Origin: an uncultured Chloroflexus sp.
GTDB lineage: Bacteria > Chloroflexota > Chloroflexia > Chloroflexales > Chloroflexaceae
NCBI RefSeq assembly: GCF_937951745.1
Contig: NZ_CALFBQ010000056.1
Location: forward strand, 1-64,000
DNA: 64,000 nucleotides
Direction of reading: 5' to 3'
Positions within the stretch are counted from its first letter, which is position 1; each line of letters begins with the position of its first letter. The translations under genes were made by a program, and so were the position numbers. This document shows positions 1 through 64,000 of the stretch, piece after piece. The notes beneath the pieces were generated by a model, which did no database searches, was not told where the DNA came from, and saw only the letters and a program-made list of their open reading frames with translations.

Positions 1-22
1 GCAGAGCGGGTGTTACGTATTG

Positions 23-98
23 TGGTGCCAAGAGCCGGACTTGAACCGGCGACCCTCGCATTTTCAGTGCGATGCTCTACCAACTGAGCTATCTTGGC
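23..98 (-). tRNA. tRNA-Phe (GAA), CCA encoded
   Basis: Read on the minus strand this folds into a cloverleaf with a 7-bp acceptor stem (GCCAAGA pairing with TCTTGGC), a D arm with AGCTCAGTTGG, an anticodon loop CTGAAAA giving anticodon GAA, and a T arm with GGTTCAAGTCC. The 3' CCA is encoded at 23-25. It is the last of three tRNAs read in the same direction. Confidence 0.95.
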
Positions 99-114
99 TC
101 GCCACCGTTAACAA

Positions 115-189
115 TGGTGGGCGATGACGGGTTCGAACCGCCGACACCCTCGGTGTAAGCGAGGTGCTCTACCGCTGAGCTAATCGCCC
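115..189 (-). tRNA. tRNA-Val (UAC), CCA encoded
   Basis: A minus-strand cloverleaf with acceptor stem GGGCGAT/ATCGCCC, anticodon loop CTTACAC (anticodon UAC) and T loop GGTTCGAACCC. CCA is encoded at 115-117. It lies between tRNA-Leu and tRNA-Phe with only short spacers, so all three are probably cut from one precursor. Confidence 0.95.
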
Positions 190-196
190 CGACGTA

Positions 197-286
<90 letters not shown>

Positions 287-301
287 GCTCAACGCCTCGT
301 T

Positions 302-330
302 ATTATACGAAATGATGGCCCGCTTGTCAA
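302..330 (-). promoter_or_regulatory. Consensus sigma-70 promoter of the tRNA operon
   Basis: On the minus strand a perfect TTGACA (325-330) and a perfect TATAAT (302-307) are separated by exactly 17 bases. The predicted start lies about 8 bases before tRNA-Leu. This is the best match to the housekeeping consensus in the window and shows what strong promoters look like in this genome. Confidence 0.9.
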
Positions 331-581
331 ATTAGGACTAACAACATCCTTGCGTTGGCGGGGTTGCATCATTATCATGATAGGTGCTTTCTCTGCGCTT
401 GTCACGAATTAATCGCAATGGCATACGCTAGCTCTCCCTCATCTATCCGGCTTAGGATGATAGAGCCGAGTCAGCCGTTTCGCTTACGTTCCACACAAGC
501 AACGGTAAAGCGTGGTCTGCATCCGTTGAGACGGTTAAGCGTGAGATTCATGGCATAGGATACTATTGAGGTGAGGAGCGT

Positions 582-2132
582 ATGCAACGGCAATGGTCGA
601 ACGTCGTCATTATCGGTCTGGTTGCTGCGTTGGCGGTCACTATCGCGCAAGCCCAACCGGGTATTCCCGGCGGGGCGATGTTGGCAACAAATACTGGCAC
701 AGCATTTACCTATCAAGGTCGCCTAAGCAAAGATGGCGCACCAGTACAAGGTGTGTGTGACTTTCAATTTACGCTGTGGGATAGCGCGAGTGGTGACACC
801 GCACTGGGAACGGTGACAGTCAATGCTGTAAACGTCACCGGTGGGTTGTTTACTATCCCGGCACTAGATTTCGGCAGCAATGCCTTTATCGGACAAGCGC
901 GCTGGCTCGGCGTCGCCGTGCGCTGCCCTACTGGCAGCGGTTCATACACGAGCCTGACCCCACGGCAACCCTTAACCGCAGTGCCCTATGCGCTTAGCTT
1001 GCGACCGGGGGCGCAGATAGTAGGCGATGTCAGCGACAACAGCAGCATATTCGCGTACAATACAACTACTAGCAGCCTTTCGTATGGCATATATGGGCGC
1101 AGCGACAGCCCAAACGGTCGCGGCGTAGCCGGATTTGCAAGCGCTAGTAGCGGTGACGCCGTAGGAGTCTTTGGCCTTACCGCCAGTAGCAACGGCAAAG
1201 GTGTCACCGGTGAGGCTTGGGCGACGAACGGCCCGGCAATTGGTGTCTATGGCGTAACGCGATCGTCGAGCCTAGACGCTGCCGGTGTGCTCGGTGAAGC
1301 TACGCCTACATCCGTATTATCAACAAGTGGTATGCGGGGCATTAATCGCAGTAGCAACGCGACTGGCTTCGGCGTATGGGGCGAACATGTAGATGGCGGA
1401 ATTGGCGTTTTCGGCACATCAGGGCGCGGGATCGGCGTCTATGGAAAGGTGCTGTCCAATACACTTGGCCTCTCGATTGGGGTGTGGGGTGAGAGTCCTT
1501 ATAGTAGCGGTACCGGTGTCCTTGGGCAAGCGACCGCTACCAGCGGCACAACCTACGGCGTGCGCGGTGAGGTGGTGAGTCCAAATGGCTATGCCGCCCA
1601 TTTTGCGGGCGGGCAAGGCGTGCGGGTGATCGGCAATTTGCAGGCTACTGGCGTAAAGACATTTGTCATCGATCATCCTCTCGATCCCGCCAATAAGTAT
1701 CTCTACCACTTTGCCCAAGAAGGACCCGTTATTCAGAATGTGTATAATGGCATCGTCACTCTCGATGCCACTGGCGCCGCAATCGTCACGCTCCCAGACT
1801 ACTTTGCCGCGATCAATGCTGAGCCGTTTCTTTACCAACTCACTCCGATCGGCGCAGCAATGCCCAACTTGCATGTAGCTCAGCCAATTACCGGCAATCT
1901 GTTCCGCATTGCCGGTGGTGTAGCCGGCGCACAGGTGTCATGGGAGGTCACTGCTACCCGCAACGATCCCTATCTACGCATGCATCCTGTGGCGACGGAA
2001 GTAGTCAAACCAGTTACTGAACGCGGTTTATATCTTGCGCCGGAAGCGTATAGCTTGTCTCCCTCGCTGAGCAGTAACCAAACCCTAGCTTCACCATTGC
2101 CACTGGATCCTACGGTGGAGGGCCAACGATGA
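582..2132 (+). CDS. Secreted repeat-containing protein, function unknown
   Basis: A 516-residue protein with an N-terminal signal peptide (hydrophobic residues 8-20, probable cleavage after AQA at 24). Residues about 40-135 form a module ending in TPRQPLTAVPYAL. I associate this ending with secreted proteins of Chloroflexota and related bacteria, but I know no assigned function. Residues about 165-345 carry irregular repeats of the type GVxG...SxxGxGVxG, rich in Gly, Ser and Thr, suggesting a beta-rich fibre or solenoid. A C-terminal module begins KTFVIDHPLDPANKYL near residue 360. A GAGGAG ribosome site precedes the ATG. The stop overlaps the next start in ATGA, so the two genes are coupled. 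A surface or appendage role is inference only. Confidence 0.7.
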   Translation: MQRQWSNVVIIGLVAALAVTIAQAQPGIPGGAMLATNTGTAFTYQGRLSKDGAPVQGVCDFQFTLWDSASGDTALGTVTVNAVNVTGGLFTIPALDFGSNAFIGQARWLGVAVRCPTGSGSYTSLTPRQPLTAVPYALSLRPGAQIVGDVSDNSSIFAYNTTTSSLSYGIYGRSDSPNGRGVAGFASASSGDAVGVFGLTASSNGKGVTGEAWATNGPAIGVYGVTRSSSLDAAGVLGEATPTSVLSTSGMRGINRSSNATGFGVWGEHVDGGIGVFGTSGRGIGVYGKVLSNTLGLSIGVWGESPYSSGTGVLGQATATSGTTYGVRGEVVSPNGYAAHFAGGQGVRVIGNLQATGVKTFVIDHPLDPANKYLYHFAQEGPVIQNVYNGIVTLDATGAAIVTLPDYFAAINAEPFLYQLTPIGAAMPNLHVAQPITGNLFRIAGGVAGAQVSWEVTATRNDPYLRMHPVATEVVKPVTERGLYLAPEAYSLSPSLSSNQTLASPLPLDPTVEGQR

Positions 2133-2392
2133 AGCGATGGATTCAAGTTGGTCTGTTGGCACTTCTGATCAGTTTGGTGATCGGAGTCGTTGCCGCACAG
2201 AGCGGGTACAGCATTGTGTGGTATACGATTGACGGCGGCGGCGCCACTTTTAGCACCGGCAGCGGCTACACGCTCGGCAGCACCATCGGACAAGCTGACG
2301 CAGGTGTAGCCATTGGTGGCGGCTATACGTTGTACGGCGGGTTTTGGGGTTCACCGGATAGTCTGCTCTACATACCGTTCGTGGCACGGTGA
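2129..2392 (+). CDS. Small secreted protein with IPFVAR C-terminus
   Basis: An 87-residue protein with a signal peptide (residues 1-23, ending VAA-Q) and a short glycine-rich mature part containing two YTL-G motifs (GSGYTLGS and GGGYTLYGGFW). It ends in LLYIPFVAR. I recall similar hydrophobic-then-arginine tails (YLPLVxR type) at the end of many Chloroflexus secreted proteins, which would suggest a shared surface-anchoring or sorting signal. The start overlaps the upstream stop (ATGA), and a GGAGGG site lies 6 bases before it. Function unknown. Confidence 0.65.
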   Translation: MKRWIQVGLLALLISLVIGVVAAQSGYSIVWYTIDGGGATFSTGSGYTLGSTIGQADAGVAIGGGYTLYGGFWGSPDSLLYIPFVAR

Positions 2393-2487
2393 TCGCCGTC
2401 TAGCTGGTGATAAGGGATCAAAAAACAAAGTGGTAAGAGTAGCGTTTTGCAACCAACCACACGTATCACTAACGAGCATGAGCACAC

Positions 2488-2530
2488 CTTTATCCGCCTT
2501 TGACTGCGCACAGCCGAAGGCGGATGAAGG
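2488..2530. terminator. Stem-loop between convergent genes
   Basis: A perfect 9-bp inverted repeat, ATCCGCCTT (2492-2500) and AAGGCGGAT (2517-2525), extended by CCTT/AAGG outside it. It sits between the secreted-protein operon (plus strand) and tyrA (minus strand). A terminator role is inferred from position, since there is no clean T-run. Confidence 0.45.
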
Positions 2531-2592
2531 CCGCTACAGCCTTGAAGCATTTCTCAACAGCAATACCGGCTGCGGCAACCATCCTAACTCGA

Positions 2593-3561
2593 TCACTTCT
2601 CCCGCTTTGGTAAGCGGAAACCGAGCAGACTTGGCCGTTCAACCGTAGGCATGGCATGAAAATCGGCTTCGCCGGGGCGCAAGTGCGGCTTGCTCTCCAG
2701 CCATGCATCGCGGGTGGCTTTGGCTTGTTGCAGCATCTGCTCGATGGCCGCGACATCGCCGGCGTTGATCTGTTCGCGCACCGTGACGAGAAAGCGGATC
2801 AGCTCGTCGATCCAGCGGCTGAGACCGTGCGGGTTGGTGAGCAAGATGTCACGCTGCATCTGCGGATCGCCAGAGGCGAGACGCGAGACATCGCGGAAAC
2901 CGGTGGCAGCCAGTGGGGCCATCTCTTTCCATGCCGGGCTTGTGCCGGTGGCTGTCACCAAGCCGACTGAGAGCAGCAGCGGCAGATGCGAGATACCGGC
3001 TACATACGCGTCATGCTCTTCGGGGTCGATGTAGTACGGTTTCGCCCCCACCGCGCGTACCAACGCCTCAACCGCTTCGACGGCCTGCGGCGCGGTATCG
3101 CCGGTCGTTGTCAGGCAGTAGATCGCTTCGCGGAAGAGATCGGGATCGGCGGCGGCTGGCCCCGACTTCTCGCGCCCGGCCATAGGGTGCCCGCCGACAA
3201 AACTCACCGTGCGGGGGAGGAGTTCGACGGCCCAGCGGTAGACCTGCGCTTTCGTACTTGCAACATCTGTAACAACTGCACCGGCAGGCACAGAGGTAGC
3301 CAATTCCCGAAACACCTCTTGCATTGCCCGCACCGGAGTCGCCACTACCACCATCTGCGCCTCACGCACCGCTTCAGCTAGCGTGCGCGCTTCACGGTCA
3401 ATTGCCAACCGCCCCCTCGCCTCGCGAATCACGCGCGGCTCGCGATCAAATCCAATCACCTCAAGCGGGCCAAGCGGCGATTCTTTGGGATCAGCGTTGC
3501 GCAACGCCATGCCGAGCGAGGCGCCGATCAAGCCGAGACCAATGATAGCAATGCGGATCAT
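2593..3561 (-). CDS. tyrA: Prephenate dehydrogenase
   Basis: A 322-residue enzyme of the TyrA family, which converts prephenate to 4-hydroxyphenylpyruvate with NAD(P)+ for tyrosine synthesis. The N-terminus has the Rossmann motif GLGLIGASLG (residues 8-17), followed by VVVATPV and the family motif GGHPMAG near residue 122, then a helical dimerisation domain. There is no fused chorismate mutase or ACT domain. It follows chorismate synthase and a membrane protein on the same strand with a 15-base gap, so it is probably part of an aromatic amino acid operon. Confidence 0.9.
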   Translation of the reverse strand: MIRIAIIGLGLIGASLGMALRNADPKESPLGPLEVIGFDREPRVIREARGRLAIDREARTLAEAVREAQMVVVATPVRAMQEVFRELATSVPAGAVVTDVASTKAQVYRWAVELLPRTVSFVGGHPMAGREKSGPAAADPDLFREAIYCLTTTGDTAPQAVEAVEALVRAVGAKPYYIDPEEHDAYVAGISHLPLLLSVGLVTATGTSPAWKEMAPLAATGFRDVSRLASGDPQMQRDILLTNPHGLSRWIDELIRFLVTVREQINAGDVAAIEQMLQQAKATRDAWLESKPHLRPGEADFHAMPTVERPSLLGFRLPKREK

Positions 3562-3576
3562 GGGTTTCCTCTTCTC

Positions 3577-4179
3577 CTACCCCGCCGGTTCTACGCCGAT
3601 CAACGACAAGAAGATAATCTCAACCAACACGACAATCACCGCCAACGCAATCAGTTTGATCGGGTCGAGCGCACGGAGCGCAGCTAAGGCCAGCGCCGCG
3701 GTGACAAAGATGCCGGCTTCATACGACTCGCGCCGCACCCGCCGGTTGTCGCGCGCCCATGCCTTGAGCGCCAGCCAGCGCCGGCTCAGCACAGCAATCA
3801 CCGGGCGCGCGATCGCGGCTGCGCTGAGAAACACAGCAAACAGGATCAGCGCATAGACCGGCGTATCCGGCGGGTCAAGCAGGGTGCCGGTTGGGGCCGG
3901 TATAATCGCGATGGCGGTGAGCAATAACCATACTCCCAGCGTCCCTTCCACCGTGAGACCAGCTAGACCTAGCCACTTTTCCAACGGCCAGAAGGTCAGG
4001 ATGCCGGTGATGAGGGCCAGACCATGAAAGATGAGATGGATCGGCGACAGCAGGTTTGGCCCGCGCGCCAATTCAGCGCTGATGACCATCCCAATCACGA
4101 GCGCCCAACTCAACCCCGCCAGCAGACCGAGCGCCGGCAACCAGCGCGTTGGCGACTCAACCGGCTCGTGTTCAGCCAT
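3577..4179 (-). CDS. Integral membrane protein, function unknown
   Basis: A 200-residue protein with about five or six hydrophobic segments (near residues 13-35, 45-63, 70-93, 105-128 and 157-195) and a basic stretch at about 132-150. I recognise no family motif. Its start overlaps the end of aroC by 8 bases and its stop is 15 bases before tyrA, so it is translationally coupled into the aromatic amino acid cluster. The sequence does not show whether it has any role in that pathway. Confidence 0.7.
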
Positions 4180-5266
4180 CGCTCTGCTCTGACCACGCTA
4201 CGCGGGCAAGGCGCTGACGCAACAGATGATCGGCCAGCACCAGCGCCAGCATTGCTTCGGCCACCGGCACCAACCGCGGCAACACGGTCGGGTCATGACG
4301 GCCATGCACCTCGATTGTCACCGGATTACCGTCGCGATCCACCGTCTGTTGCGGGCGAGCAATGCTGGCCGGCGGTTTGGCGGCCAGTCGCACGACAATC
4401 TCTTCACCAGTGGAAATACCGCCGAGGATACCGCCGTGATGGTTGGAAGCCGTGCCGATTGTGCCATCGTCACGACGAATAAACGGATCGTTATTTTGCG
4501 AGCCGCGCAGCATCGCTACGCCAAACCCTTCACCGATTTCAACCCCCTTGATCGCAGGGATCGAGAACATCGCCTTGCCAATATCGGCTTGCAACTTATC
4601 AAAGACCGGCTCGCCGAGGCCGGGAGGTACACCACGCGCCCGCACTTCGACAATCCCACCCAGCGAGTCGAGTTCGCGCCGCGCCTGATCGACCCGCTCG
4701 ACCATCAACGCTGCAACCCGCGCATCGGGACAGCGCATCATATTGCGCTCGATCTCCTCTTCGTCAAAGACCTCGGCGCGCAGATCGGCCAGTTGCAGGG
4801 TATAGCCCACAATCTTCACCCCTACCGTTGCCAACAGCTTGCGTGCAATTGCACCGCCGGCCACGCGCCCGATTGTCTCGCGCGCTGACGAACGACCACC
4901 GCCGCGCCAATCACGAAAGCCGTACTTCACGTCCCACGTATAATCGGCGTGACCGGGCCGGTAGCTATCTTTGATATTCTCGTAATGGTGCGACTTCGCG
5001 TCGGTGTTATAAACCACCATCGTAATCGGCGTACCGGTCGTGCGGCCCTCGAACACGCCAGAGAGAATCTGCACTTCATCGGCTTCCCGCCGCTGCGAGC
5101 TAACCCGACTCTGGCCGACACGACGACGGTCGAGTTCGCGTTGAATATCGGCCACATCGAGCGGCAAACCGGCCGGACAGCCATCAACAGTGCAACCAAC
5201 AGCCGGGCCGTGCGACTCGCCCCATGTCGTTAGGCGAAAAACGTGACCAAAACTATTTCCGGGCAT
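4172..5266 (-). CDS. aroC: Chorismate synthase
   Basis: A 364-residue enzyme that removes phosphate from 5-enolpyruvylshikimate-3-phosphate to give chorismate, using reduced flavin without net redox change. The start is placed at the methionine of [20 protein letters not shown], the usual family N-terminus; the open frame continues 47 codons upstream into the neighbouring gene but that part is unrelated. Family motifs seen include [22 protein letters not shown] and the C-terminal RHDPTVLPR. It lies 41 bases after a GT4 glycosyltransferase gene and overlaps the following membrane-protein gene. Confidence 0.93.
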
Positions 5267-5307
5267 CTGTATACTCCGCCAATAACACCGCAACGCCTTT
5301 GCGTCAC

Positions 5308-6516
5308 TTATGCCCGGCGCATGATCTCTTTGCCCCACGCGCCAGCTTTCCACTCCGTCCATACGCGATCGTACACTGCTTTGACCTCGCCGGCAATCCG
5401 ATTCCACGTATAGTACGCGCGGGCCAGCGCCGCCCCCCGCGCCGCGCGCAGGCGTGACTCGGCGGGGGCGTGCAGGCTGGCCAACAGCGCATTGGCAAGC
5501 GCCCCCGCATCGCCGGCCGGAACCACCAACCCATTCAGCTCGTGTTGCACGACCTCGGCCAACCCGCCAGCGTCAGAAACGATTACCGGGCAGCCGGCAG
5601 CAAACGCCTCTAGTGCCACAATCCCAAACGGCTCATACAGCGAAGGGAAGACGGCAACATCACCGACCGCGTATAGCCGATTACGGTCTTCATCACTGAT
5701 AAAACCGAGAAATTCGACCGGAACTCCCAACTCAGTAGCGCGCTGCTTCAGATCGTCGAGCAAACTACCGGCGCCAGCAATGACTAGCCGAGCCGGTACT
5801 TCAGCAAGCACGCGCGGCCAAGCCTCTAGCAACACATGCACGCCCTTTTCGTATACTAACCGACCAACAAAAATCACTAACGACTCATTGTCGGCGGCAA
5901 AGCGGCGCCGAAACGACACCCAGTCAGCCGGCGTGGCGAAGGGTTGCGGCGGGATATGGACGCCATTCGAGATGACATCGATCTTATCAGGGGGGGTTGC
6001 GAAGTAATCGCGGATTTGGTGAGCCATAAAGTGCGAACAGACAATCACCCGCCACGCCTCATACGTGAGCCGCCACTCGAGATCGTTAATCTGCTGTGAT
6101 CGATGGCCATTGATATCACCCCGGCCACGCCCTCGCTCGGTCGCGTGAATGGTTGCAATTAACGGCACTCGCCAATGGTGTTTGAGCGCAATCCCTACTT
6201 CAGCGGTTAACCAATCGTGGACGTGAATGAGTTCGGGCCTGCCACCGGGAAAGAGTGCATGCGCGGCGTGTTCAAGGTGACGACCAGCATGACGGACAAA
6301 ACTAGGGAAATCGTCGGTATCGAACGGCGGGATCGCAACTCGGCAGATCGTGAGATTGTGCTGGCGCTCGAACGTCTCACCGCCACGTAATTGCGGTGTA
6401 AGGACAGTAACTGTTACTTCATGATCGGTGAGCGCCGGCGCGAGATCGGCGACGTGCCGGCCCAGACCGCCTACTATATGAGGAGGGTATTCCCACGAAA
6501 TCTGAAGTACCTGCAT
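5308..6516 (-). CDS. GT4-family glycosyltransferase (glycogen-synthase-like)
   Basis: A 402-residue GT-B fold enzyme. The N-terminal acceptor domain opens with [17 protein letters not shown], the glycine-rich start typical of GT4 enzymes and glycogen synthases. The C-terminal donor domain has [10 protein letters not shown] and the nucleotide-sugar motif [10 protein letters not shown]. The start at 6516 fits the family; an upstream in-frame ATG at 6546 would add ten atypical residues. It shares the strand with two GlgC-type genes about 1.4 kb upstream, so ADP- or UDP-glucose transfer in glycogen or trehalose metabolism is plausible but not shown. A TATAAT lies 7 bases before the ATG, so the message may be leaderless. 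Confidence 0.8.
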
Positions 6517-6523
6517 AGTCAAA

Positions 6524-6532
6524 ATTATAGCA
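6524..6532 (-). promoter_or_regulatory. Extended -10 promoter, possibly leaderless
   Basis: On the minus strand TGCTATAAT (TATAAT at 6524-6529 with an upstream TG) ends 7 bases before the ATG at 6516. There is no good -35. With a normal -10 to start distance, transcription would begin at or next to the A of the ATG. The longer element CTATGCTATAAT also occurs upstream of minC. Confidence 0.55.
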
Positions 6533-6557
6533 TAGTCAAGGCGCAACCGACATCGCC

Positions 6558-7745
6558 TTACACTAACGACTGTACGCGCGCAACAATGAATTTCAAGTAG
6601 CGTCCTTCAGGGAAACCAGCCGGCACCGGATGGTCAAGCGGCTGGCCGGCCTCGTGAATAATTTGCAGACGGCGATGCGCTTGCGCTGCCGCGTCGCCGA
6701 GCAAGGCCCGGAAGTGTTCAGGGCCGATCTGGGCAGTGCAACTGGCGCTCACCAGCATACCACCGGGCGTTACGCAGCGGATCCCGAGCGCATTGAGGCG
6801 CACGTAGGCCCGCAACGCGGCGTGCTGGCTAGCTCGCGCGCGAGCAAAACTCGGCGGATCGAGAATCACCACGTCAAAGGTGCGCCCGTCTTTGGCGTAC
6901 CGATCGAGCAAGGCAAAACAATCTTCCGTCTCGAACCGGTGGCGTTCCGCCGGCAACCGATTCAGGGCGAGATTGGCAGCCGTTGCTTCAGCCAGTCCGC
7001 GTCCGACATCGCAACTCACCACCTCAGCCGCATCACCCCGCAGCGCATAGAGCGAAAACCCGCCAGTGTAGGCAAAACAGTTGAGCACGCTCGCGCCGGC
7101 TACGAAACCCTCGACGGTGCGCCGGTTGTCGCGCTGATCGAGAAAAAGACCGGTCTTTTGGCCATACAGCATATCAACTTGAAAGAAGAGACCATTCTCT
7201 TGCACCACCAAATCGCGTGGCGGCCATTCACCCCACAACAACACCGGCTGCGCTTCGCTCTCATTGTCGTCGTGGAGACGTGGACGTTGCACGACGCCGC
7301 GCAATTCGGGATCGACGGCGCGCAGGGCGGCGGCAATGGCCGGTGCCAAGGTCTGCACACTTTCGGCATAGGTCTGAATCACGGCGTAATCGCCATAGCG
7401 ATCAACCACAATGCCGGGTAACCCATCACCCTCGCCATAGACCCAGCGGTACGCGGTTGTCTGTCCACTCGCACGGATTGGTGCGCGCAACTCCCATGCT
7501 TCCCAAACTCGCTCGCGGAACCACGCCTGATCGGGCGGGCCATTCCGGCTGAAGATCCGTAGTCCGATCGGACTCTGTTCATCGTAAAGGCCGTAGACGG
7601 TCAACCCGCCGCAACGGGCGCGCGCCCACTGGCCGGAACGCAGCCGTTCGGTGCCGATCAGATGGTTGCGGTAGACCCACGGATGGCCTTGTTGCAGCCG
7701 TGCGCGAATCGCAGGATCGATGGTAATGTCGGCAAGTGACGGCAT
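6558..7745 (-). CDS. RlmI-type class I rRNA (cytosine-C5) methyltransferase
   Basis: A 395-residue SAM-dependent methyltransferase. The N-terminal part (residues about 1-85: ITIDPAIRARLQQGHPWVYRN) fits a PUA domain. It is followed by a short linker domain and a Rossmann methyltransferase domain with DQRDNR, LNCFAYTGGFSLYAL and the catalytic-loop motif ILDPPSFAR. This order matches the RlmI/RlmK-like family, whose E. coli member methylates C1962 of 23S rRNA; the target base here is inferred. The start at 7745 (MPSLADITID) is chosen because the 19 upstream in-frame codons look unrelated. The gene ends 41 bases before the glycosyltransferase. Confidence 0.82.
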   Translation of the reverse strand: MPSLADITIDPAIRARLQQGHPWVYRNHLIGTERLRSGQWARARCGGLTVYGLYDEQSPIGLRIFSRNGPPDQAWFRERVWEAWELRAPIRASGQTTAYRWVYGEGDGLPGIVVDRYGDYAVIQTYAESVQTLAPAIAAALRAVDPELRGVVQRPRLHDDNESEAQPVLLWGEWPPRDLVVQENGLFFQVDMLYGQKTGLFLDQRDNRRTVEGFVAGASVLNCFAYTGGFSLYALRGDAAEVVSCDVGRGLAEATAANLALNRLPAERHRFETEDCFALLDRYAKDGRTFDVVILDPPSFARARASQHAALRAYVRLNALGIRCVTPGGMLVSASCTAQIGPEHFRALLGDAAAQAHRRLQIIHEAGQPLDHPVPAGFPEGRYLKFIVARVQSLV

Positions 7746-7892
7746 AATGAACCAACATATATGAATATCGCAGAGAGACGCAGGGCAATTCCGATCAGCC
7801 ACTATGCTTCATCGGGTTGTCAACAAGCGTAGCCCCTCAGAAACAACATGAGTCTCTCTCGACCTTGCGCCATTGCACCTTTACGTTGCCCC

Positions 7893-9134
7893 TCAAATCG
7901 TCGCTCCGCTTGGCACGCAGCCATCGGCAGGGAACGCAGCCGGCTGCGTGCGCGGGCGGATCGCCACATTACGCCCAATCCGTGTCTGAGGGGGAATATG
8001 CGCTTTCAAACCGACAAGGGTCAAACCGGTATTGAGCCGCTCTGGCGCTTCGGCGTTAGGGGTATTATCCTCACCTTCACCAACGACCGCACCCTCACCG
8101 ATCCGCACCCCTTCATCGACGATACAACGGTCGAGGACAGCACCCGCCTCAATCACCGCGTCGCCGAGCACCACCGAATCGCGCACGACTGCTCCCGGCG
8201 CTACCACCACCCCCGGCGACAACACCGACCCGATCACGGTACCATATACCCGGCAGCCATCGCTCAGCAAGCTATTCTCAACCCGCGCCTGCACACCGAT
8301 CTCGGCCCCCGGCCGGTCAGAACTGACAGTATGGATAACCCACTCCGGATCGTACAAATCGAGTGCCGGCGTTTCGGCTAACAGGGCCAAATTGGCTTCG
8401 TAATAGGCCTGTACCGTGCCAACATCGGCCCAGTAGCCTTGGAAATTGTAGGCAAAGGCGCGGGCGCTGGTAACAATGTTAGGCAACAGATGGCGACCAA
8501 AATCGACCGCATCGGTCGAGCGGAGCAGGTCGATCAGATATTGCTTGCGGAAAACGTAGATTCCCATTGAGGCGAGGTTTGAGTCGGCACGGCGCGGCTT
8601 CTCAACAAATCGATCGATCCGGCCATCGCTACCGACCGAGACGATCCCGTAGCGATGGGCATCGTGCGGACTTACGCTGCGCACCGCCATGGTCAGATCG
8701 GCCCTGCGCTCTTCATGCCATTCGAGCAGCGGGCGATAATCCATTTTATAAATGTGATCGCCGGCCAACAATAGCACGGCATCAGCCGGCTGATCCTCAA
8801 CCACATCAAGATTGTAGCGCACCGCATCAGCCGTGCCGCGCTGCCAACCGCCGCCGTCGGGAGTCGGCGAAGGATGGAGCAAACGCAAACCGCCCTGCGC
8901 GCGGTCGAGATCCCACGGGCGGCCAACACCGAGATGGGCGTGCAGCGAGCGCGGGCGGTACTGGGTAAGCACCGCCACATTGTAGAGACCAGAATTCACG
9001 CAGTTCGAGAGCGCAAAATCGATAATCCGATACTTACCGCCAAACGGCACCGCCGCCTCGGTGCGTTCCGCGGTCAGCACGCTCAGCGCCGGTGAGTCGC
9101 CACCGGCTAATATCATGACCAACGTTCGCAGCAT
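7893..9134 (-). CDS. GlgC-like ADP-glucose pyrophosphorylase subunit with altered catalytic residues
   Basis: A 413-residue protein collinear with its neighbour GlgC: N-terminal nucleotidyltransferase domain, then a C-terminal left-handed beta-helix (residues about 280-395). The N-terminal loop reads GGDSPALS where GlgC has GGEGTRLS, so the catalytic Arg becomes Ala16. RTEAAVPF replaces RAKPSVPF, so the Lys becomes Glu26. GDHIYKM and FVEKP are kept. Loss of the same two residues marks the non-catalytic large subunit of plant ADP-glucose pyrophosphorylase and is also reminiscent of GlgD. I infer a regulatory partner for the intact GlgC encoded 35 bases upstream. The start is at the methionine of [12 protein letters not shown]. 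Confidence 0.82.
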
Positions 9135-9169
9135 AACAACTCCATTCAGCACAGCGTTGCTGCGCCCAT

Positions 9170-10423
9170 TCAGATCGTTTCGCCAGAAGGCACATCACCG
9201 GCTGGAAAATCCTCGGCGTCGCGATCGGCATTGATCACCACATTGCGTCCGATTGTTATGCCGGCCGGAATGTGGGCCGCTTTGCCGACCACTGTAATCC
9301 CCGTGTTAATCTTATCGGGCTGCTTGCGGTTCGGCACCGTCAGATCATCGCCAAAACCGAGGCGAGCGCCGGCGCCGACCACTACTTTCTTATCAACAAT
9401 CACCCGATCAAGCACCGCGCCGGGGCCGATCCACGTATCGTTCATCACCACGCTATCGCGGACAATTGCCCCCGGTGAGACATACACCCCCGGCGACAGC
9501 ACCGAATGCACGACCGTGCCGCGAATAGTGCAGCCGTTACAGATGATCGACTGCGTAACCCGCGCCTGCGGCCCGATCTTGGCTGGCGGGCGCTCTTCGC
9601 TGCGCGTGCGGATCAGCCAATTCGGGTCAAACAGATCAAACTCAAGCGAGGGATCGAGCAGTTGCATGCTCGTTTCCCAGTACGATTGGATGGTGCCGAC
9701 ATCAACCCAATAGCCCTTAAAGCGGTGAGCAAAGACCCGATCCTCAGCCACCATCGCCGGGATGACATCTTTGCCAAAATCGATGCGCGGCTTCTCAGGG
9801 CCGCCTTCCGACAGCCGCCGGATCAAGATATCGGCGTTGAAGACGTAGATCCCCATCGAAGCAAGATTGCCCTTATCACGCGCCTTAGGCTTCTCGGTGA
9901 ACTCGATCACCCGATCGTTTTCATCGGTAGTCATAATCCCAAACCGATCGGTCTCTTCAATCGGCACCTCCATCACCGCCACCGTCAGATCAGCACGCTT
10001 GCGCAAATGGGTGTCGATGATGTCGTTGTAGTTCATCTTGTAGATATGATCACCGGACAGGATCAGCACCAGATCGGCGCGGCGTTCTTGGATGTAATTC
10101 AGATTTTGATAGATCGCATCAGCCGTGCCCCGGTACCACGACTCATCGCGCCGGCCTTGATACGGCTGCAACAACCGTACCCCGCCTCGCGCCCGGTCAA
10201 GATCCCACGGCTTGCCGATCCCGATATGTTCATTGAGCGAATGGGGCCGGTATTGCGTCAATACTGCCACATCGAAAATGCCGGAATTGACGCAATTCGA
10301 GAGGGTAAAATCGATAATGCGAAACTTACCGGCGAAGGGCACTGATGGTTTCGCGCGCTTTTCTGAGAGCACACTGAGGCGCGTACCTTCGCCGCCTGCC
10401 ATGATCATCGCTATAATACGCAT
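9170..10423 (-). CDS. glgC: Glucose-1-phosphate adenylyltransferase
   Basis: A 417-residue ADP-glucose pyrophosphorylase that makes ADP-glucose from glucose-1-phosphate and ATP, the committed step of glycogen synthesis. It has an intact pyrophosphorylase loop [10 protein letters not shown] with Arg15, RAKPSVPF with Lys25, GDHIYKM, the glucose-1-phosphate-binding FTEKPKA region, and a C-terminal beta-helix ending VPSGETI. A GGGAGG ribosome site sits just before the ATG. It is the first gene of a minus-strand run and is followed by a near-identical-length paralogue lacking catalytic residues. The two probably form a mixed tetramer. Confidence 0.92.
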
Positions 10424-10616
10424 ACGCCTCCCGTAACATTGCTAAGATCCGGCTACGCTATGGATTGTAAACCTAAGCGGACAATCGCGCAACGCGCGCT
10501 GATTGCTTAAGTTGCGAATTACCGCCTAACAATTCGCGACCATGCTCTAGACGGCTGCCAGCGGTTTGCTATCATACAGCTAATTATTAACTATCTCATG
10601 GATGCAGGAGTCTAAC

Positions 10617-11093
10617 ATGGCGGTCTACCCCTCCCCTACCCAACCGCAATCGACCGGATGGAAACGTTGGGTATTGATGGGCGTTGCGATCATCGTGCTC
10701 ACCATCGTACTCTGCTGCGGCCTGTTCGTGTTTGGCGGTTGGCGCATCTTTACCGGGGTGATGGGTGAAACACAGGCGATTGAGCAAGTGATCAAGCAGT
10801 TTATGAATACCGGAAGGCGCAACGATCCCGATACTGCGCTCGCCCTCTTCGCCGATTCAGCGCAGAGCGTCGTTTCACGCAATGATCTGGAACGGCTGTT
10901 TGCCAATCGCCAACTATTCCGTGAGGTCAGCAGCGTCTCTCTCAACAGTTTCAATATCAAGAGTGATTTAGAAGGCACAACCGCCGAGATTGCCGGCCAG
11001 TTGAACTACGCTGATGGTTCGAGCCAAGCATTTTCAGCGCGGTTGCAAAAAGAGAATGACCAATGGCGATTGATCCGGATCGATTTTCGCTAG
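10617..11093 (+). CDS. Membrane-anchored protein with a small C-terminal domain
   Basis: A 158-residue protein with a cytoplasmic head of about 17 residues, one hydrophobic segment (about 19-43, including a CC pair) and an outward domain of about 110 residues. The pattern of that domain (a helix, then sheet with FNIKSDLEGTTAEI and a terminal DQWRLIRIDFR) resembles NTF2-like or DUF4878-type folds; this is a guess by eye. The start is set by AGGAG 6 bases before the ATG at 10617. The next gene begins 25 bases downstream. Function unknown. Confidence 0.6.
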   Translation: MAVYPSPTQPQSTGWKRWVLMGVAIIVLTIVLCCGLFVFGGWRIFTGVMGETQAIEQVIKQFMNTGRRNDPDTALALFADSAQSVVSRNDLERLFANRQLFREVSSVSLNSFNIKSDLEGTTAEIAGQLNYADGSSQAFSARLQKENDQWRLIRIDFR

Positions 11094-11118
11094 TATGACC
11101 GGCATAAGGAGGCGCGCC

Positions 11119-11991
11119 ATGTTTCGTACTATTCTCGTTCCACTTGACGGCTCGCCGGTTGGCGAGGAAGCCTTGGCTGCCGCTGCCCGGCTAGCGCGTG
11201 CGGCGAATGCAACGGTGCATCTGGTGCATGTCCATTACCCCAATTCACTGACGCCAATCGTGATCGAGACGTTGCCGATCATTGATGCCGAATTGCAATC
11301 ACTTGCGACCCAGCACGAGCAGTTTTACCTCGAACAGATTGCTGCCGCGCCGGTGATGCAGGGCGTTCACACGGTAACGACCCTGCTCGAAGGCGAGATC
11401 GCCGAGACCTTAGCCGCACACGCCCAAGCGATTCAAGCTAACCTGATCGTGATGACGACCCATGGTTGGAGCGGGTTCGAACATTTTTGGTTAGGAAGCG
11501 TCGCTGAATCACTCCTACGGCTGACGCATACGCCGCTTTGGTTGATGCGACCGGGTGAACCGGCGCAACGGGCAGCCCAACCACTGCGCCGCATCCTCGT
11601 GCCGCTTGATGGTTCTACGCTATCTGAACAGGTGTTGCCGCATGCCCAAGCGTTAGCATCGCTCGATGGTGCGCGGCTGATCTTCGCGCGGGTGATGACA
11701 CGTCGCCGGCGAAGTGATGAAGCGAACGATGCTGAGCAGAAACGGCAGATTGAGGCGTATCTGCAAGAGATCGCCAGCCGGCTCGAAACCCAAGGCGTGC
11801 CCGCCGATATTGCGGTTGGCGCTGCCGAACAACCGGCGCGCGCGTTGCTCACGCTTAGCCGTGAGTTGCAGGTCGATGCGATTGCGTTGGCGACCCGCGG
11901 GCAAGGTGGTTGGCAACGAATCATGGTCGGCAGCACCGCCGATAAGGTTATCCGCGCCAGCCCGATCCCGGTTTTGGCCGTGCGTCCGTAG
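11119..11991 (+). CDS. Tandem universal stress protein (two UspA domains)
   Basis: A 290-residue protein with two UspA domains. The first starts TILVPLDGSPVGEEAL and ends near THGWSGFEHFWLGSVAE; the second starts RILVPLDGSTLSEQVL and ends ATRGQGGWQRIMVGSTADKV. Both keep the GxxG...GS loop typical of ATP-binding Usp proteins. The start at 11119 is set by AAGGAGG 7 bases before the ATG; a further ATG at 11095 lacks a ribosome site. Such proteins are cytosolic stress or energy-state factors; the partner here is unknown. A stem-loop follows at 12023. Confidence 0.85.
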   Translation: MFRTILVPLDGSPVGEEALAAAARLARAANATVHLVHVHYPNSLTPIVIETLPIIDAELQSLATQHEQFYLEQIAAAPVMQGVHTVTTLLEGEIAETLAAHAQAIQANLIVMTTHGWSGFEHFWLGSVAESLLRLTHTPLWLMRPGEPAQRAAQPLRRILVPLDGSTLSEQVLPHAQALASLDGARLIFARVMTRRRRSDEANDAEQKRQIEAYLQEIASRLETQGVPADIAVGAAEQPARALLTLSRELQVDAIALATRGQGGWQRIMVGSTADKVIRASPIPVLAVRP

Positions 11992-12022
11992 GCACCTACC
12001 GCAACGTGTCTGGAGTGTCCAA

Positions 12023-12046
12023 AGGGGCATACAGCAGGATGCCCCT
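12023..12046. terminator. Terminator-like stem-loop
   Basis: AGGGGCAT and ATGCCCCT form a perfect 8-bp stem with an 8-base loop, followed by CTGTTCTT. It lies between the convergent stress-protein and MOSC genes and could serve both. Confidence 0.65.
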
Positions 12047-12060
12047 CTGTTCTTCCCATA

Positions 12061-12549
12061 TCATTCGGCCCGCAGGTGAATCACCGGATCACCCACACGC
12101 ACCTCGCCTTCGCTGATCACCCGCGCATAGAGCCGGCTCCAGCCGGGAAAGAGACGCTGACTGATCCGACTAAACCAACCGCGTTGAAACGAACCGGCGA
12201 TCGTGTTGCAGGGGGTGGTGTAGTCGGTAAGTTCGAGTTCAACCCATGAACCGATTAGCAAGCGGTCGCCGATTGCCAGTTGATCCCAATCAAGACCGAT
12301 AATGGTCAGATTCTCACCGGTTGTACCCGGCGCAATGGGGTGGCCTTCCGCTTGCAACGCTGCAATCCGCTCGACGGAATAGAGCGAGACGGCGCGGCGC
12401 GGCCCGCCGTGATGTTCACGGTCGCGTTGGTAATCGCCGCGCACACCATCGATTGTGATCTCGGCAGCAGGCACCGAATACTTCGGTACACCACCGGTGG
12501 GGTTGACATTAATGGATGCTACTTTCCCCTGATTGCCCTCTGATTTCAT
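12061..12549 (-). CDS. MOSC-domain protein
   Basis: A 162-residue single-domain MOSC protein. The motifs HHGGPRRAVSLYS, APGTTGENLTI and the conserved cysteine in TTPCNTI match the molybdenum-cofactor sulfurase C-terminal family. Relatives carry a pyranopterin-bound or cysteine-bound sulfur and handle molybdenum cofactor or reduce hydroxylated substrates (YiiM, mARC-like). The substrate cannot be told from sequence. It is a lone gene with an AAGAGG site before the ATG. Confidence 0.8.
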   Translation of the reverse strand: MKSEGNQGKVASINVNPTGGVPKYSVPAAEITIDGVRGDYQRDREHHGGPRRAVSLYSVERIAALQAEGHPIAPGTTGENLTIIGLDWDQLAIGDRLLIGSWVELELTDYTTPCNTIAGSFQRGWFSRISQRLFPGWSRLYARVISEGEVRVGDPVIHLRAE

Positions 12550-12643
12550 GGCATTTACCTCTTCTCAAGCCAGTTGCTATCGGCTATTATATCAAGATTA
12601 CAACCCTATTCTGCGCCAACGGTTTGTCGGCTAAGGAAATGCC

Positions 12644-13804
12644 ATGGAACCTTTCAAGAAACCAACCCAAACAGCCGCTCCTACCGTTCGCGAAACAAAA
12701 GTTATCGGACAACCTGAATTACTCGAACCAGCGCTGTCTGCCCCCCATCATACCCGTTGGCGCATGATGATATACCGCGTAGGATATGCGCTTACTGGCC
12801 TCCTCGCCTTCGTGCTGGCGCTCGAATTGCTCAAACGCGGCGCTGCTGGCTACGGGAGGATATTGATCGCGTGGCTTGATATTTCGTCAACAGCTAATGC
12901 CCTCGGCTTTGGCTGGCTGCTGGCCTATATCTTTCTAAGCGGTTCACCGGTTGCCGCCGTCGCGGTAGCGTTTTTTGCCTCAGGCACAATCGACGGCTTA
13001 CAAACCTTTACGATGATTACCGGTTCGCGGCTAGGGGCTTCGTTCATTGTGCTCTTTGTCGGCTTTCTCTACCACCTGCGCGGCCACCGCCGCGCGGCGA
13101 GCGTTTCTATCGGCGTACTGGCGTTATTAACAACCGCCGCGATCTATCTACCGGCACTAGCGCTGGGGTACTGGCTACTTAGCTCGCAACTCGTCGGCGT
13201 GATCTCGGCGAGTGCTACTAGCCCGCTTAGCTCGGTGATCGACCTCGTCGTCGATCCACTCGTTGCCATCTTGGCCAGCATCTTGCCCGAATGGACACTT
13301 CTGATCGTAGGCGCACTAGGACTGCTCGGCGCATTTAGCCTGCTTGACCGCGCTATTCCCGACATTCCCGGCGGGCAGTCGGTATTCGGCAAAGCCGGCC
13401 AGTTGCTCTATCGGCCATGGGCGATGTTTCTGCTCGGTGCTGCCATTACTTCCTTTACACTCTCGGTATCGGTATCGTTATCGATGCTGGTACCGCTCAC
13501 GGTGCGCGGCATCATTCGGCGCGAGAATGCCTTGCCCTACATTATGGGCGCGAATATCACCACCTTTATCGACACACTGGTGGCGGCCCTGATTGTCGGC
13601 GGTGCAGCAGCGTTCACCATTGTGCTGGTTGAGATGCTCTGCGTCGCGTTTTTCTCGCTATTGGCCTTACTCTTCTTCTACCGACTCTTTGCCCACGCAT
13701 TGCTCGGCTTACAAGAATTTATCGTTAGTTCTACGCCACGCCTGATTGGCTTCCTCGGCCTGATGCTGATTGTACCGATCTGGTTACTCTTCGTAAGGTG
13801 GTAA
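12644..13804 (+). CDS. Na/Pi-cotransporter-like membrane protein
   Basis: A 386-residue membrane protein with an N-terminal cytoplasmic tail of about 45 residues and eight or nine hydrophobic segments. Two similar half-sites, LSGSPVAAVAVAFFASG with TGSRLGASF (near 105-140) and SVSLSMLVPLTVRG with MGANITTFIDTLVAAL (near 280-315), resemble the duplicated GSS / GANIGTT motifs of the Na/Pi-cotransporter II family. The exact serines and threonines differ from the consensus, so the transported ion is uncertain. The stop lies 8 bases before a Usp-like gene, which suggests joint expression. Confidence 0.65.
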   Translation: MEPFKKPTQTAAPTVRETKVIGQPELLEPALSAPHHTRWRMMIYRVGYALTGLLAFVLALELLKRGAAGYGRILIAWLDISSTANALGFGWLLAYIFLSGSPVAAVAVAFFASGTIDGLQTFTMITGSRLGASFIVLFVGFLYHLRGHRRAASVSIGVLALLTTAAIYLPALALGYWLLSSQLVGVISASATSPLSSVIDLVVDPLVAILASILPEWTLLIVGALGLLGAFSLLDRAIPDIPGGQSVFGKAGQLLYRPWAMFLLGAAITSFTLSVSVSLSMLVPLTVRGIIRRENALPYIMGANITTFIDTLVAALIVGGAAAFTIVLVEMLCVAFFSLLALLFFYRLFAHALLGLQEFIVSSTPRLIGFLGLMLIVPIWLLFVRW

Positions 13805-13812
13805 CAGCAACT

Positions 13813-14634
13813 ATGCATCTTGCGCTCTACGTTGGCAATAGCTTACAACGGGCCGATCTGATCACGTTTGCAGCGCCGCTCATTACGACATTAGCGCAAC
13901 GATTAACCCTTATTGCGCGGGCTGACGAGGCAGCAATGCTTGATGATGCGATCGGCCACTTCCAGCCCAGCCCAGCAATTCATATCCGCCGCTGGAGTCA
14001 AGAGCACTCCTTTGCTGCTGCGATCCTCACTGCCGTCCAAGCTGAACAACCTGATCTTGTCATCGTGCCGGCCTTTACCGCACGCGCAACACCAATGAAC
14101 TGGCCAAGACGGCAACTCGAGTTCACTATGCTGGGTTCACTGCCAATCCCGTTTCTACGTGTGCAAGGTCGAATAAGTCCCATCCGTCGGATCGTGATCG
14201 CCAGCGCCGGTGGCAAGCAATCGCTCGGTTGTGTACCGCTAGTCAGCCAACTTGCCCGCGCTTGCCAAGCTGAGGTGACCATCCTGCACGTCGCCTCCCA
14301 AGAACCCGTCTACTTCGACAGCTTCACCCAGCAATCGCCCCTTGATGAATCAATTGCAAGTGTGTTACAGCAATTGGCGGCAACTTTTAACGATCTAGGG
14401 GTAAGAACTCGCTTGCAAGTGGCACGCGGTCTGGTCGAAGACACCGTATTAGCCGAATGCAAATACCACGACGTATTGGTCATCGGCAGCCATCAGGTCA
14501 CGTTCGATGACCAAACACCGACAGAAAGCTGGCTACGCGCACTTCAACGCTTATCACTGCAAGATGTTACCCGCGACTTGCTTGATCGTAGTCCAATTCC
14601 GGTGTTAGTTATCCAGCGGCAACAATCGTTGTAG
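13813..14634 (+). CDS. Usp-like protein coupled to the Na/Pi-type transporter
   Basis: A 273-residue protein that looks like two diverged UspA domains. The second half (RRIVIASAGGKQS, VTILHVASQEP, VLVIGSHQV, SPIPVLVIQ) is the clearer one; the first half is weak. It lacks the glycine-rich ATP loop seen in the tandem Usp at 11119. I place the start at the ATG at 13813, with AAGGTGG about 11 bases upstream; a GTG at 13798 overlapping the preceding gene is an alternative. Position suggests a cytosolic regulator of the transporter. Confidence 0.6.
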   Translation: MHLALYVGNSLQRADLITFAAPLITTLAQRLTLIARADEAAMLDDAIGHFQPSPAIHIRRWSQEHSFAAAILTAVQAEQPDLVIVPAFTARATPMNWPRRQLEFTMLGSLPIPFLRVQGRISPIRRIVIASAGGKQSLGCVPLVSQLARACQAEVTILHVASQEPVYFDSFTQQSPLDESIASVLQQLAATFNDLGVRTRLQVARGLVEDTVLAECKYHDVLVIGSHQVTFDDQTPTESWLRALQRLSLQDVTRDLLDRSPIPVLVIQRQQSL

Positions 14635-14697
14635 TTTCTCTCTCAGTATTTGCAACGAATACCTTTATAATCAATTTCATCTCTCATGTAACAATGG

Positions 14698-14703
14698 TAT
14701 AAT
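14698..14703 (+). promoter_or_regulatory. Putative extended -10 element of the propionate-CoA ligase gene
   Basis: TGGTATAAT (TATAAT at 14698-14703) lies about 60 bases before the GTG start. The -35 region is poor. A second TATAAT at 14666-14671 could also act. Confidence 0.45.
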
Positions 14704-14760
14704 AAGTCAATCATTTGTCTCCCTTGCATAGGATGCGTACACTCGCAGAGGAGGATCGCT

Positions 14761-16659
14761 GTGGGCTACGAAGCCATCTATCGCCGATCGATCGAAGACC
14801 CCGAAGGATACTGGGCTGAATTCGCCGCTGAATTGCACTGGTTTAAGCCATGGGATAAAGTGCTCGACAACAGCAATGCCCCATTCACACGCTGGTTTGT
14901 TGGTGGTGAGACGAACCTCTGCTACAACGCCGTTGATCGCCATGCCCTCGGCGGCAAACGCGGGCAGGCCGCTATCATCTGGGAAAGCGCCGAGACCGGG
15001 CAATCGCGCACGCTCACATACTTTGAGCTATACCGTGAAGTAAACCGCTTGGCCGGTCTGTTCCACAACCTCGGCGTGCGCAAAGGCGATCGGGTGATCA
15101 TCTACATGCCGATGGTGCCCGAAGCGATCTTTGCGATGCTTGCTTGTGTGCGCATTGGCGCCATCCACTCGGTGGTCTTCGGCGGTTTCTCGGTCACGTC
15201 GCTTGCCTCACGGATCGATGACGCCGAACCGGTGTTGATCGTCACCGCCGATGCTGGCATGCGCAAGGGCCAGCCGGTGCCCCTAAAAGAGGTAGTTGAC
15301 AAGGCGCTCGACGAAGCCAATACCGATAGCGTGCGCGATGTGCTCGTGCTCAACCGCGGGATCATCCCGGTCGAATTGAAGAAGGGGCGTGATCTCGATT
15401 GGTACGAGCAGCTCGCCAAACGCGGCGAGCGGTACATCGAGCCGGCCCGCATGGCCAGCACCGATCCTTCGTACATCCTTTACACCTCCGGCACCACCGG
15501 CAAGCCCAAGGGAGTGGTGCGTGATACTGGCGGCTATATGGTGGCGCTCTACGCCAGCATGAGCACTATCTACAACTGCGGCGACGGCGATGTCTTCTGG
15601 AGCACGAGCGACATCGGTTGGGTGGTCGGCCACTCGTACATCGTCTACGCGCCCTTGCTTAAAGGCGTACCCACCGTGGTCTACGAAGGCCGGCCCGACC
15701 ACCCCGATCCCGGCGTCTGGTGGCGGGTGATCGAGAAGTACGGCGTCACCCACGTCTTCACCGCACCGACAGCGCTGCGCGCGCTGCGCAAGTTCCCCGC
15801 GCAGTGGATGCGCGACGCCGACATTAGCTCGCTCAAGATTCTGTACGCTGCTGGCGAACCGCTCGATGCGCCGACCTACGAGTGGGCAACGCAAGCGCTC
15901 GGCGTGCCGGTAATCGATCACTACTGGCAGACCGAGAGCGGCTGGCCGATGGTGACCAACCCGGTTGGTGTCGAGCTGCTGCCAATCAAGCCCGGCTCGC
16001 CGACCAAGCCGGCCTTCGGCCATCGCCTCGAAGTGGTTGACGCTGACGGTAACCGGGTGCCTCCCGGCGAGAAGGGTTTTCTCGTCGAGCATGGCCCGCT
16101 GCCTCCCGGCACGCTGCTCACGCTGTGGAACGACGACGAACGGTTTGTGAAGGGCTATTGGAGCCATTTCAAAGACAAGCTGCTCTATATGACCGGCGAC
16201 TACGCGATCCAAGATGAAGATGGCTATCTATTCATGCTGGGTCGGGCCGATGAAGTGCTAAATGTCAGTGGTCACCGCCTTGGTACACGCGAGATCGAAG
16301 AGGTGGTCTCGGCACACCCCGCTGTGGCCGAAGCGAGCGTGATCGGCGTGCGCGATGAGCTGAAGGGTGAAGATGTGCTCGTTGTCGCAGTGCTTAAACA
16401 ACACATCACGCCCCAAATGCAAGACGATATCGCGAATGAAATCCGGCAACTGGTGCGTGAGCGGATCGGCCCTATCGCGACGCCGAAAGCCGTCCACTTC
16501 GTCAGTATGCTGCCCAAGACGCGATCGGGCAAGATCATGCGCCGCGTGATCCGGGCTGTGTATCAAGGCGATAATATTGGCGACCTGAGCACGATCGAAG
16601 ACGATGCCACGGTCGATATGGTGCGCGAAGCGATCGAGTTGCTGCGCGGTGATCTCTAG
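14761..16659 (+). CDS. prpE: Propionate-CoA ligase (PrpE-type, AMP-forming)
   Basis: A 632-residue acyl-adenylate-forming enzyme. It has YTSGTTGKPKGVVRDTGGY (adenylation loop; the V-R-D-x-G-G-Y tail is PrpE-like rather than acetate-like), TSDIGWVVGHSYIVYAPLL, HYWQTESGWP, the MTGD and GRADEVLNVSGHR hinge, and the C-terminal LPKTRSGKIMRR lysine loop. It should make propionyl-CoA (possibly also acrylyl-CoA) from the acid, ATP and CoA. The start is GTG at 14761, set by GGAGG 5 bases before it. It lies directly upstream of acs but that gene has its own promoter. Assignment rests on motif style; substrate range is inferred. Confidence 0.82.
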   Translation: MGYEAIYRRSIEDPEGYWAEFAAELHWFKPWDKVLDNSNAPFTRWFVGGETNLCYNAVDRHALGGKRGQAAIIWESAETGQSRTLTYFELYREVNRLAGLFHNLGVRKGDRVIIYMPMVPEAIFAMLACVRIGAIHSVVFGGFSVTSLASRIDDAEPVLIVTADAGMRKGQPVPLKEVVDKALDEANTDSVRDVLVLNRGIIPVELKKGRDLDWYEQLAKRGERYIEPARMASTDPSYILYTSGTTGKPKGVVRDTGGYMVALYASMSTIYNCGDGDVFWSTSDIGWVVGHSYIVYAPLLKGVPTVVYEGRPDHPDPGVWWRVIEKYGVTHVFTAPTALRALRKFPAQWMRDADISSLKILYAAGEPLDAPTYEWATQALGVPVIDHYWQTESGWPMVTNPVGVELLPIKPGSPTKPAFGHRLEVVDADGNRVPPGEKGFLVEHGPLPPGTLLTLWNDDERFVKGYWSHFKDKLLYMTGDYAIQDEDGYLFMLGRADEVLNVSGHRLGTREIEEVVSAHPAVAEASVIGVRDELKGEDVLVVAVLKQHITPQMQDDIANEIRQLVRERIGPIATPKAVHFVSMLPKTRSGKIMRRVIRAVYQGDNIGDLSTIEDDATVDMVREAIELLRGDL

Positions 16660-16664
16660 TCGCT

Positions 16665-16701
16665 ATGGCGCGCCACTTAGCAGCGCATTGCATGGCGCGC
16701 C
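16665..16701. terminator. Terminator-like inverted repeat after prpE
   Basis: ATGGCGCGCC occurs at 16665-16674 and again at 16692-16701. The GGCGCGCC cores are self-complementary and can pair as an 8-bp G+C stem around a 17-base loop. It separates prpE from acs. Confidence 0.45.
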
Positions 16702-16788
16702 CGTGCCATGATTGTGCAAAACTTTACCGGATCTTTAATCTCTGCTCACAATTGTTCGCTATCGTGAAAATATCCACATAGCATTGGT

Positions 16789-16818
16789 TTGACATACCGG
16801 CGCGGCAACGCCTATAAT
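16789..16818 (+). promoter_or_regulatory. Strong promoter of acs
   Basis: Perfect TTGACA at 16789-16794 and perfect TATAAT at 16813-16818, separated by 18 bases. The predicted leader is about 50 bases, ending in AAGGAGGT (16863-16870) before the ATG. Confidence 0.85.
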
Positions 16819-16877
16819 CGTTGTATCCGCTGTGACAACCTATAGCCGCGCAGACACGCAACAAGGAGGTTCGACTC

Positions 16878-18812
16878 ATGACCGAGACCCGCGATGTGGC
16901 GCTGCCCGACACCAGCGAGATGTACTATCCCGATCCGGCGCTGGTTGAGCAATCGAACGTGATGGCCTACGCCCGTAAGAAAGGCTTAAGTTCCTACGAT
17001 GAACTCTACCAGTGGACGATCTCCCACCGCGAGGAATTCTGGGCTGATATGGCGAGTGAATTGGAGTGGTACCAGCCGTGGGAGAAGGTAATCGACGACA
17101 GCAATAAGCCTTTCTACAAGTGGTTTGTCGGCGGCAAGACCAATATCGTTCATAACGCGATCGACCGCCACCTCAAGACATGGCGCAAGAACAAGCTGGC
17201 CCTGATTTGGGAAGGAGAGGATGGTAGCCAGCGTACCTATTCTTACTACCAGCTCAATTATGAAGTGTCGCGGATTGCCAACGTGCTGAAGAGCATGGGG
17301 GTGAAGAAGGGCGATATTGTCACCATTTACATGCCCCGCATCCCTGAGCTGATGTTTAGTATGTTGGCCTGCGCCAAGATCGGCGCGGCTCATAGCGTGG
17401 TCTACGGCGGCTTTTCGGAAGCGGCCCTTGCCGATCGCTTGGCCGACGCTAAGAGCAAGGTGTTGATCACCGCCGACGGCGGCTATATGCGCGGCAAGGT
17501 GGTCGAGCTGAAGAAGATTGTCAACGAGGCGCTGGCCCGTACTCCCACCGTGCAAACCTGTCTCGTCTTCCGCCACACCAACCATGGCGTACCGATGGAG
17601 CAGGGCCGCGACTTCTGGATGCACGATCTGCTTGGTCTGCCGATCGCGAATGGTTACTGCCCCACCGAGCAGATGGACGCCGAGGATATGCTGTTTATCC
17701 TCTACACCTCCGGTACCACCGGCAAGCCCAAGGGTGTGGTGCATACCCACGGCGGCTATATGGTCGGTACCTATACCACACTCAAGTTTGTCTTCGACAT
17801 CAAAGATGAAGATCGCTACTGGTGCGCCGCTGACCCCGGCTGGATTACCGGCCACTCGTTTATCGTCTACGCACCGTTGATCAATGGCGCTACTTCGTTT
17901 ATGTACGAGGGCGCTCCCAATTATCCCTACCCCGATCGCTGGTGGAGTATGGTCGCCAAGCACGGGATTACGATTCTCTACACCGCGCCGACCGCAATCC
18001 GCGGTCTGATGCGCTTTGGCGACCTCTGGCCCTCGCGTCACGATCTCAGCACGTTGCGCCTGCTCGGTTCGGTTGGCGAACCGATTAATCCCGAAGCGTG
18101 GAAATGGTTCTACGAGAAGATCGGCCATAACCGCTGCCCAATCATGGATACGTGGTGGCAGACCGAGACCGGCCACTTTATGATTACGCCGACCCCGGCG
18201 GTACCGCTCAAACCCGGTTCGGCTACCCGTCCGTTCCTCGGTATCGAGGTTGATGTGGTGCATGAAGATGGCACCCCTTGCGCGCCGGATGAAGACGGTT
18301 TGCTGGTGATCAAGACACCATGGCCGGGGATGATGCGCACAATCCTCTACGATCCGCAACGTTACGTTGAGGGGTACTGGCAGAAGGTACCGCCGTACTA
18401 TGCTGCCGGCGACAGCGCACGCAAAGACAAAGATGGCTACATCTGGGTCATCGGACGGCTCGATGACGTGATCAAGGTGTCGGGCTACCGCCTTGGCACC
18501 GCCGAAGTTGAGAGTGCATTGGTCAGCCACCCGGCAGTGGCCGAAGCTGCCGCGATAGGCTTACCGCACGAAGTGAAGGGTAACGCGATCCACGCCTTCG
18601 TTATCCTACGCACCGGCTTCGAGCCGAGCCACGATCTGGAAGAGAAGCTGCGCGCTCACGTCGGCCACGAGCTTGGCCCGATTGCCCGCCCCGACTCGAT
18701 TACGTTTGTCACCTCACTGCCCAAGACGCGGTCGGGCAAGATTATGCGTCGTGTGCTACGCGCCCGCGCGTTGGGGCTGCCCGAAGGCGATGTGTCTACG
18801 TTGGAAGAGTAA
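16878..18812 (+). CDS. acs: Acetyl-CoA synthetase
   Basis: A 644-residue AMP-forming acetate-CoA ligase of normal family length. Motifs are YTSGTTGKPKGVVHTHGGY, DPGWITGHSFIVYAPL, TWWQTETG (the tryptophan that limits the acyl pocket to acetate), GRLDDVIKVSGYR and the C-terminal LPKTRSGKIMRR, whose SGK lysine is catalytic and is the known acetylation site in Acs proteins. The start has an AAGGAGGT ribosome site 7 bases upstream. It lets the cell assimilate acetate; with the adjacent propionate ligase it forms a short-chain fatty acid uptake pair. A strong terminator follows. Confidence 0.93.
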   Translation: MTETRDVALPDTSEMYYPDPALVEQSNVMAYARKKGLSSYDELYQWTISHREEFWADMASELEWYQPWEKVIDDSNKPFYKWFVGGKTNIVHNAIDRHLKTWRKNKLALIWEGEDGSQRTYSYYQLNYEVSRIANVLKSMGVKKGDIVTIYMPRIPELMFSMLACAKIGAAHSVVYGGFSEAALADRLADAKSKVLITADGGYMRGKVVELKKIVNEALARTPTVQTCLVFRHTNHGVPMEQGRDFWMHDLLGLPIANGYCPTEQMDAEDMLFILYTSGTTGKPKGVVHTHGGYMVGTYTTLKFVFDIKDEDRYWCAADPGWITGHSFIVYAPLINGATSFMYEGAPNYPYPDRWWSMVAKHGITILYTAPTAIRGLMRFGDLWPSRHDLSTLRLLGSVGEPINPEAWKWFYEKIGHNRCPIMDTWWQTETGHFMITPTPAVPLKPGSATRPFLGIEVDVVHEDGTPCAPDEDGLLVIKTPWPGMMRTILYDPQRYVEGYWQKVPPYYAAGDSARKDKDGYIWVIGRLDDVIKVSGYRLGTAEVESALVSHPAVAEAAAIGLPHEVKGNAIHAFVILRTGFEPSHDLEEKLRAHVGHELGPIARPDSITFVTSLPKTRSGKIMRRVLRARALGLPEGDVSTLEE

Positions 18813-18823
18813 TACGAAATACC

Positions 18824-18851
18824 AGAGGGGCGATGAATGCGTCGCCCCTCT
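18824..18851. terminator. Bidirectional terminator between acs and the kinase gene
   Basis: AGAGGGGCGA (18824-18833) and TCGCCCCTCT (18842-18851) form a perfect 10-bp stem with an 8-base loop. It lies between the convergent acs and kinase genes. Confidence 0.75.
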
Positions 18852-18857
18852 CTGCCT

Positions 18858-20306
18858 CTATGGCCCTGCCACCCATACCCGGCCTGTCAGTCGCGCTTGG
18901 TACGTTACCTGACCATTGCTTTGCCTAATCTGCCTCGGCTGACCGACGTAGCTGATCGGAATGCTAGGATTGATCTGTGCATGCGTACCGTACTCGCGTT
19001 GCACCCGCGCGCGATACGCTTCGCGAAAGGCGGTAAGCACACCCTGCTCATCAGTGCCTTCAGCAACGGTCACTTCAAGCTCGTACTCGATCGTTTGCAG
19101 TTGACCGGTGAGGGGGGCAGGCTGGCTACGGCCACCAACGATCGGCGCAAGGAATGGCTCGGCCCACGTGGGCCGCGTTACCAGCACGTACCCACTGAAT
19201 ACGGTCATGGCAATCAACCCCAGCAACACGATTACCACCATCATTTGACCGAGCAGACGGTGCGCCGGCTGGGATGGTAACGACGCCGCCATCGGCGTCG
19301 ACGGCGGTGGAACCGGCATCGGCGGCGGTAGGTGAACAGGAACCGATGCGACTGGTGCAGAGCTAGCCGGTCGCGCCGGCACCGGTACTGGCTGCGACGC
19401 TGGCGCAACCCGCACTTGAGCCGGTTGCGATTGCCTACGCGGGATCAGCGCCGCGCGAAACTCATCCATCGTCGCAAAGCGATCTTTGGCAACCTTCTGC
19501 AACGCCTTTTCGAGCGCAGCACTGGTGCGCTCAGAGATTTCCGGCACCAGCGCACGCGCTGGCGGAAACGAGAAAGGCATCTCTTGGGTTGGATCGCGTC
19601 CGGTCAGCAGGTGATGCAGCGTTGCTGCTAGCGCATAGATATCTGACTGTGGCGTTGCCAACCCTTGATACTGCTCGGGCGGTGCATACCCCGGCGTGCC
19701 GATCTGCGTACCACGTTCAGTGGGCTTGAAGACTTTGGCAATACCAAAATCAATCAGCTTGACATCGCCACTCGGCTCGATCATCACGTTCGAGGGCTTC
19801 ATATCGCGGTAAATCAGCCCCTTGCCGTGCAGGTAGCTCAGCACATCACAGATTTCGTCGGCCCAGCGCAACACCCGCTGCTCGTCGATCCGACCCTCGC
19901 GTTCAATGATCTGCTCGAGATCCTCGCCGCGAATAAAGTCCATGGTTAGATAATGGCGACCCTCGTCGGTAAAATGGCTGTAGACGCGAGGAATGCGCGG
20001 GTGGCGAAGCTGCTGGAGCAATTCCGCTTCGGCGTTAAACCGCTCAACCGCTTCGGCCCGCTCTTTCGGATCGGCGAACCGGTCGAGCATTTCTTTGATG
20101 GCGTAGATATTGCCGTCTTGATCAATACCCTCGTAGACCGCACCCTGCCCGCCGCGTTTAATAATCCGGGTAATAACATAGCGGCGATGGTCAGTGGGCT
20201 GATCGTTATTGAGAATAACGTCGTGACCACAATGCTGGCAGAACCGTGCTCGCCGCAGGTTCGGCTTATGGCAAATGGGGCAGAGGATTTCAGTCACCTC
20301 AGCCAT
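18858..20306 (-). CDS. Zinc-ribbon Ser/Thr protein kinase, membrane-anchored
   Basis: A 482-residue Hanks-type kinase. An N-terminal zinc ribbon (Cys9, Cys12, Cys23, Cys26) precedes the kinase domain (about 43-300) with glycine loop RGGQGAVYEG, Lys71 in YAIK, catalytic YRDMKPSNV, metal-binding DFG and APPEQ. A long Pro/Ala-rich linker follows, then one transmembrane segment and an extracytoplasmic tail of about 100 residues. The catalytic loop has YRD rather than HRD. The start at 20306 is set by GGAG 5 bases upstream and by the zinc ribbon. The substrate is unknown; the outer tail may be a sensor. Confidence 0.85.
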   Translation of the reverse strand: MAEVTEILCPICHKPNLRRARFCQHCGHDVILNNDQPTDHRRYVITRIIKRGGQGAVYEGIDQDGNIYAIKEMLDRFADPKERAEAVERFNAEAELLQQLRHPRIPRVYSHFTDEGRHYLTMDFIRGEDLEQIIEREGRIDEQRVLRWADEICDVLSYLHGKGLIYRDMKPSNVMIEPSGDVKLIDFGIAKVFKPTERGTQIGTPGYAPPEQYQGLATPQSDIYALAATLHHLLTGRDPTQEMPFSFPPARALVPEISERTSAALEKALQKVAKDRFATMDEFRAALIPRRQSQPAQVRVAPASQPVPVPARPASSAPVASVPVHLPPPMPVPPPSTPMAASLPSQPAHRLLGQMMVVIVLLGLIAMTVFSGYVLVTRPTWAEPFLAPIVGGRSQPAPLTGQLQTIEYELEVTVAEGTDEQGVLTAFREAYRARVQREYGTHAQINPSIPISYVGQPRQIRQSNGQVTYQARLTGRVWVAGP

Positions 20307-20535
20307 AGTACTCCGTGTTGTTGTATGTGGCGAGCGGTTGGGAGCCATCGTAACGGCAAACCTTGCAATAGCGTCGTAGGTCAGTCTACGTGATGATACG
20401 CACGTATCGGCGGCAAAGTTGCACAATTGCGGCTAGTGCAGGAGATGTAGGGCATGCCAAGACATTTGTGGAGCCTGCAACCCTAACATCCTGTCTCACG
20501 CACTCATTTGCAGTGCGATGGATGGGTTGAAATCA

Positions 20536-21942
20536 TCAGAGAAAATTCTTCGCTCGGTAGCCCAACCACCCTAACGCCGACGGATCATCGCGCCAATGAG
20601 GACGCACCTTCACCCACAGATCGAGGAAAACCGGACGGCCCAGCATACGCTCAATCGAAAGCCGCGCGGCACTCCCGATCTTTTTCAGCATACTACCACC
20701 GGCGCCGATCAGGATCCCCTTTTGGCTCTCTTTCTCGACATTAATTGTCATACGGATGTAGGTTGCTGTCTCTTTTTCAATCCACTCTTCCACTTCAACC
20801 GCGATGGCGTGCGGCACCTCTTGTTGCAGATAATAGAGTGCCTTTTCGCGCACGAATTCGGCAGCCAATTGTTGCTCGCTCTGGTCGGTAATCTGGTCAA
20901 GCGGATAGAGTGGCGGGCCTACCGGCAAACGTGCGCTAATCTCGCCGAGCAAAGCAGCCAAACCGAGTTGCCGTCGGGCCGAGATGGCAATTTCCATCTC
21001 CCATTCACCCAACGCGCGGTAGGCAGGGAGGTAATCGGCACCGGGCTGGCGTGGTTTCTGGTCGACTTTATTCAGCACCAGCAGCTTGTGACCACGCGCA
21101 CGCTGCACCTGTTGCGCGATCATCCGATCGAGTCGACTTGGCGGCTGACTAATATCGACCATAAAGCAGATAACATCGGCATTGGGTAACGTGCGTTCAG
21201 CCAATTCGACCATCAACTTGCCCAGCCGGTGATTAGGTTCGTGAATACCGGGAGTATCGATGAAGATGATCTGCTCGCCCGGTCGCGAGAGAATGCCGCG
21301 TACTGGCACGCGCGTCGTTTGCGGTCTGGGTGAGACAATCGCCACCTTTTCGCCCAACAACGCATTGAGCAACGTACTCTTGCCAACATTTGGCTTCCCG
21401 ACTAGTGCGACAAAACCTGAGCGCCACTGATCGAGCGGGATGGTTGCCTCCGCCATTGGCGGCTCTGGCTCTGCCGTTACCTCAGCCGCAGCAAACGTTG
21501 GGCCAAACACGACCGGCCCCTCACCAGCGAGCGGCTCATCATCGAAGGGAACTAGCAGTGGCGCCAAACGCACCAATCGTTCCGGCGTGCGCCACTCTTC
21601 TGGTAACATCAGCTCAATCCCTAGCACCAGATCATCGTCATCAAGATCAAGTACAGCCGAATCATCAAGCTTCACCACCTCCACCGGCTCTTCATCGGTA
21701 ATACGGACGTACAGATAACCATACTGACCATCAAGCCAATTGTACGGCCCTTCAAGCACTAGATCGAGCTGACTGAGAACCACCTCATCATCGAGATCAA
21801 TCCGGCAGCCAACAATCGCCCCTTGCGCATCGAGCAAGAGATGGGCAGGGTATTCCATTACTGCCGTCGCCTGACCCTCTTCTAGGTCAGTAAAGTAGAA
21901 GTACAGCGTACCGGCATCGTGATCAAGCGAACAATACTTCAT
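20536..21942 (-). CDS. era: Era GTPase with N-terminal tandem DUF2283-like domains
   Basis: A 468-residue protein. Residues about 175-468 are Era: GKPNVGKSTLLNALLG (G1), DTPG (G3), NKVD (G4), and a C-terminal KH domain with IGAGGSMLKKIG. Era binds 16S rRNA and assists 30S assembly. Ahead of it lie about 170 residues absent from ordinary Era: two DUF2283-like units (MKYCSLDHDAGTLYFYFTD to about 50, and GYLYVRITDEEPVEVVKL to about 105) and an acidic/proline linker. The start at 21942 has AAGGAT 7 bases upstream. The frame is open throughout, so the fusion is real within this sequence. The role of the extension is unknown. Confidence 0.85.
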   Translation of the reverse strand: MKYCSLDHDAGTLYFYFTDLEEGQATAVMEYPAHLLLDAQGAIVGCRIDLDDEVVLSQLDLVLEGPYNWLDGQYGYLYVRITDEEPVEVVKLDDSAVLDLDDDDLVLGIELMLPEEWRTPERLVRLAPLLVPFDDEPLAGEGPVVFGPTFAAAEVTAEPEPPMAEATIPLDQWRSGFVALVGKPNVGKSTLLNALLGEKVAIVSPRPQTTRVPVRGILSRPGEQIIFIDTPGIHEPNHRLGKLMVELAERTLPNADVICFMVDISQPPSRLDRMIAQQVQRARGHKLLVLNKVDQKPRQPGADYLPAYRALGEWEMEIAISARRQLGLAALLGEISARLPVGPPLYPLDQITDQSEQQLAAEFVREKALYYLQQEVPHAIAVEVEEWIEKETATYIRMTINVEKESQKGILIGAGGSMLKKIGSAARLSIERMLGRPVFLDLWVKVRPHWRDDPSALGWLGYRAKNFL

Positions 21943-21952
21943 TGCCTTATCC

Positions 21953-23107
21953 TTATGAACCAAGCGCTACTTCACTGGGTACCGATTCAGGCTGAGCAAC
22001 CGTCAATGGACGATCAGTATCAGATGGCGGTTCAGGCTGATCGGTCAACTTCCGATAGATATAACTAAGCAAAATTCGAATCGTGGCCGCAATCGGGATG
22101 GAAACAAAGAGACCAAACGCGCCGGCCAGCGCCCCACCAGCCAGAATCGCAAAGATCACCACACCGGGATGCAAACGAACCAGCGGTCCCATCACATTTG
22201 GAATAATGAAATGGTCTTCGATCTGGCGCAAGACAAAGTAGATAATACCGAGCAAGACGGCCAATGCCACATTTGAAAGCCCAAACGGTGTCACCGGCTG
22301 GAAGAGCGCTACCGTCATTGCGATCCCGGCAGCCGACCACGGCCCAATAATCGGCAAAATTTCAAGCACCCCAGAAGCAACGGCAATCACGAGCGCGTAT
22401 GGTACTTGCAAGATCGAGAGCGGGATATAGAGTAACACCGACATAATGACGATCAAGATCAATTGACCGCGAATATAGGCACTAAATACCCGATCGATCT
22501 GATAGCCAAGATAACCGATCTCGCGCCGATATGGTGCTGGAATGAGCTTGCACACCCACTCCTTCAACTGGGGTGCCTGTAGTAGCAGATAAAAGGTAAT
22601 AATCAAATACACCAACAAATAAATGACGCTCTCGAGGGCTGAAAAGACAATTTTTGGCACATTGCCACTCAACCAACCGGCAATATCGCGAACGACCCCA
22701 ATAATCTGTGCTTCAAGTGGCAAAAGGCTAATTTCAAAATCACCGACTTGAACCGACTGATTCTGTTCAAAAAAGACCGTTAACTCACGAATGATGATGG
22801 GCGCATTTGCGGCCAAATCGCGGCTCTGCTGCACAATTCGCGGCCAAAGCGCGGTAAAGAGACTGTAAAGCGCCAACCCAGCAACGACATAGAGCACAAC
22901 AATCCAGAGCGCGCGACCAAGGCGGGTGCGGCGATGCAACCAACCAACCAACGGATTAAACAAGTAGGCAGTAATAATCGCACCGATAAACGGTGGTAGG
23001 ATATGGGAAACCCCCATGACTAATACAATCGCCAGCGCCACAATTATCGCACTGCTGATCCATTTAGCTTGATACGAAAACCGGATTGGGCGGGATTCAG
23101 TGTCCAT
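21953..23107 (-). CDS. AI-2E (PerM/YtqA-type) family permease
   Basis: A 384-residue membrane protein with the family layout: two N-terminal helices (LVMGVSHILPPFIGAIITAYLF), a central amphipathic region, then helices with VLYIPLSIL, ILPIIGPWSA and the C-terminal HPGVVIFAILAGGALAGAFG, typical of AI-2E-type transporters. Members export varied solutes (autoinducer-2, Na+/H+), so the substrate is open. The start at 23107 (MDTESRPIRF) has AGGAA upstream; the 85 extra upstream in-frame codons overlap minE and are unlikely to be translated. It ends 10 bases before era. Confidence 0.8.
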   Translation of the reverse strand: MDTESRPIRFSYQAKWISSAIIVALAIVLVMGVSHILPPFIGAIITAYLFNPLVGWLHRRTRLGRALWIVVLYVVAGLALYSLFTALWPRIVQQSRDLAANAPIIIRELTVFFEQNQSVQVGDFEISLLPLEAQIIGVVRDIAGWLSGNVPKIVFSALESVIYLLVYLIITFYLLLQAPQLKEWVCKLIPAPYRREIGYLGYQIDRVFSAYIRGQLILIVIMSVLLYIPLSILQVPYALVIAVASGVLEILPIIGPWSAAGIAMTVALFQPVTPFGLSNVALAVLLGIIYFVLRQIEDHFIIPNVMGPLVRLHPGVVIFAILAGGALAGAFGLFVSIPIAATIRILLSYIYRKLTDQPEPPSDTDRPLTVAQPESVPSEVALGS

Positions 23108-23230
23108 GATGATATTCCTGTGTTTCGATATGGGATACGCGAGCAGCGCAATACTAATACTCCAAGGAGCACTGTGGACGAAGGAGCGTCCCTTACAGCG
23201 TTGGCACAGCACCTCGACACGACATGAAAT

Positions 23231-23260
23231 GGGCGAACGAATCATAACGATTCGTCGCCC
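23231..23260 (-). terminator. Stem-loop after the min operon
   Basis: GGGCG and ACGAATC pair with GATTCGT and CGCCC, making a 12-bp stem with one bulge around ATAAC. It lies 30 bases beyond the minE stop on the minus strand. Confidence 0.6.
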
Positions 23261-23291
23261 TTCATTATAGCGACACCAGCAGACGAAGCGG

Positions 23292-23573
23292 CTACCGATG
23301 CTGCTGACTATCCGCCGCGCGGCGGAGCGGCACATCGGCCTTGAGCAGATCGTGGGCCTCACCTCGGCTGAGGGTTACTTCGATCTGATCGGGATCGATT
23401 GCCGGCAAATAGCGCTTGAGCACTTCAGCCAGATCGGCTTTCATCTGTGCCATCATCTCAGGCGTCAATTTGTAGCGGTCGTCGATCAGCACCGTCAACA
23501 GCCGTTGCTTGGCCAGTTCGGCGCTCGAGTCGCGTTTTCGACCGAAAAGGCCATTCAGAAATGACACAGGCAC
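23292..23573 (-). CDS. minE: Cell division topological specificity factor MinE
   Basis: A 93-residue protein. It begins with an amphipathic membrane-targeting stretch (MPVSFLNGLFGRKR), followed by the MinD-stimulating region KQRLLTVLIDDRYKLTPEMM and a C-terminal topological domain. MinE drives MinCD oscillation so that the Z ring forms at mid-cell. It follows minD by 9 bases, in the classical minC-minD-minE order. Confidence 0.9.
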   Translation of the reverse strand: MPVSFLNGLFGRKRDSSAELAKQRLLTVLIDDRYKLTPEMMAQMKADLAEVLKRYLPAIDPDQIEVTLSRGEAHDLLKADVPLRRAADSQQHR

Positions 23574-23582
23574 TCCTTTCCG

Positions 23583-24383
23583 CTATGTTCGTCGCCGCCT
23601 AAACAGGCCGAGCAGTCGATCGAGCATACCCTGTTGATCAGGGATCGCCATAACCGGCACATCTTCGCCGGCTAATCGTTGGGCAATATTGATATACGCG
23701 CGTCCGGCAAGCGAACTGGGATCGTAAACCGCAGCCTCGCCACGGTTGGTCGCAATCACAATCGTCTCATCTTCAGGTACAATACCGAGCAATGCGATTG
23801 CTAACAATTCCAGCACATCTTCAACGGAAAGCATCTCACCACGACTCACAAGCCGGGGCTTAATCCGGTTGATAACGAGCGAGGGCGGGCCTTTTTCAGC
23901 CGCTTCAACCAATCCGACGATTCGATCAGCATCGCGCACTGCCGATACTTCAGGTGTAGTGACGATGATGACCTCATCGGCGCCAGCAATGGCATTGCGA
24001 AAACCAGCTTCAATCCCAGCCGGGCTATCGATCAACACAAAATCAAACTCGTTGCGCAGTTGATTGGTCAGATCGATCATCTGTTGGGCATTTACCGCGT
24101 CTTTATCACGAGTCTGGGCGGCGGGTAACAAGCACAATTCAGGGAGGCGTTTATCTTTAATCAAGGCTTGGCGCAACCGTGCCCGCCCCTCAACGACATC
24201 AACCAGATCGTACACGATGCGGTTTTCAAGACCCATCACTACGTCAAGGTTCCGTAGGCCAATATCGGCATCTACGACGGCCACGCGCGCTCCACGCATC
24301 GCAAGCGCTGTGCCAAGATTCGCAGTCGTCGTCGTCTTGCCAACGCCACCTTTACCCGAAGTGACGGTAATGACTCGGCCCAT
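23583..24383 (-). CDS. minD: Septum site-determining ATPase MinD
   Basis: A 266-residue ParA/MinD ATPase with deviant Walker A SGKGGVGKTTTTANLG near the N-terminus, VDADIGLRNLDVVMG and switch-region DSPAGIE. A C-terminal amphipathic basic helix (GMLDRLLGLFRRRRT) serves as membrane-targeting sequence. It recruits MinC to the membrane and is released by MinE. It lies between minC and minE with 9-base spacers. Confidence 0.95.
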   Translation of the reverse strand: MGRVITVTSGKGGVGKTTTTANLGTALAMRGARVAVVDADIGLRNLDVVMGLENRIVYDLVDVVEGRARLRQALIKDKRLPELCLLPAAQTRDKDAVNAQQMIDLTNQLRNEFDFVLIDSPAGIEAGFRNAIAGADEVIIVTTPEVSAVRDADRIVGLVEAAEKGPPSLVINRIKPRLVSRGEMLSVEDVLELLAIALLGIVPEDETIVIATNRGEAAVYDPSSLAGRAYINIAQRLAGEDVPVMAIPDQQGMLDRLLGLFRRRRT

Positions 24384-24392
24384 AACACCCCA

Positions 24393-25055
24393 CTAGCGCT
24401 TGAATGTTTCCCATCCATCAACCACAATCTCGCCGGCAACCACTCGCGCGAATTCTGGCCGGCTGACTTTATCGCGATCTGGTGCGCGCGCAATTAAATT
24501 AGCAATCCGCAACTGGGTTGGATTCAATTCAAGCGCACAGATAATAGCGCTGCTATCACCTAACGCACCGGCATGCACCAACCCGCGCAACCGCCCCCAG
24601 ACAACGACACTTCCGCCGGCAATAATCTCGGCCCCCGGATTTACATCGCCGATCAAGGTAATATGGCCAGTGTGGCGTAACACCTGCCCCGATCGGAGGG
24701 TGCGCATCATCAATAGTGCCTCAGCCTCGACCACAGGCGCTGGTTCGGAGTAGCGCGGTAAAGGCCGTGCTGTTAGCCCTACCGTCCGAGCTGCGGCACG
24801 GGTCACGCGATCTGATGAATCGATGGCAGTTGCTTGCACACCATGTTGGCGGATCAGTGCCAACATTTCGTCTAACTGTTCTGGTGACACCTCACGATCG
24901 CCGAGGTCGATCACAAGACTGGCGCCATGAAAGAAGCCACGCCGTTCACCAAGATGGTGATCGAGCCGACTGAGTAACTCCGGCCATGCAGCGGTGGCGT
25001 CTAAACGAAGCCGTAATCCATCGCGGCTGCCTTTGATCGTGATCAAGTCGCTCAT
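24393..25055 (-). CDS. minC: Septum site-determining protein MinC
   Basis: A 220-residue division inhibitor. The N-terminal FtsZ-inhibiting domain starts LITIKGSRDGLRLRLD. The C-terminal beta-helix domain has GQVLRHTGHITLIGDVNPGAEIIAGGSVVVWG, the MinC signature region that binds MinD. The start is uncertain among ATGs at 25055, 25061 and 25082; none has a good ribosome site and 25055 fits the family N-terminus best. Confidence 0.9.
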   Translation of the reverse strand: MSDLITIKGSRDGLRLRLDATAAWPELLSRLDHHLGERRGFFHGASLVIDLGDREVSPEQLDEMLALIRQHGVQATAIDSSDRVTRAAARTVGLTARPLPRYSEPAPVVEAEALLMMRTLRSGQVLRHTGHITLIGDVNPGAEIIAGGSVVVWGRLRGLVHAGALGDSSAIICALELNPTQLRIANLIARAPDRDKVSRPEFARVVAGEIVVDGWETFKR

Positions 25056-25091
25056 GGCCATACTACCATATAGAACGTACAATTGTTGGCA

Positions 25092-25120
25092 ATTATAGCA
25101 TAGCTAGGGCATGTTGTCGC
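25092..25120 (-). promoter_or_regulatory. Promoter of the minCDE operon
   Basis: On the minus strand GCGACA (25115-25120), a 17-base spacer, and an extended TGCTATAAT (TATAAT at 25092-25097). The -10 block is identical to that before the glycosyltransferase at 6516. Confidence 0.65.
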
Positions 25121-25192
25121 GCTTTAGCCAGAAATTTTGCTTACAAGGGCTGAGGCGCACGGTCGTGCGGCTCTACGGTTATTCAACCCATC

Positions 25193-25221
25193 TTGCCATG
25201 GATCCGTATATCGCGTACAAT
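25193..25221 (+). promoter_or_regulatory. Promoter of the gapdh-arsJ operon
   Basis: TTGCCA (25193-25198), 17-base spacer, TACAAT (25216-25221). The predicted start falls inside the palindrome at 25225-25240, which fits repression by a bound regulator. Confidence 0.7.
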
Positions 25222-25224
25222 TGC

Positions 25225-25240
25225 ATCAATATGAATTGAT
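25225..25240. promoter_or_regulatory. Candidate ArsR-type operator
   Basis: ATCAAT-ATGA-ATTGAT is a perfect inverted repeat with 6-bp arms lying just after the -10 box. It matches the ATCAA-N6-TTGAT pattern I know from ArsR-controlled arsenic operons. The regulator is not adjacent; the ArsR encoded at 28562 is one candidate. Confidence 0.6.
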
Positions 25241-25256
25241 AAAACAGGAGGGTTCT

Positions 25257-26264
25257 ATGGCGGTACGGGTGGGGATCAATGGCTTCGGTCGGATTGGACG
25301 GCTGGCATTGCGGGCAGCGTGGGGATGGCCTGAATTAGAGTTTGCCCATATTAACGAGATCGGGGGCGATGCAGCGGTTGCAGCGCATCTCCTCACCTTC
25401 GACTCGGTGCATGGGCGCTGGAGCCACGAGGCGCAGGGTGAGGGCAATCAGCTCCTGATAGATGGGAAGCCGATTGGTTACAGTCAGATCAAAGACCCCG
25501 CTGCTGTGCCGTGGGCTGCGGCGGGGGTCGAGATTGTACTAGAAGCGACGGGGAAGTTTCGCACTCCCGAGCAATTGGCGGCCTATTTCGCTGCTGGCGT
25601 CAAGAAGGTGATTGTGGCGGCGCCAGTGAAGGGTGAGGCACTCAATATTGTGATGGGGGTCAATGATCATTGGTACGACCCAACCCGTCACCATCTGCTA
25701 ACGGCTGCCTCGTGTACAACCAATTGTTTGGCGCCGGTAGTGAAGGTTATTCACGAGGGAATTGGCATTCGCCATGGGATGATCACAACGATTCATAGCT
25801 CAACCAATACGCAGAGCGTGCATGATCAGCCTCACAAAGATTTGCGGCGAGCGCGAGCATCAAGCCTCTCGCTCGTGCCGACGACCACCGGCTCGGCAAC
25901 GGCGATTGGGATGATTTTCCCTGAATTGCAGGGCAAGCTCGATGGGCAAGCGGTGCGAGTACCGTTGCTCAATGCTTCGCTGACCGACTGCGTATTTGAG
26001 GTCGCACGCCCTACGACTGTTGCTGAGGTAAACGAGTTGCTGCGCTCCGCTGCCGAAGGCCCACTCAAGGGTATTCTCGCTTACGAAACCCGCCCACTGG
26101 TCTCGATTGATTTTGTCACCGATCCCCACTCGGCGATTATCGATTCGTTGTGTACCATGGTCACCGATGGCACACAGGTCAAGATTTATGCGTGGTACGA
26201 TAACGAGTGGGGCTACGCCAATCGGTACGTCGAATTAGCGCGAAAGGTAGCGATGGCATTATGA
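25257..26264 (+). CDS. ArsJ-associated glyceraldehyde-3-phosphate dehydrogenase
   Basis: A 335-residue GAPDH with Rossmann [10 protein letters not shown], catalytic Cys153 in ASCTTNC and His180. The loop reads [23 protein letters not shown] and is followed by [10 protein letters not shown]. These differ from glycolytic GAPDH (usually HSYTNDQ and TSTGAAKA) and fit the arsenic-linked subgroup. In the described pathway this enzyme forms 1-arseno-3-phosphoglycerate from glyceraldehyde-3-phosphate and arsenate, and ArsJ exports it. The start at 25257 has AGGAGGG before it; an upstream in-frame start at 25137 lies before the promoter. The stop overlaps arsJ in ATGA. Confidence 0.88.
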
Positions 26265-27565
26265 AACCGGTACAATCGGTAACTCCGGCAGCTACGGCTG
26301 CCGAGCAGCGGCGTGCTGACCGGCGCAACTATCTGTTGGTAACGGCGGCCTATTGGGCCGACACCCTCACCGACGGCGCAATTCGGATGCTGGTGCTATT
26401 TTACTTTGCGCAGCTTGGCTACTCACCATTTGCAGTTGCGTCGCTCTTTCTCTTCTACGAAATCTTCGGCGTGATCACCAATCTGTTCGGTGGCTACCTT
26501 GGTGCGCGGTTTGGCTTGAAGGCGACCCTGTTTCTTGGGCTAGCGACACAACTGATTGCACTGAGTATGCTGGCGTTCGCCCCACCCTCACTGCTGGTCG
26601 TGCCCTACGTGATGGCAGCGCAGGCGCTGTCGGGTATTGCGAAAGACCTGACCAAGATGTCGTCGAAGAGTGCCGTGAAGCTCGTTGCCGGTGAGGGCGA
26701 GGGTCAGCTTTACCGTTGGGTGAGCATCTTAACCGGCTCGAAGAATGCGATTAAGGGGTTAGGCTTCTTTGTCGGTGCGCTGCTGCTCAGCCTGCTCGGT
26801 TTCCAGACCGCCCTGCTGGTGCTGGCCGCACTGGTTCTAGCCGCGCTGATCGGTGCCGTTAGCGCCATTAGCGGCGATCTCGGCGTTGCCGATAGGAAAG
26901 CCAAGTTCAAGCAGATGTTTTCGCCTAACCGAGCAGTCAATCTACTGGCTGCTGCTCGGATTTTCCTATTTGGTGCGCGTGATGTCTGGTTCGTCGTCGG
27001 GTTGCCGGTCTTCTTCATCACAGTGCTCGGCTGGGATTTCTGGCTCGCCGGCGGCTTCATGGCAGCATGGACGATCGGTTACGGCTTTGTGCAAGCGGCT
27101 ACACCGGCTCTCATCCGACGGCGGGTCGCCGGTGCCCGCGCACCTGACGGACGTACCGCGATGTGGTTAGCCTTTGCACTCGCTGCCTTTCCGGTCGGTA
27201 TCGCACTCGCACTTAGCGCCGGTCTTGCCCCCACTCTCGCGGTAGTTGGTGGTCTTCTCGCCTTCGGCATCGTCTTTGCACTGAATTCGGCAGTGCATAG
27301 CTACCTTATTCTGGCCTACGCCGACGATGCCAAGGTGGCGATGAATGTTGGTTTTTATTACATGGCGAACGCATTAGGCCGACTAGCCGGCACCGTCTTA
27401 TCGGGTGTGCTCTACCAATGGGGTATGCAGAGCAGCCTCTATGGCGGCCTAATCGCCTGTCTCTGGGCCTCAGCCGGGTTTGTGTTCTTGGCCGGCCTCC
27501 TCTCAATCCGGCTGCCGACGCCGGTACGAGTCGTTACTGGCGAGTGGAAAGTGGCCGGAGAGTAG
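26261..27565 (+). CDS. arsJ: ArsJ organoarsenical (1-arseno-3-phosphoglycerate) efflux permease
   Basis: A 434-residue major facilitator protein with about twelve hydrophobic segments. Strongly diagnostic stretches are [60 protein letters not shown] and [17 protein letters not shown], all typical of ArsJ. It exports the unstable arseno-phosphoglycerate made by the preceding GAPDH, giving arsenate resistance. The start is the ATG overlapping the GAPDH stop (ATGA). A weak stem (27585-27624) follows and runs into the convergent merR end. Confidence 0.92.
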
Positions 27566-27604
27566 ATCTTGCATGTCCATTCCACCGAGGGTGAAGAGGT
27601 GGTA

Positions 27605-28033
27605 TCACGCGTCTCCACCCTCGGCGGCAACCCCAACATTCGCGCTATCGCGCACCAACGCGCAGATACAATCTTCCCACGGCTTTGCAGTGCGAGTACC
27701 TTGCTGGCGCAACGCGATCAGCGTGTTGCGTAGCGCATTGAGATCAGTAATTCGCTGCTCGATTGCGGCAATCTGGCGATCAATGGTGGCAAGCATCGCG
27801 GCGCACGGCGGTTCGCCGTGATCGTTGAGCGCAAGGATGGCGGCAATGGCTCGCAGTGATAGGCCTAAACTGCGGGCACTGACAATAAAGCGCAGGCGCT
27901 CGGTGGTCTCTGGCGTGTAGAGGCGATAGTTATTTTCGGCTCGACGTGGTGGCGGTAAGAGACCGATCTGCTCGTAGTAGCGGATGGTTTTGGCCGGCAC
28001 ACCAGCTTGGCGGGCGAGATCGCTGATACGCAT
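27605..28033 (-). CDS. MerR-family metal-responsive regulator
   Basis: A 142-residue regulator with the MerR helix-turn-helix (MRISDLARQAGVPAKTIRYYE), wing (NNYRLYTPE), a dimerisation helix and a metal loop. Cys77 (EPPCAAM) and a C-x-C at 122/124 are present. In the CueR/ZntR family a cysteine at the 77 position goes with divalent metals (Zn, Cd, Pb, Hg) rather than Cu(I), so a divalent or soft-metal sensor is likely. Alternative starts at 28051 and 28057 would add six to eight residues; no clear ribosome site decides. It is convergent with arsJ. Confidence 0.82.
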   Translation of the reverse strand: MRISDLARQAGVPAKTIRYYEQIGLLPPPRRAENNYRLYTPETTERLRFIVSARSLGLSLRAIAAILALNDHGEPPCAAMLATIDRQIAAIEQRITDLNALRNTLIALRQQGTRTAKPWEDCICALVRDSANVGVAAEGGDA

Positions 28034-28057
28034 AGTGATGTTCTGTTGCATAATCAT

Positions 28058-28561
28058 TACAAATTATCGGAAAGTCTACCTAAAGCGAGATGATTAAGAA
28101 ATGTGTTCTCTGTTACTTCACAAACTACAGTAAAGAGATAATGATGACCGAGTAGCGTAGATTGAGTTGCTTTCTGCATAAACTGATTGTAAACAGGAGT
28201 GGCACGTTCGTCAAAACTGCCATTGTAGCCTACCTATTGTGCGCCTCTCTCGCCCCTCGCCCTGCTAGGGCGAGAGAGGCTCATTCGTCGTCCCGTGCGT
28301 CCTTGCCGCACCCCAGCCCTTGCGGGGGCTTTCACTTACGGATTGCCGATAATGACATACTGTCATCCAGCCACCGACAACCGTCGTGAACTGAACGACT
28401 ACAGGTGACGGTCACCCTTGAAACCCCCTGCCGAGTATCACCCTCGCGACAACCGTCACAGAAAACACGCCCCACTCTAGCGGTGAACAGTTAAAGTGCT
28501 ACAACCGTTCGGTTGTGATATTTTAACGATGATATTCAAAAAATCGCATACAATAGCAGAC
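28058..28561. other. 504-bp intergenic region with hairpin and repeated ACAACCGT sites
   Basis: No credible gene was found here. It holds a 13-bp inverted repeat GCCTCTCTCGCCC / GGGCGAGAGAGGC (about 28242-28279), a palindrome GGTGAC-G-GTCACC (28404-28416), and three ACAACCGT motifs at 28377, 28449 and 28501. The last is part of ACAACC-GTTC-GGTTGT (28501-28516), 46 bases before the ArsR start. TACAAT at 28549-28554 could be a -10, with no clear -35. Confidence 0.55.
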
Positions 28562-28924
28562 ATGAAGAACACCACTGCCGACAAACAGGCTCGCCTGTTC
28601 AAAGCGCTGATGCATCCGGTGCGCATCCAAATTCTCGAAATATTGCGCAACGGTGAGGCATGCGTCTGCCATATCGAAGCGATCTTGGGTCTACGGCAAG
28701 CGTATGTCTCGCAACAACTGGCTGTCTTACGCAGGGCCGGTTTTATCAGCGACCGGCGTGAGGGGCCGAATATCTATTACCGCATCATCCGCCATGAGGT
28801 GCTAGACCTGCTCGATATGGCTCGCGCCCTAGCCGGTGAATCCGAATCGACGTTACCGTTATCGGCAGGGTGTTCATGTCCGCGTTGTGCAACACCTATT
28901 GTGCTACTGGAACGAGGAGTGTAA
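28562..28924 (+). CDS. ArsR/SmtB-family metalloregulator
   Basis: A 120-residue winged-helix repressor with FKALMHPVRIQILEILRNGEACVCHIE. Cys34 and Cys36 in ACVC match the helix alpha-3 ELCVCDL metal(loid) site of ArsR/CadC proteins. The recognition helix is RQAYVSQQLAVLRRAG. A cysteine-rich tail (CSCPRC, residues 104-109) may add ligands. It is followed after 2 bases by a thioredoxin-like gene and then a permease, a set found together in many prokaryotes. The inducer is probably a soft metal or arsenical. Confidence 0.85.
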   Translation: MKNTTADKQARLFKALMHPVRIQILEILRNGEACVCHIEAILGLRQAYVSQQLAVLRRAGFISDRREGPNIYYRIIRHEVLDLLDMARALAGESESTLPLSAGCSCPRCATPIVLLERGV

Positions 28925-28926
28925 TC

Positions 28927-29160
28927 ATGGTCAATGTCAAAGTATTAGGGCCGGGATGTGCAAACTGCCGCAAACTGGAAGAGCGGGTGCGCAATGTGAT
29001 CCAGAAGCACCAACTGGAGGCGGAGATCGAGAAAGTAACCGATTACGCGCAAATTATGCGCTGGAATGTGATGCGCACGCCGGGATTAGTCGTCAATGAT
29101 GTATTAGTCGCCGCCGGTCGCATCCCCTCGGAAGAGGAGATTGCCGGCTGGTTGAAGTGA
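28927..29160 (+). CDS. Small thioredoxin-family CxxC protein
   Basis: A 77-residue minimal thioredoxin-fold protein with GPGCANC (Cys11 and Cys14) and the cis-proline region RTPGLVVND, resembling the "redox-active disulfide protein 2" group (TM0996/MTH895-like). It lies between the ArsR regulator and the permease, which suggests it reduces, or passes a substrate to, the transporter system. The start ATG follows the arsR stop by 2 bases. Confidence 0.82.
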   Translation: MVNVKVLGPGCANCRKLEERVRNVIQKHQLEAEIEKVTDYAQIMRWNVMRTPGLVVNDVLVAAGRIPSEEEIAGWLK

Positions 29161-29404
29161 TAGTCAGGGAACGATGCGCAGACCTAGCCAGTTTGCACAT
29201 CTAACCTCAATGTCTGCAAGAACTACATGACCGAATCGGGCAGCATAGCCCGATCTTTCTTTGAACAATATATGCAAAACTTTGCATACTTGTGATGCAC
29301 GCTGTCAGTGCGAGCTATCGGCGAAAGGCGAAGGCATCTTGTGGGTTTTGTGCTGACAGAGATGCTTACCTGCTCGCACTGCTTCTTTCGATTGGAGGAA
29401 TTCG

Positions 29405-30460
29405 ATGGAGCAAACACTCACTACCCCCTCACGCCGTTCTTCCACGCAGGCGTGGATCATTGTAATCACTGCTGCCATCGGCTGGCTGATTGCGTATAAC
29501 CTGATCCAGCCGCTGGCCAACTGGTTGACGTACCATGTCATCGGCCTGAGCGAAGGCTCACACTTGGGCGAGGCGGTTGCCTTCTTTCTGTACGATGTGC
29601 CGAAGATCCTTTTACTCTTGAGCGGGATGATCTTTGTTATCAGCACTTTTCGCTCATTCTTCAGCCCCGAGCGTACCCGTGCCTTTCTAGGTGGCAAACG
29701 TGAGGGAGTTGGCAATATCCTCGCTGCCGGATTAGGTGTCCTGACGCCATTCTGCTCGTGCTCAGCAGTACCACTCTTTATCGGATTCGTCGAGGCCGGC
29801 ATCCCGCTTGGTGTGACCTTCTCGTTCCTGATCGCCGCGCCAATGGTGAACGAAGTCGCGCTGGTGATGCTGTTCGGCATGTTTGGTTGGCAGGTAGCGT
29901 TGCTCTACCTCGCGGCTGGGATGAGCGTAGCCATTGTGGCCGGGATCATTATTGGGCGGCTCAAGCTAGAACGCTACGTCGAAGAGTTCGTTTGGCAGAT
30001 CAAAGGCGGCGGCGGTACAGTCGCGCTAGAGAACCCAACGTGGGCCGAGCGGTTTGCCGGTGCGTGGGAGAATACCCGCGAGATTGTGGGCAAAGTGTGG
30101 TTATACGTCGTGATCGGGATCGCGATCGGTGCCGGAATTCACGGCTACGTACCAGAGGATGCGCTCGCCGGCATTCTCGGTCGTGAGGCATGGTGGTCGG
30201 TACCGGCAGGTGTTGCTTTAGGTGTGCCGCTCTACTCGAATGCGGCCGGCGTTATTCCGGTCGTGCAGGCATTGATGGCAAAGGGTGCGGCCCTAGGGAC
30301 GGTACTGGCGTTTATGATGGCGGTGGTAGCGCTCAGCTTGCCTGAAATGATTATTCTACGGCGCGTGCTGAAGCCGCAATTGATTGCCGTGTTTGTCGGC
30401 GTTGTGGCGAGCGGGATCGTATTGGTAGGGTATTTGTTTAATGTGGTGATGGCGAGCTAG
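29405..30460 (+). CDS. ArsP/DUF318-type permease
   Basis: A 351-residue membrane protein with about eight to ten hydrophobic segments and the family motif TPFCSCSAVPLFIGF (Cys117 and Cys119) followed by AAPMVNEVAL; a second half has VPLYSNAAGVIPVV. Members include ArsP, an exporter of trivalent organoarsenicals, but most have unknown substrates. With the ArsR and CxxC thioredoxin genes it forms a conserved trio. The 244-bp gap before it contains no clear gene. A stem-loop terminator follows. Confidence 0.8.
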   Translation: MEQTLTTPSRRSSTQAWIIVITAAIGWLIAYNLIQPLANWLTYHVIGLSEGSHLGEAVAFFLYDVPKILLLLSGMIFVISTFRSFFSPERTRAFLGGKREGVGNILAAGLGVLTPFCSCSAVPLFIGFVEAGIPLGVTFSFLIAAPMVNEVALVMLFGMFGWQVALLYLAAGMSVAIVAGIIIGRLKLERYVEEFVWQIKGGGGTVALENPTWAERFAGAWENTREIVGKVWLYVVIGIAIGAGIHGYVPEDALAGILGREAWWSVPAGVALGVPLYSNAAGVIPVVQALMAKGAALGTVLAFMMAVVALSLPEMIILRRVLKPQLIAVFVGVVASGIVLVGYLFNVVMAS

Positions 30461-30470
30461 CAGTACAATT

Positions 30471-30494
30471 GCCCTTCCCCTTGCGGGGAAGGGC
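30471..30494 (+). terminator. Stem-loop terminator after the permease
   Basis: GCCCTTCCCC and GGGGAAGGGC form a perfect 10-bp stem with loop TTGC, 10 bases after the permease stop. The following T-tract is short (ATTCTGCTT). Confidence 0.65.
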
Positions 30495-30717
30495 ATTCTG
30501 CTTGTAACGGAATAATACGTACAGTGCGCTTAACGACTCGCACGCAACGATCTGGCTCCTAGAACTACGCTGAAGGAGGCGAAGAAAGGTGCAATGATGG
30601 GTATTGCCCCGATTCACACAATGAGCAATCAGCTACGGATAGCAATGAGATGCTATACCTCCGACAAGATGTTACAACGATCCCTCAAGCCACTTGTACA
30701 GCAGAGCGAGGCTAGCG

Positions 30718-31473
30718 ATGTTCTATCTCATCCTGACCATACTGTTGTTTGGATTGTCGTTTCTATCAGGAATGATGGGTCTCGGTGTAGCATTTGTCGC
30801 CACACCGGTTCTTGGCCTCTTTGGGCTTGAACTCAAGCACGAAATTATGCCGCTCTCACTGTGGCTCAACGGCATCACTGCCATTGCCAGCGCAGTTACC
30901 CTAGCGCGCAAAGGGATGGTCGATTGGCGCACTGCTCTTCCGTTATTGATCATTACCACCATTGTTGCACCAATCGGGGTATGGCTCTTACAATTTGTCC
31001 CGACAACCACCATCTGGTGGATCTATGTCGGGGTACTAGTGTTCCTCGCCTACCGCATGGCCTTTCCACCGACACAAGACGACAGCCAACCACGCGCTAT
31101 TAGTGATGCGACACGGGTCAAGGCCGGATTCGCAAGCGCTGTCATCGGGGTCTTCGCTGGCTTTTTGGGGGTCGGTCCCGGTTTTCTCATGATGCCGACA
31201 CTGGTGCTGCTGGGTTACACTGCCCGCATCGCTGCGGCAACCAACGCGGTAATTGTCACTCTACCCTCCTTTTCAGCGTTTGCAACCCATTTGCTTGACG
31301 CTCGGTTTGACTGGCTGCTGTTAATCTTGACCTCTATCTCGGCTTTACTCGGAGCGCAAGCTGGCGCTGCATTTATGGCGCGGCGGGTTAAAAGTCTGAC
31401 CTTGACTCGCATCTTTGCTGCGGCACTGATTGCGTTGGCGTTGCAGCGAGCGTGGTTGTTGGTCGTGGGGTAG
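30718..31473 (+). CDS. TauE/SafE-family anion exporter
   Basis: A 251-residue membrane protein with about eight helices and the duplicated TauE/SafE pattern: LSFLSGMMGLGVAFVATPVLGLFGL in the first half and GFASAVIGVFAGFLGVGPGFLMMPTLVLLG in the second. The family exports sulfite, sulfoacetate and related anions. Given the putative sulfur-oxyanion reductase locus 1.2 kb downstream, sulfite or thiosulfate export is attractive but unproven. The start at 30718 is chosen; an in-frame TTG at 30694 is possible. Confidence 0.75.
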   Translation: MFYLILTILLFGLSFLSGMMGLGVAFVATPVLGLFGLELKHEIMPLSLWLNGITAIASAVTLARKGMVDWRTALPLLIITTIVAPIGVWLLQFVPTTTIWWIYVGVLVFLAYRMAFPPTQDDSQPRAISDATRVKAGFASAVIGVFAGFLGVGPGFLMMPTLVLLGYTARIAAATNAVIVTLPSFSAFATHLLDARFDWLLLILTSISALLGAQAGAAFMARRVKSLTLTRIFAAALIALALQRAWLLVVG

Positions 31474-31495
31474 GGGCGCAGCAGTACTGTACCTT

Positions 31496-32467
31496 CTACG
31501 ATGGAGGTATCACCCACCGTGGCCCGGCCCACACCATCACCGCCATCCCGATCAACTCGACCAACGACTGCACCACAATCACGAGTGCCGCCACTTCCCA
31601 GCCCGGTGGCAAACTGAGCGCTAGCGGAAGCACAACAAACGAGTTACGGGTGCTGAAACTGAACAGCAGCACCCGGCCTGACCGAGTCGGTAAGCGGCCT
31701 AGCCGGTGCAATAGGTAGGCTAGCAGCGTCGCGATGAAGAGAAAGACAACGAATACCGGTGTCACCACCGGGACAACCGCGAGCGCCGCCATTGCCGCTT
31801 GAGCCTGCGATACCGCAATTGCACCCACTACCAATGCTAGCAGGGGCACAGTCAGCCCAGCACTTCGTTGCCGCCACACCTGTCGCTCTGGCCGGGCTTC
31901 GAGCCAGCGCTCACCACTAATCGCAACGAGTAGCGGAACCAAGATAATCAGTAGCGCCGGCCAAATATTTAAGCCGGCAATCACATCGAGTGTCGTCAGA
32001 TCAAGCATGAGCCAGAGATACAACGGTAAAAGAACCCCTTGCCCAATCAGCAACAGCGGTGTGACCGCCAATGCCCGCGCGGTGTCACCGCCGCCAAGAT
32101 GGCAAAAGGCGATAAACCAGTCGGTACAGGGCACTACCAAGACGAGTGCTACCCCTAGCCGCAACGCCGGCTCAGGCGGCAACCAGTGGAGGAGTAACCA
32201 GACGATACCCGGAATGAGCACAAAATTGCCAACAAATAATAGGATCACCAATCGCCGGTCAACTAACGCCTCGCGCAGGTGCAGCAGCGGGATCTGGAGG
32301 AAGGTGACGGTGAGCAATAGAGCCAAGATCGGCCAGAGCGCTTGATCCGCGATGGGAGCTAAGATAGGCCAACGTTGACCAATAGCAAGCCCAGCGGCGA
32401 TGGCAATAAGGTAGATGGTAGCTTGATAGCGTTCAAGACGAGAGACTGTCACGATGGCATACTCCAC
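31496..32467 (-). CDS. ACR3/SBF-superfamily carrier, possible arsenite exporter
   Basis: A 323-residue membrane protein with about ten helices of the bile acid:Na+ symporter/ACR3 superfamily. VLVVPCTDWFIAFCHLGGGD places Cys114 where ACR3 arsenite pumps have their essential cysteine (APCTAMVFVWS type), and a second motif TRNSFVVLPLALSLP occurs near residue 270. It is shorter and more divergent than typical ACR3. The arsenic-related neighbours favour arsenite or antimonite export. It converges with the TauE/SafE gene and diverges from the sensor lipoprotein gene. Confidence 0.65.
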   Translation of the reverse strand: MEYAIVTVSRLERYQATIYLIAIAAGLAIGQRWPILAPIADQALWPILALLLTVTFLQIPLLHLREALVDRRLVILLFVGNFVLIPGIVWLLLHWLPPEPALRLGVALVLVVPCTDWFIAFCHLGGGDTARALAVTPLLLIGQGVLLPLYLWLMLDLTTLDVIAGLNIWPALLIILVPLLVAISGERWLEARPERQVWRQRSAGLTVPLLALVVGAIAVSQAQAAMAALAVVPVVTPVFVVFLFIATLLAYLLHRLGRLPTRSGRVLLFSFSTRNSFVVLPLALSLPPGWEVAALVIVVQSLVELIGMAVMVWAGPRWVIPPS

Positions 32468-32588
32468 GCTTCAGGGTAGACAACGATGCAACTGCATGTG
32501 AGCGATTTGCCGTGCAGCATATCTTAACCTTCACTATCAGTTGCGAACTTTTTTTAATGCGACCCAACCGCGCATGGTACGATCCTTT

Positions 32589-32655
32589 TGTCACAAAGAA
32601 TATAGGTAGGGTTCGTGCTAGCCGGCAGAACACGATCACCTTTCCCTTTGTGACA
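32589..32655. promoter_or_regulatory. Paired inverted TGTCACAAAG elements before the sensor operon
   Basis: TGTCACAAAG (32589-32598) and its exact complement CTTTGTGACA (32646-32655) are separated by 47 bases in the divergent interval, about 36 bases before the lipoprotein ATG. The first copy is itself partly palindromic (CTTTTGT..ACAAAG). Either a looping operator or two regulator sites would fit. Confidence 0.45.
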
Positions 32656-32690
32656 CTCTCAGGCAGCAGACAGACCAATTTGAGGATGCT

Positions 32691-33614
32691 ATGGCGCAGC
32701 GTCTTAGTCTCATCATTCTCACTATCTTTCTTCTCGGCGCATGCAGCGTCTCAACAACGCCAGCGCCAATGATCCGGCTCAACGATTTGCAGCCATTGCC
32801 AATGCCGACACCGGTGACGTCACCGCCGCTCCGCGTATCGGTGGCGTCGGTCATCTCACCACAAGGTACAGTGCAAAGCTATCAACCCCTACTCGACTAT
32901 CTCAGTGCGAAGCTTGGCCGGCAAGTGGTGCTCGTGCAACGTCGCACCTACAGCGAAACCAATGAACTGATCGGGAGCAACGAGGTCGATGTTGCCTTCG
33001 TTTGCACCAGCGCCTATATCGATGGCCGCGACCGCTATGGGATGAGCTTACTGGTAGCGCCACAAGTTAATGAGGCGACAACATATCACTCTCTCTTGAT
33101 TGTACCAGCAACTAGTCCGGCACAGACGATGGCCGATTTGCGTGGGAAGGTGTTTGCCTTCACTGATCCGACTTCATTTAGCGGACGGGTTTACCCCACC
33201 GTGTTGGTGAATGAGTTAGGTGACGAACCAGAAACATTTTTTCACGATATTTTCTTTACCTACACCCACGATAAAGCGATTGAAGCAGTGGCAAACGGAC
33301 TAGCTGACGGTGCAGCGGTTGATAGTCTTGTGTTCGAGTTTGCGTTAGCGCGTGACCCAGAATTGGCGACGAAAGTGAAGGTCATTCACACCTCGCCGCC
33401 GTTTGGCATTCCGCCGGTTGTGGTCGGGCCGGGTGTACGCCCACAGTTACGTGCCGAATTGCAGAACATTTTTCTCGGCATGGCTGATGATCCATTGCCG
33501 CTGGCGCAGAAGGCGTTGACGGCGCTGGGCGTTGACCGGTTTGTAATGATTGATGATGTGGCTTATGCCAGCGCACGGCTTGTACGGTCACGAGTAAGTC
33601 GGTTGTCGCCATGA
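32691..33614 (+). CDS. PhnD-like periplasmic-binding lipoprotein, probable sensor subunit
   Basis: A 307-residue lipoprotein. The signal ends in lipobox LLGAC with Cys18 as lipidation site. The rest is a PhnD/SBP_bac_12-type domain: LRVSVASVISPQGTVQSYQPLLDYLSAKLG at the start, DVAFVCTSAYI, DLRGKVFAFTDPTSFSGRVYPTVLV and the second-lobe region GLADGAAVDS. No transport genes follow; the stop overlaps a histidine kinase (ATGA). The same fold is the sensory domain of TtrS and acts as the separate AioX/ArxX sensor in arsenite systems, so I infer ligand sensing for the kinase, not uptake. Confidence 0.82.
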   Translation: MAQRLSLIILTIFLLGACSVSTTPAPMIRLNDLQPLPMPTPVTSPPLRVSVASVISPQGTVQSYQPLLDYLSAKLGRQVVLVQRRTYSETNELIGSNEVDVAFVCTSAYIDGRDRYGMSLLVAPQVNEATTYHSLLIVPATSPAQTMADLRGKVFAFTDPTSFSGRVYPTVLVNELGDEPETFFHDIFFTYTHDKAIEAVANGLADGAAVDSLVFEFALARDPELATKVKVIHTSPPFGIPPVVVGPGVRPQLRAELQNIFLGMADDPLPLAQKALTALGVDRFVMIDDVAYASARLVRSRVSRLSP

Positions 33615-35089
33615 ACACAGTGCATGGACAACATTGGCTGCGACGATGGGCTGCGGTCATCTGGCAAGTGATTGGCGCAGTCAACATTCGAGCGAAGATT
33701 CTTGGCATTGTGCTAGGGTTGGTGGTGCTGATAGGAGTAGCAGCAACGATTGAAGTGCGGCTGTTACTCGAACAAACGCTTACCAACCAAGCCTACGAAC
33801 ACTCGGTTGCAGTTGCGCGTGATATGGCAGCCCGCGCGACCGATCTCACCTTAATGCGTGATTACTACGGCTTGTTTCGTCTCTTGCGCGACACGCAAGC
33901 TAATAACCCCGACCTCCGCTATGCCTTCGTGATCGACTCGGAAGGCACGATCATTGCTCATACATTCGGCACCGGCTTCCCCGTAGGCTTGCGCGATGCC
34001 AACACGGTGACAGCGAATGAACATCACCGCAGTGTGCTATTAACCACCGATGAAGGCGATATTTGGGATATTGCCGTGCCGATCTTCGATGGGCGGGCCG
34101 GTATCGCTCGTGTTGGTTTATCGTTAGCAACCCGTGAGCAAACAGTTGCCGCCGTGACCGGTCAGTTGCTCATCACAACCATTATGGCAGCGGCGGTTGG
34201 GATCACGGCTGCCGCCTTGCTAACGTGGATCCTTACCCGTCCAATTTTACAATTAGTGGAGTTGACCAAAGCGGTAGCCAGCGGCGATTTTAGTCGGCGC
34301 GCCCAACGTTGGGCGAACGATGAAATTGGCAAGCTGACCGATGCGTTCAATGCGATGAGTGAAGCGCTAGCACAGGCCGAACGTGAACGCGCCGAACGCG
34401 AGCAGATGCGAGCACAGTATGTGACCCAGATTATTACCGCCCAAGAAGAGGAGCGAAAGCGAATTGCCCGCGAACTCCACGACAGCACAAGCCAAGCCCT
34501 CACTTCTCTCCTGATTGGTTTGCGTTCACTTGCCGACCGCCATCATTCACCTGAACTGCGTCGGCAGGTTGATGATCTGCGTGGGATTGTCGGGCAGGTG
34601 TTACATGACTTGCACGCACTCGCCCGCCAATTGCGACCTAGCGTGCTCGACGATTTAGGGTTAGCTGCTGCCATTCAACGCTACGTTGCCGATTGCCGCG
34701 CTCGGAGCGGATTGACGATTGATTTGGCCATGCCCGACTTGACCGATGAACGGCTTGATCCGGCGCTCGAAACTGCACTCTACCGGATTGTGCAAGAAGC
34801 GCTGACCAACGTCATCCGTCATGCTCACGCGACAACGGCCAGCGTGGTGATTGAGCGGCGGAATGGCCACTTACGTGCCATTATTGAGGATAATGGCTGT
34901 GGCTTTGATCCGGCTAGCCTCAGCGGTGATGGTCATCTCGGCTTGAATGGAATCCGCGAGCGGGCAGCATTGTTGAACGGTCAGTTGATCATTGAGTCAG
35001 CACCCGGTAGTGGTACAACTCTTTATGTCGAATTTCCCCTGCCAGCAACAAATGAGGAGCGTCATGAGCAGCATTCTGTTGGTCGATGA
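33611..35089 (+). CDS. Membrane histidine kinase (HisKA_3 type) of the molybdoenzyme locus
   Basis: A 492-residue kinase with transmembrane segment about 29-48, an outer sensor region about 50-183, a second transmembrane segment 184-206, and HAMP (208-260). The dimerisation/phosphoacceptor domain has His290 in ARELHDSTSQALTS, and the HATPase domain has EALTNVIRHA and DNGCGF. This is the NarX/DegS-type kinase class that pairs with NarL/FixJ-type regulators. It overlaps the lipoprotein gene upstream by 4 bases and the regulator gene downstream by 26 bases, so the three are made together. Confidence 0.87.
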   Translation: MNTVHGQHWLRRWAAVIWQVIGAVNIRAKILGIVLGLVVLIGVAATIEVRLLLEQTLTNQAYEHSVAVARDMAARATDLTLMRDYYGLFRLLRDTQANNPDLRYAFVIDSEGTIIAHTFGTGFPVGLRDANTVTANEHHRSVLLTTDEGDIWDIAVPIFDGRAGIARVGLSLATREQTVAAVTGQLLITTIMAAAVGITAAALLTWILTRPILQLVELTKAVASGDFSRRAQRWANDEIGKLTDAFNAMSEALAQAERERAEREQMRAQYVTQIITAQEEERKRIARELHDSTSQALTSLLIGLRSLADRHHSPELRRQVDDLRGIVGQVLHDLHALARQLRPSVLDDLGLAAAIQRYVADCRARSGLTIDLAMPDLTDERLDPALETALYRIVQEALTNVIRHAHATTASVVIERRNGHLRAIIEDNGCGFDPASLSGDGHLGLNGIRERAALLNGQLIIESAPGSGTTLYVEFPLPATNEERHEQHSVGR

Positions 35090-35705
35090 TCACGCAGTCT
35101 TGCGTGCCGGATTACGCTTGTTGCTCGAATCTCAACCTGATATGGTTGTGGTTGGTGAAGCGGAAGACGCACGCACTGCGATTACGCAGGCAACGACTCT
35201 CCAACCTGACCTTATCCTCCTTGATCTGAGCTTGACCAACAGTAGTGGCCTTGCTGCCATTCAATCGTTGCGAGCGGCTGCGCCACAGGCTCGTATCCTC
35301 GTATTGACAATGCACGACGACGAGGGCTACGTGCGACAAGCACTGGCTGCCGGTGCGCATGGGTATGTTTTAAAGCGTGCTGCTGACGCTGAGTTGATTG
35401 CAGCGATTCGCGCAGTATTACGCGGCGAGCTGTATATCCATCCCGCCCTCACCCGTCGCTTGCTCGAGGATATCTTGCCACAACCACAACCGACTAATCC
35501 ATGGGAAAGCCTGAGCGAGCGCGAGCGAGAGGTATTGGTATTGGTTGCACGTGGCTACACCGCAGCCGAAATTGCCAGCCAGTTGAACCTCAGCCCCAAA
35601 ACGGTCGAAACCTACCGTACCCGCGGTATGGAAAAGCTCGGCCTCCGCTCACGAGCTGCGCTTGTCCAGTTTGCGCTCGACCACAACTTGCTCGCCCCCA
35701 CATAA
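35064..35705 (+). CDS. NarL/FixJ-type response regulator
   Basis: A 213-residue regulator. The receiver domain has the acidic pair in LVDDH, phosphoacceptor Asp54 in LLDLSL and Lys in YVLKRA. The C-terminal LuxR-type helix-turn-helix has LSEREREVLVLVARGYTAAEIASQLNLSPKTVETYRTRGMEKL. The start at 35064 has GAGGAG upstream and lies within the end of the kinase gene. Its probable target is the palindrome at 35866-35890 before the reductase genes. It corresponds in position to TtrR. Confidence 0.88.
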   Translation: MSSILLVDDHAVLRAGLRLLLESQPDMVVVGEAEDARTAITQATTLQPDLILLDLSLTNSSGLAAIQSLRAAAPQARILVLTMHDDEGYVRQALAAGAHGYVLKRAADAELIAAIRAVLRGELYIHPALTRRLLEDILPQPQPTNPWESLSEREREVLVLVARGYTAAEIASQLNLSPKTVETYRTRGMEKLGLRSRAALVQFALDHNLLAPT

Positions 35706-35782
35706 CCTATCTTACAGCCGGTCAATCCATCGGCAACGAACGGATGCGCTGAAAGACTGTTCATTCGTTCCGGTTATGCATA

Positions 35783-35830
35783 CTTACCGCCCGCCCGTGC
35801 AGGTCGTCGGACATGCGAGCGGGCGATAAG
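35783..35830. terminator. Large stem-loop after the regulator gene
   Basis: CTTACCGCCCGC (35783-35794) pairs with GCGGGCGATAAG (35819-35830) at 11 of 12 positions around a 24-base loop. No T-run follows. It could end the sensor operon or shield the reductase promoter from read-through. Confidence 0.5.
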
Positions 35831-35865
35831 CCGCGATTCGTCCATTCATTATCGCGATGTCTCAC

Positions 35866-35890
35866 CGTTGTCGGGAAAATCCTGACAACG
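35866..35890. promoter_or_regulatory. 25-bp near-perfect palindrome, candidate operator of the reductase operon
   Basis: CGTTGTC-G-GGA-AAA-TCC-T-GACAACG. Ten of twelve symmetrical pairs match. It lies about 97 bases upstream of the 4Fe-4S subunit ATG in the only gap between regulator and structural genes. The size and symmetry suit a dimeric LuxR-type regulator. No clear -35/-10 could be fixed nearby. Confidence 0.55.
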
Positions 35891-35986
35891 ACCCTGACAG
35901 TACCACATTTTTCCTGCTACCGCTAGCACAAGAAACGTCATACAGTACGGTTAGCGGTAATCTGCGAGTGACGAGGAGCGTAGCCT

Positions 35987-36943
35987 ATGTCTCGACAACC
36001 CACTATTCCGCTCACCCCGGTCAGTCGGCGTGGCTTGCTTGGCGCGCTGGTGGCTGGCGCTGGTGCGCTGGCAGCAGCTTCGGTGCAAGCAAGCATCCCA
36101 GCCGCAACCGGGAAATCGAACGAATCGATCGACGTTTTAACTCCCGAAGAGGCATTGGCAGCGTATGAGGCCGAAATTGCCCGGTTGCGGGCTGCAAACA
36201 TCAACGGGACACCGGTCGATCTCCTCGAACGGATGCGCACTGATTTGTTGCGCGCCCTCACTAAGCCGGTCAATGAACGACGCTGGGTGATGGTAATTGA
36301 CCTGCGTGCCTGCGTTGGCTGTCACGGCTGCACGATTGCCTGCGTCGCTGAAAACAAACTACCTCCCGGCGTAGTCTATCGCCCCGTGCTGGAAGAAGAG
36401 ATCGGACGGTATCCCAATGTAAGCCGCCGTTTTATCCCTCGACCATGCATGCAGTGTGATAATCCACCCTGCACAAGCGTTTGCCCTGTTTCGGCCACAT
36501 ACACGAACGAGCATGGCGTCGTTGCGGTTGATTATGAGCAGTGCATCGGCTGTCGCGCCTGCATCGCCGCTTGCCCTTACGGTGCTCGAACCTTCGACTT
36601 TGGCTATACCTACACTGCCAATACGACTACCTCCGGCGTAATGTTTGGGGCCGAGCAAGCAGTGAGCTACGAGCAGGTGAGCACGTTTGAGTACGGGAAA
36701 CTGCACGCTCGTCACGACGCACACGATTCGCCAGTGGGCAATGTGCGCAAATGCCACTTCTGTATGCATCGCGTGCTGAATGGTGAATTACCGGCTTGTG
36801 TAACGACGTGTATCGGGCGGGCAACCTTCTTTGGCGACGCGAACGATCCCGAAAGCCTCGTCAGCGAATTGATCGCAAAGCCGAATGTGATGCGGTTGAA
36901 AGAAGAACTTGGTACTGAGCCGCGTGTGTATTATTTGCAGTGA
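35987..36943 (+). CDS. TtrB-like TAT-exported 4Fe-4S electron-transfer subunit
   Basis: A 318-residue protein with a twin-arginine signal (SRRGLLGAL, residues 13-21) and sixteen cysteines in four clusters: 109/112/115/119, 154/157/162/166, 186/189/192/196 and 256/259/271/275. This is the four-[4Fe-4S] arrangement of DmsB/PsrB/TtrB subunits, which carry electrons between the membrane subunit and the molybdenum subunit. A GAGGAG site precedes the ATG. It is the first gene of a B-C-A operon; the next gene starts 11 bases later. Confidence 0.88.
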
Positions 36944-36954
36944 GGAGCAGACCT

Positions 36955-38097
36955 ATGCTAAAACGACTCCTCTATGTGGTTGGCTCCCTTGGCCTGCTCA
37001 TCGGCATGTGGGGATTGTACGATCGGTTTGTCTATGGACATATGAACGCCAACTACGGCTCGTATGTGGTATGGGGGCTGTGGGTGGCACTCTATATGTT
37101 TTTTGCCGGCGTTGCCACCGGCGGCTTTATGCTGGCGACCCTCGATCTGTTGTTTGAATTGCCATTATTCCGTGGCAGTGGCCGGATGGCCCTGTGGGGA
37201 TCATTGGTCACCCTGCCGGCCGGTCTAGCTGCTATCGGTCTCGATCTTGGTCATATGACGCGGATTTGGAAAGTCTACCTCCAGCCCAATTTTGGGGCAG
37301 TAATGGCGCAACTGGTCTGGGGGTATACAATCTTTCTCATCATCATCATCGTCAGCCTCTGGCTCAGCTTCCGCCCCCAACCCTCACGCTGGCTGAAGCC
37401 GATCATGGTCGTTGGTCTCGTGTTAGCAATTTTTCTCAGCGGTGGTATCGGAGCATTGCTTGGTGTCAACCAGAACCGGGTAAGCTGGCATGTCAGCAAC
37501 TTGCCGGCCCAATTTCCTGTCTTTAACCTCACCTCTGGCGTTGCCCTGATGCTGATCGCCATCGGCTGGTTTGGCCCGGTACACGATCCGCGCCGTTCGC
37601 AACAGTTGCATGTATTGGGGTTAGGGCTGGTGGTGCTGCTACTGGTCAAAGGGTACTATCTGTGGACTGATGTCTCGCAGGCGCTTTACCAGAATAGCAG
37701 TCACGGCGCCGAGGCAATCAATCTGGTGCTGTTTGGCCCCTACGGTTGGGCCTTCTGGTTGCTGCAAATCGGTCTTGGTATGCTACTGCCACTGATCGTC
37801 TTAACGACGCCGATACGGAACAACGGCTTTGCTGCCGGGCTGATGGGCGTCTGTGTCTTGCTCGGCTTGGCCGTAGCCCGCGCTAACATTATCTTCCCGG
37901 CTCTCTCCCTCCCCGAACTGCGAGGTCTAGGTGAAGCCTTCCACGGCCCGCACCTGAGCTTTACTTATAGCCCAAGCCTGATGGAATGGGCAGTGACCGC
38001 TGGCATTGTCGGTGCCGCTACCATTGGCTTCGTTATAGGTGCCGATCGCTTACCACTCTTTAGCCGTCCGGTCAAATCTGCCGGTGCAGCCGATTAG
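36955..38097 (+). CDS. TtrC/NrfD-type quinol-linked membrane subunit
   Basis: A 380-residue membrane protein with about nine or ten helices of the NrfD/PsrC family (YVVWGLWVALYMFFAGVATGGFMLATL near the start, LDLGHMTRIWKVYLQPNFGAVMA, then HVSNLPAQFPVFNLTSGVALMLIA). Such subunits exchange electrons with menaquinone and hold no haem. The start at 36955 is set by GAGGAG 7 bases upstream. It anchors the B and A subunits at the outer face of the membrane. Confidence 0.87.
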   Translation: MLKRLLYVVGSLGLLIGMWGLYDRFVYGHMNANYGSYVVWGLWVALYMFFAGVATGGFMLATLDLLFELPLFRGSGRMALWGSLVTLPAGLAAIGLDLGHMTRIWKVYLQPNFGAVMAQLVWGYTIFLIIIIVSLWLSFRPQPSRWLKPIMVVGLVLAIFLSGGIGALLGVNQNRVSWHVSNLPAQFPVFNLTSGVALMLIAIGWFGPVHDPRRSQQLHVLGLGLVVLLLVKGYYLWTDVSQALYQNSSHGAEAINLVLFGPYGWAFWLLQIGLGMLLPLIVLTTPIRNNGFAAGLMGVCVLLGLAVARANIIFPALSLPELRGLGEAFHGPHLSFTYSPSLMEWAVTAGIVGAATIGFVIGADRLPLFSRPVKSAGAAD

Positions 38098-38138
38098 TCA
38101 TAGCGCAAGAACACCTGCGATACGACAGGAGTGTTGAT

Positions 38139-41100
38139 ATGAAACGACAGCACGACACCTCAACGCCTACTGGATCGAGCATGAGCCGGCGCGATTTCCT
38201 CAAGGTTTCGGCGTTACTCGGCGGCAGCGCTGCTTTGGCCGGCTGCGGCCCGCTCGCGAGCCTCTCGCGCGGTGAACCGATCGATCTGCCGCTGGTCGAT
38301 GCCGCTAACTCGATCCAAACCGTTTGTTTGCAGTGCAATACCGGCTGTGGCCTCAAGGTCAAGTTGCTCGATGGTGTGGCCGCTAAACTTGAAGGCAATC
38401 CCTACAGCCCTTGGACAATGGAGCCGCCGTTGCCCTATACAACCCCGATTAGTGCTAGCGGGCCAATTGATGGTGCGCTCTGCCCGAAAGGACAGGCCGG
38501 TATCCAGACCGCCTACGATCCGTACCGCTTGACAAAAGTGCTCAAGCGCAAACCGGGGACACCACGCGGAGCCGGTCAATGGATTACAATTGACTTTGAG
38601 CAGGCGATTACCGAGATCGTCGAAGGCGGCGATCTGTTTGGTGAAGGGCCGGTCGAAGGGTTACGCGCACTGTATGCGCTCAAAGATGCAAAGCTGGCCA
38701 AAGCGATGGCCGCCGCAGTGAACAATATTCTCGCTGCTAAGCCCGAAGAGAAGCCCGCACTAGTCGAGCAGTTCAAGCGTGACTTTGCCGAGCATCTCGA
38801 TGTATTGATCGACCCCGATCATCCTGATTTAGGGCCAAAGAATAACCAATTCGCCTTCATTTGGGGACGCTTGAAGAACGGACGTGGTGACTTAGTGCAG
38901 CGGTTCGTCAAGAGTGGCTTTGGCTCGGTCAATGCCAACGGCCACACGACGGTTTGCCAAGGTTCGCTCTACTTCACTGGTAAGGCTATGAGCGAACAGT
39001 TTGATCCGGCAACCGGTAAATTCACCGGTGGTCAAAAGTTCTACTGGCAAGCCGATTTGGGGAATGCTGAGTTTGTGATCTTTGTCGGCACTAATCACTT
39101 CGAGGCCAATTATGGCCCGACGCCACAATCACCCCGTATCACGCAAGGTGTGATTAACAACCGCATGCGGTACGTCGTCCTCGATCCACGCCTGAGCAAA
39201 CTGGCGAGTAAAGCGTGGAAGTGGTTCCCGATTAAGCCGGGAACCGACGCCGCCTTCGCGATGGGGATGATCCGCTGGATCATTGAGCAACAGCGCTATA
39301 ACGCCACCTTCCTCGCCGCTGCTAACAGAGCTGCCGCTACTGCCATTGGCGAACCGAGCTGGACGAACGCAACGTGGTTGGTCAAGATCAAAGACGGTAC
39401 ACCGGGCAAGTTCCTCCGCGCCAGTGAAATCGGTTTGACAACCGTCGTCGAAACGACCGATGCCGAAGGGAAGAAGACGAAACAGTACGTCACTACCGAT
39501 GGCACCAACTTCGCCTTCGATCCTTTCGTCGCGCTCGTCAACGGTACACCAACCCCGATCGATCCGAACAACCCCGAAGCTGTGCCGGTGATGGGTGATC
39601 TGCTGGTGAATACCGAGATTAACGGAATTCAGGTCAAGAGTGGCTTGCAGATTATCTATGAAGCAGCCAGCGTGCATACGATCGCGGAGTGGGCGGCGAT
39701 CGCCGATGTAACGGAAGAAGATATTATCGTTATCGCACGCGAATTTACCAGTCACGGCACCCGTGCCGTCGCCGACATCCACCGCGGGGCATCGCAACAT
39801 ACCAACGGCTTCTACACCAATTTCGCCTTCTACACCTTGAATGCACTCATTGGCAATTTTGACCATCGTGGTGGTCTGATCAAGCCTACCACCTATGACC
39901 GACTGGGTAGCAAGGCGAAAGGCCCATTCCTGATCGAAAAGATGAACAATGGCGCCAACGTGCCATTCGGCATTGACCTGCTGCGCACCAACACCGCTTA
40001 CGAGAAATCGACGCTGTTTAACGGCTATCCGGCACGGCGACCATGGTTCCCGCTCGCGACCGATGTCTATCAGGAAGATGTGCCCTCGATGGGTGACATG
40101 TACCCATACCAGATTAAGGTCGCAATGTTCTATATGTCGGCGATCAACTATGCACTGCCGGCGGCACAGACGGTGATCGAGATACTGGCCGACCCCAAGA
40201 AGATCCCGCTCATTATCACGAGTGATATTATGGTCGGTGAAACCAGCACCTACGCCGATTACATCTTCCCCGACCTGAGCTTCCTCGAACGCTGGGAATT
40301 CCACGGATCGCATCCGAGCGTCCCGTGGAAAGTAGAAAACATTCGCCAGCCGGCGATGAGCCTGCCTCACTGGCCGACTGTCAAGGTCTTCGGCGAAGAG
40401 ATTCCACTTAGCTTCGAGGCACTCGTGCTCGCTATCGCCGAGCGACTTGACCTGCCCGGCTTCGGGCCTAACGGCTTCGGCGAAGGCATTCCCTTTACCC
40501 GGCCCGAACATCTGTATCTCAAACTGGCGGCAAATATCGCTTTCGGCGAAAAGGAAGATGGTAGCGACGGCGTCCCACCGGCTGATGATGACGAGCTGGA
40601 AATCTTCCGACAAGCCCGCCGCTTCCTACCGCCAAGCGTGTTCGACGAAGCCAAGTGGCGCGCAGCAGTGGGAGACAACGAGCAACTCTGGCGGCAAACC
40701 GTTTACGTCCTTAACCGTGGCGGACGCTATCAAGCTTACGAGAAGGGTTGGAAGGGTCATTTGGCAGGCAATCCATACGCCAAACAGATCAACCTCTACC
40801 AAGAAAAGACGGCCAGTGCCATTAACTCGATGACCGGTAAACATCTGCTTGGATATCCCACCTACATTCCCGCCGGGCTAGCCGCCGACGGTACGCCAAT
40901 TGTTGACGAGGGCTATGATCTGCACCTGATCACCTACAAAGAAGTAATGATGGCCAAGGCGCGCGGCATCGCTGATTACTGGCTACTCGCACTGATGCCG
41001 GAAAATGCGATCTTGATGAACCGCATCGATGCCGAACGGCTCGGTCTGCGCACCGGTGACCGCGTGCGAATCAGCTCGGCCAGCAACCCTGAAGGTGTCT

Positions 41101-41393
41101 GGGATCTGCAGAATGGCACGCGCAAGCCGATGATCGGCAAGGTGAAGGTGATCGAGGGCATCCGCCCCGGTGTGATCGCGTTTCCACTTGGCTGGGGTCA
41201 TTTTGCTAGTGGCGCCAGTGAAATTGTGATTGATGGTGTTACCATTCCGGCAGACCCACGTCGTGCTACCGGTGTGCATGCCAACGCTGCAATGCGGGTC
41301 GATCCGGTGCTAAAGAATGTAACGTTGAGCGATTTGGTCGGTGGGAGTGCGGTGTTCTACGACTCGAAGGTGAAACTCGAAAAGGTAGGCTAA
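38139..41393 (+). CDS. TtrA/SrdA-like molybdopterin oxidoreductase catalytic subunit
   Basis: A 1084-residue Mo-bisPGD enzyme. The TAT signal SRRDFLK (16-22) is followed by LAGC (33-36), which could also be a lipobox. [4Fe-4S] cysteines are 63, 66, 70 and 115. Cys273 in HTTVCQGS is the likely Mo ligand. Stretches such as EIVEGGDLFGEGPVEGLRAL, AFAMGMIRWI and SWTNATWLV agree with what I remember of Salmonella TtrA, placing it with tetrathionate and Bacillus selenate (SrdA) reductases rather than DMSO or nitrate reductases. It is about 60 residues longer than TtrA. Direction and substrate are inferred. AGGAG lies 8 bases upstream, and a strong terminator follows. Confidence 0.83.
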   Translation: MKRQHDTSTPTGSSMSRRDFLKVSALLGGSAALAGCGPLASLSRGEPIDLPLVDAANSIQTVCLQCNTGCGLKVKLLDGVAAKLEGNPYSPWTMEPPLPYTTPISASGPIDGALCPKGQAGIQTAYDPYRLTKVLKRKPGTPRGAGQWITIDFEQAITEIVEGGDLFGEGPVEGLRALYALKDAKLAKAMAAAVNNILAAKPEEKPALVEQFKRDFAEHLDVLIDPDHPDLGPKNNQFAFIWGRLKNGRGDLVQRFVKSGFGSVNANGHTTVCQGSLYFTGKAMSEQFDPATGKFTGGQKFYWQADLGNAEFVIFVGTNHFEANYGPTPQSPRITQGVINNRMRYVVLDPRLSKLASKAWKWFPIKPGTDAAFAMGMIRWIIEQQRYNATFLAAANRAAATAIGEPSWTNATWLVKIKDGTPGKFLRASEIGLTTVVETTDAEGKKTKQYVTTDGTNFAFDPFVALVNGTPTPIDPNNPEAVPVMGDLLVNTEINGIQVKSGLQIIYEAASVHTIAEWAAIADVTEEDIIVIAREFTSHGTRAVADIHRGASQHTNGFYTNFAFYTLNALIGNFDHRGGLIKPTTYDRLGSKAKGPFLIEKMNNGANVPFGIDLLRTNTAYEKSTLFNGYPARRPWFPLATDVYQEDVPSMGDMYPYQIKVAMFYMSAINYALPAAQTVIEILADPKKIPLIITSDIMVGETSTYADYIFPDLSFLERWEFHGSHPSVPWKVENIRQPAMSLPHWPTVKVFGEEIPLSFEALVLAIAERLDLPGFGPNGFGEGIPFTRPEHLYLKLAANIAFGEKEDGSDGVPPADDDELEIFRQARRFLPPSVFDEAKWRAAVGDNEQLWRQTVYVLNRGGRYQAYEKGWKGHLAGNPYAKQINLYQEKTASAINSMTGKHLLGYPTYIPAGLAADGTPIVDEGYDLHLITYKEVMMAKARGIADYWLLALMPENAILMNRIDAERLGLRTGDRVRISSASNPEGVWDLQNGTRKPMIGKVKVIEGIRPGVIAFPLGWGHFASGASEIVIDGVTIPADPRRATGVHANAAMRVDPVLKNVTLSDLVGGSAVFYDSKVKLEKVG

Positions 41394-41416
41394 ACGCCAA
41401 TCCCGCTACCAATCCG

Positions 41417-41447
41417 AGAGGGGACATAGCAGTGCTATGCCCCCTCT
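41417..41447 (+). terminator. Terminator of the reductase operon
   Basis: AGAGGGG and CATAG pair with CTATG and CCCCTCT in one long stem with a single internal mismatch, starting 23 bases after the catalytic-subunit stop. TATGTTCT follows. Confidence 0.75.
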
Positions 41448-41591
41448 ATGTTCTGCCGCTATTACAACATCAGTATTCAGCCAGTGATTGTCTATCCATA
41501 CCCTAGCAAACCTACAAGCATAATCTGGTATGATACAGACATAGCACACTTCTGTACCGCATCGAGCGCAATACCACCGGGAGGATAGGCA

Positions 41592-42224
41592 GTGTCGGTT
41601 GATGAGCAGTTTGACACCACTTCATTACAATGGCTTATCGCACCTGAACCGCTCGCCGAATTGCTGCGCCGTTCATCGGCAATGCATCGGCACCTGTGCC
41701 CACGACAAGTACTCGGCGCACGGATGGGCATGTACGCTGGTGAGCTGCTGGGGTTGAAGCTACCGCAAACTAACAAACGGCTGTATGTCTTTGTTGAGAC
41801 CGACGGCTGTTTTGCCGATGGCGTAAGTGTTGCCACCGGCTGCTGGTTAGGACGGCGAACCATGCGGCTGATCGACGAGGGAAAAGTCGCAGCTACGTTT
41901 GTTGATACGCTCACCGGCCAAGCGTGGCGACTGGTGCCAAAACCCAACTCACGAGAGTTAGCTCATCAGTATGCACCCGAAGCTCGCAGCCGCTGGCATG
42001 CCTACTTGATCGCATACCAATTGATGCCGGTAACCGACCTGCTCGTGGCCCAACCGGTCACATTAACGGTTGATTTGAAAGCAATAATCAGCCGTAACGG
42101 CATCCGTACCACATGTGAGCGTTGCGGCGAGGAAATTATTAATGCCCGTGAGGTCATTTACGATGGGCAAGTAGTATGTCGCACCTGTGCGGGGGATAGA
42201 TACTACGTTGTGCGCCACGGGTAA
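41592..42224 (+). CDS. FmdE-like protein with C-terminal zinc finger
   Basis: A 210-residue protein. Residues about 28-175 match the FmdE N-terminal domain (HRHLCPRQVLGARMG, DGCFADGVSVATGCWLG). The C-terminus is a treble-clef zinc site, CERCGEE and CRTCAGD. FmdE-type proteins accompany molybdenum/tungsten formylmethanofuran dehydrogenase and other molybdoenzymes; their exact job is unclear. The GTG start follows GGGAGGAT. It has its own upstream region (TGGTATGAT at 41526-41534) after the reductase terminator, so it is a neighbour rather than an operon member. A link to molybdoenzyme maturation is inference. Confidence 0.78.
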   Translation: MSVDEQFDTTSLQWLIAPEPLAELLRRSSAMHRHLCPRQVLGARMGMYAGELLGLKLPQTNKRLYVFVETDGCFADGVSVATGCWLGRRTMRLIDEGKVAATFVDTLTGQAWRLVPKPNSRELAHQYAPEARSRWHAYLIAYQLMPVTDLLVAQPVTLTVDLKAIISRNGIRTTCERCGEEIINAREVIYDGQVVCRTCAGDRYYVVRHG

Positions 42225-42234
42225 CCCGTGGCGC
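42212..42234. terminator. Terminator overlapping the fmdE-like stop
   Basis: GCGCCACGGG and CCCGTGGCGC form a perfect 10-bp stem with loop TAA, and that TAA is the stop codon itself. It lies between the convergent fmdE-like and erpA-like genes. Confidence 0.65.
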
Positions 42235-42251
42235 CGAACATCAAGCACGAG

Positions 42252-42698
42252 TTAGTACCCGCAGGTACCGCACCCACCACCCACCGGTGCGTCATCGTCA
42301 TCCTCGCTGTAATCAGTATCACGGGCACGGAACGAATGGCCGCAACCGCACGATGATACCGCATTCGGATTATCAATCTTGAAGCCGCCACCCATTAGCG
42401 TGTCGACAAAATCGATCGACGCGCCCATCAAATAGTTGGCGCTAATCGGATCGACCAACACGCGCAGATTGCCGGCGTAGAACTCGTTATCACCCTCGCG
42501 CACCTCATCATCGAATGTCATGCCGTACTGGAGGCCCGAACAACCACCGCCGGCGACAAAGACGCGCAGGGCATAACCCTCAAGTTGCTTCTCTTGCATC
42601 ATCTTGAGCAAGCGAGTAGAAGCCGCTTCGCTGATCATTAACAGCGGTTGGGGGGTGGCCGATTGCACACCAATCTGATCGACACCAATCATCGTCAT
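42252..42698 (-). CDS. A-type iron-sulfur carrier (ErpA/IscA-like) with Cys-rich tail
   Basis: A 148-residue HesB/IscA-family protein with GGGCSGLQYGM and the paired cysteines in SSCGCGHSF that ligate the transferred Fe-S cluster. An acidic extension ends in GGGCGTCGY, adding two more cysteines beyond the usual family end. The start at 42698 has AAGGAG 8 bases upstream; an earlier in-frame ATG at 42770 gives an unrelated leader. It probably matures Fe-S proteins; no isc/suf genes are adjacent. Confidence 0.85.
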   Translation of the reverse strand: MTMIGVDQIGVQSATPQPLLMISEAASTRLLKMMQEKQLEGYALRVFVAGGGCSGLQYGMTFDDEVREGDNEFYAGNLRVLVDPISANYLMGASIDFVDTLMGGGFKIDNPNAVSSCGCGHSFRARDTDYSEDDDDAPVGGGCGTCGY

Positions 42699-42812
42699 GG
42701 ACGAACTCCTTGACCGTACTACGTAGCCGCCAGAGCGGCTATCTCCTTCGATAGATGAAGTATACACCATGTCAGCGCAAATTGCTAGTCGCAGCTTTCG
42801 TAAACCAGCTCC

Positions 42813-44576
42813 TTACCCAAGGATCAGCCGGTCAGCCACCATCACTGCGAACAGCAGCGCCAAATAGAGCAACGAATACTTGTACAAGCCCCAAATTGCC
42901 GCCTGATCACCTACCTTCCACACGGCCCACGCATCGCGCAGGAAGCGGAAACCGAACAGCAAGGCACCGACGAGGTATATCCAGCTCATTGCTCCAATCG
43001 CCACTGGCAATAGCGATACTGCTAGCATAATCGCCGAATAGACCAAAATCTGCCAGCGCGTCTCAGCTTCACCGGCTACCACCGGTAACATCGGTACACC
43101 GGCACGAGCATAATCTTTCTGCTTCACCAGTGCCAAAGCCCAAAAGTGCGGTGGCGTCCAGTAGAAGATGATGGCAAACAAGACCACCGCCATCAGGCTG
43201 ATCGAACCGGTCACCGCCGTCCATCCCACCAGCGGCGGGATCGCGCCGGCACCACCGCCGATAATGATGTTCTGCCACGTGCTGCGCTTAAGCACACCGG
43301 TGTAGAAATAGGCGTAGTAGATGATACCAAGAAAAGCGAAAAAGGCGGCCAACGGGGTCGTGAAGACCCAGAGCACAATGATCGACAATACACTGAGGAT
43401 CACGCCAAAGATGAACGCAGCCCGTGCTGAGATCCGTCCGCTTGGCACCGGTCGGCGGCTCGTGCGACCCATATTGATATCAATGTCGCTATCAAAAGCA
43501 CAGTTAATTGCGCCAGCCCCGCCCGCCGCCAAATAGCCGCCAATCATCGTCCACAACACCAGCCACCACGATGGCAATCCGGCTTCGGTGATAAACATCG
43601 TGGTCAACGTCGTCACCAGCAACAGCGAGATGACCTTGGGCTTAGTCAGGCTGATATAATCGGCCACCACCTCGCGCCATTTCGGTGTGGGACGAGCCAC
43701 GGCGGTCGTGGTGGTGAAGGTGAGCGGCGCGCGCTGCAATATGACAATTGCTGCCAACGCGCCGGCCCAGAGCAGGGTTGCGGCAGTTAGGCTGAGCAAA
43801 TGGCCGCCGGTGGGTAGGAACAAACCGGCTAGCGCCACGAGGGCCAGCACCGGCAAGAGCGGGCTATAGCGCGGCAAGGCCAGCGCCACTACCGACGTTT
43901 GTGCAGCCGGGTGCAACCGCCAGCGCGCCTCCACCGCCATCCACCCGGTTAACGCTGCCGCAAAGCTCAATGCACCCATGCTATTGGCCGGCAAAGCCGC
44001 TGCCATCTCGATCGCCGGGGCCACACTGCGCGCCCCAATCGCTAATGCCGCCACACCAGCCGCCGCTGCCCCCCACGACGCTAACCCGCGCAAGCGACGC
44101 TGGGTCTGCGCCGCCCGTCCGGCCAGCCGATCCGTCGCCGGCTGGGCCGGAATGACTACCAACAAAAAGGTGAGCGTCTGCGCGCCGAACGCTAGCAGCG
44201 CGCCAGTGAGGTGCCAAACATCGGCCACCATCGCCGGCATACCCCAAACCAGCAATGCGCCGGCCAATGCCTGCAACATAAAGAGCGCCAATGCGCCCAA
44301 CGCCGTCCAACGCGGCGCGCCCTGCGTCTCTGGCGCGCGCCACACCATCCATGTGCTGGCAATCACGGCCAGTAACGCGAGCGAGACAATGAGACGGTGA
44401 CCGAGCGAAATCCACACGAGCGGGTTCGCTTCGCTGCTCAGCGCGTCAAGGCACAACGGCCACGATGGACAAGCTGTTGCGCTGGCCGAGATTGTCACCA
44501 GCGCACCGGAAACAATGGTTGCCAACGTCAAGAGTAATCCAATCACCAAGATTCGCGCGAGATGACGAGCCGCCAT
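42813..44576 (-). CDS. CtaA-CtaB fusion (haem A synthase-like plus protohaem IX farnesyltransferase)
   Basis: A 587-residue membrane protein. The N-terminal half is CtaA/COX15-like: SGALVT...ACPSWPLC, SLGHRL and VWHLTG supply the first-half haem-binding histidines. The second CtaA half (about 165-290) is degenerate, with only isolated histidines (WRLHP, GGHLL). From about residue 300 it is CtaB: DYISLTKPKVISLLLVT, NCAFDSDIDINMGRTSRRP (prenyl-diphosphate-binding aspartates) and YTGVLKRSTWQN. The two act in succession in haem O and haem A synthesis for cytochrome oxidase. A small membrane protein gene precedes it by 65 bases. Confidence 0.87.
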   Translation of the reverse strand: MAARHLARILVIGLLLTLATIVSGALVTISASATACPSWPLCLDALSSEANPLVWISLGHRLIVSLALLAVIASTWMVWRAPETQGAPRWTALGALALFMLQALAGALLVWGMPAMVADVWHLTGALLAFGAQTLTFLLVVIPAQPATDRLAGRAAQTQRRLRGLASWGAAAAGVAALAIGARSVAPAIEMAAALPANSMGALSFAAALTGWMAVEARWRLHPAAQTSVVALALPRYSPLLPVLALVALAGLFLPTGGHLLSLTAATLLWAGALAAIVILQRAPLTFTTTTAVARPTPKWREVVADYISLTKPKVISLLLVTTLTTMFITEAGLPSWWLVLWTMIGGYLAAGGAGAINCAFDSDIDINMGRTSRRPVPSGRISARAAFIFGVILSVLSIIVLWVFTTPLAAFFAFLGIIYYAYFYTGVLKRSTWQNIIIGGGAGAIPPLVGWTAVTGSISLMAVVLFAIIFYWTPPHFWALALVKQKDYARAGVPMLPVVAGEAETRWQILVYSAIMLAVSLLPVAIGAMSWIYLVGALLFGFRFLRDAWAVWKVGDQAAIWGLYKYSLLYLALLFAVMVADRLILG

Positions 44577-44641
44577 ATCGATCCTCGCTATGCTCCAATA
44601 AGAGAATGCTGTAAAGGATTATTCGGTTTTGTTGATATTCG

Positions 44642-44854
44642 CTACGGTAACGCCGCATACGCCGCCACAAACAACGCTAGCGTCCCCAACGCGGTCACCA
44701 GCGTCCAGCCGAGATCGGCCCGGCCATCGCTGCGCGGCACATTGGCCGGCGCCGCCGAAGGTTGGCGATACAAGCGCCACGCCGCCACGATCAGGGGAAC
44801 TTGCCCGCCAACTGCAATCACCGCCGCGATCCAGAAAATAAACCATGCTAACAT
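44642..44854 (-). CDS. Small two-helix membrane protein upstream of ctaA-ctaB
   Basis: A 70-residue protein with two hydrophobic segments (about 1-24 and 46-68) joined by a polar loop PSAAPANVPRSDGRADL. GRADLGWTLVTALGTLALF loosely recalls the second helix of cytochrome oxidase subunit II (EIVWTxIPA), but there is no copper domain. The start at 44854 is set by GAGGG 5 bases upstream; an ATG at 44893 is an alternative. Co-orientation with the haem synthase fusion suggests an oxidase-assembly or subunit role, which is unproven. Confidence 0.55.
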   Translation of the reverse strand: MLAWFIFWIAAVIAVGGQVPLIVAAWRLYRQPSAAPANVPRSDGRADLGWTLVTALGTLALFVAAYAALP

Positions 44855-47400
<2,546 letters not shown>

Positions 47401-47411
47401 TAAGCGATGAG

Positions 47412-47442
47412 CGTAAGGGCAGGTTTGAAATCCGCCCTTACG
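47412..47442. terminator. Terminator between ligA and the DUF2342 gene
   Basis: CGTAAGGGC (47412-47420) and GCCCTTACG (47434-47442) form a perfect 9-bp stem in a short convergent interval. Confidence 0.65.
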
Positions 47443-47454
47443 ATCCACTGCGAC

Positions 47455-48639
47455 CTACCAGCTACCTTGCCGATCCATCCGGATCATCCACTGGGCCGGA
47501 TTGCGGATCTCGTCAAGCGTTGGTAGATTCTCTGGTCGTTCCCATACCCGGCTGGCAAACGCAATCCCACGAGCAGAAACTACTGCATTGACAAAGGCTT
47601 CACCCTGCTGATATTGTGCCAGCTTCAGATCGAGACCAGTCAATCGAAAGACCATCTGATCAAGCAGTGTGCGCTGACGTTGGCGTTGAGCAATCTGCTG
47701 TTCGATCTGGCTGAAGCTGGGCAAGAGCCGGCGCCCAACCGCGTTCATCACATGGTTGCCATAGCCCTCAATAATCGACATCAGCGCCTGAATCCGGTCA
47801 AAGACCGCTCGCTGCTCAGGCGTCAGCACCGTCTCGAGCCAGTGCTGGCCGCTGCCGATCCCTTGCAGCAGCCGTGTAAGCATATCGACCAGACTGTTAC
47901 CGCTGCTCAGCATTTGCCCGCTAATGAAAGCAAAATTCTGTTCGAGCAGTTCGCGAAAGTAGCTACGCACCCACGGATACGCCTCGAACTCGAAGGCATG
48001 GGTCATTTCGTGCAACGTGATCCAGAGCCGGAAATCCTCGTCGCTCAGACCGAGTTGCTGCTGCACGCGGGCAATATTCGGCTCGACAAAGTAGAGCGCG
48101 CCGCCGGTCGCTTCCGCTGAGAGCAGGCTCAGATCGTACTGGCCAAGCACGCGCTGGGCCAAGTAGCCCAATAAGACGCCGATCTGCACCCCTAGCAGCT
48201 TGCTGCTTACATTATTCACAACCATCCCCAGCGCGCCGCGCCCGCCGCCGTTCTTCTCGTACAGCTCTTCGATCGGGCGGAAGAGCTGGTTAAACGAGAT
48301 GATATTCGCTTCGAGCCATTCGCGCCGGTCGAAGACAAAGATCCGGCTGACCGGTTCGGGCAAGCGCACGCCGAGATAATCCGCAATGAGCGGCTCACTG
48401 ATTGCCACCATGCGCGCATACTGTTCGCGGCGAAAGGCGCGGTTATCAACCGGTGCCTGTTCCCACTGCGAAATGCGCAATGCCGCTTGGCGGGCCTGCT
48501 CCCAGTCGATCAGGCCGATCTGCACGCGATTATCGTTGCGCGCGCGCGCCTCGAAATAGTAGCGTGCCGCTAAACCGGCGGCCATGCCTAACAAGAGGGC
48601 AGCGCCAAACCGGCGGAAATCGTTTTGATTGTTTGCCAA
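47455..48639 (-). CDS. DUF2342-type zincin-like metalloprotease homologue
   Basis: A 394-residue protein of the zinc-dependent metalloprotease family annotated near F420 genes in actinobacteria. It has the HEMTH motif (LHEMTHAFEFEAYPW) with a downstream glutamate in MSIIEGYGNHVMNAVG, the pattern of a zincin. An N-terminal hydrophobic stretch (FGAALLLGMAAGLAARYY) may anchor it. I place the start at TTG 48639 because GGAAAGGAG lies 6 bases upstream; a GTG at 48699 would add 20 residues with no ribosome site. Protease activity and substrates are not shown. Confidence 0.75.
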   Translation of the reverse strand: MANNQNDFRRFGAALLLGMAAGLAARYYFEARARNDNRVQIGLIDWEQARQAALRISQWEQAPVDNRAFRREQYARMVAISEPLIADYLGVRLPEPVSRIFVFDRREWLEANIISFNQLFRPIEELYEKNGGGRGALGMVVNNVSSKLLGVQIGVLLGYLAQRVLGQYDLSLLSAEATGGALYFVEPNIARVQQQLGLSDEDFRLWITLHEMTHAFEFEAYPWVRSYFRELLEQNFAFISGQMLSSGNSLVDMLTRLLQGIGSGQHWLETVLTPEQRAVFDRIQALMSIIEGYGNHVMNAVGRRLLPSFSQIEQQIAQRQRQRTLLDQMVFRLTGLDLKLAQYQQGEAFVNAVVSARGIAFASRVWERPENLPTLDEIRNPAQWMIRMDRQGSW

Positions 48640-48746
48640 TGCCAGCTCCTTTCCAATGGATGCTGCAATGATTTGGGATAACTGCTCAGAGTCTATCACG
48701 GTTCATGGACGTTTGTCCACTGTTACGTGTGCAATCGTCTCATTTC

Positions 48747-50594
48747 CTACGCCAACACTCGCTCATCGCCTTGGCGGCGCGTAATCCGCCGTTCGTCGAG
48801 ATGTTCGAGCAGAGCAACGGCATAGCGGCGCGAGATGCCGAAATGGTCACGCAGTTGGGCGACGGTGAGGCTGCCTTGAGTCTCGATCGCGGCCCGCACC
48901 CACGCCACCATCTCGGCATAAGCGGCAGGCAACAGGTAGAGATCGGGCGCAATCTTCACCAACAACCCCTGATCGAGCGCCCATGCAAGCAGCTCGCCGG
49001 CGAGATCAGGGGTTGGCGGCGCATACGGGGTGCGAGCCATCGCCGCCAGTTGCTGATCGAGTTGTCGCCGTTGCTCAGTGGTGGGTTGCGGCGCGAAATC
49101 GGCCAACCGCACGGTAGTCTCGTCAATGCCGATCCATCCCTCAGCCAGCGCTGTCGCCAGTATCCCCGCCCAGAGCCGCGCCGACACTTGTAGCCGCTGC
49201 CGCGCCTCTTCGCGCGGCATCCCGCGCCGGAGCGGAAACCGTTGGTGGTATGACGCCAGCGTCTCGCGCAAAGTTGCACGCAGCGACTCCCAGCCAGAGG
49301 TGCTGATCAATCCGTCATTGCCGAACACGGCGATTTGCCCGTTCGCCAGCAACGGCGGCAAGGCCGCTGCCGCTTCGGCCTCAGTCACTCCGGCAGCAAC
49401 CATCACCTCGGTCCGTAAGCGAGGACGGCCATCGGCTAGCGCTTGCAATATGCGCTCGGCGGGGCTGCCCTGCATACGGAGAGCCAGCGCCGCAATCACA
49501 TCAGCGCGAAACCGGCGATGGCGCGGCGGATGCGGATCGACCACGACGCCGCCAGCCACCGTCTGGCTCGGTGACGGAATGCGCAGAATGAAGCGATCGC
49601 CGGCAACCGCCGCCACCGGTCTCGCCAGCCGGATCTGCGCCCAGCCCTCCTCGCCGGGAGCTAGCTCGTCGGCGGCTAGCAACGTCAACCGGCACGGCGC
49701 TTCACTGCTGCCGATAAACAGATCGAGCGCCATATTGTGGCGCAGCGGCGGCGCATCTCGCACCACCCGCACCTGCGCATCGAGCAACGTGGTCGGGGTT
49801 AATGTCCCCGGCACAGCCAGCACATCGCCCCGGCCAACGTCGCGGTAGTGAACGCCGGCCAGATTCACCGCCACCCGCGTGCCGGGCAGCGCCTGCTCAA
49901 TCGGACGCTGGTGGCTCTGGAGGCCGCGAATCCGCGCTCGCAATCCTTGCGGCACAATTTCAACCTCTTGACCGATGCTTAGCGGGCCGTCGCGCAGCAC
50001 GCCCGTCACCACCGTGCCAAAGCCGGCTACTGCAAAACTGCGGTCAATCGCCAAGCGCGGCGCGCCATTGGCCCGATTGCACAGCGGTAATGTCTCAAGC
50101 AGCCGATCCAGCATCTGCACCAACTCGGCCAACCCGGCGCCGGTGCGGGCCGAGACTGGTACGACCGGCGCGGTTGCCAGCGCGCTCCCGGCTAATGTTG
50201 CCCGCACCTCATCACGCACCAGCGCCAGCCACTCGGCATCAACTAGATCGATCTTGCTCAACACCACGATCCCGTGGCTGATAGCAAGCAGGTCGATAAT
50301 CGCTAGATGCTCGCGGGTTTGCGGCATCACCGCCTCGTCGGCGGCGATCACCAACAGTACGACATCGATCCCACCGGCGCCGGCCAGCATATTCTTGATA
50401 AACCGCTCGTGGCCGGGCACATCGATCAGGCTCACTTCGCGCCCGCTCGGCAAAGTGAGCCACGCAAACCCTAGATCGATCGTCATCTCGCGCTGCTGTT
50501 CTTCCACCAGCCGATCGGGGTCAATGCCGGTTAATGCCTTGACCAAGGTTGATTTGCCGTGATCGACGTGGCCGGCAGTGCCGATAACAAACAT
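48747..50594 (-). CDS. selB: Selenocysteine-specific elongation factor SelB
   Basis: A 615-residue translational GTPase, close to E. coli SelB in length. It starts FVIGTAGHVDHGKSTLVKALTG (G1), has DVPGHERFIKNMLAG (G3) and SKID (G4), EF-Tu-like beta-barrel domains II and III, and from about residue 370 the winged-helix domains that bind SECIS RNA (a terminal QLRDHFGISRRYAVALLEHLDE is typical). No selA, selC, selD or evident selenoprotein occurs in this window, so use of selenocysteine cannot be confirmed here. Confidence 0.88.
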   Translation of the reverse strand: MFVIGTAGHVDHGKSTLVKALTGIDPDRLVEEQQREMTIDLGFAWLTLPSGREVSLIDVPGHERFIKNMLAGAGGIDVVLLVIAADEAVMPQTREHLAIIDLLAISHGIVVLSKIDLVDAEWLALVRDEVRATLAGSALATAPVVPVSARTGAGLAELVQMLDRLLETLPLCNRANGAPRLAIDRSFAVAGFGTVVTGVLRDGPLSIGQEVEIVPQGLRARIRGLQSHQRPIEQALPGTRVAVNLAGVHYRDVGRGDVLAVPGTLTPTTLLDAQVRVVRDAPPLRHNMALDLFIGSSEAPCRLTLLAADELAPGEEGWAQIRLARPVAAVAGDRFILRIPSPSQTVAGGVVVDPHPPRHRRFRADVIAALALRMQGSPAERILQALADGRPRLRTEVMVAAGVTEAEAAAALPPLLANGQIAVFGNDGLISTSGWESLRATLRETLASYHQRFPLRRGMPREEARQRLQVSARLWAGILATALAEGWIGIDETTVRLADFAPQPTTEQRRQLDQQLAAMARTPYAPPTPDLAGELLAWALDQGLLVKIAPDLYLLPAAYAEMVAWVRAAIETQGSLTVAQLRDHFGISRRYAVALLEHLDERRITRRQGDERVLA

Positions 50595-50786
50595 TGGCGA
50601 TCCATTCTGGCAAGATTGATAACAATAACGCTGATTCTATTGTACGGTGAAAATCACGAGATCAGCAGATAGCGAGCAAAGCCGCAGAGCGGTCAAATGC
50701 AAGAGTACCAAGAACGCAGAGAGCGCAAAGGGGGTTGGCATCACCACTCCCTTTCTCACGCTGCACCCTCGGCGGTAAACAACGTA

Positions 50787-50854
50787 CCTCCTCGCTCACC
50801 GTGAGGTGAGAGGGGCTAGGGGGTGCGGACCAGCAGCCCGCGCAACGGGCTTTG
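50787..50854 (-). repeat. Dispersed intergenic hairpin repeat, copy B
   Basis: Lies in the 368-bp gene-free stretch 50595-50962. Read on the minus strand it matches copy A (55209-55276): AAGCCCGyTGCGCrGGCTGCTGG, then a C-rich block, then a CTCAC/GTGAG-type hairpin. The rest of the gap holds an AACGCAGAGAGCGCAAAGG block (50715-50733) and a possible extended -10 TGCTAGAAT (50894-50902) for the next gene. Confidence 0.6.
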
Positions 50855-50962
50855 TCAGCATCGCCCAGCCTCCCTGCCAGTGGTAAGCGGCTATGCTAGA
50901 ATACAGATGTTCTGTTTGCCCCGCAAAGAAGGCTGGGGTAGGGGCCGGAAAACAACACCAGT

Positions 50963-51562
50963 ATGGAACATGCGATCAACCATCTCCGTACCGCTGATCC
51001 GCACCTTGCGTCGTGGATCGAACAGATCGGGCCATTTGCGCTCCAACCACAACCCCACGGCTTTGTGACGCTGGCCTATGCAATCATCAGCCAGCAAATC
51101 TCCCTCGCCGCTGCCCGCACTATCCGCAACCGGCTGGAAACGGCGCTTGGTGAACTCACGCCGGCAGCTATCCTTGCCGCTGAAGAGAGCACCTTGCGCG
51201 CCGCCGGCCTCTCGGCGCAAAAGAGCGCCTATCTGCGCGACCTTGCCGAACACATTGTGAGCGGGCGCCTCGAACTCGCCCACTTTCCCCTGCTCGACGA
51301 TGAAACAATCATTGGCCAACTGACGGCAGTAAAAGGGATTGGCCGCTGGACAGCGGAAATCTATATGATGTTCGCGTTGGGCCGGCTTGACGTGCTGCCC
51401 GCCGCCGATCTTGGCTTGCGCGACGCCGTGCGGCTGGTCTATGAGTTGCCGCGGATACCAACACCCCGTGAACTGTTTGCGCTCGGTGAACGCTGGCGAC
51501 CGTACCGCAGCGTCGCCTGCTGGTACCTCTGGCAAACCCGGCGCGCCATCCGGCAAAGTTAA
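50963..51562 (+). CDS. AlkA-like DNA-3-methyladenine glycosylase
   Basis: A 199-residue HhH-GPD glycosylase comprising the catalytic core without the extra N-terminal domain of E. coli AlkA. IISQQISLAAARTIRNRL, the hairpin LTAVKGIGRWTAEIYMMFALGRLDVLPAADLGL and its catalytic aspartate (AAD) match AlkA/Mag-type enzymes that excise alkylated purines. The first ATG is used; no strong ribosome site is visible. A lone repair gene just ahead of RNase PH. Confidence 0.86.
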   Translation: MEHAINHLRTADPHLASWIEQIGPFALQPQPHGFVTLAYAIISQQISLAAARTIRNRLETALGELTPAAILAAEESTLRAAGLSAQKSAYLRDLAEHIVSGRLELAHFPLLDDETIIGQLTAVKGIGRWTAEIYMMFALGRLDVLPAADLGLRDAVRLVYELPRIPTPRELFALGERWRPYRSVACWYLWQTRRAIRQS

Positions 51563-51632
51563 GCAATTGCACGTTGTATGATGTAGTTGCGTATGGTATG
51601 ATGCTGAACAAGAAGGAGTGAAATGGTTGCGT

Positions 51633-52385
51633 ATGATGCGAAGTGATGGCCGGGCGCCGGATCAATTGCGCCCTATCTCAATTGAGATTGGCGCCGCTCC
51701 GTATGCTGAAGGTTCGGCGCTGATTGCGTATGGCAACACCCGTGTGCTCTGCACTGCCACAATCGAAGACGGGGTGCCGGCGTGGATGCGCGGCCAGCAG
51801 AGTGGCTGGGTCACGGCTGAGTATGCGATGCTGCCCCGAGCAACATTGCAGCGCACCCGTCGTGAACGCAACGGCCCCAGCGGGCGCACCCAAGAGATTC
51901 AACGCTTAATCGGGCGCTCGTTACGAGCAGCGGTGGATCTCAACGCACTTGGTGAACGCACCATTACGATTGACTGCGATGTCTTGCAAGCCGACGGCGG
52001 CACCCGTACCGCATCGATCAGCGGCGGCTACGTGGCGCTTGCGCTGGCAGTTGAGTATCTCGTGCGCAGTGGCGCCGTCGAGAGCATGCCGGCTCTCACC
52101 CCGGTAGCCGCGGTCAGCGTCGGTATCTTACGAGATATGATGCTGCTCGATCTGTGTTACGAAGAAGATAGCCAAGCCGCCCTCGACTGCAATGTCGTTA
52201 TGAATGCCGAGGGCGCATTCATCGAAGTGCAAGCCACGGCGGAAGGCACACCGGTCAGTCGCAGCCAGCTCGATGCGCTCCTTGATCTGGCCGAACGCGG
52301 TATCCGCCAGATTCTAGCCGCACAGGCCGCGGCGCTGGCCAGCGTTCTGCCCAACAACACTGTGAGCCGAAACTCAGCACCGTAA
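51633..52385 (+). CDS. rph: RNase PH
   Basis: A 250-residue phosphorolytic 3'-exonuclease that trims tRNA ends. It begins [19 protein letters not shown], the usual start, with [19 protein letters not shown], the RNA-binding arginines around [27 protein letters not shown] and [15 protein letters not shown]. The start is at ATG 51633 or 51636; AAGGAG lies at 51613-51618, and an in-frame GTG at 51618 overlaps it. Next gene 66 bases downstream. Confidence 0.92.
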
Positions 52386-52451
52386 CTGCATGCTGCATGC
52401 GACGTGATGGCTCGCAACAGTCGCCCATCACAACGGGCGAGGAGGTTAAGA

Positions 52452-53675
52452 ATGATCGACGAGACCAAACGCGTCGCCAGTCGTCGCCACTTACGCTACG
52501 GATTAGCTTTTGAGCGTACCCAGCGCCCATTGGCGGCAGTTGATCATTTTCGTATGGCAATTGCCGCTGACCCGACCTTGCGTGATGCGCACAATGCGCT
52601 GGCGTTCCACTACCAGCAGCAAGGCTTGCTGGCGAAAGCCGCCGAAGAGTTTGCCGCTGTTGCCAATCTGGCTGACGACTACTTTGCCCATTTCAACCTC
52701 GGCTACGTCTTGATCGAGCTTGAACGCTACGACGAAGCCGAGCGTGAATTTCGCCGCTGCCTCGAACTTGACCCCGGCGACGCCGCCGCCCAACTCGAAC
52801 TGGCCTACATCCACGCGGCGCGTGGCGAGTACGCGACGGCGCTGGCCCTGCTCGAAACGCCACGCCAACGCTACTACGATGATTGGGCCGTCTTTCATCT
52901 GCTGGGCCGCTGCCTGTTTCAGTTGCAGCGCTATGATGAAGCACAACAAGCGTGGCAACAAGCGTTGGCGCTCGCCCCAACTTCCGACGCACAGTTTGAA
53001 TTGCTGGCCAGCTTGCAGAGCGTCGAACGGCGGCGCGAGTTTCATACGACCACCGGTCTCAAAGATGACCTTTACGTGCATGAGGGTGTCATTTGCCTTG
53101 GTTCGGCAACCGACGACGGGATCATCATTGCCCCTTTAGCCGACTATCACCTGAGCGAGGATGATGTCACCCGCACCCTCTACCGTTTCATCGCCTTAGC
53201 GCGGAGCAGCAACTGGCGCTTGGGTGGCATCACCGCACCCGACATCACCAGCAAACCGCTCGCCGCCGCGCTGGCCGCCTTGCTCGACATTCCGCTGCTC
53301 AACCTCCACCGCCTGCCTGAAACGACCGCACCGATTCTGATTGCGATTGCAGTGGGGAATTCCGCCGATCTCTTCACTCTCACCCGCGAACGACTGCCCG
53401 CCCCCGGCCCCGGTTTCTGCCTTGCACTCAACTGGACGCGGCAGAGCAAATTGTTGCCTGAAATCATTGGCGTGGTGGTGGAAGGTAAATGCACCATGCC
53501 GTGGGAGGCCGAACTATCCCACCTACCGCCGTCAGAGCGGGCCACCCGGATTCACCAGATTGCTGGACGGTTAGTACACCGCGTGCAATCGCTACCGGGC
53601 GAAGACAACCTGCCGCGCCAAATTCGTTATTACACCCGCCACCACCGCCGGTTGGCGATCAATGGATTGTTGTAG
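52452..53675 (+). CDS. TPR-repeat protein with unknown C-terminal domain
   Basis: A 407-residue protein. Residues about 8-175 form four to five tetratricopeptide repeats (NALAFHYQQQGLLAKAAEEF, FNLGYVLIELERYDEAEREF, LAYIHAARGEYATALALL, HLLGRCLFQLQRYDEAQQAW). Residues about 200-407 are a non-TPR domain I do not recognise (LKDDLYVHEGVICLGSATDDGIII and a basic end). GAGGAGG precedes the ATG. It is probably a cytoplasmic scaffold; no function assigned. Confidence 0.7.
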   Translation: MIDETKRVASRRHLRYGLAFERTQRPLAAVDHFRMAIAADPTLRDAHNALAFHYQQQGLLAKAAEEFAAVANLADDYFAHFNLGYVLIELERYDEAEREFRRCLELDPGDAAAQLELAYIHAARGEYATALALLETPRQRYYDDWAVFHLLGRCLFQLQRYDEAQQAWQQALALAPTSDAQFELLASLQSVERRREFHTTTGLKDDLYVHEGVICLGSATDDGIIIAPLADYHLSEDDVTRTLYRFIALARSSNWRLGGITAPDITSKPLAAALAALLDIPLLNLHRLPETTAPILIAIAVGNSADLFTLTRERLPAPGPGFCLALNWTRQSKLLPEIIGVVVEGKCTMPWEAELSHLPPSERATRIHQIAGRLVHRVQSLPGEDNLPRQIRYYTRHHRRLAINGLL

Positions 53676-53809
53676 AGGTTAGGAACGTACTCGTCGCAGA
53701 GTTCGACTGCGGCGGAGCGCAACAGCCCACCGAATCGCGCGCGTCATCGCAGCGAGGTGCGCTGGCATGGCGCGCTGCTAAGCTGCTTCAAGCCCTGCGC
53801 AAACCGCCC

Positions 53810-53838
53810 TTGACATACTAGAACAAATGGTCTATACT
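53810..53838 (+). promoter_or_regulatory. Strong promoter ahead of the repeat leader
   Basis: Perfect TTGACA (53810-53815), 17-base spacer, TATACT (53833-53838). There is no protein gene for about 390 bases downstream, so it makes either a long leader for the UV-endonuclease-like gene or a stand-alone RNA. Confidence 0.8.
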
Positions 53839-53844
53839 TATCTC

Positions 53845-54235
53845 AGGATACGCTTCCATGCTTAGGCTTCCGATGGAATGCGTTTGAACGGCTGTGCAGA
53901 GAAGATGCCAGCCACACAGAGATGGTGGCTGAACTGACAGGAGATTAGTGCAGGGGTACTACGCCATCGCCATTGCATGCCCACACGCTGATACATCATA
54001 GCCGCTTGCCGATGGATCACGATCAGAGCAACGCGGGGTTCGCTACGACGAGGCGAAACGGCCAGACATGACCCAGATCACGGCTATGGCGGAAGGAATT
54101 GGAAACGTTGCGATGGATCTCACTGAGAACAACGCGGGGTTCGCTATGACGAGGCGAAACGGCCAGACATGATCCAGATCACGGCTACGGCGGAACGCAT
54201 CGCAACCGTTTGTTGTTTTATTGTTTCAGCACACT
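53845..54235 (+). ncRNA. Candidate structured leader or small RNA
   Basis: Starting near 53845 the predicted transcript can form a hairpin ACGC(T)TCCAT / ATGGAATGCGT (53850-53883) and another CAGCCAC / GTGGCTG with a 9-base loop (53909-53931), then runs through two 101-base tandem units (54011-54212). It matches no RNA family I know. It could instead be the 5' leader of the next gene. Confidence 0.4.
54011..54212 (+). repeat. Two tandem 101-nt units
   Basis: Unit 1 is 54011-54111 and unit 2 is 54112-54212. Bases 54029-54094 and 54130-54195 differ at only three of 66 positions; the flanks are weaker but still alike. Each unit contains GTTCGC...GCGAAAC, able to form a short hairpin. Each also encodes a near-identical 19-residue frame, 54012-54071 and 54113-54172, both ending RRNGQT; small frames at 54068 and 54169 overlap them in ATGA. 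Coding or RNA function is undecided. Confidence 0.75.
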
Positions 54236-55135
54236 ATGATCCGGCTTGGATTCGCTGTCCGCACCGTCCACCAACCCGGCCTTGCCGGCGGTTCGCCGCC
54301 CCACCTCAGCATCGCACTCACGCACCTGAGCGATATGCTCGGCCACCTTGAACGCTATGCCATCCGGTTCTACCGCTTTGCCCTGCCGTGCCCCATCACA
54401 GCGGCCGATCTGGCAGATTGCCAAGCGCAGATCGAGCTGCTCGGCCATCGGATTGCGGCACTCAATTTGCGACTTGGGATCCACCTCGATCCAGCGCTGA
54501 GTCTTAGCCATCCCGATGAAGCTACGGCTGCCGGCACAATCACTGCCATTGAAGGCGCGGCACAACTCTTGGCGGCACTCGATCAGCCCAACACAACGAA
54601 CCACACCCTCGTAATCCATGCTGGCGCCGGCGATGATCCCGCACTCGAACGATTTACCCGCCGTTGGTCAGCCCTATCGGCCAATGCTCACTGGCGCACC
54701 GCCATCGAGCACACCACTACCGGCCCCTCGTTACGCGCCCTGCTTGGGCTAGCTACCTGCACCGGCGCGCCCATCGTGTTCGACTACCTCCATTTCCAGT
54801 TGCACAACCCCGATCAGTGGAGCTTGCCCGTTGCATTGGGGCTTTGCCTTGCCACATGGCCGCGCAATGTGCGTCCCGAAGTGCATCTAAGCAGCCAACG
54901 CAGCGAAGCTTACCTCTTGCCGGGGCGCAACGGCACGACGCGGGTGCTGCCGCCCCGATCCGGCCAGCACGCCGATTTTATCGTTACCCGCGACGCCATC
55001 GAGCTGCTCGCGGCCAGTCGTGGCTTACCGCCATTCGATCTGATGATCGAAGCCAAAGCCGGCGATTTAGCGCTGCTGCGCTTGCGCCACGACCTCGCGC
55101 GCTCTGCGCCGGAATGGGCCGAGCGGGTGGGGTGA
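54236..55135 (+). CDS. Divergent UV-damage endonuclease (UvsE/UVDE-like)
   Basis: A 299-residue TIM-barrel protein starting MIRLGFAVRTVHQPGL, with IRFYRFAL, LGIHLDP, LVIHAGAGDDPALERFTRRW, FDYLHFQLHNP, VHLSSQ, HADFI and DLMIEAKAGDLALLRLR. This motif order matches UV-damage endonucleases that nick 5' of photolesions. Several metal-site positions differ: the usual PPKxH reads RPEVH (Lys to Glu), and the usual glutamate-asparagine segment reads IEHTT. It may therefore be a paralogue with altered activity. It follows the strong promoter and repeat leader, with no obvious ribosome site. Confidence 0.72.
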   Translation: MIRLGFAVRTVHQPGLAGGSPPHLSIALTHLSDMLGHLERYAIRFYRFALPCPITAADLADCQAQIELLGHRIAALNLRLGIHLDPALSLSHPDEATAAGTITAIEGAAQLLAALDQPNTTNHTLVIHAGAGDDPALERFTRRWSALSANAHWRTAIEHTTTGPSLRALLGLATCTGAPIVFDYLHFQLHNPDQWSLPVALGLCLATWPRNVRPEVHLSSQRSEAYLLPGRNGTTRVLPPRSGQHADFIVTRDAIELLAASRGLPPFDLMIEAKAGDLALLRLRHDLARSAPEWAERVG

Positions 55136-55208
55136 AGTAACCTTCCTGCCCTCTCAGCAGAGAATAAGGACGGGCAGAACGTATGATATCAATGGGAACT
55201 ACGCTTAC

Positions 55209-55276
55209 GAAGCCCGCTGCGCAGGCTGCTGGCCCTCACCCCCGGCCCCCCTCTCCCACCGTGCGGTGGGAGAGAG
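55209..55276 (+). repeat. Dispersed intergenic hairpin repeat, copy A
   Basis: In the 507-bp gene-free interval 55136-55642. It runs GAAGCCCGCTGCGCAGGCTG, then a C-rich block and a perfect hairpin CTCTCCCACCG / CGGTGGGAGAG (55251-55274). It is homologous to the minus strand of 50787-50854. Confidence 0.65.
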
Positions 55277-55490
55277 GAGTGGAGAGGCGGAAAGATCCTT
55301 ACCCGCTCCCCAACCCTTTACGCTCTTCGCGTCTTTGCGTTGATCGTCCTCCGCGCCTTTGCTCACGCTGCACCTACGACGGAATCCGGTTGCCCCCTTT
55401 CCCCTCCTCCCGCTGGTCAGAAGAGGACTTGCAAGCTATTGGTCTGCGCGAGAGTGATCCACTCAGGCATATCTTCAGCTAAAGCAGGAG

Positions 55491-55521
55491 ATTGCTACGG
55501 GGGCTTCGCACCCCTCGCAAT
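55491..55521. repeat. Palindromic intergenic element
   Basis: ATTGCTACGGGG and CCCCTCGCAAT form an imperfect stem around GCTTCGCA. Elements with GAGATTGC...GCAATGAC ends are common dispersed repeats in bacterial intergenic DNA. No other copy of this type was noticed in the window. Confidence 0.4.
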
Positions 55522-55577
55522 GACAAAAGCCCACGCCCCGCACAATGATAGAAGTCTTGCCTTCAAGATTACGGCAC

Positions 55578-55607
55578 TTGTCACGCCTGCCTACTCGCCA
55601 GTATAAT
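55578..55607 (+). promoter_or_regulatory. Promoter of the cyclophilin gene
   Basis: TTGTCA (55578-55583), 18-base spacer, TATAAT (55602-55607), giving a leader of about 30 bases. Confidence 0.75.
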
Positions 55608-55642
55608 GCCTGCGACAGACGCAGATTGCATTGAGGTGTACT

Positions 55643-56386
55643 GTGAGCACACAACGTCCATCTTCAGCCCCTAACCCATTGGCTGGCATTGTAGCCATCG
55701 CCATTCTGCTACTGATCCTTGGCCTCGTCGCCGGTTTGTTGATCAGCCGGGCAGCGCCGCCAGCCGCCGCGCCAGCGCCAACCACACCGCCGCTCCCAAC
55801 CGTCGCTGCGCCTACCGCTGCGCCCATGCCGGCAGCAAGCGCAAGGCAGGTTATGCCAACCGCGACCACCTACCAATACAACAGCCCACCGCCAATGACG
55901 ATCGATCCGGCCAAGAAGTACACTGCGACCATCTATACTCCCCGCGGCGAGATTGTGATCGAGCTATTGCCCGACATTGCCCCGCAGACGGTCAACAATT
56001 TCGTTTTCCTCGCCCGCCAGAACTTCTACAACGGGTTGACGTGGCATCGCGTGCTGCCGAACTTTATGGCCCAAGGCGGCGATCCGCGCGGCGATGGCAC
56101 CGGCGGCCCCGGCTACTCAATTCCGGCTGAGTTTACCGATAAAATTCTCTTCGACCAACCCGGCATCGTCGCTATGGCCCGCTCGTCTGACCCTAACAGT
56201 GCCGGCTCGCAGTTCTTCATCACCACCGCGCCAGCCCCATGGCTCAACGAGCAATACACCATCTTTGGCCGCGTCATTCAGGGCCAAGAGATCGTTGACG
56301 GCATCCCGTTGCGCGATCCGAGCAATCCAGCCGATCTAGCGACGCCGGGTGAGACGATTCTGGGCATCACGATTACCGAGTCATAG
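55643..56386 (+). CDS. Membrane-anchored cyclophilin-type peptidyl-prolyl isomerase
   Basis: A 247-residue protein with one N-terminal transmembrane segment (about 15-36), a Pro/Ala/Thr-rich linker to about 85, and a cyclophilin domain (YTATIYTPRGEIVIELLPDIAPQTVNNFVFLARQ, WHRVLPNFMAQGGDPRGDGTGGPGY, AMARSSDPNSAGSQFFITTA). The catalytic arginine in HRV and the FMAQGGD and FFI residues are kept. It should fold exported proteins outside the membrane. The start is GTG 55643 with GAGGTG upstream; an ATG at 55631 is less favoured. Confidence 0.87.
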   Translation: MSTQRPSSAPNPLAGIVAIAILLLILGLVAGLLISRAAPPAAAPAPTTPPLPTVAAPTAAPMPAASARQVMPTATTYQYNSPPPMTIDPAKKYTATIYTPRGEIVIELLPDIAPQTVNNFVFLARQNFYNGLTWHRVLPNFMAQGGDPRGDGTGGPGYSIPAEFTDKILFDQPGIVAMARSSDPNSAGSQFFITTAPAPWLNEQYTIFGRVIQGQEIVDGIPLRDPSNPADLATPGETILGITITES

Positions 56387-56415
56387 CGAAACGCAAGCAG
56401 CGTCAAGCCTCTCCC

Positions 56416-56444
56416 GGAGCGGCGTTGCCAAGCAACGCCGCTCC
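56416..56444 (+). terminator. Terminator of the cyclophilin gene
   Basis: GGAGCGGCGTTG and CAACGCCGCTCC form a perfect 12-bp stem with loop CCAAG. Its 3' end touches the -35 box of the next promoter. Confidence 0.8.
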
Positions 56445-56474
56445 TTGCCACAACCTGCCTCTCCCTCGTATAAT
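56445..56474 (+). promoter_or_regulatory. Promoter of the 2-oxoacid:ferredoxin oxidoreductase operon
   Basis: TTGCCA (56445-56450), 18-base spacer, TATAAT (56469-56474). A GAGGAGG ribosome site (56505-56511) precedes the first gene. Confidence 0.75.
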
Positions 56475-56515
56475 ACCCCTATCGCTCAATGTCGAGCTTG
56501 CGCTGCGAGGAGGCT

Positions 56516-58339
56516 ATGCAATCCCCCCAACCGATTGTCAACGAGTTCGCCATCACTGCCGCTACGGTAAACGGTTCCGGCAGCCAGACGGCGAATATGG
56601 TGCTGATGCGGGCCATCTTTCAGATGGGCATTCCCGTTTCTGGCAAAAACCTCTTTCCTTCCAACATCCAAGGTGAACCGACGTGGTATACGCTACGGGT
56701 GAGCCAAGCCGGTTATACCGCTCGCCCCGCCACGACGCCGATTTTGGTGGCGTTTAACCCGCGCACGGCCAACGATGATCTCGCTCAATTACCAGCGGGC
56801 GGGATCTGTCTCTATCCGGCTGATGGGCCATGGCAGCCACAGCGCGCTGACATTAGCCCGGTCGCGCTCCCCGTGCGCCAGATCCTCGATCAGGTGGGAG
56901 TGAGCCAACACCTGCGCCCGTATGCTGCGAATATGGTGTACGTCGGCGCATTGGCAGCGTTGTTAGGCATCGAAGATGCCGCTTTGGCCAAAGCCGTGCA
57001 ACACCAGTTCCGCGGCAAATCATCGGCAATCGCGCTGAATCTGGCTGTGATCCGGGCAGCGCAGGCGTGGGCCACCAACACCGCCTCGCCAGCCTATCAC
57101 CGTTTCCGGGTCACCCGGATGCAGGCCACCACCGGAATGATGCTGATCGACGGCAACACTGCCGCCGCAATCGGCGCAATTACCGGCGGCGTTGGTGTGG
57201 TGGCGTGGTACCCGATCACCCCTTCCAGCAGCTTGATTGAATCGCTCGAGAGCTATCTCCCGCGTCTGCGCCCGGCTGACGATGGCACCACCTGCGCTAT
57301 CGTCCAAGCCGAAGACGAGATTGCTGCGCTGGGAATCGTGATCGGCGCAGGTTGGGCCGGCGCACGTGCGATGACCGCTACCTCTGGGCCGGGCATCTCG
57401 TTGATGACCGAGTTCGCCGGGCTTGGCTTTTTTGCCGAGATTCCGGCAGTGATTTGGGATGTGCAGCGGGTTGGCCCTTCGACCGGCCTGCCGACCCGCA
57501 CTGCGCAGAGTGATTTGCTTGCGGTCTATTATCTGGGGCACGGCGACACGCGCCACGTGGTCTTGCTGCCGGGCACGATGGAAGAGTGCTACAGCGACGC
57601 TCAGCTTGCCTTCGATCTGGCCGAATATTTGCAAACGCCGGTCTTTGTGCTGAGTGATCTTGATCTGGGGATGAATATTTGGATGAGCCGGCCCTTCACG
57701 TATCCAGAGCAACCGCTGCAACGCGGCAAGGTGCTCAGCGCCGAAGCTTTGGCCAAACTCACCTCGTATGCCCGCTTTGCCGACGTTGACGGCGACGGCA
57801 TCGGCTATCGCACACTGCCCGGCAACCCGCACCCGCTGGCGGCGACGCTCAGCCGTGGCACCGGCCACAACGAGCGCAACGTCTATAGCGAACGGCCTGA
57901 CGATTGGCAGCGCAATATGGCCCGGCTCTGGCGCAAACACGAAACGGCCCGCCGCATGGTACCGCGTCCGGTGATCGATCTTCACCCGCAAGCCACTGTC
58001 GGGCTGATCGGGTTTGGCTCGACTGCGCCGGCAATTGCTGAAGCGCGTGACTTGTTGGCCGCCGCCGGCATCGCCACCAGCAGGATGCGGGTGCGCGCAT
58101 TGCCGCTTGGCCCGGAAGTGACCGATTTTATCGCGCGCCACCAATCCTGTGTGGTGATTGAGCAGAATCATGATGGCCAGTTACGGCAGTTGCTCCAGCT
58201 CCATTGCCCGGCTTACGCTACTCGGCTCGGTTCGGTAGCGTGGTGCGATGGTTTGCCACTCACCGCGCCGTTTGTACGCGATCAGGTGATGGCGGTGTTG
58301 GAACAGATGCGTGAGCTGGCGCTGGTGATGAGCAAGTAA
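56516..58339 (+). CDS. korA: 2-oxoacid:ferredoxin oxidoreductase, fused gamma-alpha subunit
   Basis: A 607-residue subunit. Residues about 10-190 are the gamma domain (NGSGSQTANMVLMRAIFQMG, LFPSNIQGEPTWYTLRVS). The alpha domain follows, with AAAIGAITGGVGVVAWYPITPSSSLIESLE (substrate YPITPS motif), IVQAEDEIAALG and SGPGISLMTEF. With the beta subunit 27 bases downstream it oxidises or forms 2-oxoacids with CoA and ferredoxin. The fused two-gene form resembles Kor/Oor-type 2-oxoglutarate enzymes, but substrate choice is inferred. ATG 56516 is set by GAGGAGG. Confidence 0.85.
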   Translation: MQSPQPIVNEFAITAATVNGSGSQTANMVLMRAIFQMGIPVSGKNLFPSNIQGEPTWYTLRVSQAGYTARPATTPILVAFNPRTANDDLAQLPAGGICLYPADGPWQPQRADISPVALPVRQILDQVGVSQHLRPYAANMVYVGALAALLGIEDAALAKAVQHQFRGKSSAIALNLAVIRAAQAWATNTASPAYHRFRVTRMQATTGMMLIDGNTAAAIGAITGGVGVVAWYPITPSSSLIESLESYLPRLRPADDGTTCAIVQAEDEIAALGIVIGAGWAGARAMTATSGPGISLMTEFAGLGFFAEIPAVIWDVQRVGPSTGLPTRTAQSDLLAVYYLGHGDTRHVVLLPGTMEECYSDAQLAFDLAEYLQTPVFVLSDLDLGMNIWMSRPFTYPEQPLQRGKVLSAEALAKLTSYARFADVDGDGIGYRTLPGNPHPLAATLSRGTGHNERNVYSERPDDWQRNMARLWRKHETARRMVPRPVIDLHPQATVGLIGFGSTAPAIAEARDLLAAAGIATSRMRVRALPLGPEVTDFIARHQSCVVIEQNHDGQLRQLLQLHCPAYATRLGSVAWCDGLPLTAPFVRDQVMAVLEQMRELALVMSK

Positions 58340-58366
58340 GCGGCGTTGCAACCTCGAGGGACAACG

Positions 58367-59401
58367 ATGACCCAAGCAACTGTTAATGCGATTGGTTTGA
58401 CCAAAAACGATTACCGCGGCGCGCCTTCGACCCTCTGCGCTGGCTGCGGCCATGACTCAGTCGCTAGCCAGATCATCGCCGCCGCGTTTGAACTCTCATT
58501 ACCACCACATACTGTCATCCGCATGAGCGGAATCGGCTGTTCGAGCAAGTCGGCGGCCTACTTTCTTGGCCGATCGCACGGCTTCAATTCACTGCACGGA
58601 CGGATGCCCTCGGTCACGACCGGCGCGCATCTTGCCAACCACACCCTGCGTCCGCTGGCTGTTAGCGGCGATGGCGACACCGCTAGCATCGGTCTCGGCC
58701 AATTTATCCACCTCTTGCGCCGGAATGTGCCGATGGTCTATATTGTCGAAAACAACGGGGTGTATGGCCTGACTAAGGGTCAATTCTCGGCCACCGCCGA
58801 CGAGGGGCAAGAGCTGAAGCATGCCGGCGTCAATCACTTGCCGCCGATTGACGTGTGCGCCGAAGCGATCTTGGCCGGCTGCGGGTTTGTGGCCCGTTCG
58901 TTTGCCGGCGACGCCAAGCAGGTGCGCGAACTGATCAAAGCCGCCTTCAACTTCCACGGCGCAGCGGTGATCGATGTGATTAGCCCGTGTGTCACGTTCA
59001 ACAACCACGACCGCTCGACGAAGAGTTACACTTACGGCAAAACCCACGAGTCGCCGATCCACGACATTAGTTTCATTCCGCACTACGAAGAGGTAACGAT
59101 CGATTACGAACCGGGTGAGGCGCGCGATGTGCAACTGCATGACGGGCCGGTGATCCGGTTACGCAAGCTGCACCGCGATCACGATCCCACCGACCGGATG
59201 GCGGCGCTGGCTCTGCTCGAAGAGGCGCGGGCGGCGAACGAATTTGTGACCGGATTGATCTACCTGAACGAGCACCGGCCCACGCTGGCCGAGACGTTGG
59301 GGATCGGCCAAACGCCAATCGCGGCGTTGCCAGAGGAGCGTTTGCGCCCTAGCCGGGAAGCGTTTGCGGCGATGATGGCCGAGCTGACGGGCGCGGGGTA
59401 A
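58367..59401 (+). CDS. korB: 2-oxoacid:ferredoxin oxidoreductase, beta subunit
   Basis: A 344-residue thiamine-diphosphate subunit. TPP/Mg motif is GDGD (101-104) through ENNGVYGLTKGQ (128-139). Cysteines 24, 27, 58 and 208 (LCAGCGHD, GIGCSS, SPCVT) match the four ligands of the [4Fe-4S] cluster that passes electrons to ferredoxin. There is no separate delta ferredoxin gene. The start ATG 58367 follows CGAGGG. A strong terminator-like stem lies just after the stop. Confidence 0.87.
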   Translation: MTQATVNAIGLTKNDYRGAPSTLCAGCGHDSVASQIIAAAFELSLPPHTVIRMSGIGCSSKSAAYFLGRSHGFNSLHGRMPSVTTGAHLANHTLRPLAVSGDGDTASIGLGQFIHLLRRNVPMVYIVENNGVYGLTKGQFSATADEGQELKHAGVNHLPPIDVCAEAILAGCGFVARSFAGDAKQVRELIKAAFNFHGAAVIDVISPCVTFNNHDRSTKSYTYGKTHESPIHDISFIPHYEEVTIDYEPGEARDVQLHDGPVIRLRKLHRDHDPTDRMAALALLEEARAANEFVTGLIYLNEHRPTLAETLGIGQTPIAALPEERLRPSREAFAAMMAELTGAG

Positions 59402-59423
59402 GGAATGAGGGATAGGGCATGGC

Positions 59424-59448
59424 GAGGGCGGGTCTCTCACCCGCCCTC
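59424..59448. terminator. Bidirectional terminator after korB
   Basis: GAGGGCGGGT and ACCCGCCCTC form a perfect 10-bp stem with loop CTCTC between convergent genes. Confidence 0.75.
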
Positions 59449-61468
59449 ACTGCTTTGGCATCGATGACGGCGACTCTTCAACTGTTGCCCCAGACGCTTG
59501 CTTGCGGCCCAACCACCCCTGTCGTGGCTTTGCGGCTGCCGGCGGCGGGGCCGATTCTGTCTCCGATACCACAGGCTTCTTGCGGCCAAACCACCCTTGC
59601 CGTGGCTTGGCGGCTGCCGGCGGCGGTGGGGCCGCTGCGGGCACCTCAGGAGCCGGCGGCAAGGCGACTTCTGGTTCAGGGTAGGGGCTATCGCTGCGTT
59701 CGGCGCCAAGCGCACGCAGCCACGACCACAGCAATCGGCGCCGTTCGGTGCCATTTTCAGGCAACACGAGCGGACGCCCTCGCGCATCTATGATGAGGCC
59801 GAGCAGGCTGCCCGGCACCTCAGCCGGATCGCTCTCAACCGGCTCACCGGGAGCATCGCGGCCAACCCGCACCCCAGCGACCGGCTTCACCTTCACTTGC
59901 GCGTACCGTCCCAGAGATAGCGGCAGACGCGCTATCTCGCCATAACGCACCTGCACCGTTTCACTGCCGCCGCCAACCGTAATCAGCTCCACCTCAGCTA
60001 CCGTCTCACCAAGACGGCTGCCGCCTTGCAACACGATACACGTTGCCAACGGCGTATTCGCTATGAGATCATGGTCGCACACCGACAGCGCGGCCTCGGC
60101 GCTTATGGTAGCCAATGCGCCACACACTGCCAACAGGCTGAGCGTGTCAAGATGTACATGCAACAGCAGGCCGGGCAGATCGTTGCCGGGCTGCAAGCCG
60201 TCGAGCAAGGCTAGCAACGCCATACCGGGATGCGGAGCATGAATGAACGGCCCGCCGCTGGCAAATAACCGGCTATACTCAAGGTTAGGCGCTTCGTCGC
60301 GCAGCTCAGCCATCCCCAGCGCCAACGCCTCACGGGTGAGCGCCAGATCGAGATAACATTCCTCGCGCGTTGCCGGCATCGTCTGCGGGCGTAACACCCG
60401 ATTGAGCAGCCGTTCCACCAGTTCTGACTCATCGATTGCAAACGGCAGCCAGCGGCTAATTGCGGCTGGCCCGACTTCGTTCAGCAGATTGGCAACACCA
60501 TAGGCCGTACCACGCACGCCGTGGATCGCCGTATGAATCTCACCGGGTGCAGCAGCCATCAACGTGGTCACCGTTGCCCCCACATCAGTATATAAGACCG
60601 GTTGTTGCCGACGCTCGGCCAGAAACCGGGCCATTGCATACTGCGCCTCAACCACTGTGCATAGCGTGAGATGGTCACGATCAAATTGGCTGAGACCGGG
60701 CAGATCGGCCAGTTGGCGTGCATAGTGAGCCAGCAACGCCTGCCGCAACGGTGAGAGCATCTCGCGGTCAAGCGCCGGGCGCACATTGGCCACGGCAAGT
60801 ACATTGGCATTGCGGTCGCGTAACGCCATCTGCACCTGCGTTTGCGCCGCGGTATTACCGGCATAGATGACGGAAGGCAACGGTTCCCGAAGGGTTTCGT
60901 TAAACAAGAGCTTTAGGTTTACCAGATGGGCAAGCCGGCTTATCGCCTCGACAGCGCCGCCTTCAACCCCGCCGGTCACGACAATCACATCGGGCAAAAG
61001 TGGCAGCAGCGTTTCGAGTTGGCGTTCGATCCACGATTGATCATTAGTCACCGGCGGACGGCCCAACGTATCATCGAGCGTCAAGATGGCTAACGTGACA
61101 CTCGGCACGCCCCGTACCGCGTGCAAGGCACTACGGGCCGAGACATCCGCGGCAACTGCGGTCACGACCACCCGCAACGGTTCGAGCGCTGACGCCATCA
61201 CAACTACCGCATCGATTCCGTCGCCAGTGCTGGTGTGTGGAATCAGTAAGCGGCCATCGCGCAACAACTGGCGGCTGGTGAGATCAGCCAACTGCGCCGT
61301 CGCTTCTTGCACGGCAAAGAAGATATTCTGATAAGGCAACTCGCGGCTAGTGAGCGTCTCGGCCTGACCAATCAACCGGCTCTCGCCATCAACGTGATCG
61401 ATCAGCGACACGCGCGTGGTGACGCTGCCAATTTCCACTACTAGCACCGCGCGCACAACCTCAACCAT
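59447..61468 (-). CDS. MutL/GlmL-like ASKHA-superfamily protein
   Basis: A 673-residue protein. The N-terminus VLVVEIGSVTTRVSLID is the phosphate-1 loop of actin-like ATPases, and VLYTDVGATVTTLMAA near 300 is the second such loop. The architecture is that of the MutL/GlmL family found beside glutamate mutase in clostridia. No mutase gene is present here. A C-terminal proline-rich tail contains a near-exact duplicate, PPPAAAKPRQGW(F/L)GRK. Downstream of two membrane-protein genes on the same strand; the role is unknown, perhaps an ATPase working with them. Confidence 0.7.
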   Translation of the reverse strand: MVEVVRAVLVVEIGSVTTRVSLIDHVDGESRLIGQAETLTSRELPYQNIFFAVQEATAQLADLTSRQLLRDGRLLIPHTSTGDGIDAVVVMASALEPLRVVVTAVAADVSARSALHAVRGVPSVTLAILTLDDTLGRPPVTNDQSWIERQLETLLPLLPDVIVVTGGVEGGAVEAISRLAHLVNLKLLFNETLREPLPSVIYAGNTAAQTQVQMALRDRNANVLAVANVRPALDREMLSPLRQALLAHYARQLADLPGLSQFDRDHLTLCTVVEAQYAMARFLAERRQQPVLYTDVGATVTTLMAAAPGEIHTAIHGVRGTAYGVANLLNEVGPAAISRWLPFAIDESELVERLLNRVLRPQTMPATREECYLDLALTREALALGMAELRDEAPNLEYSRLFASGGPFIHAPHPGMALLALLDGLQPGNDLPGLLLHVHLDTLSLLAVCGALATISAEAALSVCDHDLIANTPLATCIVLQGGSRLGETVAEVELITVGGGSETVQVRYGEIARLPLSLGRYAQVKVKPVAGVRVGRDAPGEPVESDPAEVPGSLLGLIIDARGRPLVLPENGTERRRLLWSWLRALGAERSDSPYPEPEVALPPAPEVPAAAPPPPAAAKPRQGWFGRKKPVVSETESAPPPAAAKPRQGWLGRKQASGATVEESPSSMPKQ

Positions 61469-61487
61469 GCTCGTTATCCTTTACGGC

Positions 61488-62135
61488 CTAGGCACCTAGC
61501 ACGGCCCGCACCCATTCCACAATAAACAGTAACCGTTCGTTCAACGCAGCGAGGTATGAACTAACACTGCCGGCTAAAAAGAAGCCAAAGGCCAGCAACA
61601 GCACCCATCGTCCCAGCCGGGCTGCACTATCAATCCAGCGCTGGCGGTTGGGGTCGGGTGAGCGAGTCAGGGCAAATGAGAGCAGCGTTACGATCGATCC
61701 GATCAATAACACCACGCTGCCCAACACGGCTGCTGGCGAGGACATATCTTGCCGGGTGGCATCAAGCACTTGCGGCAAAATCGTTCCGATCAAAGCGCCG
61801 CCGATTACCAACGCTGCACCAACACCCAACACCAGTGCCAGCGGGATATTTGCCAGCCACGAAGCGGTCTGTTGGCCGCTCACACGGGTGAGCAACAACA
61901 CCGCTAACACAAACGGGATCAAGCGCAACGTTGCCAACCCCGGCTGGCCGCTCGCTGCTAGCAAATCGATCACTGCCGGACGCAACACCTGATGATAAAT
62001 AACCACCACCGCATAGCCTAACGCCACGCCAACAAAGAGATATTGGACAAAACGAAATGCCGGTGTATCACCCACTAAACGGCTAAAGACCAAGAGGGTC
62101 AGCAACACCGGAATCAGGGTGATCGCAACCTCCAT
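61488..62135 (-). CDS. Integral membrane protein, function unknown
   Basis: A 215-residue protein with about six hydrophobic segments (EVAITLIPVLLTLLVFSRLVG, FLFVGVALGYAVVVIYHQVL, LIPFVLAVLLLTRV and others). The start ATG overlaps the upstream stop by one base (TGATG), so it is translationally coupled to the repeat-rich membrane protein gene. I recognise no family. Confidence 0.65.
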   Translation of the reverse strand: MEVAITLIPVLLTLLVFSRLVGDTPAFRFVQYLFVGVALGYAVVVIYHQVLRPAVIDLLAASGQPGLATLRLIPFVLAVLLLTRVSGQQTASWLANIPLALVLGVGAALVIGGALIGTILPQVLDATRQDMSSPAAVLGSVVLLIGSIVTLLSFALTRSPDPNRQRWIDSAARLGRWVLLLAFGFFLAGSVSSYLAALNERLLFIVEWVRAVLGA

Positions 62136-64000
62136 CAAGCCTTCCCTCGCGCTGCGGGCCGTAACCGGCCAATGACCACAACGAGACCGCCTAATGCTAG
62201 CACCACCACAAATGCAGTAGTCGCCCACGTGTGTACTGCGAGCATCGTGGTTGCCGCTTCATCGGCGACACCCGCAGCCAACAGATCCCTCGCGCCACGC
62301 TGGCCGGCCACCGCATAGACGTTTGGCAAGCGCAGATATGGCAATACCTGCGGATAAACCTCCTGCGGCAACAAGAAGGCAATTGGCACTGCTGGCGCTG
62401 CGCTGTGGATCTGCTCCATCCAAGCTTGCACATCTTGTACCTGATCGGCCATCACCACAATCAACGCCAGATCGGCCAGCGTCTGCACGCGAGGCGAACC
62501 ATCAGGGCGCGTTGCTAAGAGACCGGCAGTCGCATCTTGACCAGTATAGTCACGGCGCAACTGCGCGCGCAGATCGATCGCCATACTCCGCAACGCCAAC
62601 TCGCCACCCGGACGGTACCCTAGCAACACGTAATCGCGCCCGCCGAAGGTGACGCCATTTTCGTTGTTATACCCAGCCGCGCGGAGCGGGCCGATCAGAT
62701 CGAACGAGAGCAACGCGCCTTGGAGATCGGTGCTGACAATAATCAACTTAGTGCGATCGACAATTAATTGATCGAGCAACGCCTGCTCGAGCGGGCGCAA
62801 TTCAGCAACCCGCTGCGCGCTCCATTCATACGCGACTAGCACCACATCATCGCTACCCAAAGCAGCCAATCGTTCACTGAGCGCAATTGCCGCTGGCGAG
62901 GGTTGCACCTGTTGTACAAAAGGCCCCATCAGATTCGGCAATAACGTGCCTACCAAGACGATAACCAGCAGTGCCAATGCGAGCACTTGTTCCATCGCCG
63001 GTAAACGGCGGCGCACAGCAGCCGGTTGTTCGACTGGTGCCGGTATTGGCAAGGGCGACTGGATCAACCGTTCGAGTAAGGCCATCGCCGCAACCTGATC
63101 AGCCGTGCGTGACGCAGGAGCCGGCAAGGGTGGCTTGATTACCGCAATTTCTGGAGCGGCAACTGCCTCCTCTTCAACTTCTGCTTCACGATTGCGCAAA
63201 CGCTCCAACCACGTGATGGAGGGAGAGACTGTCGGTTCAACCACTCGTTCAGGAGAGGCGCGCAACCATGGCGGCAATTCTGCACCGCTAAAGAATTCGT
63301 CACTCGTTGAGCTTGTCGTCGGCGAAGGTTCAGAGGCTGCCGGCAATGCCGCTAATTCGGCTTGCAGCCACGGCATCGCGTCTGATGGCGCTGCTACATT
63401 CAACCAATCAGGGGTTTCAATTTGGCCTGCTGAGGCATCTTGCAAACACCCCGGTACCTCACTCGGCCCGGCTGGCTCTGTCGTCTGCAACCACGCTGGC
63501 ACCTCACTCGGCCCGGCTGGCTCTGCCGTCTGCAACCACCCCGGTACCTCACTCGGAGCGGCTGGCTCTGCCGTCTGCAACCACCCCGGTACCTCACTCG
63601 GAGCGGCTGGCTCTTCTGCCTGCAACCACGCCGGTACCTCACTCGGAGCGGCTGGCTCTGCCGTCTGCAACCACGCCGGTACCTCACTCGGCCCGGCTGG
63701 CTCTGCCGTCTCCCAAGCAGAGAGATCGCTGGCATCAGCCTCGCGCAGCCACGTCGGGATCTCGCTCGATGTTGTCGTAGGCGATCTATCAACGAGGTCA
63801 GACGGTTCTGCTTCCTGCAACCACGCCGGCGCTGCACGCTCTTCTGGTTCCGCCTCCTGCAACCACGCCAGCGCTGCGCCCGCCTCTGCTTCAGCAGTTT
63901 CCCACCCAGCGCGAGCACCAGCGTCAGCCTCGCGCAACCACGCTGGAACCTCGCCAAAAGAATCGGCGGTTGGCGACGTATCGAGCGATACTGGCTCTGG
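62135..64000 (-). CDS. Repeat-rich membrane protein (5' end outside window)
   Basis: An open frame runs to the window edge, at least 621 residues; the N-terminus is missing. The visible N-terminal half is made of acidic units with an invariant WLQ or WLRE core, including six 15-residue repeats of the type PSEVPxWLQTAEPAx. A transmembrane helix (EQVLALALLVIVLVGTLLPNL) follows, then an outer domain of about 230 residues (VVLVAYEWSAQRVAELRPLEQALL, FGGRDYVLLGYRPGGE), then a second helix near the C-terminus (AFVVVLALGGLVVVIG) and a basic tail. Function unknown. It forms one operon with the next two genes. Confidence 0.7.
   Translation of the reverse strand, partial: PEPVSLDTSPTADSFGEVPAWLREADAGARAGWETAEAEAGAALAWLQEAEPEERAAPAWLQEAEPSDLVDRSPTTTSSEIPTWLREADASDLSAWETAEPAGPSEVPAWLQTAEPAAPSEVPAWLQAEEPAAPSEVPGWLQTAEPAAPSEVPGWLQTAEPAGPSEVPAWLQTTEPAGPSEVPGCLQDASAGQIETPDWLNVAAPSDAMPWLQAELAALPAASEPSPTTSSTSDEFFSGAELPPWLRASPERVVEPTVSPSITWLERLRNREAEVEEEAVAAPEIAVIKPPLPAPASRTADQVAAMALLERLIQSPLPIPAPVEQPAAVRRRLPAMEQVLALALLVIVLVGTLLPNLMGPFVQQVQPSPAAIALSERLAALGSDDVVLVAYEWSAQRVAELRPLEQALLDQLIVDRTKLIIVSTDLQGALLSFDLIGPLRAAGYNNENGVTFGGRDYVLLGYRPGGELALRSMAIDLRAQLRRDYTGQDATAGLLATRPDGSPRVQTLADLALIVVMADQVQDVQAWMEQIHSAAPAVPIAFLLPQEVYPQVLPYLRLPNVYAVAGQRGARDLLAAGVADEAATTMLAVHTWATTAFVVVLALGGLVVVIGRLRPAARGKA
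63453..63722 (-). repeat. Six tandem 45-bp units inside the membrane protein gene
   Basis: Units start at 63453, 63498, 63543, 63588, 63633 and 63678 on the plus strand (GGTACCTCACTCGG or GGCACCTCACTCGG). They are nearly identical and encode the 15-residue WLQ repeat. The high nucleotide identity suggests recent unit duplication, so the copy number may vary between strains. Confidence 0.85.

Follow-up and report, generated by a model that had tools for sequence, protein, structure and literature searches.

Organization of the locus

Which oxyanion is sensed, and which is turned over, by the six same-strand genes that fill positions 32691-41393 (+) of a 64-kb stretch of Chloroflexus DNA (hereafter the window)? 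The preliminary description of the locus had framed it as a tetrathionate or selenate reductase with a split sensor. The host is a photosynthetic bacterium of the hot-spring type. The list of open reading frames and a domain search of the window bear out the gene content, domains and order as first described: a lipoprotein sensor is followed by a histidine kinase, a NarL-type regulator, an Fe-S subunit (B), an NrfD subunit (C) and a molybdopterin subunit (A) (Table 1). The claimed detached PhnD-like lipoprotein and two-component pair are indeed separate genes, with Phosphonate-bd, kinase and regulator domains, and the three subunits of a quinone-linked molybdoenzyme are present in the B-C-A order. 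The same gene order is kept in four other Chloroflexus genomes. The locus consists of two units, the sensor trio and the enzyme genes; the 281 bp between them include a conserved 19-bp dyad. The X, S and R genes are adjacent to each other and stand beside an oxyanion molybdoenzyme, as in an arrXSR regulatory module. The gene for the FmdE and DksA/TraR zinc-finger protein is a recurrent downstream partner of the enzyme genes in many Chloroflexota.

Table 1. Features of the locus and its surroundings, in window coordinates
Feature	Position	Strand	Basis
ArsJ-associated glyceraldehyde-3-phosphate dehydrogenase (GAPDH)	25137..26264	+	NF033735, 559 bits, cut-off 450
ArsJ organoarsenical efflux MFS transporter	26207..27565	+	NF033734, 554 bits, cut-off 400
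ArsR/SmtB-family regulator	28496..28924	+	NF033788, 90 bits, cut-off 55
MTH895/ArsE-family thioredoxin-like protein	28870..29160	+	TIGR00412, 100 bits, cut-off 62
ArsP_1-type permease	29405..30460	+	Pfam ArsP_1, 252 bits
TauE/SafE permease	30694..31473	+	domain search
ArrX-type periplasmic-binding lipoprotein sensor (predicted)	32691..33614	+	Pfam Phosphonate-bd; lipobox Cys18
Sensor histidine kinase	33611..35089	+	sCache_3, HAMP, HisKA_3, HATPase_c; without fused PhnD domain
NarL/FixJ-type response regulator, 213 aa	35064..35705	+	Response_reg and GerE
Proposed operator, 19-bp dyad TGTCGGGAAAATCCTGACA	35869..35887	.	conservation in upstream alignment
TANAGT -10-like hexamer (TACAGT here)	35941..35946	+	5/6 positions invariant in upstream alignment
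Four-cluster Fe-S subunit (TtrB/DsrO/ArrB-like), TAT-like leader	35987..36943	+	domain and NCBIfam profile search
NrfD-type quinone-interacting membrane subunit	36940..38097	+	Pfam NrfD
Catalytic TAT molybdopterin subunit, 1084 aa, Ttr-sister clade, not TtrA	38139..41393	+	domains, profiles, tree; Mo ligand Cys273
Inverted repeat, terminator-like stem directly 3' of catalytic gene	41417..41447	.	
FmdE and DksA/TraR zinc-finger protein	41592..42224	+	domain search

The lipoprotein sensor

Among proteins of solved structure, a PDB sequence search places the lipoprotein nearest to ArrX, a sensor from Chrysiogenes arsenatis that binds arsenate (207 bits, as against 117 for AioX, 82 for PtxB and 28 for PhnD). 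The predicted model is also nearest to ArrX (Z 33.8, 40% identity), ahead of AioX (Z 30.1) and PtxB (Z 28.9). All seven residues of the arsenic pocket described for AioX and ArrX (PMC5908839) are present as Y87, C105, Y132, S162, S164, H193 and D211, and the same set (Tyr, Cys, Tyr, Ser, Ser, His, Asp) is kept in about 50 of about 50 sensors encoded near the same enzyme genes. A search for AioX among plasmids, as an extra reference, clearly identified none. Judged by sequence and predicted fold, the lipoprotein is thus an ArrX-type sensor, and arsenate is its likely ligand. ArrX, ArxX and AioX form one sensor family; for ArrX a Kd of 1 uM is reported with arsenate and of 150 uM with phosphate, and no binding of tetrathionate, thiosulphate, selenate or arsenite (PMC5908839). 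A TtrS-type reading of the lipoprotein was rejected, since it reaches only 21 bits against the TtrS profile (cut-off 750) and is separate from the kinase, and since TtrS lacks the seven pocket residues.

The catalytic subunit and its clade

The best NCBIfam match of the catalytic subunit is the TtrA model (NF011567), but its 488 bits fall far below the cut-off of 1750, against which Citrobacter TtrA scores 2076. Against the ArrA profile (NF041714) it reaches 116 bits, where the cut-off is 1600, a strict value given that Bacillota ArrA-type proteins attain only about 1100-1200. In a tree built without SrdA and Pyrobaculum PAE1265, the subunit belongs, with support of 1.00, to a clade that leaves out canonical TtrA, and it lies outside the ArrA clade too. 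This clade is a wide sister of TtrA and also holds Melioribacter roseus MROS_1076. Scores and tree together led us to reject both a canonical TtrA and a canonical ArrA identity. The placement of the 1084-residue subunit that the preliminary description called for was thereby obtained relative to TtrA and ArrA. The tetrathionate or selenate framing given there is not supported by the ArrX-like sensor nor, as regards tetrathionate, by the enzyme.

The FeS ligands Cys63, Cys66, Cys70 and Cys115 and the Mo ligand Cys273 are invariant in 16 relatives. The motif at the Mo site is HTTVCQGSLYF, as compared with HSALC-AEAEK in ArrA and CELSHH or CEQSHH in several enzymes linked to ars genes or to the trio; this difference from both groups speaks against an arsenate reductase. 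The predicted structure (mean pLDDT 66.7, residues 270-273 below 50) is too weak for a reading of the pocket.

Neither a trio nor ars genes are linked to the enzyme in many clade members, among them those of Dehalococcoidia-like bacteria (genomes of 1.4-1.8 Mb), Omnitrophota, NC10 and Planctomycetota, and the clade may therefore not be specific for arsenate. Across the clade, about one in three trio loci (raw share) has neighbors of the ArsR, ArsP or ACR3 type, which are thus not universal. No canonical ArrA above the cut-off was found in the 20 genomes searched, and no relatives of the catalytic subunit in the viral contigs searched. A novel lineage sister to TtrA, SrdA and the alternative arsenate reductase has been reported, in a description that, in the part consulted, gives neither function nor regulator (PMC10100899). 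It may be the clade of the Chloroflexus enzyme, which likewise neighbors the TtrA group.

A conserved dyad upstream of the enzyme genes

The dyad, newly described here, has the consensus TGTCRGGA-N3-TCCTGACA, lies upstream of the B gene at a distance of 99 bp and is conserved across six aligned loci. All five Chloroflexus genomes that have the locus, and one relative, carry it at this promoter; it is a single site in its own genome, and is absent from three Chloroflexus genomes without the locus. Shuffled sequence yielded no chance matches. We propose that it is the operator of the NarL-type regulator, which would bind it. The preliminary description had made its case depend on co-regulation of the trio and the enzyme genes; this link is supported by the candidate operator: of the held-out related loci that have a close sensor, 14 of 20 carry it, versus 14 of 3446 background windows (0.4%). 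The dyad was found in only 2 of 32 trio loci with a distant sensor, and searches at canonical arr operons and at the M. roseus promoter did not find it, which counts against the arsenate reading. The TANAGT hexamer might serve as the promoter -10 element; a sigma-70 promoter scan gave no informative match.

Arsenic genes in the neighborhood

The preliminary description had noted arsenic genes next door. These are real and can be specified further: ArsJ and its dedicated GAPDH are adjacent and both pass curated cut-offs, as expected of an ArsJ/GAPDH arsenate resistance pair. With these genes in the window and an ArrX-like sensor in the locus, the arsenic option that had been raised holds up. 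An SBF permease in the window was considered as ACR3 and rejected, being only a distant relative (21%). An arsenite oxidase (AioA) is encoded in the same genome. A relative of the TauE/SafE permease (77% identical) adjoins another ArrX trio.

Comparison with known systems

A close parallel is the ttr locus of M. roseus (MROS_1069-1076, with 'ArrTSR' and arsRPCB; PMC5492636), where a PhnD/ArrX-like sensor, a kinase and a regulator likewise stand beside B-C-A genes. MROS_1076 is 55% identical to the catalytic subunit, and trio and ars genes are adjacent, as here. The M. roseus locus differs in its regulator, which is of a longer type (449 aa), in its sensor (about 33-35% identical to the Chloroflexus one), in a promoter without a detected dyad, and in its chemoorganotrophic host. 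The MROS_1076 transcript was reported to be raised during growth on arsenate, but only the induction of the other, Psr-type gene was statistically clear (PMC5492636), which also weighs against the arsenate reading. Canonical arrXSR-arrAB operons (Chrysiogenes, Bacillota) share the sensor/kinase/regulator module and the pocket, and most Bacillota arrA loci examined carry the same trio; their ArrA, however, belongs to a separate clade, is about 850 aa long and has the other Mo-site motif. Salmonella and Citrobacter ttrRSBCA share the B-C-A order and subunit architecture, whereas their TtrA is only 29% identical and outside the clade, and their TtrS is a fused sensor without the arsenic-pocket residues. 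From Pyrobaculum aerophilum, an alternative arsenate reductase (PAE1265) has been reported that is induced by arsenate and belongs to the Ttr clade (PMC5492636, PMC7331816), a possible parallel to the Chloroflexus enzyme.

Discussion

The most likely role of the locus is to sense arsenate and to reduce it, with tetrathionate and selenate the less likely targets, because its trio closely resembles known arsenate sensors and adjoins genes for a membrane-linked molybdenum enzyme. We consider it probable that an ArrX-type, arsenate-sensing three-component switch controls a quinol-linked molybdoenzyme of the Ttr-sister clade, and that this enzyme is a respiratory arsenate reductase other than ArrA. 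Extracytoplasmic arsenate would bind the lipid-anchored ArrX-like protein, which would then signal through the histidine kinase, and the phosphorylated regulator would bind the dyad. The TAT-exported A-B pair would dock on NrfD and pass electrons from menaquinol to arsenate, with arsenite as the product. Arsenate as substrate and the direction of electron flow are suggested by the genes and their kinships; menaquinol as donor favors reduction. The weak binding of phosphate by ArrX speaks against the arsenate reading.

It is unlikely that the enzyme acts on another arsenic compound or oxyanion, such as thioarsenate or methylarsenate, with arsenate merely the inducing cue. The breadth of the clade, often without arsenic context, and a Mo-site motif unlike that of ArrA would agree with this, but the rise of the M. 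roseus transcript on arsenate and the arsenate-type linkage of operator and sensor argue against it. An ArxA-like arsenite oxidase, through which arsenite would supply the photosynthetic chain with electrons, would suit the phototrophic host and the common sensor family of ArrX, ArxX and AioX. We nevertheless regard it as very unlikely: in sequence and fold alike the sensor resembles arsenate-binding ArrX more than AioX, an AioA is already encoded in the genome, and menaquinone is too reducing to take electrons from arsenite readily. Equally little credence can be given to a selenate reductase of the SrdBCA kind, which would share the B-C-A order, since ArrX shows no selenate binding and the surrounding genes are for arsenic, not selenium. 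That a tetrathionate reductase forms thiosulfate here, with the lipoprotein as a detached TtrS-like sensor, is hardly credible despite the ttr-like gene order, the best match to the TtrA model and the nearby TauE/SafE permease, given the scores, tree and pocket described above and the lack of tetrathionate binding by ArrX.

Surveys of arsenate respiration that seek arrA would miss the Chloroflexus enzyme, which, because it resembles TtrA, is easily labeled a tetrathionate reductase. The dyad offers a handle for defining the regulon and for spotting arsenate-responsive molybdoenzymes by their promoters, and the split, lipid-anchored sensor lends itself to a simple binding assay, which would go far on the question of the substrate. 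More tentatively, and with somewhat more doubt than confidence, we suggest that the widespread Ttr-sister clade, where it is under ArrX-type control, serves Chloroflexota as the reductase of arsenate (or thioarsenate) and has an operator of its own that recurs across phyla, and that Chloroflexus, with both an arsenite oxidase and an arsenate reductase, could take arsenic through a full redox cycle in one phototroph. Mats of Chloroflexus in hot springs rich in arsenic could, if this is true, oxidize arsenite by way of Aio and also reduce arsenate.

Results

The locus is real and conserved, and its sensor trio and enzyme genes are probably co-regulated. Gene calls and domain matches in the window bear out the six-gene content and order claimed in the preliminary description. 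Four other genomes of this genus share the order, as does one relative from another family; the locus was absent from three further genus genomes searched. The catalytic subunit of G000, the 4.25 Mb Chloroflexus-type genome carrying the window, is 97% identical to its counterpart in G004; it has a TAT leader, and its Cys63/66/70/115 cluster motif and Cys273 are invariant in 16 relatives. At L032, from a genome (G056) placed in another family, the locus is 91% identical; GC is alike in locus and flanks (59-60%, versus 55% in the Chloroflexus locus L031), a pattern that fits transfer over mis-binning, though it is not proof.

Positions of the features discussed (window coordinates unless a locus is named)
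Feature	Position	Strand	Remark
ArsJ, its GAPDH, MerR regulator, ArsR, ArsE-family thioredoxin, ArsP permease			upstream of the locus
Inverted repeat TGTCACAAAG/CTTTGTGACA	32589-32598 / 32646-32655		perfect, 10 nt; between SBF permease and sensor gene
Sensor trio	32691-35705	+	genes overlapping end to end
ArrX-type lipoprotein	32691-33614	+	
Histidine kinase	33611-35089	+	
NarL/FixJ-type regulator	35064-35705	+	
Palindrome TGTCRGGAAAATCCTGACA	35869-35887		19 bp, upstream of B gene
B-C-A genes	35987-41393	+	281 bp gap between regulator and Fe-S genes
Fe-S subunit (B)	35987-36943	+	
NrfD subunit (C)	36940-38097	+	
Catalytic subunit (A)	38139-41393	+	1084 aa
L086, Citrobacter arsenatis conjugative plasmid	6013-10817		Ttr-like B-C-A set within arsDABC cluster
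L244	7187-15829		ArrX trio adjoining PhsA/ArrA-like molybdoenzyme (870 aa), near ars genes
L243	3758-14110		ArrX trio adjoining Psr-like molybdoenzyme (726 aa)

Among solved structures, the lipoprotein scores best against ArrX of Chrysiogenes arsenatis (207 bits, versus 117 for AioX, 82 for PtxB and 28 for PhnD). TtrS, the comparison offered earlier, proved unsuitable: the NCBIfam TtrS model gives 21 bits (cut-off 750), and in pairwise alignment TtrS lacks most pocket residues, including the cysteine. The predicted model (pLDDT >90 for 230 of 307 residues) likewise resembles ArrX most (Z 33.8; 2.4 A over 255 residues), followed by AioX (Z 30.1) and PtxB (Z 28.9). Its lead over the phosphite/phosphonate proteins is modest, since they share the fold. 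Seven AioX pocket residues (Tyr88, Cys106, Tyr131, Ser161, Ser163, His192, Asp210) are kept in ArrX and ArxX, and PhnD is without the Cys106 equivalent (PMC5908839). The window lipoprotein matches all seven positions (Y87, C105, Y132, S162, S164, H193, D211), and in about 50 ArrX-like proteins near enzyme genes of other genomes the set is complete bar a Ser/Thr exchange at 164. ArrX binds arsenate (1 uM) and phosphate (150 uM), not arsenite, selenate, tetrathionate or thiosulphate, and the pocket residues by themselves cannot tell arsenite binders from arsenate binders (PMC5908839). It is the closer overall kinship to ArrX that points to arsenate as the ligand.

As a positive control, we used ArrA-type genes of Bacillota, which score about 1100-1200 bits. 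Most of the loci fetched have a trio of the same kind, with sensors 35-42% identical to that of the window and, with few exceptions, the same pocket, which makes the window trio, judged by sequence, a homologue of the arrXSR module. At L244 and L243, ArrX trios stand beside other molybdoenzyme lineages; the sensor module is therefore common to several enzyme types.

ArsJ and its GAPDH, a known route of arsenate resistance, both score above curated cut-offs. In a search of eight genomes, too few to prove an association, AioA (arsenite oxidase) exceeded its cut-off in G000, G002, G004 and G006, all of which bear the locus, and was detected neither in the three locus-free genomes nor in locus-bearing G005. 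ArsP, ArsR or ACR3-type genes lie near about a third of trio loci, and FmdE is a recurrent neighbour of the enzyme genes.

Alignment of the regulator-B gap from six loci revealed the palindrome, followed by a conserved TANAGT. The window contains it once, and 100 shuffles yielded no site at <=3 mismatches. In whole-genome scans at <=2 mismatches it occurs at this promoter in the relative and in all five locus-bearing genomes of the genus, and was not found in the three that lack the locus; G002 has two additional sites, each with two mismatches. With a matrix built on seven loci, 14 of 20 held-out loci with a close sensor had the palindrome upstream of the B gene, versus 14 of 3446 background windows; the 14-bit threshold was set after the score list had been seen, so the p-value is indicative and it is the magnitude of the contrast that counts. 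It is also present at two loci of Desulfosporosinus metallidurans, where the enzyme shares only 38% identity, and it lies upstream of the enzyme at L090 and L096, in genomes whose trio sits elsewhere. Canonical arr operons, M. roseus and most loci with a distant sensor gave no match in the matrix scan. We infer that it is the binding site of the trio's regulator. D. metallidurans has three separate ArrX-kinase-regulator trios (L185, L186, L205), each adjoining Ttr-like B-C-A genes, with the dyad at two. The inverted repeat before the sensor gene is possibly a second regulatory site.

The catalytic subunit reaches 488 bits with the TtrA model (cut-off 1750; Citrobacter TtrA, 2076) and 116 with the ArrA model (cut-off 1600). 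Enteric TtrA is 29% identical to it; a scan of named genomes found 80 loci at 51-70% identity, in Chloroflexota, Deltaproteobacteria, Bacillota, NC10, Omnitrophota, Planctomycetota, Thermus and others. The suggested phylogenetic check, run against canonical TtrA and ArrA on a tree of 133 sequences, places it outside both, in a 107-member clade (support 1.00). A lineage described in PMC10100899 as seemingly novel and as sister to TtrA/SrdA/alternative arsenate reductase may be this clade.

B-C-A genes of the clade also occur at L066, L067, L069 and L070, in small Chloroflexota genomes (1.4-1.8 Mb) that are probably Dehalococcoides/Dehalogenimonas; there a conserved membrane-protein gene follows them and there is no sensor trio. 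At L073, L074 and L183, moaA-type genes lie downstream of the catalytic gene (with FmdE at L073 and L074), pointing to a linked molybdenum cofactor supply. The plasmid enzyme of L086, with the Mo-site motif CELSHH similar to several ArrX-linked enzymes, is a candidate alternative arsenate reductase.

Discussion

We regard arsenate as the leading candidate substrate and tetrathionate as unlikely. What the enzyme itself acts on is nevertheless the weakest link, because some clade members have no trio or ars genes alongside and the Mo-site motif is unlike that of ArrA. Melioribacter roseus (G612) has a clade member, MROS_1076 (55% identity), beside ACR3, ArsC, a thioredoxin-like protein, an ArsP-like permease, ArsR, an ArrX-like sensor and a kinase. 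Its trio has been named ArrTSR; ttrA transcription rose on arsenate, only a second, Psr-type gene did so significantly, and the authors proposed an auxiliary role (PMC5492636).

Neither the sensor module nor the clade of the enzyme is new, each being already known or noticed earlier; for their combination in a phototrophic Chloroflexus, and for the operator, we found no report in a literature search outside which most subscription journals lay. The Chloroflexus quinone is menaquinone; at its potential, reducing arsenate is more favourable than oxidising arsenite, and for this reason we propose the reductive direction. In the model that we consider fairly probable as a whole, arsenate would bind the lipid-anchored sensor, the kinase would phosphorylate the regulator, and the regulator would bind the 19-bp dyad and activate the B-C-A genes. 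The exported enzyme would then reduce arsenate with electrons drawn from menaquinol by way of NrfD and the Fe-S subunit.
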